From: Gymnothorax reevesii
Lineage: Eukaryota; Chordata; Actinopteri; Anguilliformes; Muraenidae
Length of the DNA stretch: 64,000 nucleotides
NCBI GenBank assembly: GCA_029721435.1
Contig: CM056574.1
Location: 75,125,501-75,189,500 of the forward strand
Direction of reading: 5' to 3'
The notes beneath the pieces were generated by a model. It saw only the letters and a list, made by a program, of their open reading frames with translations, was not told the origin of the DNA and made no database searches. The stretch's first letter is position 1; every line of letters starts with the position of its first letter. Both the position numbers and the translations under genes were made by a program. Positions 1-64,000 of the stretch are shown piece by piece.

Positions 1-888
1 TCAAAAAAGGGCTGCAGACCTGTGGTCTAGTGGTCACTGGTTCATTTGTAATTAATAATTTGGTTCATTGGTGAACATGCATTGATACTGTGAGACGTAT
101 CAATTAACATGAAAGTAGTAGCAGTTGTTGAAATAATCAACGAAACCCTATCAAAAGTGTTCGAATTGAAGGTGGAAGTGGAATTGGGCTTCATAAATAC
201 GAATTATAGGCTCCCATGTAGAGGTTAATTTACTGAATATTAGCCTATGTTAAAATGCATAATGACCAGGAAATGTCAAACGATGGCCTCTGTATTGAAG
301 TTAAATCAATGTACTCTCTCGATAACGTAATTTTGGTAATCGTGGGATGAATTTTGTGCTGTGAATAATTTATTATGTTTCCATTGAATCTTAGTGCTTA
401 TTTTACCCCCAAAAAGCAGACATTGCGACCTCTGATCTCTAAAAATACAGAACAGTTTGGAAAAATTAGACTGTATGGGTTTATCAGCAACTAGAACCAA
501 AAATAACGGGTTATCACTGCAACGACGGGTCACAAGTTAATCCAGTCGAGGTGTTTTTTGCCAACAAATCAATGTCTGGTTATTCATGTTAAACCAACAT
601 ATAGTCTACTCTAACTCGTACACGATTACCCATGACAGTGGCGCAGTGGGCTATTGCATGGAAATTCTACCCGGCAGTGCGGGAATGATTGATATCGAAT
701 CCTCGATGAAGACTAATTTTTTTTAAAGGAAGCAAGTAAAATGCGATTTCAATTTGTCATCAGTTTCACTCAATTCTATTAAATAAATTGGACGGATGTC
801 TGAGTAAAATCGGATTATAACTGTTCAGGCAGATCCAAGATCAGCGCCGTGTCTTTTCCGTAGTTAGAACATCTGCAGTTGCCACGAG
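1..888. other. AT-rich flank, no gene seen
   Basis: I see no supported coding sequence here. Short reading frames lack recognisable domains. The only structured piece is a tRNA-like A/B-box pair near 638-703, listed separately. Confidence 0.5.
629..712 (+). repeat. tRNA-like SINE head fragment
   Basis: A tRNA-style A box (GTGGCGCAGTGGG, about 638-650) is followed about 40 bases later by a B-box-like GATATCGAATCC (about 690-701). The spacing fits an internal RNA polymerase III promoter of a tRNA-derived SINE. The sequence does not fold convincingly into a full tRNA, so a SINE remnant is more likely than a tRNA gene. Confidence 0.35.
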
Positions 889-1793
889 GAAAGGTCCGAC
901 GTTTGTAAACAAAGGTCACCAGTTAACAGGTGTGATGGATCAACTGGTTTCCCTGTTAACTGGTAACTTTTGTTTATGGGAGTCTTTCTCTCAGGTTTTT
1001 TTGGTTCTTGTTGAGAAGAATCGAATTGGCTGACGCTTTAAAAAAGATATATATATTTGATTTAATCCTGCCATTAACCAGCCGAAACAAATTCAGTTCA
1101 CGAGATTGTCTCGTGTCAAGGAGTCGTGTAACACTGTCTTATCAGGTAGACCTTTTTCAATATAGTCCGTTAATAACCAGCCGTTACAAATAATGCGTAA
1201 TACATAACCAGTCAAAACAAAGTCCATGCATCAAGTGTTTATAATGGCTGGTGACTCACTGATAATATTTTGAATAAGGGTAATACCATAGGACACGGTT
1301 CCTGTCTTCATATTTCAGACGGCGGCGATCATCCCATAAACTGAATTTCTTTTGATTGTTTAATAACACAAATTCAATAGGCTATATTAAAAAAAGCGTT
1401 AGCCGATTAGATTCTTATCAACAAAAACCTAAATCAGATGCGCAACAAACACAGGTTCAGCTGCTATCTCTGCGGTAACAATGGTCACAATTTAAGCCAG
1501 CCGAAGTGTTTACATCCAAGAAATGTATGTCCAGTTGTTTCTGTTTGAGCTATGGTGTGTATTTGGAGACTAACGAACTCGTGTCGGTTCAGTGGCCAAG
1601 AGGGTTAATCTATCGTGTTAAAATGCTCCAATCTCATATGACGTATCGAATCCCGGGTGAGGTTACATATCTTTTTCTTTTTTTATTTGGAGGAGCAAGA
1701 AGATTAAACTCGATTTTTAAACTCATGACGGCTTTACAAATGTCAAAAGCCAACGAAATACTTGAATCAGATGGATAGATAACAAGTAAAATT
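889..1793 (+). repeat. Left copy of ~0.9 kb direct repeat flanking the array
   Basis: This stretch matches 27328-28229 closely along its whole length, in the same orientation; both end in 'gatggatagataacaagtaa'. Near the start an internal palindrome ACCAGTTAACAGG...CCTGTTAACTGGT spans about 40 bases. A tRNA-like A/B-box pair lies at 1592-1656. The two copies flank the 25 kb repeat array, so the array was inserted into, or grew between, duplicated sequence. I do not recognise the family. Small reading frames inside it are not convincing genes. Confidence 0.7.
1592..1656 (+). repeat. tRNA-like A/B box pair (SINE-like)
   Basis: GTGGCCAAGAGGGTTAATC resembles an A box and GTATCGAATCCCGG a B box. 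The counterpart at 28028-28093 is a better match (GGTGGCCTAGCGGG and GCATCGAATCCCGG), so the left copy has drifted. A tRNA-derived SINE embedded in the 0.9 kb repeat is the simplest reading. Confidence 0.4.
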
Positions 1794-3288
1794 AAAGCTG
1801 CAAGCAGCGTTGAACGGGCCCTCGCCCCCATGCGCACGTTGGGGTTGTGGTGAGATCCTGACGGGTGCAGCTGTGCACTCACGACCATTGGACAGGTCAA
1901 GTGCCGGCCCCAACCTGGGAGAAAGTGTCGAGCGAATCGGACAAAGCTGAAGGAGTTATGATAAGTTGATACTTCATCCACCAGAAAGCGCTCAGAGTGT
2001 AGCCACATTTGGGCAGGTGCATTCATATGTTTGGCGAGGCATCTGAAATGGGGACACCATGGCGGCCCGGCCCTTTTAGCGACAGACATGCAGAGCACTA
2101 CTTTTGGTCAGCATGGTCTCTTGATGATCTGAAATAAATATTAGGTTGATTGGATGGAATCGCTAGGAGGAGTTCTTTAAAATGCCATATGTGGAAATCG
2201 GGCCAAAATGACACATTAAAATCAAAATGGCTGACTTCCTGTTTGGAATTGACTGATGGTGCCAGAGACTTTTTTGTTCAAATTAGCAACATACACGTGT
2301 GTTCCAATTTTCATTTTCCTATTCCAAAAAAACCCTTATGGGGAGGGGTTTTTCAAAATTTCAAGGGGGCGCTATCAAGGCATTTTGCTGCCCTCATGGG
2401 CACCGCCCAAGCAATTGTTGGAGCTCACCATCCTTGACCGGCAGGTCAATTTGCATGATGATACGAATTCATTTAGAACATCAAAAACACAAACGTATTT
2501 TCATCGCGAGGTCATCGTGTCATCAGTACAAGTGAAAGTAAAAACTGGTCATTTCCTGATAGTGGCCACGCCCACTGACCTGCAGACCTGCAGAGCACAA
2601 CTTTTGATCAATATGGTCTCTTGATGTTTACTGAAAAATGTGGTTTTGATTGGATGAAATCTCAAGGAGGAGTGCGTTAAAATACAATGTGTGGAAATCA
2701 GGCAAAAATGACACGTTAAAATCAAAATGGCTGACTTCCTGTTTGGAGTAGACCAATGTTGCCAGAGACTTTTTTGTGCGTCTTGGCCAAATACACATGT
2801 GGACCAATTTTCATCTTGCTACTGCAGAAAAACTCCAATGGGGAGGGGTTTTTTAATATTTTAAGGGGGCGCTATCGAGGCATTTTGCTGCACTCAAGGG
2901 CAAACCCCCAATACATCGTGAGAGCTTGCCACCCTTGACCTGTCTATCAATTTTTATGATGATACAAGTTTATTAAAGGCATCAAAAACCTAAACGTATT
3001 TTCATGACAAGGGGTGGATAGTCGCCGCATCACTACACGGACGCAATTATGCGTAGCTGCACAGCATTTATGAGGTAGCTTCATTAATTTGTTCTGCATG
3101 TAACAGAAGTGGAATGAGGTTGATGTGTTCAACTATGTGTCATCAGTAGAAGTGAAAATAATAACTGGACACTTCCTGTTACCACAGGGGGGCGCTAGTA
3201 GCAAAGTGGAAAGTTAATGCATCAGGACGTTCAGTGCAGAGCAATTATTATGAGTAAAATAATAAAAATTAAAGTTTAATTAAGTAAA
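1791..3288 (+). repeat. Array unit 1 (short, deleted)
   Basis: The head is truncated: the 'gcacaaatgtgaag' section is missing and the head joins directly to the 'tatgtttggcgaggc' part. Two subrepeats follow (hairpins near 2330 and 2840). The standard tail is absent; the unit ends in AT-rich sequence right after the first 'ccacaggggggcgcta' module at 3182. Confidence 0.75.
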
Positions 3289-5915
3289 ATTAAAGCTGCA
3301 AGCAGCGTTGAATGGGCCCTCGCCCTCATGTGCACGTTGGGGTTGTGGTGAGATCATGACGGGTGCAGCTGGGCACTCACGACCACTGGACAGGTCAAGT
3401 GCTGGCCCCAACCTGAGAGAAAGTGTAGAGTGAATCGGACAATGCTGAAGGAGTTATGATAAGTTGATATTTCATCCACTAGTAGGCGCTCAGAGTGTAA
3501 CCAAATTTGGGCAGGTGCATTCAGGGGCAGATACTAAGCACAAATGTGAAGTTTTGAGCAAATCGGCCAATTTCAACGTAAAATGTGGCATTCTCTATTT
3601 CCATAAAGGGGCGCAATGAGCAAGATTGTTTAACAGCACATCGAGGCGTTCAGGGTGGGGCTTTCACGACGTCCAGGAATTTTGAATCCATTTGGATGAA
3701 GTATGAGGGAGAGAGAGCAGCTCGAATGTGTTCGGCGAGGCATCTGAAATGGGGACACCGTGGCGGCCAGGTCCATTTAACAACAGACATGCAGAGCTCT
3801 ACTTTTGATCAGCAGGGTCTATTGATGGTCTGAAGAAAATATTAGGTTGATTGGACGGAATCGCTAGGAGGAGTTCGTTAAAATGAAATATGTGGAAATC
3901 GGGCCAAAATGACTCATAAAAATCAAAGTGGCTGACTTCCTGTTTGGAATTGACCGATGGTGCCGGAGACTTTTTTGTTCCAATAGGCAACATAGACATG
4001 TGAATCCATTTTCATTTACCAATTCCAAAAAAACCCCTATAGGGAGGGGTTTTTTAAAATTTCAAGGGGGCGCTATCGAGGCATTTTGCTGCCCTCATGG
4101 GCACCGCCCCAATCAGATATTGGAGCTTGCCACTCTTGACCAGCATATCAATTTGCATGATGATACGAATTCATTAGGAACATGAAAAACCCAAACGTAT
4201 TTTCATGGCGAGGGATCCATTGTCACCGCATCGCCACACAGACGCCATTACTCAAAGCATCACAGCATTTGTAAGGCAGTTTAAGCAAGTTCATCTGCAT
4301 GTTGTACAGGGGTAATAAAGTTGATGGGTTCAACTATGTGTCATCAGTACAAGTGAAAGTAGAAACTGGTCACTTCCTGTTAGTAGCCACGCCCACTGAC
4401 CTACAGACCTGCAGAGCACAACTTTAGATCAGCATGGTCTTTCAATGTTTTTTAATAAATCTGGTTTTGAATGGATGAAATCTCGAGGAGGAGTGCGTTA
4501 AAATACAATATGTGGAAATCAGGAAAAAATGGCACGCTAAAATCAAAATGGCTGACTTCCTGTTTGGAGAAGACAAATGTTGTCAGAGACTTTTTGTGCG
4601 TCTTGGTCAAATACACGTGTACCAATTTTCATTTTCCTACTTAAAAAAAAACCCTATTGGGAGGGGTTTTTGAAAATTTCAAGGGGGCGCTATCGAGGCA
4701 TTTTGCTGCCCTCATGGGCAAAGCCCCAATCAGATGTGAGAGCTTGCCACCTTTGACCTGTCTATCAATTTTTATGATGATACAAGTTTATTAAAGACAT
4801 CAAAAACCCAAACGTATTTTCATGGCGAGGGATGGATAGTCGCTACGTCACTACTCGGACGCCATTATGCGTAGCTTTACAGCATTCGTAAGGTAGCTTC
4901 ACCAATTTGTTCTGCATGTAATAGAAGTGGAATGAGGTTGATTTGATTCAGTATGTGTCCTCAGTACAAGTGAAAGTAATAACTGGTCACTTCCTGTTAC
5001 CACAGGGGGGCGCTAGTAACACAGTGGAAATTTAATGCATTTAGACATTTAGGGCGAAGCAATGATCATGTCCAGCAAGTTTGAAGCTACTACAGTCAAG
5101 TATGTGGGCGTGAGAGCATTGGGAATCCCAAACATATTTTCATGGCGAGGCATCCAAAGTCGCCGCTTCGCCACACGGACGTCATTACTCGTAGCTATAC
5201 AGCGTTTACAATGTAGCTTCATCAACTTGTTCTGCATGTTTTAAAACTAGAATGAAGTTGATGGGTTCAACAATGTGTCATCAGTACAAGTGGAAGTAAC
5301 GAGTGGTCACTTCCTGTTACCATCGGGCGGTGCTATTAGGAAAGTGGAAAGTTAATATATCATAGTGTTCAGGGCGGTGCCTTCATTATTTTCAGCAAGT
5401 TTGAAGCTTCTAAAATCAAATGTTTGGATGTGAGAGCATTGTGAAATTTTTTCCTCAAGTTACTAAAATTTGTCACACCCTTGCAGCCACGCCCTTTGAC
5501 CTGCAGATCTGCAGAGCACAACTTTTGATCACCTTGGTCTCACAATGATCTCTACCAAATTTGACGTTGATTCGGCGAAATCCCTAGGAGGAGTTCGTTT
5601 TAAAATTCAAAAATTCAAATCAAAATGGCCGACTTTCTGTTGGGTTTAGGGCGTGGCTCCAATAGAGTTTTTTGTATGCCTTGTTACAAAGCATATAGCT
5701 ACCAAATTTTGTTTGCCTACGACAAAGTAACCGAATTTCCCTATGGGCATTTTGAAACGTGTTTAGGGGGTGCTATTTCGGCATTTGGGGTCAAACCTGT
5801 ATGACCGCATAAAAATTTCGGATGAGGCCGGACGTCCGTGGAAAGTTAGACGCGTTTTCACCATTGGAAAAGGGGCGAAATTGGCCCTTGAAATGTCGGA
5901 GGAATAATAATAATA
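3289..5915 (+). repeat. Array unit 2
   Basis: A complete head, two subrepeats (hairpins near 4040 and 4655), the 'ccacaggggggcgcta' module at 5000, a second module with a changed core near 5325, and the tail ending at the AAT run 5903-5917. This is the first unit showing the full order of parts. Confidence 0.8.
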
Positions 5916-8900
5916 ATTAAAGCTGCAAGCAGTGTTGAACGGGCCCTCGCCCCCATGCACACATTGGGGTTGTGGTGAGATCCTGACGGGTGCAGCTGTG
6001 CACTCACGACCATTGGACAGGTCAAGTGCCTACCTCAACCTGAGAGAAAGGACTAGCGAATTGGACAAAGCTGAAGGAGTTATGATAAGTTGATACTTCA
6101 TCCACCAGAAGGCGCTCAGAGTGTAACCAAATTTGGGCAGGTGCATTTAGGGGCAGACCCTAAGCACAAATGTGAAGTTTTGAGCAAATCGGCCAATTTC
6201 AACGTAAATTGTCGCATTTTCTGTTTCCATAATGGGGCATGATGAGCTAGATTGTTTAGCAGCACATCGAGGCTTTCAGGGTGGGGCTTTTACCATGTAC
6301 AGGAATTTTGAACCCATTTGGATGAAGTATGAGGGAGAGCGAGCAGCTCGAATGTGTTTGGTGAGGCATCTGAAATGGGGGAACCATGGCGGCCAGGCCC
6401 ATTTAGCGACAGACATGCAGAGCACTACTTTTGGTCAGCATGGTGCCAGAGACTTTTTTGTTTGAACTGGCAAGATACACATGTGTATCAATTTTCATTC
6501 TCCTATACCCAAAAAACCCTTATGGGGAGGGGTTTTTCAAAATTTCAAGGGGGCGCTATCGAGGCATTTTGCTGTCCTCATGGGGACCGCCCCAATCAGA
6601 TGTTGGAGCTCACCACCCTTGACCAGCATATCAATTTGCATGATGATACGAATTCATTAAGAACATCAAAAACACAAACGTATTTTCATGGCGAGGGATC
6701 CAGTGTCACTGCATCGCCACACGGACGCCATTACTCGAAGCATCACAGCATTCGTAAGGTAGTTTAAGCAACTTCTTCTACATGTTGTTCAGGGGGAAAT
6801 AAAGTGGATGGGTTCAACTATATGTCATCAGTACAAGTGAAAGTAAAAACTGGTCACCTCCTGTTTGGAGCCACGCCCATTGACCTACAGACCTGCAGAG
6901 AACAACTTTTGATCAGCATGGTCTCTCAATGTTTAGGAATAAATCTGGTTTTGAAAGGATGAAATCTCTTGGAGGAGTGCGTTAAAAAACAATATGTGGA
7001 AATCAGGCAAAAATGACACGTTAAAATCAAAATGGCCGACTTCCTGTTTGGAGTAGACGAATGATGCCAAGACTTTTTTTTGCGTTCTGGCCAAATACAT
7101 ATTTGTACCAATTTTCATCTTTCTACTCCAAAAAAACCCCTATGGGGAGGGGTTTTTGAAAATTTAAAGGGGGCGCTATTGAGGCATTTTGCTGCCCTCA
7201 TGGGCAAAGTCCCAATCAGATGTGAGAGCTTGGCACCCTTAACCGGCATATCAATTTCCATGATGATAGGAATTCATTAAAAACGTCAAACACCCAAACG
7301 TATTTTCATGGCGAGGGATCCATTGTCACCGCATCGCCACACGGACGCCATTACTGGAAGCACCACAGCATTCAAAAGGTAGTTTAAGCAACTTCTTCTA
7401 CATATTGTACACGGGACATAAAGTTCATGGGTTCAACTATATGTCATCAGTACAAGTGAAAGTTAAAACTGGTCACCTCCTGTTTGGAGCCACGCCCACT
7501 GACCTACAGACCTGCAGAGCACAACTTTTGATCAGGATGGTCTTTCAATGTTCATTAATAAATCTGGTTATGAATGGATGAAAGTTCTAGGAGGAGTGCG
7601 TTAAAATACCATCTGTGGAAATCAGGAAAAAATGACACGTTAAAATCAAAATGGCCGACTTCCTGTTTGGAGTAGACAAATGATGCCAGAGACTTTTTTG
7701 TCCGTCTTGGCCAAAGAAACGTGTACCAATTTTCATCTTCCTAACCCAAAAAAACCCCTATGGGGAGGGGTTTTTGAGAATTTCAAGGGGGCGCTATCGA
7801 GGCATTTTGCTGCTCTCATGGGCAAAACCCTAATCAGATGTGAGAGCTTGACACATTTGACCTGTCAATCAGTTTTTATGATGATACAAGTTTATTAAAG
7901 GCATCAAAAACCCAAACGTATTTTCATGGCGAGGGATGGAAAGTCGCTGCATCACTACGCAAACGCCATTATGCGTAGCTTCACAGTATTCTTAAGGTAG
8001 CTTCATCTATTTGTTCTGCATGTAATAGAAGTGGAATGAGGTTGGTGTGTTCAACTATGTGTCATCAGTACAAGTGAAAGCAATAACTGGTCACTTCCTG
8101 TTACCACAGGGGGGCGCTAGGAGTAAAGTGGGAATTTAATGTATCTGGATGTTCAGGGCAGAGCAATGATCATGTCCAGCAAATTTGAAGCTACTACAGT
8201 CAAGTATGGGGGCGTGAGAGCATTGGGAATCCCAAACGTATTTTCATGGCGAGGGATCCAAAGTCGCCGCTTCGCCAAACGGACGCCATTACTCGTAGCT
8301 ACACAATGTTCATAATGTAGCTTCAGCAACTTGTTGTAAATGTTTTACAAGAAGAAAGAAGTTGATTGGATCAACATTGTGCCATCAGTCCCAGTGGAAG
8401 TAATGAGTGGTCACTTCCTGTTACCACAGGGGGGCGCTATTAGCAAAGTGAAAAGTTAGTATATCAGGCCGTTCAGGGCGGTGCCCTCATCATGTTCAGC
8501 AAGTTTGAAGCTACTCCAATCAAGTATTTGGGTTTGAGATTGTTGTGAAATTTTTCCCTCAAGTCACTAAAATTTGTCACGCCCTAGCAGCCACGCCCTT
8601 TGACCTACAGATCTGCAGAGCACAACTTTTAATCAGGTTGGTTTCTCGATGATGTTTACGAAATTTGAAGCCGTTCCGACGAAATCCCTAGGAGGAGTTC
8701 GTTTTAAAATTCAAAAATTCAAATCAAAATGGCCGACTTTCTGATGGGTTTAGGGCGTGGCTCCAATGAAGTTTTTTGTATGCCTTGTTACAAGGCACAT
8801 AACTGAATTTCGTCTGCCTTCGACAAAGTAGCCGAAATTCCCTATGAGAATTTTTAAACGTGTTTAGGGGGCGCTATTTCAACAATTGGGGTCGAACTTG

Positions 8901-9041
8901 TGCGACCGCCCAAAAATATCGAATTTCGGATCCGGCCGGACGAATGGGGAAAGTTATACGCGTTTTCACAATTGGGAAAGGGGCGAAATTGGCCTTTGAA
9001 AAATCGGAAGAATAATAAAAAAAAAAATAATAATAATAATA
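5916..9041 (+). repeat. Array unit 3
   Basis: A full unit with three subrepeats (hairpins near 6520, 7140 and 7760, spaced about 620 bases), modules at 8104 and 8424, and a tail ending in an A/AAT run at 9011-9043. Its head is closest to that of unit 7 (shared 'gtgcctacc' variant), and its end is closest to the ends of units 6 and 7. Confidence 0.8.
6500..8050 (+). repeat. ~620 bp tandem subrepeat (example triplet)
   Basis: Each subrepeat contains, in order, 'caaaatggccgacttcctg', a hairpin AAAAACCCC-TATGGGGA-GGGGTTTTT, 'gggggcgctatcgaggcatt', 'cgtattttcatggcgaggga', 'ggtcacttcctgtt' and 'gacctacagacctgcag'. The hairpin recurs at about 620-base spacing. The same triplet arrangement occurs at about 13200-14760 and 24445-26010. 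Confidence 0.75.
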
Positions 9042-11203
9042 ATTAAAGCTGCAAGCAGCGTTGAACGGGCCCTCGCACCAATGCGCGCGTTGGGGTTTGT
9101 GGTGAGATCCTGACGGGTGCAGTTGTGCACTCACGACCATTTGACATGTCAAGTGCCGGCCCCAACCTGAGAGAAAGTGTGGAGCGAATCGGACAAAGCT
9201 GAAGGAGTGATGATAAGTTGATACTTCATCCACCAGAAGGCGCTCAGAGAGTAACCAAATTTGGGCAGGTGCATTCAGAGGCTGACCCGAAGCACAAATG
9301 CGAAGTTTTGAGCAAATCGGCGAATTTCAACGTAAAATGTGGCATTTCTGTTTCCGTAAGGGAGCATGATGAGCAAGATTGTTTTGCGGCACATCAAGGC
9401 GTTCAGAGTGGAGCTTTTACCATGTACAGGAATTTTGAATCCATTTGGATAAAGTATGAGGGAGAGGAGGCAGCTCGAATGTGTTTGGCAAGGCATCTGA
9501 AATGGGGACACCATGGCGGCCAGGCCCATTTACCGCCAGACATGCAGACCACTACTTTTTATCAGAATGGTCTCTTGATGATCTGAAATAAATATTAGGT
9601 TGATTGGACGGAATCGCTCGGAGGAGTTCGTTAAAATACAATATGTGGAAATCGGGCCAAAATGACACGTTAAAATCAAAATGACTGACTTCCTGTTTGG
9701 AGTTGACAAATGGTGCAAGAGACTTTTTTCTTCGTATTGGCAACATACACATGTTTACCAAATTTCATCTTCCTATTCCAGAAAAATCCCTATGGGGAGG
9801 GGTTTTTCAAATTTTCAAGGGGGCGCTATCGAGGCATTTTGCTGCCTTCATGGGCATTGCCCCAATCAGATGTTAGAGCTTACCACCCTTGACTGGCATA
9901 TCAATTTCCATGATGATACGAATTCATTAAGACCATCAAATACCCAAACGTATTTTCATGGCGAGGGATTCATTGTCACCGCATTGCCACACGGACGCCA
10001 TTACTCGAAGAATCGCAGCATTCGTAAGGTAGTTTATGTAACTTCTTCTACATGTTGTACAGGGGGAATAAAGTTGATGGCTGCAAGTATGTGTCATCAG
10101 TACAAGTGAAAGTAAAAACTGGTGACTTCCTGTTAGTGGCCACACCCATTAACCTACAGACCTGCAGACCACAATTTTTGATCAGCATGGTCTCTCAATG
10201 TTTTTTAATAAATCTGGTTTTGAATGGATGAAATCTGTAGGAGGAGTGCGTTAAAATGCAATATGAGGAAATCAGCCAAAAATGACACGTTAAAATGAAA
10301 ATGGCCGACTTCCTGTTTGGAGGAGACAAATGATGCCGGAGACTTTTTTTTGTATCTTGGCCAAATACACATTTGTACCAATTTTCATCTTTCGACTTCA
10401 AAAAAACCCCTATGGGGAGGGGTTTTTGAAAATTAATTAATGTATTTTCACGGCGAGGGATCCAAAGTCGCCGCTTTGCCACACGGACGCCATTACTCGT
10501 AGCGATACAGCGTTGAAAATATAGCTTCATCAACTTGTTTTGCATGTTTGAGAAGTAGAATGAAGTTGATGGGTTCAACATTGTGTCATCAGTAGAAGTG
10601 GAAGTAACGAGTGGTCACTTCCCGTTACCACAAGGGGGCGCTATTAGCAAAGTGGCAAGTTAATATATCAGGACATTCAGGGCGGCGCCCTCATCATTTT
10701 CAGCAAGTTTGAAGCTTCTTAAATCAAGTATTTGGCTGTGATAGCTTTGTGAAATTTTTTCCTCTAGTCACAAAAATTTGTCACGCCCTAGCAGCCACGC
10801 CCTTTGACTTACAGATCTGCAGAGCACAACTTTTGATCAGCTAGGTCTCACAATAATCTCTACCAAATTTGAAGTCGATTGGGCGAAATCCCTAGGAGGA
10901 GTTTGTTTTAAATTCAAAAATTCAAATCAAAATGGCCGACTTCCTGTTGGGCTCCAATGAAGTTTTTCGCACAAAATTACTGAATTTCGTCGGCCTCCGA
11001 CAAAGTAACCGAATTTCCCTATGGGAATTTTGAAACGTGTTTAGGGGGCGCCATTTCGGCATTTGGGGACGCACCTGCGCGATTGCACAAAAATATTAAA
11101 TTTCGGATGAGGTCGGACGTATGTGGAAAGTTAGACGCGTTTTCACTATTGGGAAAATAGCGAAATTGGCCCTTGAAATGTCGGAGGAATAATAATAATA
11201 ATA
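9042..11203 (+). repeat. Array unit 4
   Basis: Complete head and two hairpins (near 9790 and 10410). After the second hairpin the unit jumps at about 10433 straight into the 'cacggcgagggatcc' section, losing most of a subrepeat. It holds the best CTCF-like match at 10628-10643. The tail is shortened near 10950. Confidence 0.8.
10628..10643 (+). promoter_or_regulatory. CTCF-like motif, best copy in the array
   Basis: CCACAAGGGGGCGCTA differs by one base from the vertebrate CTCF core as I know it (CCACCAGGGGGCGCTA). Sister sites reading CCACAGGGGGGCGCTA start at 3182, 5000, 8104, 8424, 12076, 12396 and 15108, with further copies in units 6 to 8, all on the plus strand. Whether the protein binds is an inference from sequence only. 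Confidence 0.45.
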
Positions 11204-14200
11204 ATTAAAGCTGCAAGCAGCGTTGAACGGGCCCTCGCCCTCATGCGCACGTTGGGGTTGTGGTGAGATCGTGATGGGAGCAGCTTGGTCTCTCAATGTT
11301 TCGTAATAAATCTGGTTTTGAATGGATGAAATCACGAGGAGGAGTGCGTTAAAATACAATATGTGGAAATCAGGCAAAAATGACACGTTAAAATCAAAAT
11401 GGCCGACTTCCTGTTTGGAGTGGACGAATGATGCCAGAGACTTTTTTTTGCGTCTTGGCCAAATACATATGTGGACCAATTTTCATCTTTCTACTCCAAA
11501 AAACCCCTATAGGTTGGGGTTTTTGAAAATTTCAAGGGGGCGCTATCGAGGCATTTTGCAGTCCTCATAGGCAAAGCCCCAATGAGATATGAGAGCTTGC
11601 CACCCTTAACAGGCATGTCAATTTCCATGATGATACAAATTCATTAAAAACATCAAAAACCCAAACGTATTTTCATGGCGAGGGATCCATTGTCACCGCA
11701 TCGCCACACGGAAGCCATTACTGGAAGCATCACAGCATTCGTAAGGTAGTTCAAGCAACTTCTTCTACATGTTGTACAGGGTGAATAAAGTTGATGAAGC
11801 CCCAATCACATGTGAGAGCTTGCCATCCTTGACCTGTCTACTAATTTTTATGATGATACAAGTTTATTAAAGACATCAAAAACCCAAAAGTATTTTCATG
11901 GCGAGGTATGGAAAGTCGCCGTGTCACTACACTGACGCCATTATGCGTAGCTTTATATTATTCATTAGGTAGCTTCACCAATTTGTTCTGCATGTAATAG
12001 AAGTGTAATGAGGTTGATTAGATTAAGAATGTGTCCTCTGGACAAGAGAAAGTAATAACTGGTCACTTCCTGTTACCACAGGGGGGCGCTAGTAGGAAAG
12101 TGGAAATTTAATGCATTTTGACGTTCAGGGCGGAGCAATGATCATGTCCAGCAAGTTTGAAGCCACTACAGTCAAGTATGTGGGCGTGAGAGCATTGGGA
12201 ATCCCAAACATATTTTCATGGCGAGGCATCCAAAGTCGCCGCTTCGCCACACGGACACCATTACTCGTAGCTATACAGCGTTTACAACGTAGCTTCATCA
12301 ACTTGTTCTGCATGTTTTAGAAGTAGAATAAAGTTAATAGGTTCAACTGTGTGTCATCAGTACAAGCGGAAGTAACGAGTGGTCACTTCCTGTTACCACA
12401 GGGGGGCGCTATTAGCAAAGTGGAAAGTTAATATATCAGGATGTTCAGGGCCGCGCCCCCATCATTTTCAGCAAGTTTGAAGTTTCTAAAATGAAGTGTT
12501 TGGATGTGAGAGCATTGTGAAATTTTATCCTCAAGTCACTACAATTTGTCACGCCCTAGCAGCCACGCCCTTTGACCTGCAGATCTGCAGAGCACAACTT
12601 TTGATCACCTTGGTCTCAAAATGATCTCTACCAAGTTTGAAGTTGATTCGGCGAAATCCCGAGGAGGAGTTTGTTCTAGAATTCAAAAATTCAAATCAAA
12701 ATGGCCGACTTCCTGTTGGGTTTAGGGCGTGGCTCCAATGAAGTTTTAATGTGGCATTCTCTGTTTTCATAAGGGGGCATGACGAGCTAGATTGTGTAGC
12801 AGCACATCGAGGCGTTCAGGGTGGGGATTTCACTACATACAGGAATTTTGAATCCATTTGGATGAAGTATGAGGGAGAGAGAGCAGCTCGAATGTGTTTG
12901 GCGAGGCATCTGAAATGGGGACACCATGGCAGCCAGGTCCATTTAGCGACAGACATGCAGAGCACTAGTTTTGATCAGCATGGTCTCTTGATGATCTGAA
13001 ATAAATATTAGGTTTATTGGACAGAATCGCTAGGAGGAGTTCGTTAATATGCAATATGTGGAAATCGGGCCAAAATGACACATTAAAATCAAAATGGCTG
13101 ACTACCTGTTTGGAATTTATCCATGGTCCCAGAGAATTTTTTGTTCACATTGGCAACATACACGTGTACCAATTTCTCATTTTCTAATTCCAAAAAAACC
13201 CCTAAGGGGAGGGGTTTTTCAAAATACCAAGGGGGCGCTATCGAGGCATTTTGCTGCCCTCATGGGCACCGCCCCAATCAGATGTGAGAGCTTCCCACCC
13301 TTGACCGGCATATCAATTTCCATGATGATACGAGTTCATTAAGAACATCAAAAACACAAACGTATTTTCATGGCGAGGGATCCATTGTCACCGCATCGCC
13401 ACATGGACGCCATTTCTCGAAGCATCAAAGCATTCGTAAGGTAGTTTAAGCAACTTCTTCTACATGTTGTACAGGGGGAATAAAGTTGATGGGTTCAACT
13501 ATGTGTCATCAGTACAAGTGAAAGTAAAAACTGGTCACTTCCTGTTAGCGGCCACGCCCACTGACCTACAGACCTGCAGAGCACAACTTTTGATCAGCAT
13601 GGTCTTTCAATGTTTATTAATGCATCTGGTTTTGAATGGATGAAATCTCTAGGAGGAGTGCGTTAAAATACAATATGTGGAAATCAGGCAAAAATGGCAC
13701 GTTAAAATCAAAATGGCCGACTTCCTGTTTGGAGTAGACAAATGATGTCAAAGACTTTTTTGTGCGTCTTGGCCAAATACACATGTGTACAAATTTTCGT
13801 CTTTCTACTCCAAAAAAACCCCTATGGGGAGGGGTTTTTGAAAATTTCAAGGGGGCGCTATCGAGGCATTTTGCTGTCCTCATGGGAAAAGCCCCAATCA
13901 GATGTGAGAGCTTCCCATCCTTGACCGGCATATCAATTTCCATGAAGATACGAATTCATTAAGAACATCAAAAACACAAGCATATTTTCATGGCGAGGGA
14001 TCCATTGTCACCGCATCGCCACACAGACACCATTACTCGTAGCATCACAGTATTCATAAGGTAGTTTAAGCAACTTCTTCGACATGTTGTACAGGGGGAA
14101 AAAAGTTGATGGGTTCAATTATATGTCATCAGTACAAGTGAAAGTAAAAACTGATCACTTCCTGTTACTAGCCACGCCCACTGACCTACAGACCTGCAGA

Positions 14201-15713
14201 GCACAGCTTTTGATCAGCATAGTCTCTCAATGTTTTGTAATAAATTTGGTTTTGATTGGATGAAATCTCTAGGGGGAGTGCGTTAAAAAACAATATGTGG
14301 AAATCAAGCAAAAATGACACGTTAAATTCAAAATGGCCGACTTCCTGTTTGGAGTAGACAAATGATGCCAGAGACTTTTTTTTGCGTCGTGACCAAATAC
14401 ACATGTGTACCAATTTTCAGTGTTCTTCTCTAAAAAAACCCCTATGGGGAGGGGTTTTTGAAAATTTCAAGGGGGCGCTATCGAGGCTTTTTGCTGCCCT
14501 CATGGGCAAAGCCCCAATCAGATGTGAGAGCTTGCTACCCTTGACTTGTTTTTCAATTTTTATGATAATATAAGTTCATTAAAGACATCAAAAACCCAAA
14601 CGTATTTTCATGGCGAGGGATGGATTGTCGCTGCGTCACCACACGGACGCCATTATGTGTAGCTTCACAGCATTCATAGCGTAGCTTCACCAATTTGTTC
14701 AGCATGTAATAGAAGTGGAATGTGATTGATGTGATAAAGTATGTGTCCTCAGTACAAGTGAAAGCAATAAGTGGTCACTTCCTATTACCATAGGAGGGCG
14801 CTAGTAGCAAAGTGGGAAGTTAATGCATCTGGACGTTCAGGGCAGAGCAATCATCATGTAGAGCAAGTTTGAAGCTACTACAATCAAGTATGTGGGCGTG
14901 AGAGCATTGGGAATCCCAAACATATTTTCATGGCGAGGGATCCAAAGTTGCCGCTTTGCCACACGGACGCCATTACTCGTAGCTACACAATGTTCATAAA
15001 GTAGCTTCAGTAACTTGTTCTGCATGTTTCAAAAGTAAAATGAAGTTGATGGGTTCAACAATGTGTCATCAGTACAAGTGGAAGTAACGAGTGGTCACTT
15101 CCTGTTACCACAGGGGGGCGCTATTAGTAAAGTGGGAAGTTAATACATTAGGGTGTTCCCGGCGGCGCCCTTATCATGTTCAGCAAGTTTGAAGCTTCTA
15201 CAATCAAGTATTTGGGTGTGAGAGCATTGTGAAATTTTTTCCTCAAGTCACTATAATTTGTCACGCCCTAGCAGCCACGCCCATTGACCTACAGATCTGC
15301 AGAGCACAACTTTAAATCAGCTTGGTCTCTCAATGATGTGTACCAAATTTGAAGCCGATCCGGCGAAATCCCTAGGAGGAGTTCGTTTTAAAATTCAAAA
15401 ATTCAAATCAAAATGGCCGACTTCCTGTTGGGTTTAGGGCGTGGCTCCAATGAAGTTTTTTTTATGCCTTGTTACAAAGCACATAAAAACTGAATTTCGT
15501 CTACCTACGACAAAAAAACCGAATTTCCCTATGGGAATTTTGAAACGTGTTTAGGGGGCGCTATTTCGACAATTGGGGTCGAACTTGTGCGACCGCCCAA
15601 AAATATCGAATTTCGGATCCGGCCGGACAAATGGGGAAAGTTATACGCGTTTTCACAATTGGGAAAGGGGCGAAATTGGCCCTTGAAAAATCGGAAGAAT
15701 AATAAAAAAAAAA
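11204..15713 (+). repeat. Array unit 5 (composite)
   Basis: The head breaks after about 80 bases and joins a subrepeat at about 11285. A second internal join lies near 11796. At about 12746 a tail breaks off and is fused to the middle of another head ('aatgtggcattctc'). From there to 15713 the sequence has three subrepeats and nearly matches 23997-26960. The joins look like products of unequal exchange between units. Confidence 0.8.
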
Positions 15714-18376
15714 ATTAAAGCTGCAAGCAGCGTTGAACGGGCCCTCGCCCCCATGCGCACGTTGGGGTTGTGGTGAGATTATCACGGGTGCAGCTGTGCA
15801 CTCTCGACCACTGGACAGGTCAAGCGCCGGCCCCAACCTGAGAGAAAGTGTCGAGTGAATCGGGCCAAGCTGAAGGAGTTATGATAGGTTGATACTTCAT
15901 CTACCAGAAGGCGCTCAGAGTGTAACCAAATTTGGGCAGGTGCATTCAGGGGCAGACCCTAAGCACAAAAGTGAAGTTTTGAGCAAATCGGCCAGTTTCT
16001 ACGTAAAATGTGGCAATCTCTGTTTTCATCAGGGGGCATGACGAGCTAGATTGTGTAGCAGCACATCGAGGCGTTCAGGGTGGGGATTTCACTACATACA
16101 GGAATTTTGAATCCATTTGGATGAAGTATGAGGGAGAGAGAGCAGCTCGAATGTGTTTGGCGAGGCATCTGAAATGGGGACACCATGGCGGCCAGGTCCA
16201 TTTAGCGACAGACATGCAGAGCACTAATTTTGGTCAGCATGGTCTGATCAGAAATAAATATTAGGTTTATTGGACAGAATCGCTAGGAGGAGTTAGTTAA
16301 TATGCAAAATGTGGAAATCGGGCCAAAATGACACATTAAAATCAAAATGGCTGACTACCTGTTTGGAATTTATCCATGGTCCCAGAGACTTTTTTGTTCA
16401 CATTGGCAACATACACATGTGTACCAATTTTCATTTTCTAATTCCAAAAAAACCCCTAAGGGGAGGGGTTTTTCAAAATACCAAGGGGGCGCTATCGAGG
16501 CATTTTGCTGCCCTCATGGGCACCGCCCCAATCAGATGTGAGAGCTTCCCACCCTTGACCGGCATATCAATTTCCATGATGATACGAGTTCATTCAGAAC
16601 ATCAAAAACACAAACGTATTTTCATGGCGAGGGATCCATTGTCACCGCATCGCCACATGGACGCCATTTCTCGAAGCATCAAAGCATTCGTAAGGTAGTT
16701 TAAGCAACTTCTTCTACATGTTGTACAGGGGGAATAAAGTTGATGGGTTCAACTATGTGTCATCAGTACAAGTGAAAGTAAAAACTGGTCACTTCCTGTT
16801 AGCGGCCACGCCCACTGACCTACAGACCTGCAGAGCACAACTTTTGATCAGCATGGTCTTTCAATGTTTATTAATGCATCTGGTTTTGAATGGATGAACT
16901 CTCTAGGAGGAGTGCGTTAAAATACAATATGTGGAAATCAGGCAAAAATGGCACGTTAAAATCAAAATGGCCGACTTCCTGTTTGGAGTAGACAAATGAT
17001 GCCAGAGACTTTTTTTTGCGTCGTGACCAAATACACATGTGTACTAATTTTCGTCTTTCTACTCCAAAAAAACCCCTATGGGGAGGGGTTTTTGAAAATT
17101 TCAAGGGGGCGCTATCGAGGCTTTTTGCTGCCCTCTTGGGCAAAGCCCCTATCAGATGTGAGAGCTTGCTACCCTTGACTTGTTTTTCAATTTTTATGAT
17201 AATACAAGTTTATTAAAGACATCAAAAACCCAAACGTATTTTCATGGCGAGGGATGGATAGTCGCCGCGTCACCACACGGACGCCATTATGTGTAGCTTC
17301 ACAGCATTCATAGCGTAGCTTCACCAATTTGTTCAGCATGTAATAGAAGTGGAATGTGGTTGATGTGATAAAGTATGTGTCCTCAGTACAAGTGAAAGCA
17401 ATAAGTGGTCACTTCCTATTACCATAGGGGGGCGCTAGTAGCAAAGTGGGAAGTTAATGCATCTGGACGTTCAGGGCGGAGCAATCATCATGTAGAGCAA
17501 GTTTGAAGCTACTACAATCAAGTATGTGGGCGTGAGAGCATTGGGAATCCCAAACATATTTTCATGGCGAGGGATCCAAAGTCGCCGCTTTGCCACACGG
17601 ACGCCATTACTCGTAGCTACACAATGTTCATAATGTAGCTTCAGCAACTTGTTGTGAATGTTTTACAAGAAGAAAGAAGTTGATTGGTTCAACATTGTGC
17701 CATCAGTCCCAGTGGAAGTAATCAGTGGTCACTTCCGGTTACCACAGGGGGGCGCTATTAGCAAAGTGAAAAGTTAGTATATCAGGCCGTTCAGGGCGGT
17801 GCCCTCATCATGTTCAGCAAGTTTGAAGCTACTCCAATCAAGTATTTGGGTTTGAGATTGTTGTGAAATTTTTCCCTCAAGTCACTAAAATTTGTCACGC
17901 CCTAGCAGCCACGCCCTTTGACCTACAGATCTGCAGAGCACAACTTTTAATCAGGTTGGTTTCTCGATGATGTTTACGAAATTTGAAGCCATTCCGACGA
18001 AATCCCTAGGAGGAGTTCGTTTTAAAATTCAAAAATTCAAATCAAAATGGCCGACTTTCTGATGGGTTTAGGGCGTGGCTTAAATGAAGTTTTTTGTATG
18101 CCTTGTTACAAGGCACATAACAACTGAATTTCGTCTGCCTACGACAAAGTAGCCGAATTTCCCTATGGGAATTTTGAAACGTGTTTAGGGGGCGCTATTT
18201 CGACATTTGGGGTCGAACCTGTGCGACCGCCCAAAAATATCGAATTTCGGATCCGGCCGGACGAATCGGGAAAGTTAGACGCGTTTTCACAACTGGGAAA
18301 GGGGCGAAATTTGCCTTTGTAAAATCGGAAGAATAATAAAAAAAATAATAATCATAATAATGATAATAATAATAAT
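15714..18376 (+). repeat. Array unit 6
   Basis: A complete head, two subrepeats (hairpins near 16455 and 17075), two 'ggggggcgcta' modules (near 17424 and 17745) and a tail running into an AAT run. The first part closely matches unit 8, and the last ~0.75 kb matches the ends of units 3 and 7. Confidence 0.8.
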
Positions 18377-18437
18377 AATAAACAGCGCGATTTCAATAGG
18401 GCCCTCCGCAGACGACTTGCAGTCGGCTCGGGCCCTA
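18377..18437 (+). repeat. AAT-linked stem-loop cassette
   Basis: Between units 6 and 7 sits one short cassette starting AAACAGCGCGATTTCAATAGG. It has a small stem-loop CGACT-TGC-AGTCG followed by GCTCGGGCCCTAATT. The same cassette occurs several times in tandem at 26990-27260. It is bounded by AAT repeats on the left and joins the next unit directly on the right. Confidence 0.65.
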
Positions 18438-19726
18438 ATTAAAGCTGCAAGCAGCGTTGAACGGGCCCTCGCCCCCATGCGCACATTGGGGTTGTGGTGA
18501 GATCCTGACGGGTGCCGCTGTGCACTCACGACCATTGGACAGGTCAAGTGCCTACCCCAACCTGAGAGAAAGGACGAGCTAATCGGACAAAGCTGAAGGA
18601 GTTATGATAAGTTGATACTTCATCCACCAGAAGGCGCTCAGAGTGTAACCAAATTTGGGTAGGTGCATTCAGGGGCAGACCCTAAGCACAAATGTGAAGT
18701 TTTGAGCAAATCGGCCAATTTCAACGTAAAATGTGGCATTTTCTGTTTCCATAATGGGGCATGATGAGCTAGATTGTTTAGCAGCACATCGAGGCGTTCA
18801 GGGTGGGGCTTTTACCATGGACAGGAATTTTTAACCCATTTGGATGAAGTATGAGGGAGAGCGAGCAGCTCCAATGTGTTTGGCGAGGCATCTGAAATGG
18901 GGAAACCAGGGCGACCAGGCCCATTTAGCGACAGACATGCAGAGCACTACTTTTGGTCAGCATGGTCTCTTGATGATCAGAAATAAGTATTAGGTTGATT
19001 GGACGGAATCGCTAGGAGGAGTTCTTTAAAATGCAATATGTGCCAAAATGACACAGTGAAATCAAAATGGCTGACCTCCTGTTTGGAATTGACCATTGGT
19101 GCCGGAGACTTTTTTGTTTGAACTGGCAACATACACATGTGTATCAATATTCATTCTCCTATTCCAAAAAAACCCTTATGGGGAGGGGTTTTTCAAAATT
19201 TCAAGGGGGCGCTATCGAGGCATTTTGCTGTCCTCATGGGCACCGCCCCAATCAGATGTTGGAGCTCACCACCCTTGACCAGCATATCAATTTGCATGAT
19301 GATACGAATTCATTAAGAACATCAAAAACACAAATGTATTTTCATGGCGAGGGATCCAGTGTCACCGCATCGCCACACGGACGCCATTACTCGAAGCATC
19401 ACTGCATTCATAAGGTAGTTTAAGCAACTTCTTCTACATGTTGTACAGGGGAAATAAAGTTGATGGGTTCAACTATGTGTCATCAGTACAAGTGAAAGTT
19501 AAAACTAGTCACTTCCTGTTAGTAGCCACGCCCACTGACCGACAGACCTGCAGAGCACAACTTTTGATCAGCATGGTCTCTCAATATTTAGGAATAAATC
19601 TGGTTTTGAAAGGATGAAATCTCTCAGAGGAGTGCGTTAAAATACAATATGTGGAAATCAGGAAAAAATGACACGTTAAAATCAAAATGGCCAACTTCCT
19701 GTTTGGAGTAGACTAACGATGCCAGG

Positions 19727-20366
19727 TGTTAAAGGAATTTTAACATTATATTCCTCGTATCACCTTCACATAAGAAACCCAGACTACTCAGGGAAAAAAT
19801 CAGTCAGAGGCAGAGAAGTTAATATTCAAGCCAAAGTCCGTTTACTTTTCTGCAGCAAAGGATCCCCATACAAGTCAAGTCAAAATGGAGGATGATACAG
19901 TTAGTCTCTCTCTGGTTTTTGTAGGGGTACTCCATGACGTTCTCCTCCCCCCGCGCTGATTTACACATCATGATGTAATCTGGAGAGCCCTCGCTGTCTT
20001 ATGCCACCTACGTCACGCTGTCGTAAGCCTGCACATATACATCTCGTTGGGGAGGAGAGCACCTGTCTTCTCTATCAGCCCCGGCTCCAGTTTATCTTGT
20101 TATGCATTCCGGAGCTTTCTATAAACACAAACTTAGAGAAAGAGAAAAACATCTTGTCCTTGGTACAGACATTCAGCTTTGCATGACTTTAGATAGGCTA
20201 TATGTAATGACGCACTGGTACAGTTATGCAGGCCCCTGCTAAATCAGAAATATGCAAGCACACACACACTCTAGGCCTAAAAGGTTATGAAAGAAAGCAA
20301 AGTAGGAGCAAGCAAGGATAAACAATTAATAATAATTAAATCAATCAATAAAAAAATGATTCCACA
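19727..20366. mobile_element. Solo LTR with 5 bp target duplication
   Basis: The insertion begins TGTTAAAGG and ends TTCCACA, and is flanked by CCAGG on both sides (19722-19726 and 20367-20371). Removing it restores the array context 'gatgccaggga'. Length 640 bp, TG...CA ends and a 5 bp target duplication fit a retroviral-type or Gypsy/BEL LTR left by recombination. A TATAAA-like string lies near 20120, and an AATAAA lies close to the right end, which suggests the plus orientation. No internal coding region remains. Confidence 0.75.
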
Positions 20367-20581
20367 CCAGGGACTTCTTTGTCCGACTTGGCCAAGTACA
20401 CATGCTTACCAATTTTCATCTTCCTAACCCAAAAAAACCCCTATGGGGAGGGGTTTTTGAAAATTTCAAGGGGGCGCTATCGAGGCATTTTGCTGCTCTC
20501 ATGGGCAAAGCCCTAATCAGATGTGAGAGCTTGACACCCTTGACCTGTCAATCAATTTTTATGATGATACAAGTTTATTAA

Positions 20582-22546
20582 CCCCTTTGTGCAGAAGCCA
20601 AATTTGGCTATTTATGGGTTACCCACTTTAATGCTGTATAATTCAAGATTTAAGCTTCACAAAGAGGAAAAATGTGGCTCAATTCAGGAAAGACACTTAC
20701 AGCATTTAGAATTACATTGTATTTCAGTTTATTTTCATGATTTTGGTAGAGAAAATGAGCAGCAAACATAAAAAATCTTCATGAGAATTCACCATTGAAA
20801 TTGCAAAAAAAATAATTCTGACAATTGAAAAACTGCTGGGGCTTAAAACTATACATTTATGGTATCATAAACTCCTTGAGCACAAGTAGAATTCATCTTC
20901 AACATTACATTCTAGATTACCTACATGCTATTAGCCAAATTATACAGCTACCCAAGTGTCTCCCCAAAGTCTCAAAATGATTTGCTGTCAAATCATTAAA
21001 AAAATCATGTATTTAACACAATTAAAGCTTTAAGGCATGAAATTTAATATGAACGAATGATTTTCTGGTTGAGTTTAGTATGAATTTATCAATATCAGTG
21101 CAGTTGAATATCAGTGGTCACCAGTAACCTCTCCAAATACGAAACATGCCTTTTCTCCATAATAAAGTTTAGAGTTTTGGCCATTTTTCTTCAAAGCCAG
21201 CACAAACACGCATTAAATAAACTGCTAATTAAACGGTCAGAACATTCACCCTGTTATGAAAGCTACCAGTCCCCTCTTCAAAGCTCACGAACCCATTTCA
21301 AAACTTATAAGGAGCAAGTACACCTCACGAACACAGTAATATCTGAATTCTGAAATATACCTTATTTTAACTGAACAGACACTCCACTTTCAGGGAATAT
21401 CAAATCCATTGCGTCTCCCGATTCAAAAGAAACGTGCAATGAACGTACCGGGGGTCCACACCAAAATGCACGGGCAGTTCGCGTTTTAAACAGGAAAAAA
21501 ACCTCGACATTCGACTTTGTTGAGTACATATACATTCCGAAACAGAAAAAAAAAAAACAAACTAAAATAGCAGCCTGACCTTTTTCGTGAATCCCTCCTC
21601 CAGAGACATTGACTATATAAAATAGAGACCGATGTACCCAGTAGCAAGAACCCTCCGGTCCTGTTTCATTCTAAATAATTCCAATAGAGCATATCGTTCT
21701 CATTTAAATCCTGTAATGTAACTGAACACTTCAAGGCCAGTTTTGCGAACCGATTTTCTATAAATCCCGTCTATTTTAGCCGCGTAATGTGCATAACGTA
21801 GACAGGATACAACCGAGCCTGCTGATACGCATTAGTTTGTATGCTCTGTGTTTGTCCAATCAATGTGTTTCACTTACTCTTAAATGTTTAAACACTCGGG
21901 AATTGGATGAGAAACGAGTTAATCAATACATTGTTATCAGGGAAACTTCATGAGGCCATGAAGTGTAACTCTACAATTACGCAGAAGAGCTTGAGTGTAT
22001 GGTTGAGTGATTGGCTATCAACGCCAGTACTCGGGTGGATATAAGGAAGCGCTGGATTTGGCAATGAAGGAATCTACGCGTAAATCCACGGTAGGGAACT
22101 ACAATTTTTTTTTGTATGGGACAACTGTAATAGGCAATAGAATGTGAGAGAATCAATACCATGTCGATTTTTTTGCCTCAGAAAACTGATTTGTATGAAC
22201 TACTAATTGGAATACTGTTAGCTCACTGTGGCTAAACTGGTTGCTACTAAGGATAACAATTTTATCTGTGTCAAGATATCGTTTTTTCAAACTGCTGAAT
22301 CGACACTATGGGCAAGGATACTGACCAGTTTGCACATCAGGCTTAGCTGAGGAGTTTAATTCATGCAGCTCTCAAAAAAAAGGGAGTGGAGTGAACTTCA
22401 CCGTATTCAGAACCGCGTTCGAGGTCTGCTTGCTTGTGAACATTCAATAACTGATCCGGGGGTGCTATCTAGTGATCGAGTACAGTAACAGCGTACTTCC
22501 AATTTGCAGGTCTATAGACGCGGGCATCTACATCTGCAGAAAGGGG
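20582..22546. mobile_element. Non-autonomous TTAA-type (piggyBac-like) element, copy A
   Basis: Ends are CCCCTTTGTGCAGAAGCC on the left and, read inward from the right, CCCCTTTCTGCAGATGTAG. The left flank is TTAA (20578-20581); the right one has changed to TGAA (22547-22550). Without the insert the array repeat 'tttattaaagacatc' is restored. The 1,965 bp interior matches copy B (39157-41077) in the opposite orientation. No transposase reading frame is visible, so it would depend on an enzyme encoded elsewhere. The piggyBac assignment rests on the TTAA target and the terminal repeats. Confidence 0.75.
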
Positions 22547-23700
22547 TGAAAGACATCAAAAACCCAAACGTATTTTCATGGTGAGGGATGGAAAGTCGCT
22601 GCGTCACTAAACGGACGCCATTATGCGTAGCTTCACAGTATTCATAGGGTAGCTTCATCTGTTTGTTCTGCATGTAATAGAAGTGGAATGAGGTTGGTGT
22701 GTTCAACTATGTGTCATCAGTACAAGTGAAAGCAATAACTGGTCACTTCCCGTTACCACAGGGGGGCGCTAGGAGCAAAGTGGGAATTTAATGTATCTGG
22801 ATGTTCAGGGCAAAGCAATGATCATGTCCAGCAAATTTGAAGCTACTACAGTCAAGTATGTGGGCGTGAGAGCATTGGGAATCCCAAACGTATTTTCATG
22901 GCGAGGGATCCAAAGTCGCCGCTTTGCCAAACGGACGCCATTACTCGTAGCTACACAATGTTCATAATGTAGCTTCAGCAACTTGTTCTGAATGTTTTAC
23001 AAGAAGAAAGAAGTTGATTGGTTCAACATTGTGCCATCAGTCCCAGTGGAAGTAATGAGTGGTCACTTCCTGTTACCACAGGGGGGCGTAATTAGCACAG
23101 TGAAAAGTTAGTATATCAGGCCGTTCAGGGCGGTGCCCTCATCATGTTCAGCAAGTTTGAAGCTATTTCAATCAAGTATTTGGGTTTGAGATTGTTGTGA
23201 AATTTTTCCCTGAAGTCACTAAAATTTGTCACGCCCTAGCAGCCACGCCCTTTGACCTACAGATCTGCAGAGCACAGGTTGGTTTCTCGATGATATTTAC
23301 GAAATTTGAAGCCGTTCCGACGAAATCCCTAGGAGGAGTTCGTTTTAAAATTCAAAAATTCAAATCAAAATGGCCGACTCTCTGATGGGTTTAGGGCGTG
23401 GCTCCAATGAAGTTTTTTGTATGCCTTGTTACAAGGCACATAACAACTGAATTTTGTCTGCCTACGACAAAGTAGCCGAATTCCCTATGGGAATTTTTAA
23501 ACGTGTTTAGGGGGCGCTATTTCGACATTTGGGGTCGAACCTGTGCGACCGCCCAAAAATATCGAATTTCGGATCCGGCTGGACGAATCGGGAAAGTTAG
23601 ACGCGTTTTCACAACTGGGAAAGGGGGGAAATTTGCCTTTGTAAAATCGGAAGAATAATAAAAAAAAAAAAAAAAAAAAATAATAATAATAATAATAATA

Positions 23701-26700
23701 ATTAAAGCTGCAAGCAGCGTTGAACGGGCCCTCGCCCCCATGCGCACGTAGGGGTTGTGGTGAGATCATCACGGGTGCAGCTCTGCACTCTCGACCACTG
23801 GACAGGTCAAGTGTGGGCCCCAACCTGAGAGAAAGTGTCGAGTGAATCGGGCCAAGCTGAAGGAGTTATGATAGGTTGATACTTCATCCACCAGAAGGCG
23901 CTCAGAGTGTAACCAAATTTGGGCAGGTGCATTCAGGGGCAGACCCTAAGCACAAAAGTGAAGTTTTGAGCAAATCGGCCAGTTTCTACGTAAAATGTGG
24001 CATTCTCTGTTTTCATAAGGGGGCATGACGAGCTAGATTGTGTAGCAGCACATCGAGGCGTTCAGGGTGGGGATTTCACTACATACAGGAATTTTGAATC
24101 CATTTGGATGAAGTATGAGGGAGAGAGAGCAGCTCGAATGTGTTTGGCGAGGCATCTGAAATGGGGACACCATGGCGGCCAGGTCCATTTACCGACAGAC
24201 ATGCAGAGCACTAGTTTTGATCAGCATGGTCTCTTGATGATCTGAAATAAATATTAGGTTTATTGGACAGAATCGCTAGGAGGAGTTTGTTAATATGCAA
24301 TATGTGGAAATCGGGCCAAAATGAAACATTAAAATCAAAATGGCTGACTACCTGTTTGGAATTTATCCATGGTCCCAGAGACTTTTTTGTTCACATTGGC
24401 AACATACACATGTGTACCAATTTTCATTTTCTAATTCCAAAAAAACCCCTAAGGGGAGGGGTTTTTCAAAATACCAAGGGGGCGCTATCGAGGCATTTTG
24501 CTGCCCTCATGGGCACCGCCCCAATCAGATGTGAGAGCTTCCCACCCTTGACCGGCATATCAATTTCCATGATGATACGAGTTCATTAAGAACATCAAAA
24601 ACACAAACGTATTTTCATGGCGAGGGATCCATTGTCACCGCATCGCCACATGGACGCCATTTCTCAAAGCATCAAAGCATTCGTAAGGTAGTTTAAGCAA
24701 CTTCTTCTACATGTTGTACAGGGGGAATAAAGTTGATGGGTTCAACTATGTGTCATCAGTACAAGTGAAAGTAAAAACTGGTCACTTCCTGTTAGCGGCC
24801 ACGCCCACTGACCTACAGACCTGCAGAGCACAACTTTTGATCAGCATGGTCTTTCAATGTTTATTAATGCATCTGGTTTTGAATGGATGAAATCTCTAGG
24901 AGGAGTGCGTTAAAATACAATATGTGGAAATCAGACAAAAATGGCACGTTAAAATCAAAATGGCCGACTTCCTGTTTGGAGTAGACAAATGATGTCAAAG
25001 ACTTTTTTGTGCGTCTTGGCCAAATACACGTGTACTAATTTTCGTCTTTCTACTCCAAAAAAACCCCTATGGGGAGGGGTTTTTGAAAATTTCAAGGGGG
25101 CGCTATCGAGGCATTTTGCTGCCCTCATGGGAAAAGCCCCAATCAGATGTGAGAGCTTCCCATCCTTGACCGGCATATTAATTTCCATGAAGATACTAAT
25201 TAATTAAGAACATCAAAAACACAAGCATATTTTCATGGCGAGGGATCCATTGTCACCGCATCGCCACACAGACACCATTACTCGTAGCATCACAGTATTC
25301 GTAAGGTAGTTTAAGCAACTTCTTCTACATGTTGAACAGGGGGAAAAAAGTTGATGGGTTCAATTATATGTCATCAGTACAAGTGAAAGTAAGAACTGAT
25401 CACTTCCTGTTAGTAGCCACGCCCACTGACCTACAGACCTGCAGAGCACAACTTTTGATCAGCATAGTCTCTCAATGTTTTGTAATAAATTTGGTTTTGA
25501 TTGGATGAAATCTCTAGGAGGAGTGCGTTAAAAAACAATATGTGGAAATCAAGCAAAAATGACACGTTAAATTCAAAATGGCCGACTTCCTGTTTGGAGT
25601 AGACAAATGATGCCAGAGACTTTTTTTTGCGTCGTGACCAAATACACATGTGTACCAATTTTCATTGTTCTACTCCAAAAAAACCCCTATGGGGAGGGGT
25701 TTTTGAAAATTTCAAGGGGGCGCTATCGAGGCTTTTTGCTGCCCTCATGGGCAAAGCCCCAATCAGATGTGAGAGCTCGCTACCCTTGACTTGTTTTTCA
25801 ATTTTTATGATAATACAAGTTTATTGAAGACATCAAAAACCCAAACGTATTTTCATGGCGAGGGATGGATAGTCGCCGCGTCACCACACGGACGCCATTA
25901 TGTGTAGCTTCACAGCATTCATAGCGTAGCTTCACCAATTTGTTCAGCATGTAATAGAAGTGGAATGTGGTTGATGTGATAAAGTATGTGTCCTCAGTAC
26001 AAGTGAAAGCAATAAGTGGTCACTTCCTATTACCATAGGGGGGCGCTAGTAGCAAAGTGGAAAGTTAATGCATCTGGACGTTCAGGGCGGAGCAATCATC
26101 ATGTAGAGCAAGTTTGAAGCTACTACAATCAAGTATGTGGGCGTGAGAGCATTGGGAATCCCAAACATATTTTCATGGCGAGGGATCCAAAGTCGCCGCT
26201 TTGCCACACGGACGCCATTACTCGTAGCTTTACAGCGTTCATAAAGTAGCTTCAGTAACTTGTTCTGCATGTTTCAAAAGTAAAATGAAGTTGATGGGTT
26301 CAACAATGTGTCATCAGTACAAGTGGAAGTAACGAGTGGTCACTTCCTGTTACCACAGGGGGGCGCTATTAGTAAAGTGGGAAGTTAATACATTAGGGTG
26401 TTCCCGGCGGCGCCCTTATCATGTTCAGCAAGTTTGAAGCTTCTACAATCAAGTATTTGGGTGTGAGAGCATTGTGAAATGTTTGCCTCAAGTCACTATA
26501 ATTTGTCACGCCCTAGCAGCCACGCCCATTGACCTACAGATCTGCAGAGCACAACTTTAAATCAGCTTGGTCTCTCAATGATGTGTACCAAATTTGAAGC
26601 CGATCCGGCGAAATCCCTAGGAGGAGTTCGTTTTAAAATGCAAAAATTCAAATCAAAATGGCTGACTTCCTTTTGGGTTTAGGGCGTGGCTCCAATGAAG

Positions 26701-26990
26701 TTTTTTTTATGCCTTGTTACAAAGCACATAAAAACTGAATTTCGTCTACCTACGACAAAAAAACCGAATTTCCCTATGGGAATTTTGAAACGTGTTTAGG
26801 GGGCGCTATTTCGACAATTGGGGTCGAACTTGTGCGACCGGCCAAAAATATCGAATTTCGGATTCGGCCGGACGAATGGGGAAAGTTATACGCGTTTTCA
26901 TAATTGGGAAAGGGGCGAAATTGGCCTTTGAAAAATCGGAAGAATAATAAAAAATAAAAAAAAAAAAAATAATAATAATAATAATAAACA
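23701..26990 (+). repeat. Array unit 8
   Basis: Complete head and three subrepeats with hairpins near 24445, 25065 and 25685. From 23997 on it is a near copy of 12751-15713, about 11.25 kb away. The tail ends in A-rich and AAT repeats that pass into the stem-loop cassettes. Confidence 0.8.
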
Positions 26991-27260
26991 GCGCGATTTC
27001 AATAGGGCCCTCCGCAGACGACTTGCAGTCGGCTGGGGCCCTAATAATAATAATAATATACAGCATGATTTCAATAGGGTCCTCCGCGGACGACTTGCAG
27101 TTGTGCTCTGGCCCTAATAATAATAATAATAAACAGCATGATTTCAATAGGGTCCTCCACGGACGACTTGCAGTCGTGCTCGGGCCCTAATTATAATACA
27201 AATAAACAGTACGATTTCAATAGGGTCCTCCGACGACTTTCAGTCGGCTCGGGCCCTAAT
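26940..27260 (+). repeat. Tandem AAT-linked stem-loop cassettes
   Basis: About four copies of a 60-75 bp cassette in tandem: AAT repeats, an AAACAGCRYGATTTCAATAG start, GGGYCCTCC, a CGACT...AGTCG stem-loop and a GGGCCCTAAT end. Compensating differences are seen (GTCGTGCTCGGG versus GTCGGCTCGGG). No coding sequence. Confidence 0.7.
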
Positions 27261-28340
27261 TAGATTGTAATTGTTAAGGCATTTGCACGAACAGCTATGG
27301 CCAGCGGAAAATGTTATGCTGCTGTGAGAAAGGTCCGCGTTTGTGAACAAAGGTCACCAGTTAACAGGTGTTATGGATCAACTGGTTTCCCTGTTAACTG
27401 GTGACTTTTGTTTATGGGAGTCTTTCTCTCGGTTTTTTTGGTTTTTGTTGAGAAGAATGGAATTGGCTGATGCTTTAAAAAAGATAGATGTATTTGATTT
27501 AATCCTGCCATTAACCAGCCGAACCAAATTCAGTTCACGAGATTGTCTCGTGTCTAGGAGTCATGTAACACTGTCTTATCGGGTTGACCTTTTTCAATAT
27601 AGTCCGTTAATAACCAGCCGTTACAAATAATGCGTAATACATAACCAGTCAAAACAAAGTGCATGCATCAAGTGTTTATAATGGCTGGTGACTTACTGAT
27701 AATATTTTGAATAAGGGGAACACCATAGGACACAGTTCCTATCTTCATATTTCAGACAGCGGCGATCATCCCATAAACTGAATTTCTTTTGATTGTTTAA
27801 TAACACAAATTCAATAGGCTATATTAAAAAAAGCGTTAGCCGATTAGATTCTTATCAACAAAAACCTAAATCTGCGGCGCAACAAACACAGGTTCAGCTA
27901 CTATCTCTGCGGTAACAATGGTCACAATTTAATCCAGCTGAAGTGTTTTCAACCAGGAAATGTACATCCAGTTGTTTCTATTTGCGCTATGAAGTGTACT
28001 TGGAGATGAGGAAACATGTAGTCATTCGGTGGCCTAGCGGGTTAGTCTTTCGTATTAGTGTTGCTTTTACATCATATGTCGCATCGAATCCCGGTTGAAG
28101 TTACATTTCTTTTTCTTTTTTTATTTGGAGGAGCAAGAAGATTAAACTCGATTAAACTCATGACGGCTTTACAAATGTCAAAAGTCAACGAAATACTTGA
28201 ATCGGATGGATAGATAACAAGTAAGATTAGATTGTAATTGTTAAGGCATTTGCACAGACAGCTATGGCCAGCGGAAAATGTTATGCTGCTGTGAGAGACC
28301 CGACTTTTGTAAACAAAGGTAACCAGTTAACAGGGAAACC
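27261..28340 (+). repeat. Right copy of the ~0.9 kb repeat, partly tandem
   Basis: 27328-28229 matches 889-1793. A 67 bp leader 'gattgtaattgttaaggc...' at 27261 recurs at 28228, so a ~967 bp unit starts a second time and stops near 28340. A tRNA-like A/B-box pair lies at 28028-28093. At 28321-28362 the inner palindrome appears in inverted orientation and directly abuts the broken exon at 28363. Confidence 0.7.
28028..28093 (+). repeat. tRNA-like A/B box pair (SINE-like)
   Basis: GGTGGCCTAGCGGGTTAGTC (A-box-like) and GCATCGAATCCCGG (B-box-like) are about 40 bases apart, followed by a T-rich stretch. This is the better preserved of the two copies in the 0.9 kb repeat. Confidence 0.45.
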
Positions 28341-28362
28341 AGTTGATCCATAACACCGGCCA

Positions 28363-28626
28363 TAATGAGGGGTCGTCATGCCACGATGTCGCCTGCAAAG
28401 CGTAGGGATCGGGTAATATACATGTATCAGACTGATACTGAAGCTTTCTCACATACCGCTCCAGGGCTTCTACCGACAAACTTTGCACATAATCCGATAA
28501 TTGCATAGGTTTCATGGATGAGTCGTTCACATTGCTGTACTCCGCCATTGTTGTGCCTAGTGGTTCTTGCCTTCCAAAGCGAAATGTCACGTGACTCGTG
28601 ACGTCATGTTTATAAACAGCCGACAA
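28363..28626 (-). pseudogene. 5' exon fragment of a multicopy fish gene
   Basis: A 99-residue reading frame begins at 28626. Its middle reads MAEYSNVNDSS..., then LSVEALERYVRKL and LPDPYALQATSWHDDPSLWP. The RY..KL and DPY...W..D...WP pattern resembles the N-terminal region of large fish proteins that carry a YqaJ-like exonuclease domain further along; that resemblance is from memory and not proven. The coding sense stops exactly where the 0.9 kb repeat begins (about 28363), so the last nine residues are repeat sequence. I see no downstream exon. Most likely a broken copy; a true splice donor at the repeat border (GGTGTT) cannot be excluded. Confidence 0.4.
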
Positions 28627-28734
28627 TCCGTATTTACATGCATGTCATTGGACATTTATTCATACACAAGATGGCAGAGCTATTCTGCCGTGTGCGCTTT
28701 GGTCCAGCCAGTGACGTTGTCCACTCTATTTTTT

Positions 28735-28846
28735 TACACAGCAGAAATTCCAGGGTTAACTGAACTCCAGTAGAGTTTATATGAGAGCAGTTGGTCTCAT
28801 ATAAACTCTGCTGGAGTTCAATTAACACTGGGATTTTTGCTGTGTA
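28735..28846. mobile_element. 112 bp near-perfect palindrome (foldback MITE)
   Basis: TACACAGCAGAAATTCCAGG... on the left pairs with ...CTGGGATTTTTGCTGTGTA on the right around a loop of about 8 bases (GCAGTTGG). The pairing covers almost the whole element. TA at both edges suggests a mariner-type target, but at this length the edges are ambiguous. Confidence 0.6.
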
Positions 28847-29934
28847 TATCTCTGTGCCAAAGACTGCCTGCTATCCCCCACCCCCCCACCACATCTTTAT
28901 TGACATCAGATAGACATAGCCTACCAAGACAAACTGAAGCTTGTTTTAGCGTCTGTGTTACTGCAACACTAGGTAACACAGATGTTTCTATACAATCGTA
29001 TGAATAATCGCCCGGGCGTTAAATTGAACTGGCGTTTAATACGCAATATTAGGTCTGACCCCCGGCGGCTCTTTGCACACAGGCGCGTATTTGTACGCGG
29101 GCAATTATTTGTTTTGGCTGAGTCATTTCGTGCGATAGAGATTTTGATGCAGGAGTTCTAACTGAAAAATGGTCAGTCTAATCTAGGAAATGTATGTAAT
29201 GTACGAAAGAGGAGAGTCAGCTGAGTATTTTATGTCAAAATAGTGTTCGTAGTGCAAAAAATATGGAAAGAAGAGCAAGTTAGAACACTGTGCATTTAGC
29301 CTTTGCAGCCTGCATTTTCTGGCCGCATTTTACAGTGGAGTTAATGGAGCTTTGGTGAGCGGTCCCGTTGCTTTTCGGCTCATATAGCCAAATTCCATAG
29401 TTAGATTTTCGTGACCAGCACAACTTTTGCTACAGCTTGAATAGAAAAATACTAATGCGGAGTGAAAACTGTGGTAGTTAGAGCAATTTTAAGAGAAGGC
29501 TGCATGACGGTTTGGCAGCTGGTCGCTACTGTAGCCGTGACGCCTTCTCACTGTAAGATCCCTGAATTAATTGTAAAAAAAAAAAAAAAAAAAAATTAGA
29601 AAATGATAATAGTTACAAAAAAGTTGAACGGTAAATGCATTATCCATGCATAGGTGAACGTTTGGCAGTTTGAATGATGTATCTATGATGTATGACTGAG
29701 TAAAAAATAGCTGGAAATAGCTACCTTTTAAAGAATGTTTCATTGTTTCCTATGGGAGAAAAAAATAAGAAAAAGTGAAATATTTTTAAAAGTATCAATA
29801 GTATGTAAGAGTAAAATGATTTCAATAATGTCCAGAAAAAGCTGCACCTTTTGATATATGAATTGTTGAAAAAGCACAAAGTATGTTGGACTATTTTAAT
29901 CAGGTAGAAATAGGGTAGAATGGCGGAAGAAGTA
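28847..29934. other. Intergenic, no gene seen
   Basis: AT-rich sequence with a poly(A) run near 29575 and GC-richer stretch at 29010-29110 ('cggcgtttaatacgc' type repeats). Reading frames are short and of low complexity. Confidence 0.5.
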
Positions 29935-30222
29935 AGAATAATAATAATAATAATAATAAGTACAAAGAAAATGGCCGACATGAAAAACAATTGTGTCAAC
30001 GCTGTCAGCATTCACACTAATAATAATAAAAATAAACCAGCATAAAAACAATGGGGTTTAAACCCCTAATAATAATGATAATAATAACAATAATAAGAAT
30101 AAAAATCCCATCAAAAACATTAGGTTCCTGTCACTGGGCGGTGCTCGGGCCCTAATTAAAATCCCTTCAAAAACAATAGGTTCCTGGCACCGGTTGGTGC
30201 TCGGGCCCTAACAAGACAAAGA
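29935..30222 (+). repeat. AAT-linked stem-loop cassettes, second cluster
   Basis: Several cassettes separated by AAT-type repeats: one with the palindrome GGGGTTTAAACCCCTAAT (about 30053), one ending GGTGCTCGGGCCCTAATT (about 30135-30157), and one with the stem GCACC-GGTT-GGTGC and a TCGGGCCCTAA end (about 30188-30212). The ends match those at 18377 and 27000, though the stems differ. Confidence 0.6.
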
Positions 30223-30723
30223 AATGAACAAATTATAACAGGCAGACGATGGTAGATGCACTCAACTTGCTTACCATGTGTCTGTCAACCACGAATTACG
30301 TCATCAGAATGGGGCTATTTTCGTTAGGTCTTTTTGGGGATGTGCATGAGTTGAAAGGGTGTTCAAAATACCACTTTTATTCTCTTCTTATTTCAGTGAG
30401 AATCCAGAAAATGTTTTATTCATTATCTCCATGACATAAGCTTTTCATAGAGGTATAATTTGCCCCTTTTATGATTTATCAATACATGTCTTTTTTAAGG
30501 TAAAAAACCCAAAACCAGTGAAGTTGGCACGTTATGTAAATCGTTGATAAAAACAGAATACAATGATTTGCAATTCCTTTTTAACTTATATTCAATTGAA
30601 TACACTGCAAAGACAAAATGTTTTATGTTCAAACTGAGAAACTTTATTTTTTTTTGCAAATAATCATTAACTAAGAATTTTAAGACAGCAACACATTGCA
30701 AAAAAGTTGGCACAGGGGCCTTT

Positions 30724-31660
30724 TTACCACTGTGTTACATCGCCTTTCCTTTTAACGACACTCAGTAAACGTTTGGGAACTGAGGAGACCAATTTTTGAA
30801 GCTTTTCTGGTGGAACTCTTTCCCATTCTTGCTTGATGTTCAGCTTAAGTTGTTCAACAGTCCGGGGTCTCCGTTGTCGTATTTTACGCTTCATAATGCG
30901 CCACACATTTTCAATGGGAGACAGGTCTGGACTACAGGCAGGCCAGTCTAGTACCTGCACTCTTTTACTACGGAGCCATGCTGTTGTAACACGTGCAGAA
31001 TGTGGCTTGGCAATGTCTTGCTGAAATAAGCAGGGGCGCCCATGAAAAAGACGTTGCTTGGATGGCAACATATGTTGCTCCAAAACCTGTATGTACCTTT
31101 CAGCATTAATGGTGCCTTCACATATGAGTAAGTTGCCCATGCCTTGGGCACCAATACACCCCCATACCATCACAGATGCTGACTTTTGAACTTAGCGCCT
31201 ATAACAGTCTGGATGGTTCTTTTCCTCTTTGGTCCGGAGGACACGACGTCCACAGTTTCCAAGAACAATTTGAAATGTGGACTCGTCAGACCACAGAGCA
31301 CTTTTCCACTTTGCATCAGTCCATCTTAGATGATCTTGGGCCCAGCAAAGCTGGCGGCCTTTCTGGGTGCTGTTGATAAATGGCTTTCGCTTTGCATTGT
31401 AGAGTTTTAACTTGCACTTGCAGATGTAGCGACGAACTGTAGTTACTGACAGTGGTTTTCTGAAGTGTTCCTGAGCCCTTGTGGTGATGTCCTTTACACA
31501 CTGATGTCGGTTTTTGATGCAGTACCGCCTGAGGGATCGAAGGTCACGGGCATTCAATGTTGGTTTTCGGCCTTGTCGCTTACATGCAGTGATTTCTCCA
31601 GATTCTCTGAACCTTTTGACGATATTACAGACTGGAGATGATGAAATCCCTAAATTTCTT
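30724..31660 (-). pseudogene. Tc1-type DDE transposase, broken
   Basis: Cut-and-paste transposase acting at the TA target through the terminal repeats. Reading from the right: a helix-turn-helix region (RVIARNLGISSSPVCNIVKR, about 31590-31660), then the frame at 31192-31557 with the first catalytic motif WSDES, then the frame 30724-31173 with the second Asp in QQDIAKPH and SPIENVW for the third acidic residue. The two large frames share a phase and are separated by one TAA at 31192-31194. The N-terminal part is cut by an insertion and lacks a usable start. The active-site residues are all still readable. Confidence 0.85.
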
Positions 31661-31691
31661 GCAATAACTCGTTGAGGAATGTTGTTTTTAG

Positions 31692-31804
31692 CTCGCCAGG
31701 ACGAGTAAAGTCCGGAGAGCTATTGTCGTACCCCCGGCATCCGCGTCCGTCCGCGTCCGTGTCCGTGTCCGTGTGCGTGCAGAAAAACTTTAACCTTGCC
31801 CCGG
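31692..31804. repeat. GTCC-rich insertion inside the Tc1 element
   Basis: The Tc1 N-terminal coding region is interrupted by about 110 bases that begin 'agctcgccaggacgagtaaa' and contain 'ggcatccgcgtccgtccgcg' followed by GTCCGT repeats. Tc1-like sequence resumes at 'caatcagctcacac'. It shares its layout (a G/C-rich part followed by GTCC repeats) with 34417-34660 and 48510-48600. Confidence 0.5.
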
Positions 31805-32216
31805 CGACAATCAGCTCACACATTTGTTCACTAAGTGGTGACACTCGCCCCATCCTTGTTTGTGAATGACTGAGCATTTCAGGGAAGCTGCTTTTATACC
31901 AAATCATGGCACCCACCTGTTCCCAATTGGCCCGTTCACCTGTGGGATGTACCAAATAAGTGTTTGATGAGCATTCATCAACTCTCTCAGTCTTTTTTGC
32001 CACTTGTGCCAGCTTTTTTGAAACATGTTGCAGGCATCAAATTCCAAATGAGCTAATATTTGCAAAAAATTACAAAGTTTACCTGTTCGAACATTAAGTA
32101 ACTTGTCTTTGCAGTGTATTCAATTGAATATAGGTTGAAAAGGATTTGCAAATCATTGTATTCTGTTTTTATTTACGATTTACACAACGTGCCAACTTCA
32201 CTGGTTTTGGGTTTGG

Positions 32217-32715
32217 TAGAAGAAAAAGGGCCATGTAATGTGAAAAGAAGCCACTAGATGGCAGTATTGACCTTTTTTTTGTTTAGCCCAGACTGGAGCT
32301 AGGTTTGGGCATGTCCTGGGCATGTCTGAGACAGAAAGTCCCAGAGAATTAAAAAAAAGTCTAAAAGGTGGGAGGGGTCTGCAAAAGAGTATATAATGAG
32401 GAAAATTGAGAGAGGAAAGTAGTAGGAGAAATTGCAAGGAGCAGGATACTTTTGACCAGACCTGTCACTCTGTTCAAGACCAGTGAAGGTTTTTTTTGTG
32501 GATTTTTGCCTGTGTTGGAGCGTTTTCCTCACCCGGAACATCACCAAGCGACCCCATCTCAAGGGACTGTAAATATTTTTTTTTCTTGTATATATCAATC
32601 TTGGTCAGTAGAGTAGATTGTAGGTTAGTGTTAGTCTTTGTTTAATAAAAATCTGCTTGAGTTTTGAAATTTTGTCTGTCATCCCTTGCTGTCTTATGTC
32701 ATTACAAATTGGGGC
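32217..32715 (+). repeat. Possible LTR remnant
   Basis: TATATAAT at about 32390, AATAAA at about 32643 and an ending TTACA followed by 'aattggggccataac' look like an LTR with its promoter, polyadenylation signal and a primer-binding-like site. The left edge is hidden by the Tc1 insertion, and no gag or pol sequence follows. It could instead be an unrelated transcript end. Confidence 0.35.
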
Positions 32716-34416
32716 CATAACAGCCACGACAAGGCTCCATTCTGCTACGCTGATTTGTCAACCACTTATAGATAGAATTGGAACCAGCTTGTTCAAGAAC
32801 AAGTCATTTATCATTTGGAAAGCCTATGCCTCAAAGAATTCTGGCCATCATAAAAGCCCGAGGAGGAGTAACAAAGTACTAATTCTGATTTTTTTACTGA
32901 TGATTCCACAATTTTTAACTGACTACCCACTCATAGATGTCTGTTAATTTGTGACAGTTCAAGGCTTTGCTCATTGTTGCTCGGCTGCTGCTCACACTGG
33001 GCTACCTCCCAGTGCTCTTTTCCTCCTTTTGCCTGAGATGCAACAGACCGATGAATGTTTTTTCTTCTTTTAATTAAGGAATTTAGTTATCACCCAAAGG
33101 GTTCAGGATGAAAACGGATAAACCATAAAATGCATGTTTACTTGTATAAGAGTTTGACTGCTTGTAGTGAGTGTGGAGATTATGGGCCCAAAATGCCGCA
33201 CATGTTCCAGGTACCTGCTTTATAAAGGATAACTACGGGTACCGGGTACTTACAGGTTGGGTATTGGACATTGCCCATTGATTGCGAGCTAATACTGGTA
33301 CTGTACACTTGCTACCCTTCCACAGCCTTCCCTCTGTTGTAGTTGGGTCAGCTCCCCCTTCAACTATATCTGAAGTATCTCAAAATTCAAATTAACTACC
33401 CACTGGGCCACAATGGACGTACCCTTCCACCAAAATTAGCACCTCTAGTGTCGGTTTCGCAGTTCAGGTTGCATTGGCCAGGCATGCAAATTGTTTATCA
33501 GTTTCATCTTTTTCCAGTTGAATGGGCATTGTCCCCCTTGATTTGTAGTTTTCCCTTTGACTACGTTACTCTTCCTGATTGGCTCCTGTATATTTAGCCA
33601 TATAGATGGATTCTATGCAGATTTTTTTCCTGGCATTAAAAGATTCTTTAGTGCCTGCAGTTCTGTCACAGGTTGAATCATTGCGCAGTGTTACCACTGA
33701 AGCCATCCTAAACTGGCTGGTAATATGTGTCAGGCACTAAAATGCTTGGCAGAGTTAAATTTTATCTGCCCCTCTCCTGACATACTTATGCGGCTGTAAT
33801 TAGATGGTGACAGTCTAGGCTTCACAGCATGTGATTGGACCTGGCCTAAGGACACACTAGTTTACTTTGCTGCTCCAGCTTTCCTCTTTCTTGATTATTA
33901 TTGGGCCTCATTGTCCCTCTATACACATCATGTCTGAAGTGTACTCCCAATTGTTTATTTCTCCCTTGGGGGCATGCCAAAGGTTTCTCAGTTGGAGAAA
34001 CCTTCAGAGTAAAGCCTGGGGCAGCCCATACTCCATTTTTTTGATGGTCGAGGACTGTTTTTCCGGCTACAGTCTCAGCTCAAGTATACTATTCGGAGCA
34101 TTAAAAACAGTCTGAACAGTCTGTGAGCGTTTCCAAGCATTGATTCCAAAACCCATTACTGTACATTTGCCCTTGTATTACTAACTCAAATCAACTTGAA
34201 ATCATTTGAAAGATGTTCCTCATTCATGTGCTATCAATCCAGGTAGACAAGCTTGAATGAGTCATAGTAAACTGAATTTACATTTCTTAAATCAGACCTG
34301 AAGGAGGCACAATGCTACCTGAAGTTTGTTTTTTCCAGATTGAAAGTTTTTTTCACTTAATCATTGAAACAATATCAATTATTCCTGTCACTCATTTTAA
34401 ATGAGAACACTCATTT
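32716..34416. other. Intergenic, no gene seen
   Basis: Mixed sequence with reading frames under 100 residues, none with a recognisable domain. No tRNA, rRNA or obvious terminal-repeat structure found by eye. Confidence 0.5.
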
Positions 34417-34660
34417 TTATCCCCCTGGCATATAATGCGGGGGGATTTAGCGATCAGTGTGTCCGTCCGTCTGTAATAAAATCGTTTCCGGACCAGATCT
34501 CGAAAACTATGCCACTTACAAACACCAAATTTGGTATGGAGCTTCTCCTTATGGTCTAGTTGTGCCTTTTGGGGGTTTCGGTCCGTCCGTCTGTCCACAC
34601 CACCTGTAGGTTACACAACCTACAGCCGGGGGGATCCGCCATTGCCAGATGGCTCTTGTT
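34417..34660. repeat. Hairpin plus GTCC-repeat element
   Basis: Starts with a G/C hairpin (CCCCCTGGCATATAATGCGGGGGG), followed by 'gtgtgtccgtccgtctgtaa', a ~90 base middle with 'caaatttggtatggagct', a second 'cggtccgtccgtctgtcc', and ends near 'ccggggggatccgcc'. It looks like a short repeated element and not a gene. Confidence 0.45.
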
Positions 34661-35084
34661 AAATGAGTGTATATTAAGATGAACACAAAAAATGTCATCT
34701 AAAATTTTCGGGGCGTGTACCTCTGCCAGCTGCAGTGATTGTCTGATATTGGTGTTGCCGAAAATGCCTCAGATATGGGATTAATTTTTACTTTTACTTT
34801 GGTTGAAAATTGCTGCCCTTTCTTGGGTCTACAACTGCAGCAAAACCAATCAGCTGTAATGTGATGCATTCCCTTTTAAATATCATTGGTTTCCATCCCA
34901 GTTTAAGGTTTTGTCTCTGGCCAGTTAATTTAGGTATTCCTTTGTACACTGACTTGGCTATTTTCCACTGTCATTTTTATGGCTGCAACTAAACATGAAA
35001 CTATGTTTTCTTCCAAAGAAACACTATCATTAGGCATTCTTGAAACTATGGCAGCATGCATGCTCAAAGGAAATTATTTTGTGC
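34661..35084. other. Intergenic, no gene seen
   Basis: Nothing recognisable; short reading frames only. Confidence 0.5.
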
Positions 35085-35262
35085 CTGCTGCAAAGCAGAC
35101 ATATGTTATAATCCTGCATACTTCCTTATTGAGTGGGATTGCTGCAAGCCCACTATATGTTATTCTACCAGTGCTTGCCATAGGCAAGCAACATATTGTT
35201 CTTCTTAAGTCCATTTATTATTATGTGCTTGCGGCATAGGCAAGCAACATATTGTTCTTCCT
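35085..35262 (+). repeat. Four short stem-loop repeats
   Basis: Four imperfect copies each have a small stem followed by an ACATAT-like string and 'tgtt': TGCTGCAAAGCAG, TGCTGCAAGCCCACTATATG, TGCTTGCCATAGGCAAGCA and TGCTTGCGGCATAGGCAAGCA. The last two are near-perfect hairpins followed by ACATATTGTTCTTC, and an ATT repeat separates them. Confidence 0.5.
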
Positions 35263-35632
35263 CTTTTTTATTCTTCCATTTCCACCAAATCGGTTGTCCC
35301 ATATCAACTGCCCGAGTGTTTGTCATAGAGACGCGGTTCAAATGCGGAAACGTCCGGCCCGACCGTGGAACCTGGGCTTGTATAAACAGTTACATAACCC
35401 CTTTTCATTCTTTCGCTATCCCTGTTTTTCATCCCTTCTTTTTTTATGCATGTCATTGGGCTGAAGGTTTGTATCAATTTCTTCGCACTTTGGAATTTAG
35501 AGTGTAGAGAAGCAAAAAATGATTCAAAAAAATTTTTTTAATTGCTCCCCCGTCCACAGTTCCCAACGTACAGACACAAATTAGCTTTGAAATTTGTCCT
35601 TTAAACAGTGATACCTGTGTGTGTTTGTTTGA

Positions 35633-35669
<37 letters not shown>

Positions 35670-35701
35670 TAACTACCTACACTCTGCCAGACTGCCATTC
35701 T

Positions 35702-35740
<39 letters not shown>

Positions 35741-36084
35741 CAGACAGATAACCTACCTAAACTCTGCCAGACTGCCACACTAATGTGAGTGTGTGTTTGT
35801 GTGTGAGAGAGACATTGCTTTTAACATTAGCGTCAACATTTCAGCAAGCACATTCTCGAGGTTCGTCCTGAGGAAACGCAGTTCTAGTTTATTATTCCTC
35901 CTCATCTTCCTCTTCCGCCGTTTTACAGACCTTAACTACTTCCATATACTTCAACATATTCAAACCGTTCAAACTTCAAATTGTTCCACCCAATTCAGAC
36001 ATCATTGGGTGTATTCAGAATTTCCGAGATATTTCACGTTTTCCGAAAAATTTTCCCTTTAGAAATGAATGCGGAACTCTAGAC
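35263..36084. repeat. Pyrimidine-rich repeat with GA/GT microsatellites
   Basis: A GT/GA-rich pair at 35620-35670 and 35700-35815 repeats with its flank 'actctgccagactgccacac'. Pyrimidine-rich sequence (35880-36060) with 'ttattcttcc' strings follows. No credible coding sequence. Confidence 0.5.
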
Positions 36085-38541
36085 ACACTCATTGCAACGC
36101 CCTAGCAACTACCCAGAACACTTTAGCAGCTGCCTAGTGACACCTTAGCACCCATCCTGAACACCATAGCAACCGTCTAGTAACCACCAGGTACACCTAA
36201 GCAACCACCTTGCAACGCCCTAGCAACCACACAGAACATTATAGCGACCGTCTAGCAACACCTTAGCTACTACCCAGAACACCATAGCAACCCCCTAGCA
36301 ATGCCCTAGCAACCACCCTGAACACCATAGCAACCGCCTAGCAACACCTTAGCAACCACCCTACTTACCATAGCATCCGCCTAGCAACGCCCTTCCAACC
36401 ACCCAAAACACCTTCGCAACTGCCTAACAACGCCTTAGCAACCACCCTGAACACCATAGCAACCATCCGGTACACCTTAGCAACTATTCACACATATTTC
36501 AAGAGTCTTTCTACTCTTTCATATTTTCAGAAATTCATGGTAACATTACAATCATTCACACTTCTGTCTCAAATTTGCAATTGCAGTTCAGCATCAGCAG
36601 TTCAGCAGACAGCAATCCCACCCGCAGTTTCTTCAGAAACTGTCTTTTCTAGTTATTATCATTATTCTTCCATGTTCTTCCGTAATTGCACGATTTGCTT
36701 CTCCTCCCACAGTTTTCACCCGACCCCCACAAACTACTCATGAAACTATGCAGCTTTCTTGCGAGGAGTGTGGTATGACTAATCTAAGCAATCCGAAGGA
36801 TGGATTTCCCATGATTCCCAAAAAACATGAATTTTCATCCCTCCCTCGCAACCAGGCAGAACTGCCAAGCAACTGCCCAGCAACGCCTTAGCAACCATCA
36901 GGAATACCATAGGAACCACCTGGCAATGGCTTTGCAACCATGAGGAGAACCATAGCAACAGCCTAGCAATGCTCTAGCTAAAACCAAGAAAACCATGAAA
37001 AGTGCCTTGCAATACCTTGCCAGCCTCCCTGAACTCCGAGCAACCACCTAGAACACATATCAACCTCCTAGAAACTCCCTAGCAACCACCCAGAACACCA
37101 TAGCAACCGCCTAGCAACACCCTAGCAACCACCCAGAATACCATAGCAACCGCCCATCAACGCCCTGGCAACCACCCAGATCACCATAGCGACCGCCTAG
37201 CAATGCCCTAGCAACCACCCGGAACTCCATAACAACCACTAGCAATGCCCTACTTACAATCTAGAACACCATAGCAACTACCTAGCAACGCCATAGCAAC
37301 CACCTAGAACATCATAACAACCGCCTAGCATCACCCTTGCAACCACCCGGAACTCCATAACAACCACTAGCAATGCCCTAGTAACAATCTAGAACACCAT
37401 AGCAGCTACCTAGCAACGCCCTAGCAACCACCTAGTACATCAAAGCAACCGCCAAGCAACGCCCTAGCAACCACCCTGAACACCATAGCAACCACATAGC
37501 AACGCCCCAGCAACCACCCTGAACACCATAGCAACCACCCGGTACACCTTAGCAACTATTCACACATATTTCAAGAGTCTTCCTACACTTTCATATTTTC
37601 AGCAATTCATGGTAACATTACAATCATTCACGCTTTAAAAAATTTGACTGATATTCAAACAATTTCTGTCCCAAATTTTCAATTGCAGTTCAGCATCAGC
37701 AGCTTCAGCAGACAGCAATCCCACCCTCAGTTTCTTCAGAAACTGCCTTTTCTAGTTATCATTCTTCCATGTTCTTCCGTAATTTCACGTTTTGCTTCTC
37801 CTCCCAGTTTTCACCCAACCCCCACAAATTACTCATGAAACTGTGCAGCTCCCTTGTGAGGATTGTGGTATGACTAATCTAAGCGATCCGACAGGTGGAT
37901 TTCCCACAATTCCCAAAAAAATGAATTTTCATCCCTCCCTCGCAACCAGGCAACTGCCAAGCAACGCCTGAGCAACTATCAGGAATGCCATAGGAACCAC
38001 CGGGCAATGGCTTTGCAACCACAAGGAGAACCATAGCAACAGCCTAGCAATGCTCTATCAAAAACCAAGAAAACCATGGAAAGAGCCTTGTAATACCTTG
38101 CCAGCCTCCCTGAACTCCATAGCAATCGCCTATAAATGCCCTAGCAACCACCCAGAACACCATAGCGACCCCCTAGCAATTCCCTAGCAACCACCTGGAA
38201 CTCCATAACAACCACGAGCAATGCCCTAGTAACAATCTAGAACACCATAGCAACTAGTTAATAACTGCCTAGCAACGCCCTAGTAACAACTCGGAACACC
38301 ATGGCAAGCGCCTAGCAACGCCTTAGAATCACCTAGAACACCATAGCAACTGCCTAGCAATGCCCTAGCAACCACCTAGAACAACATAGCAACTGCCTAG
38401 CATCACCCTTGCAACCACTTGGAACACCCTAGCAACCACTTGGAACACCATAGCAACTGCCTAGCAACGCCCTAGCAACCACCCAGAACACCATAGCAAC
38501 CACCTAGCAATGCCCTAGCAAGCACCCAGAATACCATATCA
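36085..38541 (+). repeat. ~43 bp minisatellite in three blocks
   Basis: Tandem units such as 'gccctagcaaccacccagaa' / 'caccatagcaaccgcctagc' repeat with period near 43 bases in blocks 36085-36490, 36840-37560 and 37930-38541. The blocks are separated by a duplicated ~370 base spacer (36490-36840 and 37556-37930, sharing 'ttcacacatatttcaagagt' and 'ctgtctcaaatttgcaattg' type sequence). The duplication implies a higher-order unit of about 1.07 kb. Confidence 0.8.
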
Positions 38542-38545
38542 ACTG

Positions 38546-41147
38546 TGTTACGGACAGTTTTGTGTTCCAGATATTTCTGGAAAATTCCAATTCAGAAGAA
38601 GAATTGAATTTAGATGATTTATTAAATAACTGAGCGATTGAACGTAGCAATTACAATTGTACAGGAATAGGTAATGAAATTACTACATTATAGATAGAAA
38701 TACTGTCCTCTAACTGTCCGTCCTTGCGATGTTCCCAGGACGATGGTGAAAATCCACTGCTATCTGACGTCTTCAGTGTGGTGATCCTAATCACCACAAA
38801 GTCCGTATTCAAAAGGTGACTGTGTAATCCAAAGTCCAATTGCACCCAGCCGGTCTAGCTTTCAGGTGTAGCAGACCGGAGATGATTATCTTCTTCTCTC
38901 TCTCTCTCTCTGTCTGCGTGTGTGTGCCATTGGCTGCCAGTTCCCTTTATATAGGCCGTGTACTCCTGTATGATGTCATAATGTAGAATCCTGACTAATA
39001 TCACAAAGAAGAATCTTGAAGGTGATAGAACTCTCCAGATGGCTCTTGAAGAATCTTGCAGACAGTAGAACCCTCTGAATGGAAGAATCTATGCTGTTCC
39101 CAGTCTCCAGTCATTATATTTACAAGCACTCATGAATATTCATTACCCTTACTTAACCCCTTTCTGCAGATGTAGACGCCTGCGTCTATAGACCTGCAAA
39201 TTTAGATGGCACCCCCGGATCAGTTATTGAATGTTCACAAGCAAGCAGACCTCGAACGCGGTTCTGAATATGAGGAAGTTCACTCCACGCCCTGTTTTTC
39301 AAGAGCCGCATGAATTAAACTCCTCAGCTAAGCCCGATGTGCAAACTGGTCAGTATCCTTGCCCATAGTATCGATCCAACAGTTTAAAAAAACGATATTT
39401 TGACACAGAAAAAATCGTTATCCTCTGTTGCATCCAGTTTAGCCACAGTGACCCAACAGCATTTCAATTAGTGGTTAAGAAAAATCAGTTTTCTGAGGCA
39501 AAAAAAATCGACATGGTATTGATTCTCTCACATTGTACTGTCAATTACAGTTGTCACATACAAAAAAATTTGTAGTTCCCTACCGTGGATTTACGCGTAG
39601 ATTCCTTCATTGACAAATCCAGCGCTTCCTTATATCCACCCGAATACTGGCATTGATAGCTAATCACTCAATCATACACTCAAGCTCTTCTGCGTGATTG
39701 TAGAGTTACACTTCATTCCCTCGTGAAGTTTCCCTGATAACAATGTATTGATTGGCTCGTTTCTTATCCAATTCCCGAGTGTTTAAACATTTTAGAGTAA
39801 GTGAAACACATTGATTGGACAAACACAGAGCATACAAACCTATGCGTATCAGCATGCTCGGTTGTATCCTGTCTACGTTATGCACATTACGCGGCTAAAA
39901 TAGACGCAATTTGTAGAAAATCGGTTCGCAAAACTGGCCTTGAAGTGTTCAGTTACATTTACTGGATTTAAATGAGATAAGGATATGGTCAATTGGAATT
40001 ATTTCGAATGAAACATCACCGGAGGGTTCCTGCTACTAGATACATCGGTCGGTCTCTGGAGGAGGGATTCATGAAAAAGGTCAGGCTGCTACTTTTGTTT
40101 TTTTTTTGTTTTGGAATGTATACGTACTCAACAAAGTCGAATGTCGAGTTTTTTTTCCTGTTTAAAACGCGAACTGCCCGTGCATTTGGGTGGACCCCCT
40201 GGTACGTTCATTGCACGTTTCTTTTGAATCGATAGAGGCAATGGATTTGATATTCCCTGAAAGTGGAGTGTCTGTTCTGTTAAAATAAGGTATATTTCAG
40301 AGTTCAGATATTACTGAGTTAGTGAGGTGTACTTGTTCCTTATAAGTGTTGAAATGAGTTCGTGAGGGACTGGCAGCTTCCATTACTGGGTGAACGTTCT
40401 GACCGTTTAATAAGCAGTTTATTTAATGCGTGTTTGTGCTGGCTTTGAAGAAAAATCGCCAAAACTCTTAACTTTATTATGGAGAAAAGGCATGTTTTGT
40501 GTCTGGAGAGGTTACTGGTGACCACTGATATTCTATTGCACTGATATTGATAAATTCATAGTAAACTCAACCAGAAAATAATTTGTTCATATTAAATTGC
40601 CTTAAAAATTAAATTAAATTGCCATGCCTTAAAACTTTATTTGTGTTAAATACATGATTTTTTAATGTTTTGACAGCACATAATTTTGAGACTTTGGGGA
40701 GACACTTGGGTAGCTGTATAATTTGGCTAATAGCATGTGGGTAATCTAGAATGTAATGTTGAAGATGAATTCTACTTGTGCTCAAGGAGTTTATGATACC
40801 AGAAATGTAAAGTTTTAAGCCCCAGCAGTTTTTCAATCCTCAGAATGATTTTTTTTGCAATTTCAATGGTGAAATCTCGTGAAGATTTTTTATGTTTGCT
40901 GCTCATTTTCTCTACCAAAATCATGAAAATAAACAAATACAATGTAATTCTAAATGCTGTAAATGTCTTTTCTGAATTGAGCCACATTTTTTCTCTTAAT
41001 GAAGCTTAAATCTTGAATTATACAGCTTTAAAGTGGGTAACCCATAAATAGCCAAATTTGGCTTCTGCACAAAGGAGTTAAGTAAACAGAAAGTACTGGC
41101 TGAGCAAAATAATACAATCAGGTGTTATAAACCCTCGTTACGTAACA
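38546..41147 (-). mobile_element. Solo Gypsy-type LTR split by a TTAA element
   Basis: Once the TTAA insertion (39157-41077) is removed, a 677 bp LTR remains, reading on the minus strand from TGTTACGTAACG to CCGTAACA. The flanks carry ACTG (38542-38545 and 41148-41151). The minus strand has a TATATAA promoter box (near 38955) and AATAAA (near 38625). It matches the two LTR parts at 43346-43803 and 45449-45706. It lies inside the minisatellite. A solo LTR is the usual product of recombination between two LTRs. Confidence 0.85.
39157..41077. mobile_element. Non-autonomous TTAA-type (piggyBac-like) element, copy B
   Basis: Perfect TTAA at 39153-39156 and 41078-41081. Termini read inward are CCCCTTTCTGCAGATG and CTCCTTTGTGCAGAAGCC. 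The 1,921 bp interior is the reverse of copy A (20582-22546), with long matching stretches. No transposase is visible. Its position inside a solo LTR dates it after that LTR insertion. Confidence 0.85.
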
Positions 41148-41151
41148 ACTG

Positions 41152-43345
41152 CTTACCAGAACCCGGGCAAGCACCCCGAACACTGTACGCATAGAGCAGC
41201 AGGCACATTCAGAATTACTACAGGAATTTTCTAGTTCTTCAAACTATAGTTTCTCAAGGTCTGGAATTTCAGAAGCCTTTGAAGGAAGCAAGAAAGTTGA
41301 TTTCGATTCAAATATAGGAGGCACTGAGTGTGGGTGCATGAAATTTGCTCCTAGATCATTGCTGCATGGCATTTTACATTGCTAAAGTCACCTTCACAAA
41401 GATTTTTAGAGGTGTTTTTTGGAATAGGTTTTGAGGTCTTGAAAGGGCTACAAGGCTCATAGAGCTGTTTGTGAGAGGATTTTGTGCATGTTGGCATACC
41501 CTGTAGGTGAGTGGCCTGTTCTCATCACCAGTCTCATGTACTGATATATTCCTAACTAGGGATAGATTTCAAGTCGCAGCTCCAACCCTTGACTCTTAAT
41601 TGTTCCTTGGTGACGTGACGTGCTTGGCGATACATGACCTGGCTGAATGCATCTTTTGGTTTCTCAGGTTGTTACGGGTGACAGTCCTCCATGAGTACAT
41701 TGGCCACCGAGTCTTCCAGGTCCTGCCCTCAGTTGCCATCGGAGATGTGAAGCTGCTAATCCATGAAGACACTGGTTTTCCTACGGCCGAGCAGCAGCTG
41801 CTCTACAATGGGAGACCGGTAATTGCACATTAGTTGTTCAGTTATAAAATTAAAAGAAAGCTGAAGGCTTGTAAACAGGAGGTTAAACAGACCCTGCAGT
41901 TCAGCAGCTCCCAAACCTACAAAATAGGTTCTTCCTTCAACCCTTTTTAAGTGGATTTCATTTGAACACGAAACATTTTGATTAGCACTAGTTTGTTGAG
42001 TCAGTTCTGTGAAATTCGGGTGGAATTGAAAACCTTTAATTACACCCATTTTAGACGTGCTGCGAGGTTATCGCATGAAACGCTATTGGACAGAAAAAAA
42101 TGAATAGAGCACATGGACTGCAGTTATATTATTTACACTGGAAGAAAGTGTGGAAAAAAGTGCGCACCTCTCAAAAAGAAAGCTTGAAAAAAACACGTGC
42201 CTTGGACACTAGATTGATTCCGTCTCCACCGTTACACTCCGCTGGTAGATACTGTTTTATGCTAGAGTCCCTTTATACTGAGAGTATAGTCACGTGAGTT
42301 AGTCACGAGACACGTAAATCCATTTTGTATCCATCAAGTTGATCAGTGTGTACTACCAAAGACAGTTTAGCAAGACTCCTCATCCCCCATCGACCCCCAT
42401 TGTAAGGGGGTAAATTGGTCACACTTCCTGTCTCCTATGTGGGCACAGTTGCGTTGTGTTGTGCGCTTTGTATTTGCAGAATGAATGCTGGCTGGGTTAT
42501 CCATCGCATCTTGTTGTCAGAAGTGGTAGCTTAGTGGGCGGGCAAGTAAATGTTGGGATATAGGTTACAAGTATCAATCATATCTTTATGTTGCCTGTAA
42601 ATTTTCTTTGACTTTGCTACATCAGGCATTTTACAACACAGCTAATGGCTATACTCAGCATTACGAGTATGAGTTAGCTGGCTAGCTATGGCGTTCGTGA
42701 ATGTTATTTGACATGAGATTAAAAATTAGATTTCTGTAAGGATTTACTCTTAGAGTGGTTGTTAGGTTTTGAACAGGATGATGTTTGGCCAGGTCGGTAT
42801 TTTTTATTTCAGTGGGACCCCCTGGTATAATAAAGGATAATTAAATAATACTCAAATTACGTCACATATTTTACCGTAATTGGCATTAGCAGTAGCTTGA
42901 AGGGCATTGCGTCAGCTAGTTTAAGCCTATGAAGCTGTTATGTAATACAACAATCGCTAGTCTATTCCTTACCTGTCTGCATCCTTCGGAAAAGAAAAGA
43001 TGGATAGCTTGTTCTTTCTATTGCAACCTATTGTTGCACGAAGTTTCGGCATTTTTAACATGGATCGCCAATGCAAGATTCGCTTCACATTTCATTTTTG
43101 CGCTTTTTTGCCACTTTTTCCAGCTGGTGTAATATCTCATATCAATCCAGTACAAGATCGTAGCGATCAATTATATTCGTTTTGCACTTAAAAAACGATT
43201 AAACATCGATGACAATAACTGTATGACTGAACATTTAAACACAAGCATTATTTCGGTTTGAAAGTTTAATTCGTAGTTTCCCGCAGTACTTCCTGTATTT
43301 CTGTATTGCCGGATATTTTGTGAGCGCTGCTGAGAGAGAGACAGG
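41152..43345. other. Intergenic with one possible exon
   Basis: Apart from the ubiquitin-like exon at 41668-41818 I see only short reading frames without recognisable domains. Confidence 0.5.
41668..41818 (+). CDS. Possible internal exon, ubiquitin-like fold
   Basis: A 151 base exon is framed by a good acceptor (ggtttctcag) and a donor (G|gtaatt). It reads LLRVTVLHEYIGHRVFQVL, PSVAIGDVKLLIHEDTGF, PTAEQQLLYNGRP. The order of two strands, a helix with DVKLLI, and a P..(E/Q)QQLLYNGRP loop is characteristic of ubiquitin-like beta-grasp domains, where the last part matches the 'QQRLIFAGK' region. I cannot assign the parent gene. Flanking exons are not visible, so it may be a stray exon of a host gene with long introns or a captured fragment. 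The upstream in-frame ATG (41600) lies in what would be intron. Confidence 0.4.
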
Positions 43346-45706
43346 TGTTCCGTCACGAGGGATTATAACACCTGATTGTATTATTTTGATTAGCCAGTGG
43401 CTTCTGTATGCTCATGTAAGGTTAATGAATGTTTATGAGTGCTTGTAAGCATGGTGATTGGAGACTGAGAGTACCATAGATTCTTTCATTTAGAGGGCTC
43501 TACTGTCTGCAAGATTCTTCAGGAGCCATCTGGAGAGTTTGATCACCTTCAAGATTCTTCTTTGTGATGTCAGTCAGGATTCTACATTATGACATCATAC
43601 AAGAGTACAAGGCCTATATAATGGGGACTTGCCGCAGACTCTCACACGCACTCAGAGAGAGGTGAAGATAATCATCTCCGGTCTGCTACACCTGAAAGCT
43701 AGACCGGCTGAGTGCAGTTAGACTTTGGATTACACAGTCACCTTTCGGATACGGACTTTGTGGTGATTAGGATCACCACACTGAAGACGTCAGATACTAG
43801 CGGAAGTTTTGGTTGATGATGACCTTTTGGCAAAAGAAGCCTTGCAGGTCTATAGAGATGAAGACCTTCGGTTTAAGGAATTAGAACGTGAAGTACGCCA
43901 AATGGAGGCGGAAACACACTGAATAGAGGCGGAAAATGAAACATGCCGAAGGGAGGCGGAAAATCAAAGACACCGCATAAAGGCAGAAACTGAAAAATGC
44001 TGAATAGAGGCGGAAAATGAGAAACGCCACATAGAGGCGGAAATTGAACAACGCCGAATACAGGCGGAAAGTGAAACACGCCGAAAAGAGGCGGAAAATG
44101 AAAGGCGCCGAAGAGGCTGCGCAGCGCGGAGGCTGAAATAAAAAGAATGAAAATGGAAGCACGTCTTAAACATCAAGCCAGCATGAAGGAGAAGGGTCAA
44201 CTTAAGCCCGCTCCAGTTTGTTTCTTTTGGAAGAAACTAGGTCATGTGATGTCCGATTGTTTCACTTTGAAGAAAAGGATGCAACCTGAGGTTAACCCTA
44301 ATGCACTTGTTTTCTCCAAGAAGCCTCGTTCTCAGGAGGCACCTGTTGTTCCTGAACATCATGTTGAGAAGTCTGACGTCAGAAGGGAATTAATTCCTTT
44401 TGTGTCTGAGGGTTCTGTATCACTTGTTAGTCAAACTAATTCTGCGCCGATCAAGATTTTTTATGATACTGGGGCAACTCAATCTTCGTTGAGTAAAGGC
44501 AAAATGCCATTTGATTCGACTTCTGCCACTGGTGAATTTGTTTTCTTGCAAGGTGTTGAATGTGGTTTTGTGAAAAACCCTTCACACGATGTTATGCTGA
44601 AGTCAGATTTGGTGTCAGGTTCTGTTGTGGTTCCGGAGTTACCGGTAAAAGGTGTTTCTTTGTTTTTGGGAAATGAATTGGCTGGAGGTAGAGTGGTTGC
44701 TGAGCCCAGAGTGGTTTATGCTCTCCAATAGTGACATGGTTGTGGAAGAGAATCCTGAAGTGTTTCCTTCTTATGCGGTGACAAGAGCTCTGGCTAAGGA
44801 AATGGCCAAATTGCAGGATGTTGAGGCTGAAGATGACATTGTGGATTTGTCAGAGACATTTCTAGATTCCAAGGAGGATCTTGGTAAATCTTCTGATCCT
44901 AGTGAGGATCTTGCTCAACAGTCCAATGCTGAGCCCAGAGTGTTTTGTGAGCCAGTCCCGTTGTCCAATAGTGACATTGTTGTGCAAGAGAATCCTGAAG
45001 TGGTTCCTTCTGGTGCGGTGACTAGAGCCCTGGCCGAATTACAGGATGTTGATATTGAAGATGACATTGTAGATTTGTCAGGGACATTTCTAGATTCCAA
45101 GGAGGATCTTAGTCAATCTTCTGATTCTAGTGAGGATCTTGCTCAACAGTCCAATGTGAAGTTAGAGACGCCAGTACCGTCTATGATAGAGATGTCTTTG
45201 TCCAGAGAGAAATTGATCCAAGAACAAGAGGTTGATCTTGATTTGAGCTCTCTATTTTATGCTGCTTTTTCTGAAGAGGAGTTTTTTGAGGTCCCAGGTG
45301 GAAACTTTGTCAAGGATGGAGTTTTTATGAGGAAGCGGAGACCACCCGAGGTCCCGGCCTCTGAGGACTGGGCAGTCATACGTCAGATCGTGGTTCCCAA
45401 GACTTATCGTCCGGGGGATCTGAGGTTGCTGACGATTATGTGTGCATCTGTGGTGATTAGGATCACCACACTGAAGACACTGAAGACGTCAGATACCAGC
45501 GGATTTTCACCATCGTCGTGAGAACATCGCAAGGACGAACAGTTAGAGGACAGTATTTCTATCTTTAATGTAATAATTTCATTACCATTTCCTGTACAAT
45601 TGTAATTGCTACGTTCATTCGCTCAGTTATTTAATACATCGTTTGAATTCAATCCTTCTAAATTGGAATCTTCCAGAAATATCTGGAACACGAAACTGTA
45701 TGTAAC
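43346..45706 (+). mobile_element. Chimeric Gypsy-type LTR element with gag-protease insert
   Basis: The insertion is bounded by CAGG on both sides (43342-43345 and 45707-45710). It begins with LTR positions 1 to about 458 (43346-43803), passes without a primer-binding site into a gag-like coding region, and ends with the last ~258 bases of the same LTR (45449-45706). The two LTR parts overlap by about 45 bases around 'gtggtgattaggatcaccac'. It is therefore a single LTR into which gag-protease sequence appears to be spliced, not a normal LTR-internal-LTR element. TATATAA occurs near 43615. No reverse transcriptase or integrase is present. Confidence 0.75.
43805..45521 (+). pseudogene. Gag-protease remnant of a Ty3/Gypsy-like element
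   Basis: The capsid-side region (about 43905-44130) has a 9-residue repeat of the form EAENExxRR, likely a coiled coil, interrupted by two TGA codons. A zinc-knuckle follows at about 44213-44260 (CFFWKKLGHVMSDC), in which the second Cys is Trp. The aspartic protease motif FYDTGATQS lies near 44460. The frame shifts by one base near 44720-44735. Downstream is an acidic region with a tandem ~79-residue duplication (EDDIVDLSETFLDSKEDL and EDDIVDLSGTFLDSKEDL). The frame then runs into LTR sequence. Proteins of this kind package and mature retroelement particles; this copy cannot be functional. Confidence 0.7.
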
Positions 45707-45710
45707 ACAG

Positions 45711-46003
45711 GTCTCAAAGTTAATTTTTTCCTGATCTGTTGATCTGAAAATGTCATTGCAGTGCCAGAATGTTTGGAAGGTATGTGGCCTGTGAAAAATA
45801 AGTCCGATATTTAATTCTGTGACAATGAGGCAAAATAATCTGTGCTCACGATCACCTCTTCCCATTGGAATCAATTCAGTCAGGACAGCCGCAGGTCTAT
45901 TTAAAGGGGCGGGGCACCCCTGTGACTGATACCACAAATTAGTTCTTGGTGAGGAGCCTTCCTCTAATGTCTTTGGTCTATGGGTACTTCTTTCCAAAGG
46001 AAA
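45711..46003. other. Intergenic, no gene seen
   Basis: No supported feature. A short GC-rich stretch 'taaaggggcggggcacccct' occurs near 45902. Confidence 0.5.
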
Positions 46004-46212
46004 GTGTTTCCCAAACCTCTCCTGGCGTACCTGTTGTCCTGCATGCTTTCGATCTCTCCCTGCTCCAGCACACATGATTCAGATGATCAGGTCCTAATTA
46101 ACCCCAGAAGCTGCTTGATAATAAGCAAATCATTTGAATCACCTGGACTGGAGCAGGGAGAGATCTAAGCCATGCAGGACAAGGTGTACCCCAGGAGAGG
46201 TATTGGAAACAC
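46004..46212. mobile_element. 209 bp MITE with ~84 bp inverted ends
   Basis: GTGTTTCCCAAACCTCTCCT on the left matches, in reverse complement, GTGTTTCCAATACCTCTCCT from the right. The inverted similarity continues for about 84 bases ('gatctctccctgctccag' on both sides), leaving a short centre. No coding sequence. The type of target duplication is not clear, so the superfamily is open. Confidence 0.7.
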
Positions 46213-46266
46213 CGTCCTCAGGGATTCTACTACTTCTTGGCGTTTCGAGTTTTGAAAACTGACACA

Positions 46267-46365
46267 ATGACTGATTGTTGTGCCTTCCCATGCACCAACA
46301 GATCAGCAAAGGGCCTTAAGATGTTCAGATCTGAAAAGACAAAAGATTTGGGTAATCAAGGGTAG
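46267..46365 (+). pseudogene. Possible THAP zinc-finger N-terminus fragment
   Basis: Starting at an ATG the frame reads MTDCCAFPCTNRSAKGLKMF then RSEKT..., ending at a TAG after 32 codons. The spacing of the first two Cys and the following TNR resembles the start of THAP DNA-binding domains, which occur in P-element-like transposases and their domesticated relatives. The distal C..H pair and the rest of the domain are not found. It sits just outside the left inverted repeat of the large element, so it may mark an adjoining or related element. The match is short and could be chance. Confidence 0.3.
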
Positions 46366-46388
46366 CAAAGCTGGCTGGAAACCAGTTA

Positions 46389-47014
46389 CGGCTTGCGAAC
46401 TGGCGATATGGGAAGCTCAAACAATCCCTTAAAAAGAATGATTGGTTATGACCTATTTCAGTCATTCATTTAAATTACCATTACAGAAACTCTGAAAACT
46501 CTCAACATCATCAGGTGTGGCCAGTTTTCATTAATAACCCATATCTGTCAACTCTCAGTTATTCGATGTGAGTTTAAGTGGCATATTTACTTTCCTCTGC
46601 TGTAATCAGCAATTATTCAATCAACACATATAGTCCAGTAAATCTAGCATTTGACCTGGGACAAATTGCCAGAAAAATGAAATTACTTGCAATGTCTTTT
46701 AATTATCATGCGTAAAGACATATCAAAAATGTAGAACAATATATTTGGTGGAACATGGTGAAATATGCAAATTAAGGTAGCCATTATCGAAATTTCTGTT
46801 TTTGCCTATATTGCCAAAAGTAATAGAGCTAGACAAGAAAATGGTGTCTATACCCATGTTTTCATGGTCAAGGAATCATACTAGACCAATTTTAGGGAGT
46901 TATGATGATTACATCATAATGAATTCAATATGGCTGCCGTGGTACGTACGCGAAAACTGAAAATCGCAATAACTTGGACAGTATCCAACCGAAGACGGCA
47001 ATCTTGGTGTCTAT
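46389..47014 (+). repeat. Left long inverted repeat
   Basis: Two blocks align to the right repeat: an outer one (46389-46545, with 'caatcccttaaaa' and 'aactctgaaaactctc') and an inner, better kept one (46631-47014, with 'ggtggaacatggtgaaatat' and 'gaattcaatatggctgccgt'). Between them about 85 bases do not match. Confidence 0.8.
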
Positions 47015-47117
47015 TTATAGGTTTTCATGGTCAAGGAGTCTATTTATCTATAATGCAGGTGTCAGTTTGTTGAAATTGAAACCAAGTCATTCCAGTTAAC
47101 CCACCTTAAATGTAGGT

Positions 47118-47336
47118 TCACATGCCCAAGATATCACGATCATCATCTGAAGTCTCATCAGTGTTCTCCAAGTTCATGTTCTCACTGATCCCCCTGCATT
47201 CACTGCAGGCTGGTGTACAGTCAAGACCCAGTCGTCTGCACCCACAACGTTTTCCGCACCCAGTCTTGCATTTGCATCTTACCACTTCCAGTAGTGATTT
47301 GGGAGCAATGTCCAAATCAGTCATAAGGGGGAACAT
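47118..47336 (-). pseudogene. C-terminal CXC (TSO1/tesmin-like) domain
   Basis: In phase with the nuclease part across a TGA (47340-47342), the last 72 residues contain RCKCKTGCGKRCGCRRLGLD followed by CTPACSECRG. The spacing of Cys is that of one CXC repeat of tesmin, TSO1, LIN54 and MSL2, which binds zinc and DNA. A short acidic tail (DETSDDDRD) ends at the natural stop. A C-terminal CXC domain would be a plausible DNA-recognition part for an element-encoded protein. Confidence 0.8.
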
Positions 47337-47339
47337 TTT

Positions 47340-48288
47340 TCATTCGATGATCTTCCACCCCCAATTTTCAGCATTCAAGCTGTTACCCTTCCACGCCTGA
47401 ACCTGGTGGAAAACACGGAAACTATGGTACTTTACTGCCCCTGAAGTTGGTGGCAATGATTTGGGGTGAATAACTTTTTTGCTAGTGGCAACTACTTCTT
47501 GAAACCTGTGCTGTCTCAGTGAGTCCAGATGGTTATCTGGCTTTACCTTGTACACACAAAGCATAGCTTTCTCCCCTGCCTGAATGATTTCATCCTCGCT
47601 GGAATCACAGTTGCCAAACACCTTAGCAAGGTCACAAAAGTATTCACTGTCCTGTGCCAACTTCAGTGCCACGCCCTTTCTATAGCCAAAGACACGTGAA
47701 GTTGTACCACAGCCAAGGAACGCATGGACAAAAAGAATGCCATTGCAAAGATCCTCTCAAAGTTTCTGACGTACACATCCAATGTTCAGAAGTTTCTCCT
47801 TTTCTCCCTTTTTTGGCTCTGGTCTCCAGAACAGATCATACTTCACATTCTTAGTATGATAACATAGAAGGACAAGAAGATCTGTATCATCTCCAGCGAG
47901 AATAACATTACACTGCGACGCAACCTGTATTGCGGTCTGGACAATAAGTAGATCAGCATCATCTTTTGCGTGGTGAACTTCACTACCAGCAGCTTCAAGG
48001 GAATCACCGAGCAAATTAATGAAACGTTGCTTGTTTTCATCGTTTGATAGGAATTCCTCTTTCTTGATCTTGAGTGACATCTGAGTTTGAAAATTGACTG
48101 CTCTTCCTTGGTGCGTTCCTAGGCGTCTTTGATGGGTGCCATCTTTCGTTGATGGCCCACTGGTGTAAGCATCAAAAACGATGACTGCCTTTCCATAACG
48201 TTTCTTCACATATGAGGTGTACCCTTGAAGGATCGACTTATAGGTGTCTCCAATTTGCCATGGAATCCTGTGAAGTCGGGCACCACCA
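47340..48288 (-). pseudogene. FEN1/XPG-like nuclease core of the large protein
   Basis: The coding sequence picks up across the hAT site (QYVLDGGARL) and reads into YGKAVIVFDAYTSGPSTKD, comparable to the VFD...P..K start of FEN1-type nucleases. Next comes HHAKDDADLLIVQTA, then VILAGDDTDLLVLLCYH, matching the two acidic motifs around the active site. After a TGA (47757-47759) HAFLGCGTTSRVFGYRKG matches the LGCDY...GIGPKRA helix-hairpin-helix region, with Gly where an Asp is expected. The segment ends with SLRQHRFQEVV, SLPPTSGAVKYHSFRVFHQV and WGWKI. FEN-type enzymes cut branched DNA. The assignment is by motif comparison only, and the Gly suggests a dead copy. Confidence 0.6.
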
Positions 48289-48509
48289 TCGAGTACTAGG
48301 GCTGGGTATCAGTCAATTTCCTAGATCGATTCGATTTCGATTATTGTGGTTTTTAATTGATTAATTGCAATCGATTCGATTCAATTTGCTTTTAAATGAT
48401 AAAAATCTCTCCATACAATGAGTTACAAAATACACATTTTCTTTATTTTGTAAATAGTACAGTTCACATGTATCTGAAAACAATATCTGTTTCCTACTGT
48501 AATTGTCCC

Positions 48510-48600
48510 CCGCCGCGCGGAACGCGTGAAGCGGCGGGACATAGTATTCACGACCGTCCGTCCGTCCGTCCGTCCGTCCGTACGTCCCGAATCCTTGTTT
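48510..48600. repeat. Hairpin plus GTCC repeat inside the hAT element
   Basis: A CCCGCCGC...GCGGCGGG hairpin, 'gacatagtattcac', seven GTCC repeats and 'cgaatcc' interrupt the 3' region of the hAT. The flanking text 'aagtgcaaatgaaagttgca' recurs at 48794, so a local duplication accompanies the insertion. Confidence 0.5.
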
Positions 48601-48829
48601 TTTTTAAAAGTGCAAATGAAAGTTGCAGCATATTGCTTGACTGCTTAAGGGAAAGATAAAAAAATTAAAAAGTACTAGTATCTCCATACAATTCGTAGCA
48701 AAATATACATCTCAAATTCACATCTGTAAAATTGACAGGTCACATGCAACTGTAAACAAAACTCTCAGCTGTAACTCTGTACTGTAACTAATAAAAAGTG
48801 CAAATGAACGTTGCAGCAAAGTTAAACAC

Positions 48830-49671
48830 TTAAGAGAGTGAGAGATTCTTGTTGAGAAAAAGGAGCTCATCGACATGTTCTGGGGTGATGCAGCTCCTTT
48901 TGGCAGTGACAATATCACCCGCCGTGGAAAACACCCTCTCTGACGCAACACTGGTCCCTGGGACACAGAGGTAGCGCTTTGCCAAACGAGCCAACAGTGG
49001 ATAGTCTTTTTCATTTGACCTCCACCAGGTTAAAGGGCTTTCATTCATCCCAGCAGGTGGTTCTTCCCTGTATCTTCTTATTTCATCTTCAGCCCTTTTA
49101 GTTGATGTTTTTTTACCATCTTCTTTTACTGGTGATGTGTAGACTGCCCCAAAGAGGGACTCCAAGGTGCTGTATGTCTTGGGTTTCTTGGGCAAAGTCA
49201 CTTCCACCATCTCCTCTGCTCCTTCACCACCATCATCTGTATTTTGCTGTTAAATAGCATAGAAAAAGAAAAATACTCTTATTTAATATTCTCAAATTTA
49301 AATACAGAATGTGCAGTATGTATGCATGTATGCAAAATACTTACATCAGGTGAAGCCATAGCAGCCTCAGCCTGCAGTCTGGAGAAGGTGCCATCTTGCT
49401 CTTCAGCAGTCAAGGATGGGAGGGCCTTAAAGCGAGGGTCCAGCGCAGTCGCTGCATACAGTGTGTCCTTCTGCGCATCATATCTTAAAAACATTTCACA
49501 CAAATCTTTTTTAAGGATAAACATTGCACTGATACAATATACAATCTCACACATACAAACAAAAGGGTGATAAATTATTAACTGCTATAACTAGTCAGTA
49601 AAATGGTAAGAAATCTTACATCTAAAAGTAAAAATACAAAACTTTGCTTTGGTCTACCAAAGTATTGTGCA

Positions 49672-49723
<52 letters not shown>

Positions 49724-51191
49724 GAGAGAGTGAGATAGACCTTACCTTGTACTCAAGTTGTTCTTTACAGCAGCCTTCAGGTCCCTCATCATCACGGTGG
49801 AATCATGCTGGCTGGGGGTCAGGGCATCCTGCAGCAAGGCGCGAAGTGGTGCAATGATGGACATCGTTGGTTGCTTGTCCTCTGATATTGCCAGTGTTGC
49901 TTCTTTGATTGGCTTCAGGGTCCGCACCAAATCTTCGCCAGTCGTTACATCTTCTTCTGTTAAGCTGCACAGATCATTTTCATTTCTACGCACATCTGGT
50001 GAAAGGAGAGTGGCAGAGATTGCCGGCTGTTGTTCCAAAAAGAGTTCGACCATTTCGAGTGCACTGTTCCACCTGGTCACAACGTCTAGTTTTAGCTTAT
50101 GTGCTGGCAGTTGAAGCAGCTTTTGTTTTTCTTTCAGTATGCGGGTTGTCGTCATACTCCGGTGAAAAAATGTGACTACACGCCTCACTCGAGCAAGCAG
50201 ACGTGACACGGCTGGGATTTTCAGACCGGCTTGTGATGCTAGGTTAAGCGTGTGAGCGAAACACCCGATGTGCATTAGCTTCATTATCTCCACAGCCCGA
50301 ACCATATTAGCTGCATTGTCGGTCACGACTGCCGGGCTTTTGCTGGTCAGCCCCCACTCCTGTATGGCCCTTGTCAACATATTGGCTATATTGGCAGCGG
50401 TATGGCTCGTCAGCACCTCGGTGGTCTGTAGTACATGAGCCATGAGGCACCACTCCATGTCAATGTAATGAATCGTCACTGTTAAGTAGGACTGCGTTGA
50501 CAACGATGTCCACGTGTCACACGTAATAGCAACTCTGTCTGCTGACTAAATTTTCATTCTTATCGCGTCTTTCACAGATGTATACATCTTCGGTATCACA
50601 GTTTCGGTCAGATGCTTACGTTGCACCATAACGTAGTGTGGCTCGAGCACCTGAACGAGCTGTCTAAATCCCTCATTTTCCACTACCGAGTATGGTCGTA
50701 AATCTCTGCAAGCAAAAGCTGCGATGGCCTCCGTTATCTTTATGGCCCGCGGAGACTCTGACGGTAATGCTAGCATGTCTTTCAGCTTCTTTTGTTTTGC
50801 TCCTGGTGGGTTGTTGTCAGACGCCAAGGTTAGCGTAGTATGGTACCTTGTCAGATGGTTTCTGAGGTTCGTAGTATTCCTACAGTAACTGAGCTCTGCT
50901 TGGCATATATCGCAAACCACCTTGGTTTTATCTAGCCCGTCGTCCTTTAAATTTGAAATGATTCCACACCTCCGATTTCATTTTGGAGTGGGGTGGCTTG
51001 CTCAGCGGTGTTTTCCCGGCCTCAGCCATTTTCTTTGCGTGCCTGAACGTCACAACGTATGACTGCGCAGCTGCGTCATCACACACGAGAGTACTGAGGC
51101 AGCAAATCTCACGCAACACGCAAGGTTGTGTTATGGGGGAAAAAAATATTTTTAAAAAACCGATTTCGTGCCTTGTGAATCGATAGTGCAA
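48830..51191 (-). pseudogene. hAT (Ac-like, BED-finger) transposase with introns
   Basis: From the right: a start frame 50928-51191 (MAEAGKTPLSK, SEVWNHFKFKG), a one-base frameshift near 50925, then CDICQAELSYCRNTTNLRNHLTRYH completing a BED zinc finger. TAG at 50546-50548 breaks KI.SADRVAITCDTWTS, the first catalytic region. Next comes VTDNAANMVRAV, with the second Asp, and CFAHTLNLASQ. An intron probably starts at AGgtaagg (about 49745). Further exons read ALDPRFKALPS (49340-49500) and, after an acceptor at 49249, WWRSNEKDYPLLARLAKRYL with ASERVFSTAGDIV (hAT dimerisation). Normal length but inactivated by a frameshift and a stop. Confidence 0.85.
49672..49722. repeat. CA microsatellite
   Basis: About 22 uninterrupted CA repeats in the presumed intron of the hAT transposase. 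Confidence 0.9.
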
Positions 51192-51340
51192 AATTTAGAT
51201 GGAATCGATCTAAAATCGATTAAATCGATTTTTTTACCCAGCCCTATCGAGTACATATTGGCAATTGGAAGGTTTGTCCGGACGATCACCCTGTGGGATC
51301 AAATCCCAAATAGCTTTTGCAAGGGATGGTTTGTTGGCTT

Positions 51341-52366
51341 TCAGCAGAACGCGCTTGTTCTCGAACAGAGCTGTGGATCGATGTTCACTTTCTCCCCATC
51401 AATTTTGATAGTTGACTTTGATTCTGGTGTTATAACCTGATTTTGTTTCTGAAATACGTATTGATTTACGTTATTTCCTGTCATATCCTCAAGAATTTTC
51501 TGTCCAACTTCCTCGGCTAATTCTACATTAACGTCCTCTCTGGTAGCTACCCCTGTCACAATATTCTGTAATGATGGACTTTCTTCAAATGGATTCCTTT
51601 CTGCCAGTATTGAAACGAGTTTGTTGGTATCAGCTATGTCCCTTGCCTGACGTGCCTTTGACAGATCTTTATGCTGCTCACTTGTTGCATACTTAACTGA
51701 AGTCACTTGCTGCATGGCATCGTTGACCTCTGCGCAAATGGGTCTGGACAGGCACCATACCAGTCGCTGTGTTTCTGTCATACCCCGTCAACCACCCGTT
51801 GTTTTAAGGCTACTCATGAGAACTTGTTCTATGACCAAATCTGGGGACAGTCCTGCCCAATAACGATCCGACCTTCGCACAACGTGCAAACCATCCATGA
51901 ACTTGGAGTAGATATCCGGATTGGAATCCTCCAGGTTCCACATTTTCTGAAGATATAGGTACACCGACTTTGTGTACAAGTTGTGTCCGGAGGCAGCAAA
52001 ATAAGGCAACATATTCTGCAAGGTAGCAAGATGCAATTTCCAGTCACCTGTTCGTTCGAACCACAGGAAGTTCCGAACAATGTCAATCAATTTCATACAC
52101 ATAACCCACAGTTTCCCTGTTCTGTGTTCTACTGTATTTAGTGCATCCAGTAATCTTTCCTTGACAGATTGGAATGCTTTTGATGAAGTTATCTCAGATA
52201 GTACCATTTGTCCTTCTAAAAGTTCATCAACTAAAAGTCGAAGTTCCTGAATTTCAGTTGGGAGAGGGATTTCCTCATCAATCAGAACTGAATCCGACAA
52301 AGGATCAATATCCTCAGAGGTGTTATCATCCTGAATCTCCATGACCGTTGAGCTATCCTTGGATTA
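51341..52366 (-). pseudogene. Middle segment II of the large protein
   Basis: After the TAA at 52364-52366 the frame reads MEIQDDNTSEDIDPLSDSVL (acidic), then a helical stretch with WVMCMKLIDIVRNFLWFERT, LPYFAASGHNLYTKSVYLYL, and YWAGLSPDLVIEQVLMSSLK. It continues through TTGG, a TGA (51788-51790) and GMTETQRLVWCLSRP. The 'AASGHNLY' and 'TTGG..GMTETQRL' strings are the most family-like. The tail (KIDGEKVNIDPQL) leads to the second frameshift near 51350. Function unknown; the region may be an all-helical domain. Confidence 0.6.
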
Positions 52367-52404
52367 GTCATCATCGTGATCATTTGTAGCAGAGGTGCCA
52401 TTAA

Positions 52405-54003
52405 CTAAAGGCCGAATGTTTTTGCCATCAAAACTGTGTTCAAAGCAGTGTCAAGCAACAAGTGACCACGTACAGCCCTTGCAACAGCCTTTCCACTCAG
52501 AGTGTGTGTAACGGTATTGGAAGCAAAGATCGTTTCCAACAATTCCTGGAGTCCAGTTCCGGCCATCAAGTGTCCTATGCTCCCGAGAAAACTCATTAAA
52601 GTGTGGAAACCTCCAAGACGGACTATAACTGAATGTAGCTGTGTGCTTGGATCTTCACTTTGTACTATCGTCATGGCTTTCCACCAGAGAGGTTGGTCGA
52701 ATGTTATTATGGGTGTCACTTCATAGCGATGTGCATGGTCAGAAACAAAGATGAGGGTAGAATAGACACAATTCATATCACTTGAGCTTAAGTCTATCAT
52801 GGGCAAAAACATAGTAGATGCCTGTCCTGGATGCTCACCATGAGTTATCAGCTGCATCATCCCGGACCATCCAGGTCGGCGAGGCTTCGCACAGAATGAC
52901 ACTTTCCATAACAGGTCTATGTCCATGAGCCTGTCTCCTAGCATTTCATCAACTCCCTTCAGTTTCTCATACTTCAATGTAGCCAAGCCGTCATGCTCTG
53001 GAGTGAATTGATGTATACGTATCCTTCCAACCTTTGCAATGTCCTCTGCAGACACACTGATGCGTTTGATTACTGATGCATGGTCAATTTTGGCAGTGAT
53101 CACGGTGATGATTCCCATTCCGTGGAAGGTTCCACTGCCATCAAGTGTTCTGATGTTGTGGTCGACATTATCCGCCACATACTGCATAAAGTGACCTTGA
53201 AGAAAACCTGGAATGTCAATGCCTGCGCTAATAGCTGCACATCGTTCATATTTAAGTACTTCGGAGTAGGAGGATGTAAATCCATGCTGGTACAGGGTAT
53301 CTAACAGAAATCTAGAAGCAAAGTGATGATGTAACTGAACACCCAGGCCTAGCTGGAGTGGAGCAATGATAACCCTAGGGCGGGTCGCCTGCATCATTGC
53401 TTGACCAACTGAGCTTATCTTTAAATTCTTCTCCTTTCCTACAAATAGGACATCAAGAAAATGTCTCAATGAATTTGGTAGATATGACTGAGTCTTCTCA
53501 GTTGAAGCCATCTCAAGTGTACTCGGATACAACTCCTTGGACTGAATGATTGACTTTATGTCGCTCTTAATTAAGTTGGCTGCTGCCTCTACCATTCGTA
53601 ACTTTTCTAACTCACCGTCAAGCTGCCCTGATTGCTGATAGAAATTGTGGAGTATAGATTGTGCCCTATGCCTGAATGTCACAACATTTTCAGTACCATT
53701 AATCTCAGTTATCAAAATGCTGTCACCATAGTGTTGCTGAAGCATTTTTTTCGTATGTTTAAACGTATACGGTTCACAATCAGGGCCTAATAGTTCTGCC
53801 ATCTTGGTGATTATATCATTGACAGTTGTCTGTTCTACATCATTTGCTTCTAAATTTTCAACAGCTTTAAGGAAAGCAGATTCCTTTTCTAAATTCGCTG
53901 GGCTTCCAACTTTTAGTTTCTTTGCACTGGTGCCGTACTCATTTTCTGTACAGCTGAGGAACTGTGGTATCTGATTGCCCTTTCTAAACTTTGAGTCACA
54001 AGC
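52405..54003 (-). pseudogene. Middle segment I of the large protein
   Basis: Continues in phase after the TAG with ACDSKFRKG and a Lys/Glu-rich linker, then from 53802 a 465-residue stretch with no stop (MAELLGPDCEPYTFKHTKKM...). It contains GSGTFHGMGIITVITAK, DLLWKVSFCAKPRRPGWSGM, VRLGGFHTLMSFLGSIGHLM and GTGLQELLETIF. I cannot assign it to a characterised fold. The 'LGGFHTLMSFLGSIG' region is well kept and may be a structural core. The frame is lost near 52430, where NTV passes into GKNIRPLVNG in the next phase. Confidence 0.65.
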
Positions 54004-54480
54004 CTAGTGATAGACACCCTCGGCTGCAAAAAGGTCTTCTCCAGCAACAACTAATCTTGCTTTCACTGTCTCAGACCATGAGTCATTGCGTTTATCACAA
54101 CATTCCATGATACTTTTGGAATATATTTTTGTTCGCACTGGAATGAGTTTATAGTCTGTCCTCCCACTGTATTTATCGCCTACACCACAGAATACGCAAT
54201 GGTCCTTGATAGAATGGGTTGGAGTTGCTGAACAGAGACTAATATGATTGTCATTCGATTGACTGTCCTCTTGGTCAAGCTTACGTATGTCTCTTTGTAT
54301 GCAATTTGGATTGATGAAATTATTGCGACACAATGTATGTACTTGTTGTCGAGGTGTCACAGCAACAGTTTCATTCCGTTCAACACAGGCCCTTGCAATT
54401 CCATCGCATCCCTTTTGCGTCAGCTTTGTCAGCGCCTCACCATTGTGAAGTGGCTTACCACAAAACACACAGTCAATCAT
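54004..54480 (-). pseudogene. N-terminal Cys/His cluster segment
   Basis: From the Met after the acceptor the frame reads MIDCVFCGKPLHNGE..., with CVFCG, GIARAC, HTLCRNNF, DHCVFCG and VYH followed (across the TAG) by ACDSKF. The paired CxxC motifs and a later H...C suggest one or two zinc-binding modules for DNA, RNA or protein binding. The open frame extends upstream to 54636, but those residues lie across a likely intron and are not conserved-looking. The single TAG at 54004-54006 replaces one codon between VYH and ACDSKF. Confidence 0.65.
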
Positions 54481-54732
54481 CCTGCAAAATAGAAATGAAA
54501 ATATTTGATTACAAAATGAGCATGCTTTATTTTCTGAAACTGTGTTTCTGCCACAGAACAGAGATAGTCTAGTACATCTAGCCAAAAACAGAGGCAAGCA
54601 GTCAGTATACCCTAATTGAGGAGGGGGGGCGTCCATGGAAATGATGTAAGAAATGACTGAAACATTTAAGCATCGTGTTTATTCAAAAGGTCGAGTTGAA
54701 AAAACCTGGGTAAATACTCAATATTCATTCAC

Positions 54733-55457
54733 ATAGACACCAAGTTTGCTGTCTTTGGTGGGATACTGTCCAAGTTATGGCAATTTTCAGTTTTCGCGTA
54801 CGTACCACGGCAGCCATATTGAATTCATAATGATGTAATCATCACAACTCCCTAAGATTGGTCTCGTATGATTCCTTGACCATGAAAACATAGGTATGGA
54901 TACCATTTTCATAAGTCTAGCTCTATTACTTTTGGCAATAAAGGCAAAAACTGAAATTTCGGTAATGGCGACCTTAATTTGCATACTTCACCATGTTCCT
55001 CCAATATATTTTTCTACATTTTTGATATATCATGTGGCAGGTCTAACTTAAACATATGACAGTGGTTTCGTTTTTCTGGCAATTTATCCTGGGTCACCCC
55101 CTAGTTTGGGCTAGATTTACTAGACTAATACGCAAAAGATTCTTTCGGGGATTTGAAGTCCTTGTGCGTGGAGGGGTTGGAAGCAATGGAATTGCGTAAA
55201 GACGTTTCAAATGATCTCATTTCATTTGAACGATCATGAAACACATGCATTGCTTCCACCCCCTGAGTAAAAAAAGCGTGAGAAGTCTGGAGTCCTAATC
55301 GGTATGTGTTATAAATGAAAGTTGCCATATCTGATAATGTGGAGAGTTTTCAGAGTTTTTGTCATGGTGATATAAATGAATGATTGAAAACAGGTCATGA
55401 CCAATCATTAATTTTAAGGGATTGATTCAGCTTCCCTGATTGCCTGTTCACGAGCCG
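54733..55457 (-). repeat. Right long inverted repeat
   Basis: Reverse complement of the left repeat. The inner block (54733-55127) aligns nearly end to end with 46631-47014, and the outer block (about 55300-55457) with 46389-46545. The middle about 170 bases are longer than on the left and contain a 67-residue open frame ending SPKESFAY, which may be a gene remnant or chance. Confidence 0.8.
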
Positions 55458-57300
55458 CCTCAGTGGAAACTGACTTTGTTTTTGTATAAGGAAGGTCGCC
55501 TTGACGATGAAACAAATTTGTGTATGTGAGTTGCCACTGGTTGCACATTGTTTATTTGAAAATTACATGATTGTCTGAACATTTGGACGCTAAAACCATG
55601 CACATGGACACGGAGTGTAACCTGAACAAATTTGGAAACTAAAACAAACATCCAACGCTCAAAAATGAAAATAAGATTCGATAACTATGAAATGGATTGT
55701 TTGAGGAGTCGGAGATTTCTACAATTCAACTAAGTGTTGTCAATGTGACCACCACTAGAGTCAGACCACCACGAGTGTCTGATGATGTGTTGCACAGTGG
55801 CGCCTGCTGCCGTACGGCAGTATGCGCTGTGCGTACCAAAAATTCTAGAGCGCATCGCTCGAAACAGTGCCAGTGCGGTGCGTACATTCAAGCTGCGGGG
55901 AGGGAGGGAGGGAGAGAGAGAGAGAGAGTGCGTGCATGCTTGTGCTGAGGGACAGGGGGGGGGCAGAATCGAGACTGGAGCGGGGTATGCTGGACTAAGA
56001 AAACACATTGGTTAGGGTTGTGACAAAGAATGAAAATGAATCTTTTTCCCCACTCTCTCTCAACGGCTGCGTGGTTCCCTCCCGATTGTTGAAAAGAGCA
56101 GTCAGCAAGCAGTTTTACTCGTGTGCGAAAAATCTATCTGTCCGTCCATAAGCATAAAATGAAGTGAAGCTTCAAACAACTCGATTCATTTCAGACACTC
56201 CCCGAAAAGCTTAAAAGCAATGACACTCAGTCATTTCGCTCAGGCGAACTCCCTGTCTAAATCAATGGAGTCATTTGACTTCATCATTGGTACAGTACAG
56301 TCGCTGTTAAAACCGAAGAGACGGCGATCTCCACGATCTAACACGCCATAACGCGGTACTTCACACTGCTGACCAATGAGCCGTATCGCAGAATAATTTA
56401 CCGCCAGGAATAACCACATGTGGCTCCGTGGAACTGAATGTAGTACCGCGTGTAAGTTATAGAATAGAGGGCATTTTGACTCAGAATTGCGTTTGTTTTT
56501 GCCGTTATGTAGGCCTATTTTAACATCTTTTTATTTTCTCTTGCAGTGAAAGTGGAAGTGAGAGGTTATGCGACCTCTGGAAAGTGTGTGGCTGATATTC
56601 TGTTTAAAAAGCCTATAGCATGAAGAAGAAAAAAATATATGATAAATTCGACAGCGTAATATCAGAAATTGTATTCTTGAAGGATTTTTTTTTTTTTGGT
56701 GTTTTAAATATGTCCTTTGATTGCAGAAACTGTGATTCTGAGAGTTTGTGGGTAGATCTTCAGCGAAGTGTGCCGCAATTGATTTATTGGCTTTTTGGTT
56801 TTGTAAAGCCAACCGCAATATAAATAAACAAATTGGCAATATACAACTTAATAGCCTGTGAGCTTATGCTCACGTTTTTCTCCGAAATAATGCGTTTTCG
56901 GACCTGCGGAGGTGTGAGGTTGTCCCTCGCCAAGGAGTCAATCTTCGTCCTAAACTGTGGGGAAATACGTCGTATTGTGATAGGTTTCATAGTTGTGAAT
57001 GTGATGTCAGTTTATGGTTGGGTATTTTATAGAAAATTTCTGCCACGCGCTGAGCAGGTCATTAATTCTTTTTTTAAAGGGATTATTAGGGTGACAATGA
57101 GTAATAAATAGAGATGACACGAACTGAGCTGTATCGAATCAGTGCCAGGTGTATCCGCTTTTAATTCCGTGAATTCAGTTTCCGAAAGAGCCATTCAGTT
57201 TTAAGTGACATTTAAGTTACTGTCCTTTAGAGATAAGCTATTGAGCAGATCTTTTTTTAAAATTGCGTTTTCCTTATTGAAAAATATATAAAAAGCTTAC
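55458..57300. other. Intergenic, no gene seen
   Basis: Short frames only. 55890-55970 is a G/A- and G-rich stretch (GGGA and GA repeats, a run of eight G). No recognisable domain. Confidence 0.5.
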
Positions 57301-57309
57301 TAAATCAAC

Positions 57310-58730
57310 CTGTGTAAGGTTCCGCAAATAGTTTTTTTCGCTGGGTTTTTTTTTATTGCTTTCAAGAGTCGTTGTGGTCGAACTAAATTCATATTGAACA
57401 CAATTCTTTTCTAGTTGAAAGCTTTGCGAACATTATATTTGAACATCTGAATGGTTATGACTAATCATTAAAACAAATACAGACGATGCAAAACGTTTGG
57501 TCATGAAAAATTGATTAAAAATTGCCAATTAGCATTTTAAAACAAAACAGTATATAAATCGAAGAACATTCAAGTTCTTTCCGTAAATTAATTTCACTGA
57601 GACAGATTCAGTGGGTTGCCCGGTTCCGCAATTTGACCGCTTCCGCAATTTGCAGAAATCAAACTTTATTTGTGGGACAACGACTTCGCTGTTAACCTTG
57701 AGTTTGACATCGCTGGAATGGTAAATTATTGTGGATTTAATTCTCAACTATTGTTTCGAGATATTCGGCTTCATCGAGAAATAAATATAACTGTTGCTTG
57801 CCGTTGCAGCAGTACCAAATCAACGCTTGTTATAAGGCGCACTGTGCAGTGTGTGGCAGTTAAACACTTGTATTCCCGGGATTCATCACATGTTGTAAGT
57901 GTCATTATGATCGGAAATTATCGTATGTTTGACCATATAAATCCCAATTTCGTACTCTTGATACTTTTTCATCAACACCCATTAGAGTGACTGCTTGTCA
58001 TTTGACTAGTTCTGCAAACGCCATTTTGTAGGTTTTCAAACTTGTAATTTATGATACATGTTTATTCTTGTTTATTTTTCTGAAATAATTTTATTAAAGT
58101 TTAATGTAGTCAATGTGAAATAAAACATTTTTCCCGCGCCATAACTGTTTTTCTGTGGCTCAACGGGCTGATCGTTACTCATGTCCTGTGTTAATCTGAA
58201 CTTGTAGTCTCATCCTGATAATTTTAATGTATACTTGGAATCAACCATAGTCGCTGATAGCAGTTGAATATCGATGGATGTTGAAGTCGTCTTGAACTGA
58301 GGCCAGTGCACGTGGATTCCGGCTGACACAATGTCGACACACGGAGCAATTAGCCATAAATTTGACCAATTATTGTGATATCCCCTATAGAGTAATGCTT
58401 GCTAAAATTGGTGGAATACCTGCGTCTGTTTCTTAGTGGCCAGGGGCACGCAATTATGCCAATTATGCCAAAAAATATCAGAAGTTCGGCCCGACAAAGG
58501 GCGCTGTTTGCGAAACTGGAAATTATTTGCGGAACCAGTCAAAGGACGTGCCACTGAAAAATGACTGTTCAAGGCTTTATTCCTAATGACTGTAGAAAAC
58601 TAATTGATCCACAAAGTGCGTGAGCAATTTCCGCAAATTCGTGAACAGATAACTTTTTGCCAGCGAATTCTGTATCGATACCAGACGCTTCAAGCAAATT
58701 CCATTTGCGGAACCGGTCAACGTACTATAG
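57310..58730. repeat. Possible element with GGTTCCGCAAAT subterminal motifs
   Basis: The motif GGTTCCGCAAAT or a close variant occurs in the plus orientation at 57318 and 57622, a shorter one at 57639 and 58628, and inverted (ATTTGCGGAACC) at 58525 and 58703. Clustering at both edges in opposite orientation looks like transposase-binding subterminal repeats of a DNA element. No ends or target duplication could be fixed. Confidence 0.35.
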
Positions 58731-58774
58731 GAATGGATCTACTAAATTACAAGTTTGCAAAAGGAAAAATAATT

Positions 58775-60319
58775 CAGCGCCATCAATAATTATTGGCACC
58801 CCTGGTTAAGATGTGTTCTTTAGCTTCTAATAAATTCAGTTTTTTTCTAAATAATATAGGACCACACTGAAAAAAGAGGAAAATCCAACCTTTAATTCAA
58901 GTGCATTGATTCAGTGGGAAAAAGTGCCACATTAAGAAATAGTTCTTTTACATCAAATCATGTGTGCCACAATTATTAGCACCCCTGATGTTAATACTTT
59001 GTACAACCCCCTTTTGCCAACAAAACGGCACCTAATCATCTTTAATGTTTCACAAGATGGGAGAATACAGAAAGAGGGATCTTCCACCATTTTTCTTTGC
59101 ACCATCTCTTAAAATCATCCAGCGATCTGGGTCCTCTCCTCTGCACTCTTCAGCTCACTCCACAGGTTTTCAATGGGGTTGAGGTCTGGGGACTGAGATG
59201 GCCATGGGAAGAGCTTGATTTTGTGTCTGGTGAAACATTTCTGTGTAGATTTGGCCTCATGTTTAGGGTCATTATCTTGCTGAAAGACCCAGTGAAGACC
59301 CATCTTCAGCTTTTGGGCAGAGGCCACCAGATTTTGATTTAAAATGTACTGTTATTTCAAAGTGTTCACGATGCCATGCACCCTAACAAGTTTCCCAGGG
59401 CCTCTGGAAGAGAAACAGGCCCACTGCATCACCGACCCTCCTCCATAATTCACAGTGATCATGAGTTGCTTTTCTGCATACTCATTTTCGTGTTCCGCCA
59501 GACCCACTTAGAGTGTTTGTTGCCAAAAAGCTCTATCTTGGTCTCATTTGACCAAAGCACACGGTCCCAGTTGAAGTCCTAGTACCGCTTAGCGAACTCC
59601 AGGCTTTTGCGTTTATGATTGTGAGAAAAGGTTTTTTTCGTGCATGCCTCCTAAACAGCTTGTTGGGAGGTAGATTGCGCCTGATTGTTGTTTTGGAGAC
59701 TTTGTGAACCCAAGATGCTACCATTTGTTGCAATTCTTTAACAGTGAGCTTTGGAGAACTTTTTATTTCTCTTACCATCCTCCTCACTGTGTGTGGTGGC
59801 AAAAGAATCTTGCGTCCTCGTCCAGGCTTGTTTACCACTGTTCCAGTTGTTTTAAACTTCTTAATGATTCCTCGGACAGTAGATATGGGCAGGTGCAGGT
59901 GAGTGGCTATTTTCTTGTAGTCATTGCCTGGCTGGTGAAGGTCGACACACATCTGCCTTACTTGAATGGTGTGTTCCTTTGTCTTTCCCATGTTGAAGAG
60001 TGGATAAGAGAAATGGCCTCTGTGTCACGTCATATTTATACCCCCGGGAAACAGGAAGTGATGAATTACTAATTAAATGTTCCTGGATACTCTGATCAAC
60101 TTTGTAAACTACTGTAGAAATGACAGAAATACATCAATTGCATTTATTTCCTAGGAATTGTTAGGGGTGCCAAAAACTGTGGAACAGGTGATTTTATGAA
60201 AAAGTTACATTTTTCTTCAATGTTCAGTATGAGAGTATGCTTCTGCAATAAGAATTGAATTTATGTTAAGGCTTTTAACACATCTTATCCAGGGGTGCCA
60301 ATAATTATTGAGGGCGCTG
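58775..60319 (-). mobile_element. Second Tc1/mariner element
   Basis: Inverted ends: CAGCGCCATCAATAATTATT on the left and, from the right, CAGCGCCCTCAATAATTATT, both followed by GGCACCCCTGG. TA follows the right end (60320-60321); the left has TT (58773-58774), a likely mutation. The 1,545 bp element holds one transposase remnant on the minus strand. It is a different Tc1 family from 30503-32216. Confidence 0.9.
59115..59991 (-). pseudogene. Tc1-type transposase, broken
   Basis: The N-terminal 152 residues (59533-59991) start MGKTKEHTIQVRQMCVDLHQ and carry two helix-turn-helix regions joined by KPGRGRK, an AT-hook-like linker. After TTIRRNLPP..LFRRHARKKP the frame shifts. The part around the first catalytic Asp is out of frame. 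The C-terminal piece (59115-59327) reads [17 protein letters not shown], with the second Asp, and [18 protein letters not shown], with the third acidic residue. Several frameshifts make it inactive. Confidence 0.85.
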
Positions 60320-60450
60320 TATATTTCAGCACTTGAGTGTTAAATAGGCCTAATACTACATAAAAGCATACATTATCTACGAACATAAAATATTGCAGAA
60401 ATGATACCTGACAAACAAAATCCTAGCCAAAAATAGCATGATATTTAATA

Positions 60451-60960
60451 GGAAGTAGCTATTTCCGCGGCGCCGTACACGGTGATTCGGGGCTATTTTT
60501 TACGTCGCGCGTGCGTATTGACATTTCTTCACTTATGTTGGCAGCTTCTAAGCTCAGCACGTTTATCTGCGGTCTTCAGCGGAGTGTTTGTTTTAATACA
60601 ATCTCTCAGACCGCTTTCGCACAAGGTTTGTTTGTTCGGTACCGTGCCACAGTGCGATTGGGTAATATGTTTTGGGGGATTTTATTATTGTGAAGGGGCT
60701 TTAGAATATCAGTATCGCGAATGCACGCTGCGTCATCAGTCAGTAACATGTATTACCACTTAACGCAGCACGAGAAATTAAACTCGAAATTTGACTGAAT
60801 TTCACTGGCTAAATCATCAAAATTGCTCCCCACAACTGTTAAACGCGAGTCTGTCATCTTGGGTTTCCCCGGAGACGCTGCCTCCACGCACGCCCACTCC
60901 GACTTACCGTAAATATAGCCCCGAATCACCGTTTATGGCGCCGTAGATATAGCCACTGCC
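60451..60960. mobile_element. 510 bp MULE-like MITE with 9 bp target duplication
   Basis: TATTTAATA occurs directly on both sides (60442-60450 and 60961-60969). The ends are imperfect inverted repeats of about 55 bases: GGAAGTAGCTATTTCCGCGG on the left, GGCAGTGGCTATATCTACGG from the right, then both 'acggtgattcggggctat'. A 9 bp duplication points to the Mutator-like superfamily, although an 8 bp hAT duplication is possible. Internal frames carry no recognisable domain. Confidence 0.75.
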
Positions 60961-60969
60961 TATTTAATA

Positions 60970-61659
60970 ATCCAATTGCGTAGTATACGGCACTAAAGTT
61001 TTAAATGGGAGCACAGGTGGAGCAAACTGTATAGTCAAAAATAAAAAGGTTTGCAGAAATGATTTCTGCCAACATCACCCCCGCCAAAGCAAATAAATAG
61101 CCTATTTTATGTAGGCTAGCGTTACTCTTGCATTCATATATGGAAATAAATCGCCAACAAGCTGCACCTTTATTTACATGTATGGACAACTGTCAACACG
61201 ACCGCCCCAACCGCCCTCGTGGCTCAGTTATGATTAAACAAACACCCGGCTAACAGGCTATTGCCCAGCTACTGCGAGCGCGGTAGGCGGCTGGAGGTCT
61301 TCTATTGTCTTCATGCACGTCAAGAAGCCGGTCCTACCACACAGCTCACGACGAGATTTCCCGGTCCTACCGACAGCCTGATGCCCCCCTATTGCCGGAT
61401 TAACTACCTTTTCTTTGGTTTTAACGGCGACTGTACTGTATCACTATCATCCAGGGTTGGCCACAGTATCTTAGCCCCTCAGCAATAGTTTGCAGAATCC
61501 TGAGTGCGGTTTACCGACAGCTGCGACCAATGCAACCGCCTTAGTATCACTGCATGAGGGGAAGAGGGAGACAGCGTTTGGGAAGTCGCGGGAGCAGGGC
61601 TGATCTTTGGCAGCTCAGCTAGACATCGAGCCCTCGGAGCCTTTTTGTGGCAATGCAGA
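60970..61659. other. Intergenic, no gene seen
   Basis: No supported feature; the degraded 5' part of the hAT-type remnant may extend into the last part of this stretch. Confidence 0.45.
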
Positions 61660-62192
61660 AAAAGCAGTCAAACGCCTGCATCAAGCCCCGCAGAGTACTG
61701 GCGACTGAATCTGTTCCTTCCCTTTATTGACCATCTCACAACGAAAGTCTGAGGTCGTGTCCGAGTAGCACTGCTGTGTCTGAAGGGCCAACATTTGCTG
61801 TCAGATAAGATATCGGCCTTGTCTGACAATTGATGGCAGAAATTAAAGCTGAATACGCACATCTGACGCCTGGTGCTGATGATGCAGATACAGAGCTGGA
61901 GCTGTGGAAACAGTTGAATGAGCTCCAGCCAAAATCTAATGACATTTGTCAAGCCCTCAATAGCTCAGCAAATTTCTACCCAAATATCCACTGCGTTCTG
62001 AAAGTCTTTTTGACCATGCCTGTGTCCACCGCGTCTGCTGAGCGATCATTCAGCACGATGAGGCTTGTCAAAACTTATTGGCGTAGCACGATGACTGACA
62101 AAAGACTAACTGGACTTGCCCTCATGAACATACACACAGACAGGAAGACTGACAGCGAGGAAATATTGAAGCAAGAGGAGAATTCACTTTAA
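61660..62192 (+). pseudogene. hAT-type C-terminal dimerisation domain remnant
   Basis: From 61830 a 120-residue frame contains DADTELELWKQLNELQPKSN, YPNIHCVLKVFLTMPVSTAS and AERSFSTMRLVKTYWRST, followed by MTDKRLTGLALMNIH. The 'P.STASAERSFS..R..K' pattern is the conserved hAT dimerisation signature, in the form seen in ZMYM1-like and P52rIPK-like fish proteins. Upstream (61660-61829) related sequence is readable only with stops and shifts. No catalytic part or terminal repeats are visible, so this is a 3' remnant. Confidence 0.7.
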
Positions 62193-63549
62193 TTAGGCGA
62201 CTGCATCCTTGCGCTCCATTCAGAAAAAAAAAAAATCATAAAAACAGCGTGCCACTGTGAGTGATGCTGATTGGCCTAGTTTATTTGCATGTTTCTTTTT
62301 TTTGTGGAGTACACAGTGCAGTGTGTACCTCAATTTTTTTTCTGCAGATGCCCCTGGTGCTGCACAGCATCTGCTCAGGCTTACATGGCTTTGGGATTTA
62401 TCGTGGATTTTTTTCCCTCTAAGTGAATTGGGTGATAAGTATATTTTTAATGTTATTATTATTTTATAAATTGACCTGTGCTCGTCAGGGGGGAAAAAAG
62501 CTGACGGCTCAGTGTGCCACCTATGCACGCACTGAACAATGGAAACAAAATGGTATTTAAATACTGAGTTGTTGCTACTCTGAGTATAAAGGGACTCTAT
62601 TTGATATAGAGCGGTATCGCCAGCAGTTTTGTCGCGTTAAAGATGGGAACAAGTCCACGCCGAGACTGGGAAAGCAAAAGCAAGAGATGCCCGTTCTTGG
62701 GCATCCTGTACCAAATGACCCTTTTTGAACTAATCTGTAAATGGCAGACTGGGCACTGGACATGCTATTCGGGAATAAACTTTTGCAAATTGGGACATTC
62801 TGGAAAGGTTTATGTCCCTAGAATGAAGAATGCAAACGGCCAGCCCATGGTAACAGAGATAATTGAACGTTTGACTTCGGGTTAAATGACTTAAGCGTCA
62901 AAATTCGAGAATGCTTCTCTGCTGCAGATATGTGAAAATGTAAATTTTCCAAAATCGAAACAGTTCTTCCTCTTTATGATACTTACTTATATGCAAAACT
63001 TGGAATTTCTAATTGAAATATTACTGACGTTATCGCGTAAACACGTAAGGCGGTGCGGCACCGGTGGCGGCCGGACCAAAAACATAATAAGATCAAGATA
63101 GGAGGCTAAACAAAAATCAGTTGGCTGGATTGATGACAGTGAGTCTGACACTCGAGTGAGATGTAGAGAGACACCGAGTGTTATAAATATTGGTCGGAGC
63201 TTAGAGGTGTGTAGTAGAAGTACATCTTAGAGATTTTCATGGGATCAAGCTTGTTTAATGATTGTGTTAACACAGTGGGCCAAAGATAAACGTCACACAG
63301 GGCAGTCTGCGGACCGGTTTACTTGAGCTTATTGGCCGGCTGGTCACCCCAGCAACGGACCATGTTCCAAAGTGATATTGAGGGCTTTGCCAAACGTTTT
63401 AAAAAAGTACGACCAAAACTCGGTAAGTTTTGGACACAAGGAAAACGCATCTGTATCGTTTGCCGGCGTCTGACCACATTTGTCACATACATAGCTCGTA
63501 CTTGGAAAAGTCTACTGAGCTTAGCTCTCACGAAATGTATCCTGTGAAG
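62193..63549. other. Intergenic, no gene seen
   Basis: Short frames only (for example 62643-62885 and 63323-63547) with no recognisable domain. The string 'gagtataaagggactct' near 62580 resembles, in reverse complement, part of 42262-42288. Confidence 0.45.
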
Positions 63550-64000
63550 TAGGGCTGGGCGGTATCCCGGTTTTACGACTTACACCGGTATATTTTTGAA
63601 GGAGGTATGAATTTGAGACAATACCCCCATACCGGTGTTGTATTATTTATTATTTTATTATGTGTACGTCGCCCACTCCGCTGCTTTCCGATCAGGCGTT
63701 TTCAGACAGCTTTCACTGCTCGGGGCCTTCGAGCTCCGCCCCTTGCGTGTGCAGGTGCGCTCCCCCCTCCCACAACAGAGTTATATTAACATGACTGACA
63801 ACGTGCCGGTAGAGGCGAGCGACTTAGCGGACAGTGGTATGGCGTTCGATGATGAACAGGAGCTGGTTTCGAAGGGGGGGGGGAAACGGCTCTGTAATTT
63901 GGAGGTATTTTGGATATAAGATTACTGATGAGGAGCAACAAGACCCTATCTGTAAAACCTGTCGCAAGCAAGTTGTTTCAAAAGTCGTTTCGTGGATGTA
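63550..64000 (+). mobile_element. 5' end of a second BED-finger hAT, cut by the window edge
   Basis: TAGGGCTGGGCGGTATCCCG at 63550 is a typical hAT terminus, related to that of the hAT at 48297. A coding start at 63791 follows. The right end lies outside the window, so no target duplication can be checked. Confidence 0.65.
63791..64000 (+). CDS. hAT transposase N-terminus with BED finger (partial)
   Basis: From ATG 63791: MTDNVPVEASDLADSGMAFD, an acidic leader, then ELVSK and a run of nine G bases. After a one-base shift in this run the reading is VIWRYFGYKITDEEQQDP followed by ICKTCRKQVVSK, the first half of a BED zinc finger (WxxF/Y, CxxC). The shift could be a genuine inactivating change or a homopolymer length error in the sequence. 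The rest of the protein is beyond the window. Confidence 0.6.

Follow-up and report, generated by a model that had tools for sequence, protein, structure and literature searches.

Introduction

The transposases of P elements and of hAT elements (Hermes) are not known to carry a nuclease or CXC tail; they leave 8-bp target duplications, and the P superfamily combines its 8-bp duplication with a THAP DNA-binding domain. In Kyakuja-Dileera-Zisupton (KDZ) elements, a KDZ transposase domain is found with CxC domains. The nuclease of AcademX elements is of the XPG type. The Academ superfamily and its AcademX lineage reportedly go back to Kapitonov and Jurka in 2010 and Kojima in 2020.

Academ is listed among the DDD/E superfamilies in the available part of PMC9587614. 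The available text of PMC10045372 gives AcademX a nuclease and target duplications of 3-4 bp, and AcademH, which belongs to the same superfamily, a helicase and duplications of 9-10 bp. Among fishes, PMC4746887 reports Academ in zebrafish, medaka and stickleback, and not in tetraodon.

Here we describe a locus from Gymnothorax reevesii, found in a window of 64 kb (the whole stretch of DNA that was analysed). Set against published descriptions rather than sequences, it is, with a probability of roughly 0.85, an autonomous DNA transposon, old and inactivated, from the AcademX lineage of the Academ superfamily, whose one gene joined zinc-finger-like clusters, a DDE core, a FEN/XPG-type nuclease and a CXC-like cluster.

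Inverted repeats flank a single broken gene

A gapped local alignment of the two inverted arms, 626 bp (46389-47014) and 725 bp (54733-55457) in length, gave 524 identities over 623 aligned positions (84%). Its score was 330.6, against a maximum of 18 in 100 shuffles of one arm, which bears out the repeats of 0.63 and 0.73 kb described in the initial annotation. The arms differ in length because the right one holds about 100 bp of additional internal sequence. Just beyond the aligned arms, a reading of CCA(G/C)T(T/G)A is possible at either end, and the outer ends of the element may lie 7-9 bp outside the limits first given, at 46382 (CCAGTTA..., resting on a single copy) and at 55466 (CCACTGA... 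on the reverse complement). Other choices of end give a 4-bp (AAAC) or 5-bp (GAAAC) repeat that fits this one copy equally well as the 3-bp candidate in Table 1. No second copy was found when the window was searched with the element's own pieces.

When six relatives were aligned with this locus, they placed a single minus-strand coding region between 54480 and about 47184, and the gene pieces on both sides of an insert sum to about 1,470 codons. The one minus-strand gene of this length that had been proposed therefore stands, but a hAT element inside it had gone unmentioned. The gene is damaged by four in-frame stops and two frame changes: 54480-52408, covering the N-terminal and middle parts, is in one frame with one stop; 52279-51368 is in a different frame, again with one stop; and a third frame, with two stops, runs through 51371-51246 and resumes beyond the insert from 48296 to about 47184. 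The full protein cannot be made from the window copy.

The ends of the nested hAT element match each other (TAGGGCTGGGTA/TACCCAGCCCTA), and it lies inserted within the older element's nuclease region. The open frames of the hAT element are split into several pieces, through introns or damage. In the nuclease open frame, 48299-47121, the gene's own bases stop at 48296, and 48297-48299 belong to the hAT element; the range 48288-47340 previously given for this region is out of frame at its 48288 end.

Table 1. Coordinates of the element, of its coding parts and of the nested hAT transposon (positions in the window)
Feature	Coordinates	Strand	Remarks
Left terminal inverted repeat	46382..47014	+	aligned part from 46389
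Right terminal inverted repeat	54733..55466	-	aligned part up to 55457
Candidate 3-bp target duplication AAA, left	46379..46381	.	single copy, weak
Candidate 3-bp target duplication AAA, right	55467..55469	.	single copy, weak
Zinc-finger-like N-terminal part (two cysteine/histidine clusters)	54004..54483	-	ends at in-frame stop
Middle part, with helical region and beginning of RNase-H/DDE-type transposase core (ADNVD, TFDQP motifs)	52405..53997	-	
End of transposase core with third acidic residue (DLVIEQVLM), and linker	51368..52342	-	other frame, one in-frame stop
FEN/XPG-type nuclease and C-terminal cysteine-rich CXC-like domain	47121..48299	-	two in-frame TGA
Nested hAT transposon, 2,950 bp, not part of the older element	48297..51246	-	BED zinc finger, sub-threshold DUF659, hAT dimerisation region
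8-bp target duplication of hAT, TCGAGTAC, left	48289..48296	.	
8-bp target duplication of hAT, TCGAGTAC, right	51247..51254	.	

A DDE-type core and a predicted FEN-type nuclease in one protein

The cysteine spacing of the N-terminal cysteine/histidine clusters suggests that they may bind zinc. Structural comparison matches the middle of the protein to transposases of the RNase-H fold, and this core has the conserved acidic residues D, D and E. Foldseek with the transposase model gave a best match at only E 0.76, searches of solved structures by sequence alone yielded no convincing match, and no solved structure was matched by the profile of alignment A3 (88 rows, bridging proteins and P0054 left out).

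Structurally, the core matched the P-element transposase best, clearly above all others. Moreover, no Pfam transposase family matched in the window parts of the gene, and among the scanned relatives only DUF6589 was met, in P0020 (E 2e-07) and P0059 (E 0.0094, below the cut-off). Both results would suit a separate, undescribed DDE superfamily nearer to P elements, in which the FEN-type nuclease was acquired separately from Academ. Duplications of the P type measure 8 bp, however, and no 8-bp repeat was seen at the proposed ends of the single copy. The pairing of a DDE transposase with a nuclease is moreover already found in AcademX, according to the available text of PMC10045372. We consider such an independent origin unlikely. 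Equally doubtful is its mechanistic form, in which a superfamily distinct from Academ would have a P-like DDE core dependent on the fused FEN-type nuclease for hairpins or flaps during transposition, with the CXC domain reading the long terminal repeats.

The core of the C-terminal region was predicted by structure comparison to adopt a FEN-type fold, as the initial annotation had supposed. It shares this fold and the acidic residues with FEN1, EXO1 and XPG, but identity to them in structural alignments is about 9-16%, and here the nuclease is a domain of a transposon protein. Five acidic positions, those with a letter in every row, are conserved in 114 to 117 of the 118 aligned relatives, and D43 is retained in 107 of 109. 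The window copy has lost one conserved aspartate. Its supposed LGCD motif in fact reads LGCG, the D being present in 116 of the 118 aligned relatives.

In the profile search with alignment A1 against solved structures, EXO1 was reached only at E 0.25, and Pfam XPG had no match in the window part or in five scanned nuclease relatives. Two of these five gave a sub-threshold match to Pfam CXC (E 0.03 and 0.35). Among the listed relatives, P0131, P0161 and P0196 were named Tesmin/TSO1-like CXC proteins by their depositors, and P0126 and P0187 5'-3' exonuclease. Pfam THAP had no match in the gene parts scanned. Pfam scans of 13 relatives and of the window parts, read up to E 1, showed no KDZ or CxC family, an absence that is weak evidence. 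The toxin-like family TNT scored 17 and 15 bits in the C-terminal part, where its cut-off is 27; below this threshold and in conflict with the nuclease model, the match was put down to chance. Scanning of viral contigs with alignment A1 yielded 58 pattern matches and of genome contigs with alignment A3 43 matches, none of which was confirmed in either case.

The element had been put forward as a candidate new class, moved by its FEN-type nuclease and lacking a DDE enzyme. There is good support for the nuclease fold, and the acids of this domain are conserved in relatives, but the same protein carries the DDE-type core; on the RNase-H-fold match and the conserved D, D and E, a class without this enzyme was rejected, and we regard it as very improbable.

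Surroundings of the element

Just outside the left terminal repeat, an inverted repeat of 90 nt whose arms are separated by 41 nt (45998-46350) precedes a short plus-strand stretch (MTDCCAFPCTNRS...) resembling the start of a THAP domain. With a cysteine knuckle and a DTGA motif, open frames at 44102-45521 resemble the gag/protease region of a retroelement; they had no Pfam match at E 0.01. Farther away, minisatellites of CCTAGCAACCACC-like units occupy 36085-38545, and a piece of a Tc1/mariner-type transposase lies at 31192-31719 (HTH_Tnp_Tc3_2, E 1.1e-09). A 320-bp unit (CCCAAACATATTTTCATGGCGAGG...) is present in roughly two tandem copies at each of seven places (4807-5445, 7911-8527, 11883-12521, 14595-15233, 17229-17857, 22563-23191 and 25840-26478), whose starts are 2.6-5.3 kb apart, which suggests a larger repeated unit.

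Discussion

The locus has the traits of Academ and AcademX in its DDD/E core, a nuclease in place of a helicase, and terminal inverted repeats. With AcademX as portrayed in the available sources it further shares the joining of a DDE-type transposase to a nuclease and the occurrence of the superfamily in teleosts, and the ends of this single copy would be compatible with a 3-4-bp duplication; this comparison is one of descriptions, and the CXC-like tail and the 0.63- and 0.73-kb repeats are features of the element described here. AcademH differs in its helicase and its 9-10-bp duplications (PMC10045372, available text), and no Pfam helicase family matched in the parts scanned. KolobokE, P, D and H are likewise DDD/E transposons with acquired accessory nucleases or a helicase, but there the enzymes are lambda-exonuclease-like, His-Me finger, DnaQ and RecQ ones, as far as the available part of PMC9587614 goes.

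There is support for the initial annotation in that the locus is a DNA transposon, bounded by long terminal inverted repeats and encoding a FEN-type nuclease with a CXC-like, cysteine-rich tail, given the 84% identity of the repeats, the predicted fold and the acids conserved in relatives. Since the architecture fits the described AcademX group, in which a DDE core with a nuclease has already been published, the locus probably represents no new mobile-element class. That a host gene lies by chance between unrelated inverted repeats is hardly credible, even though several relatives from animal genomes carry the annotation of ordinary uncharacterised proteins: repeats 84% alike directly flank the gene on both sides, the coding region is broken and holds a nested transposon, the core is transposase-like, and related protein clusters numbered 1075 and 391.

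For an AcademX element, the protein would run from the zinc-finger-like clusters through a DDE core, in which a large helical insertion separates the second D from the E, to the FEN/XPG-type nuclease and the CXC-like cluster. Binding of the long terminal repeats may fall to the zinc and CXC parts. To judge from its fold and conserved residues, the DDE core would cut and join the ends in a cut-and-paste manner, and the FEN-type nuclease might trim a flap or branched intermediate, cut the other strand, or help to make the short target duplication.

The claimed new transposon class thus falls away, as the enzyme that was supposedly missing is present. What remains is a question for the whole lineage, namely why a DDE transposase retains a FEN-type nuclease with conserved acids.
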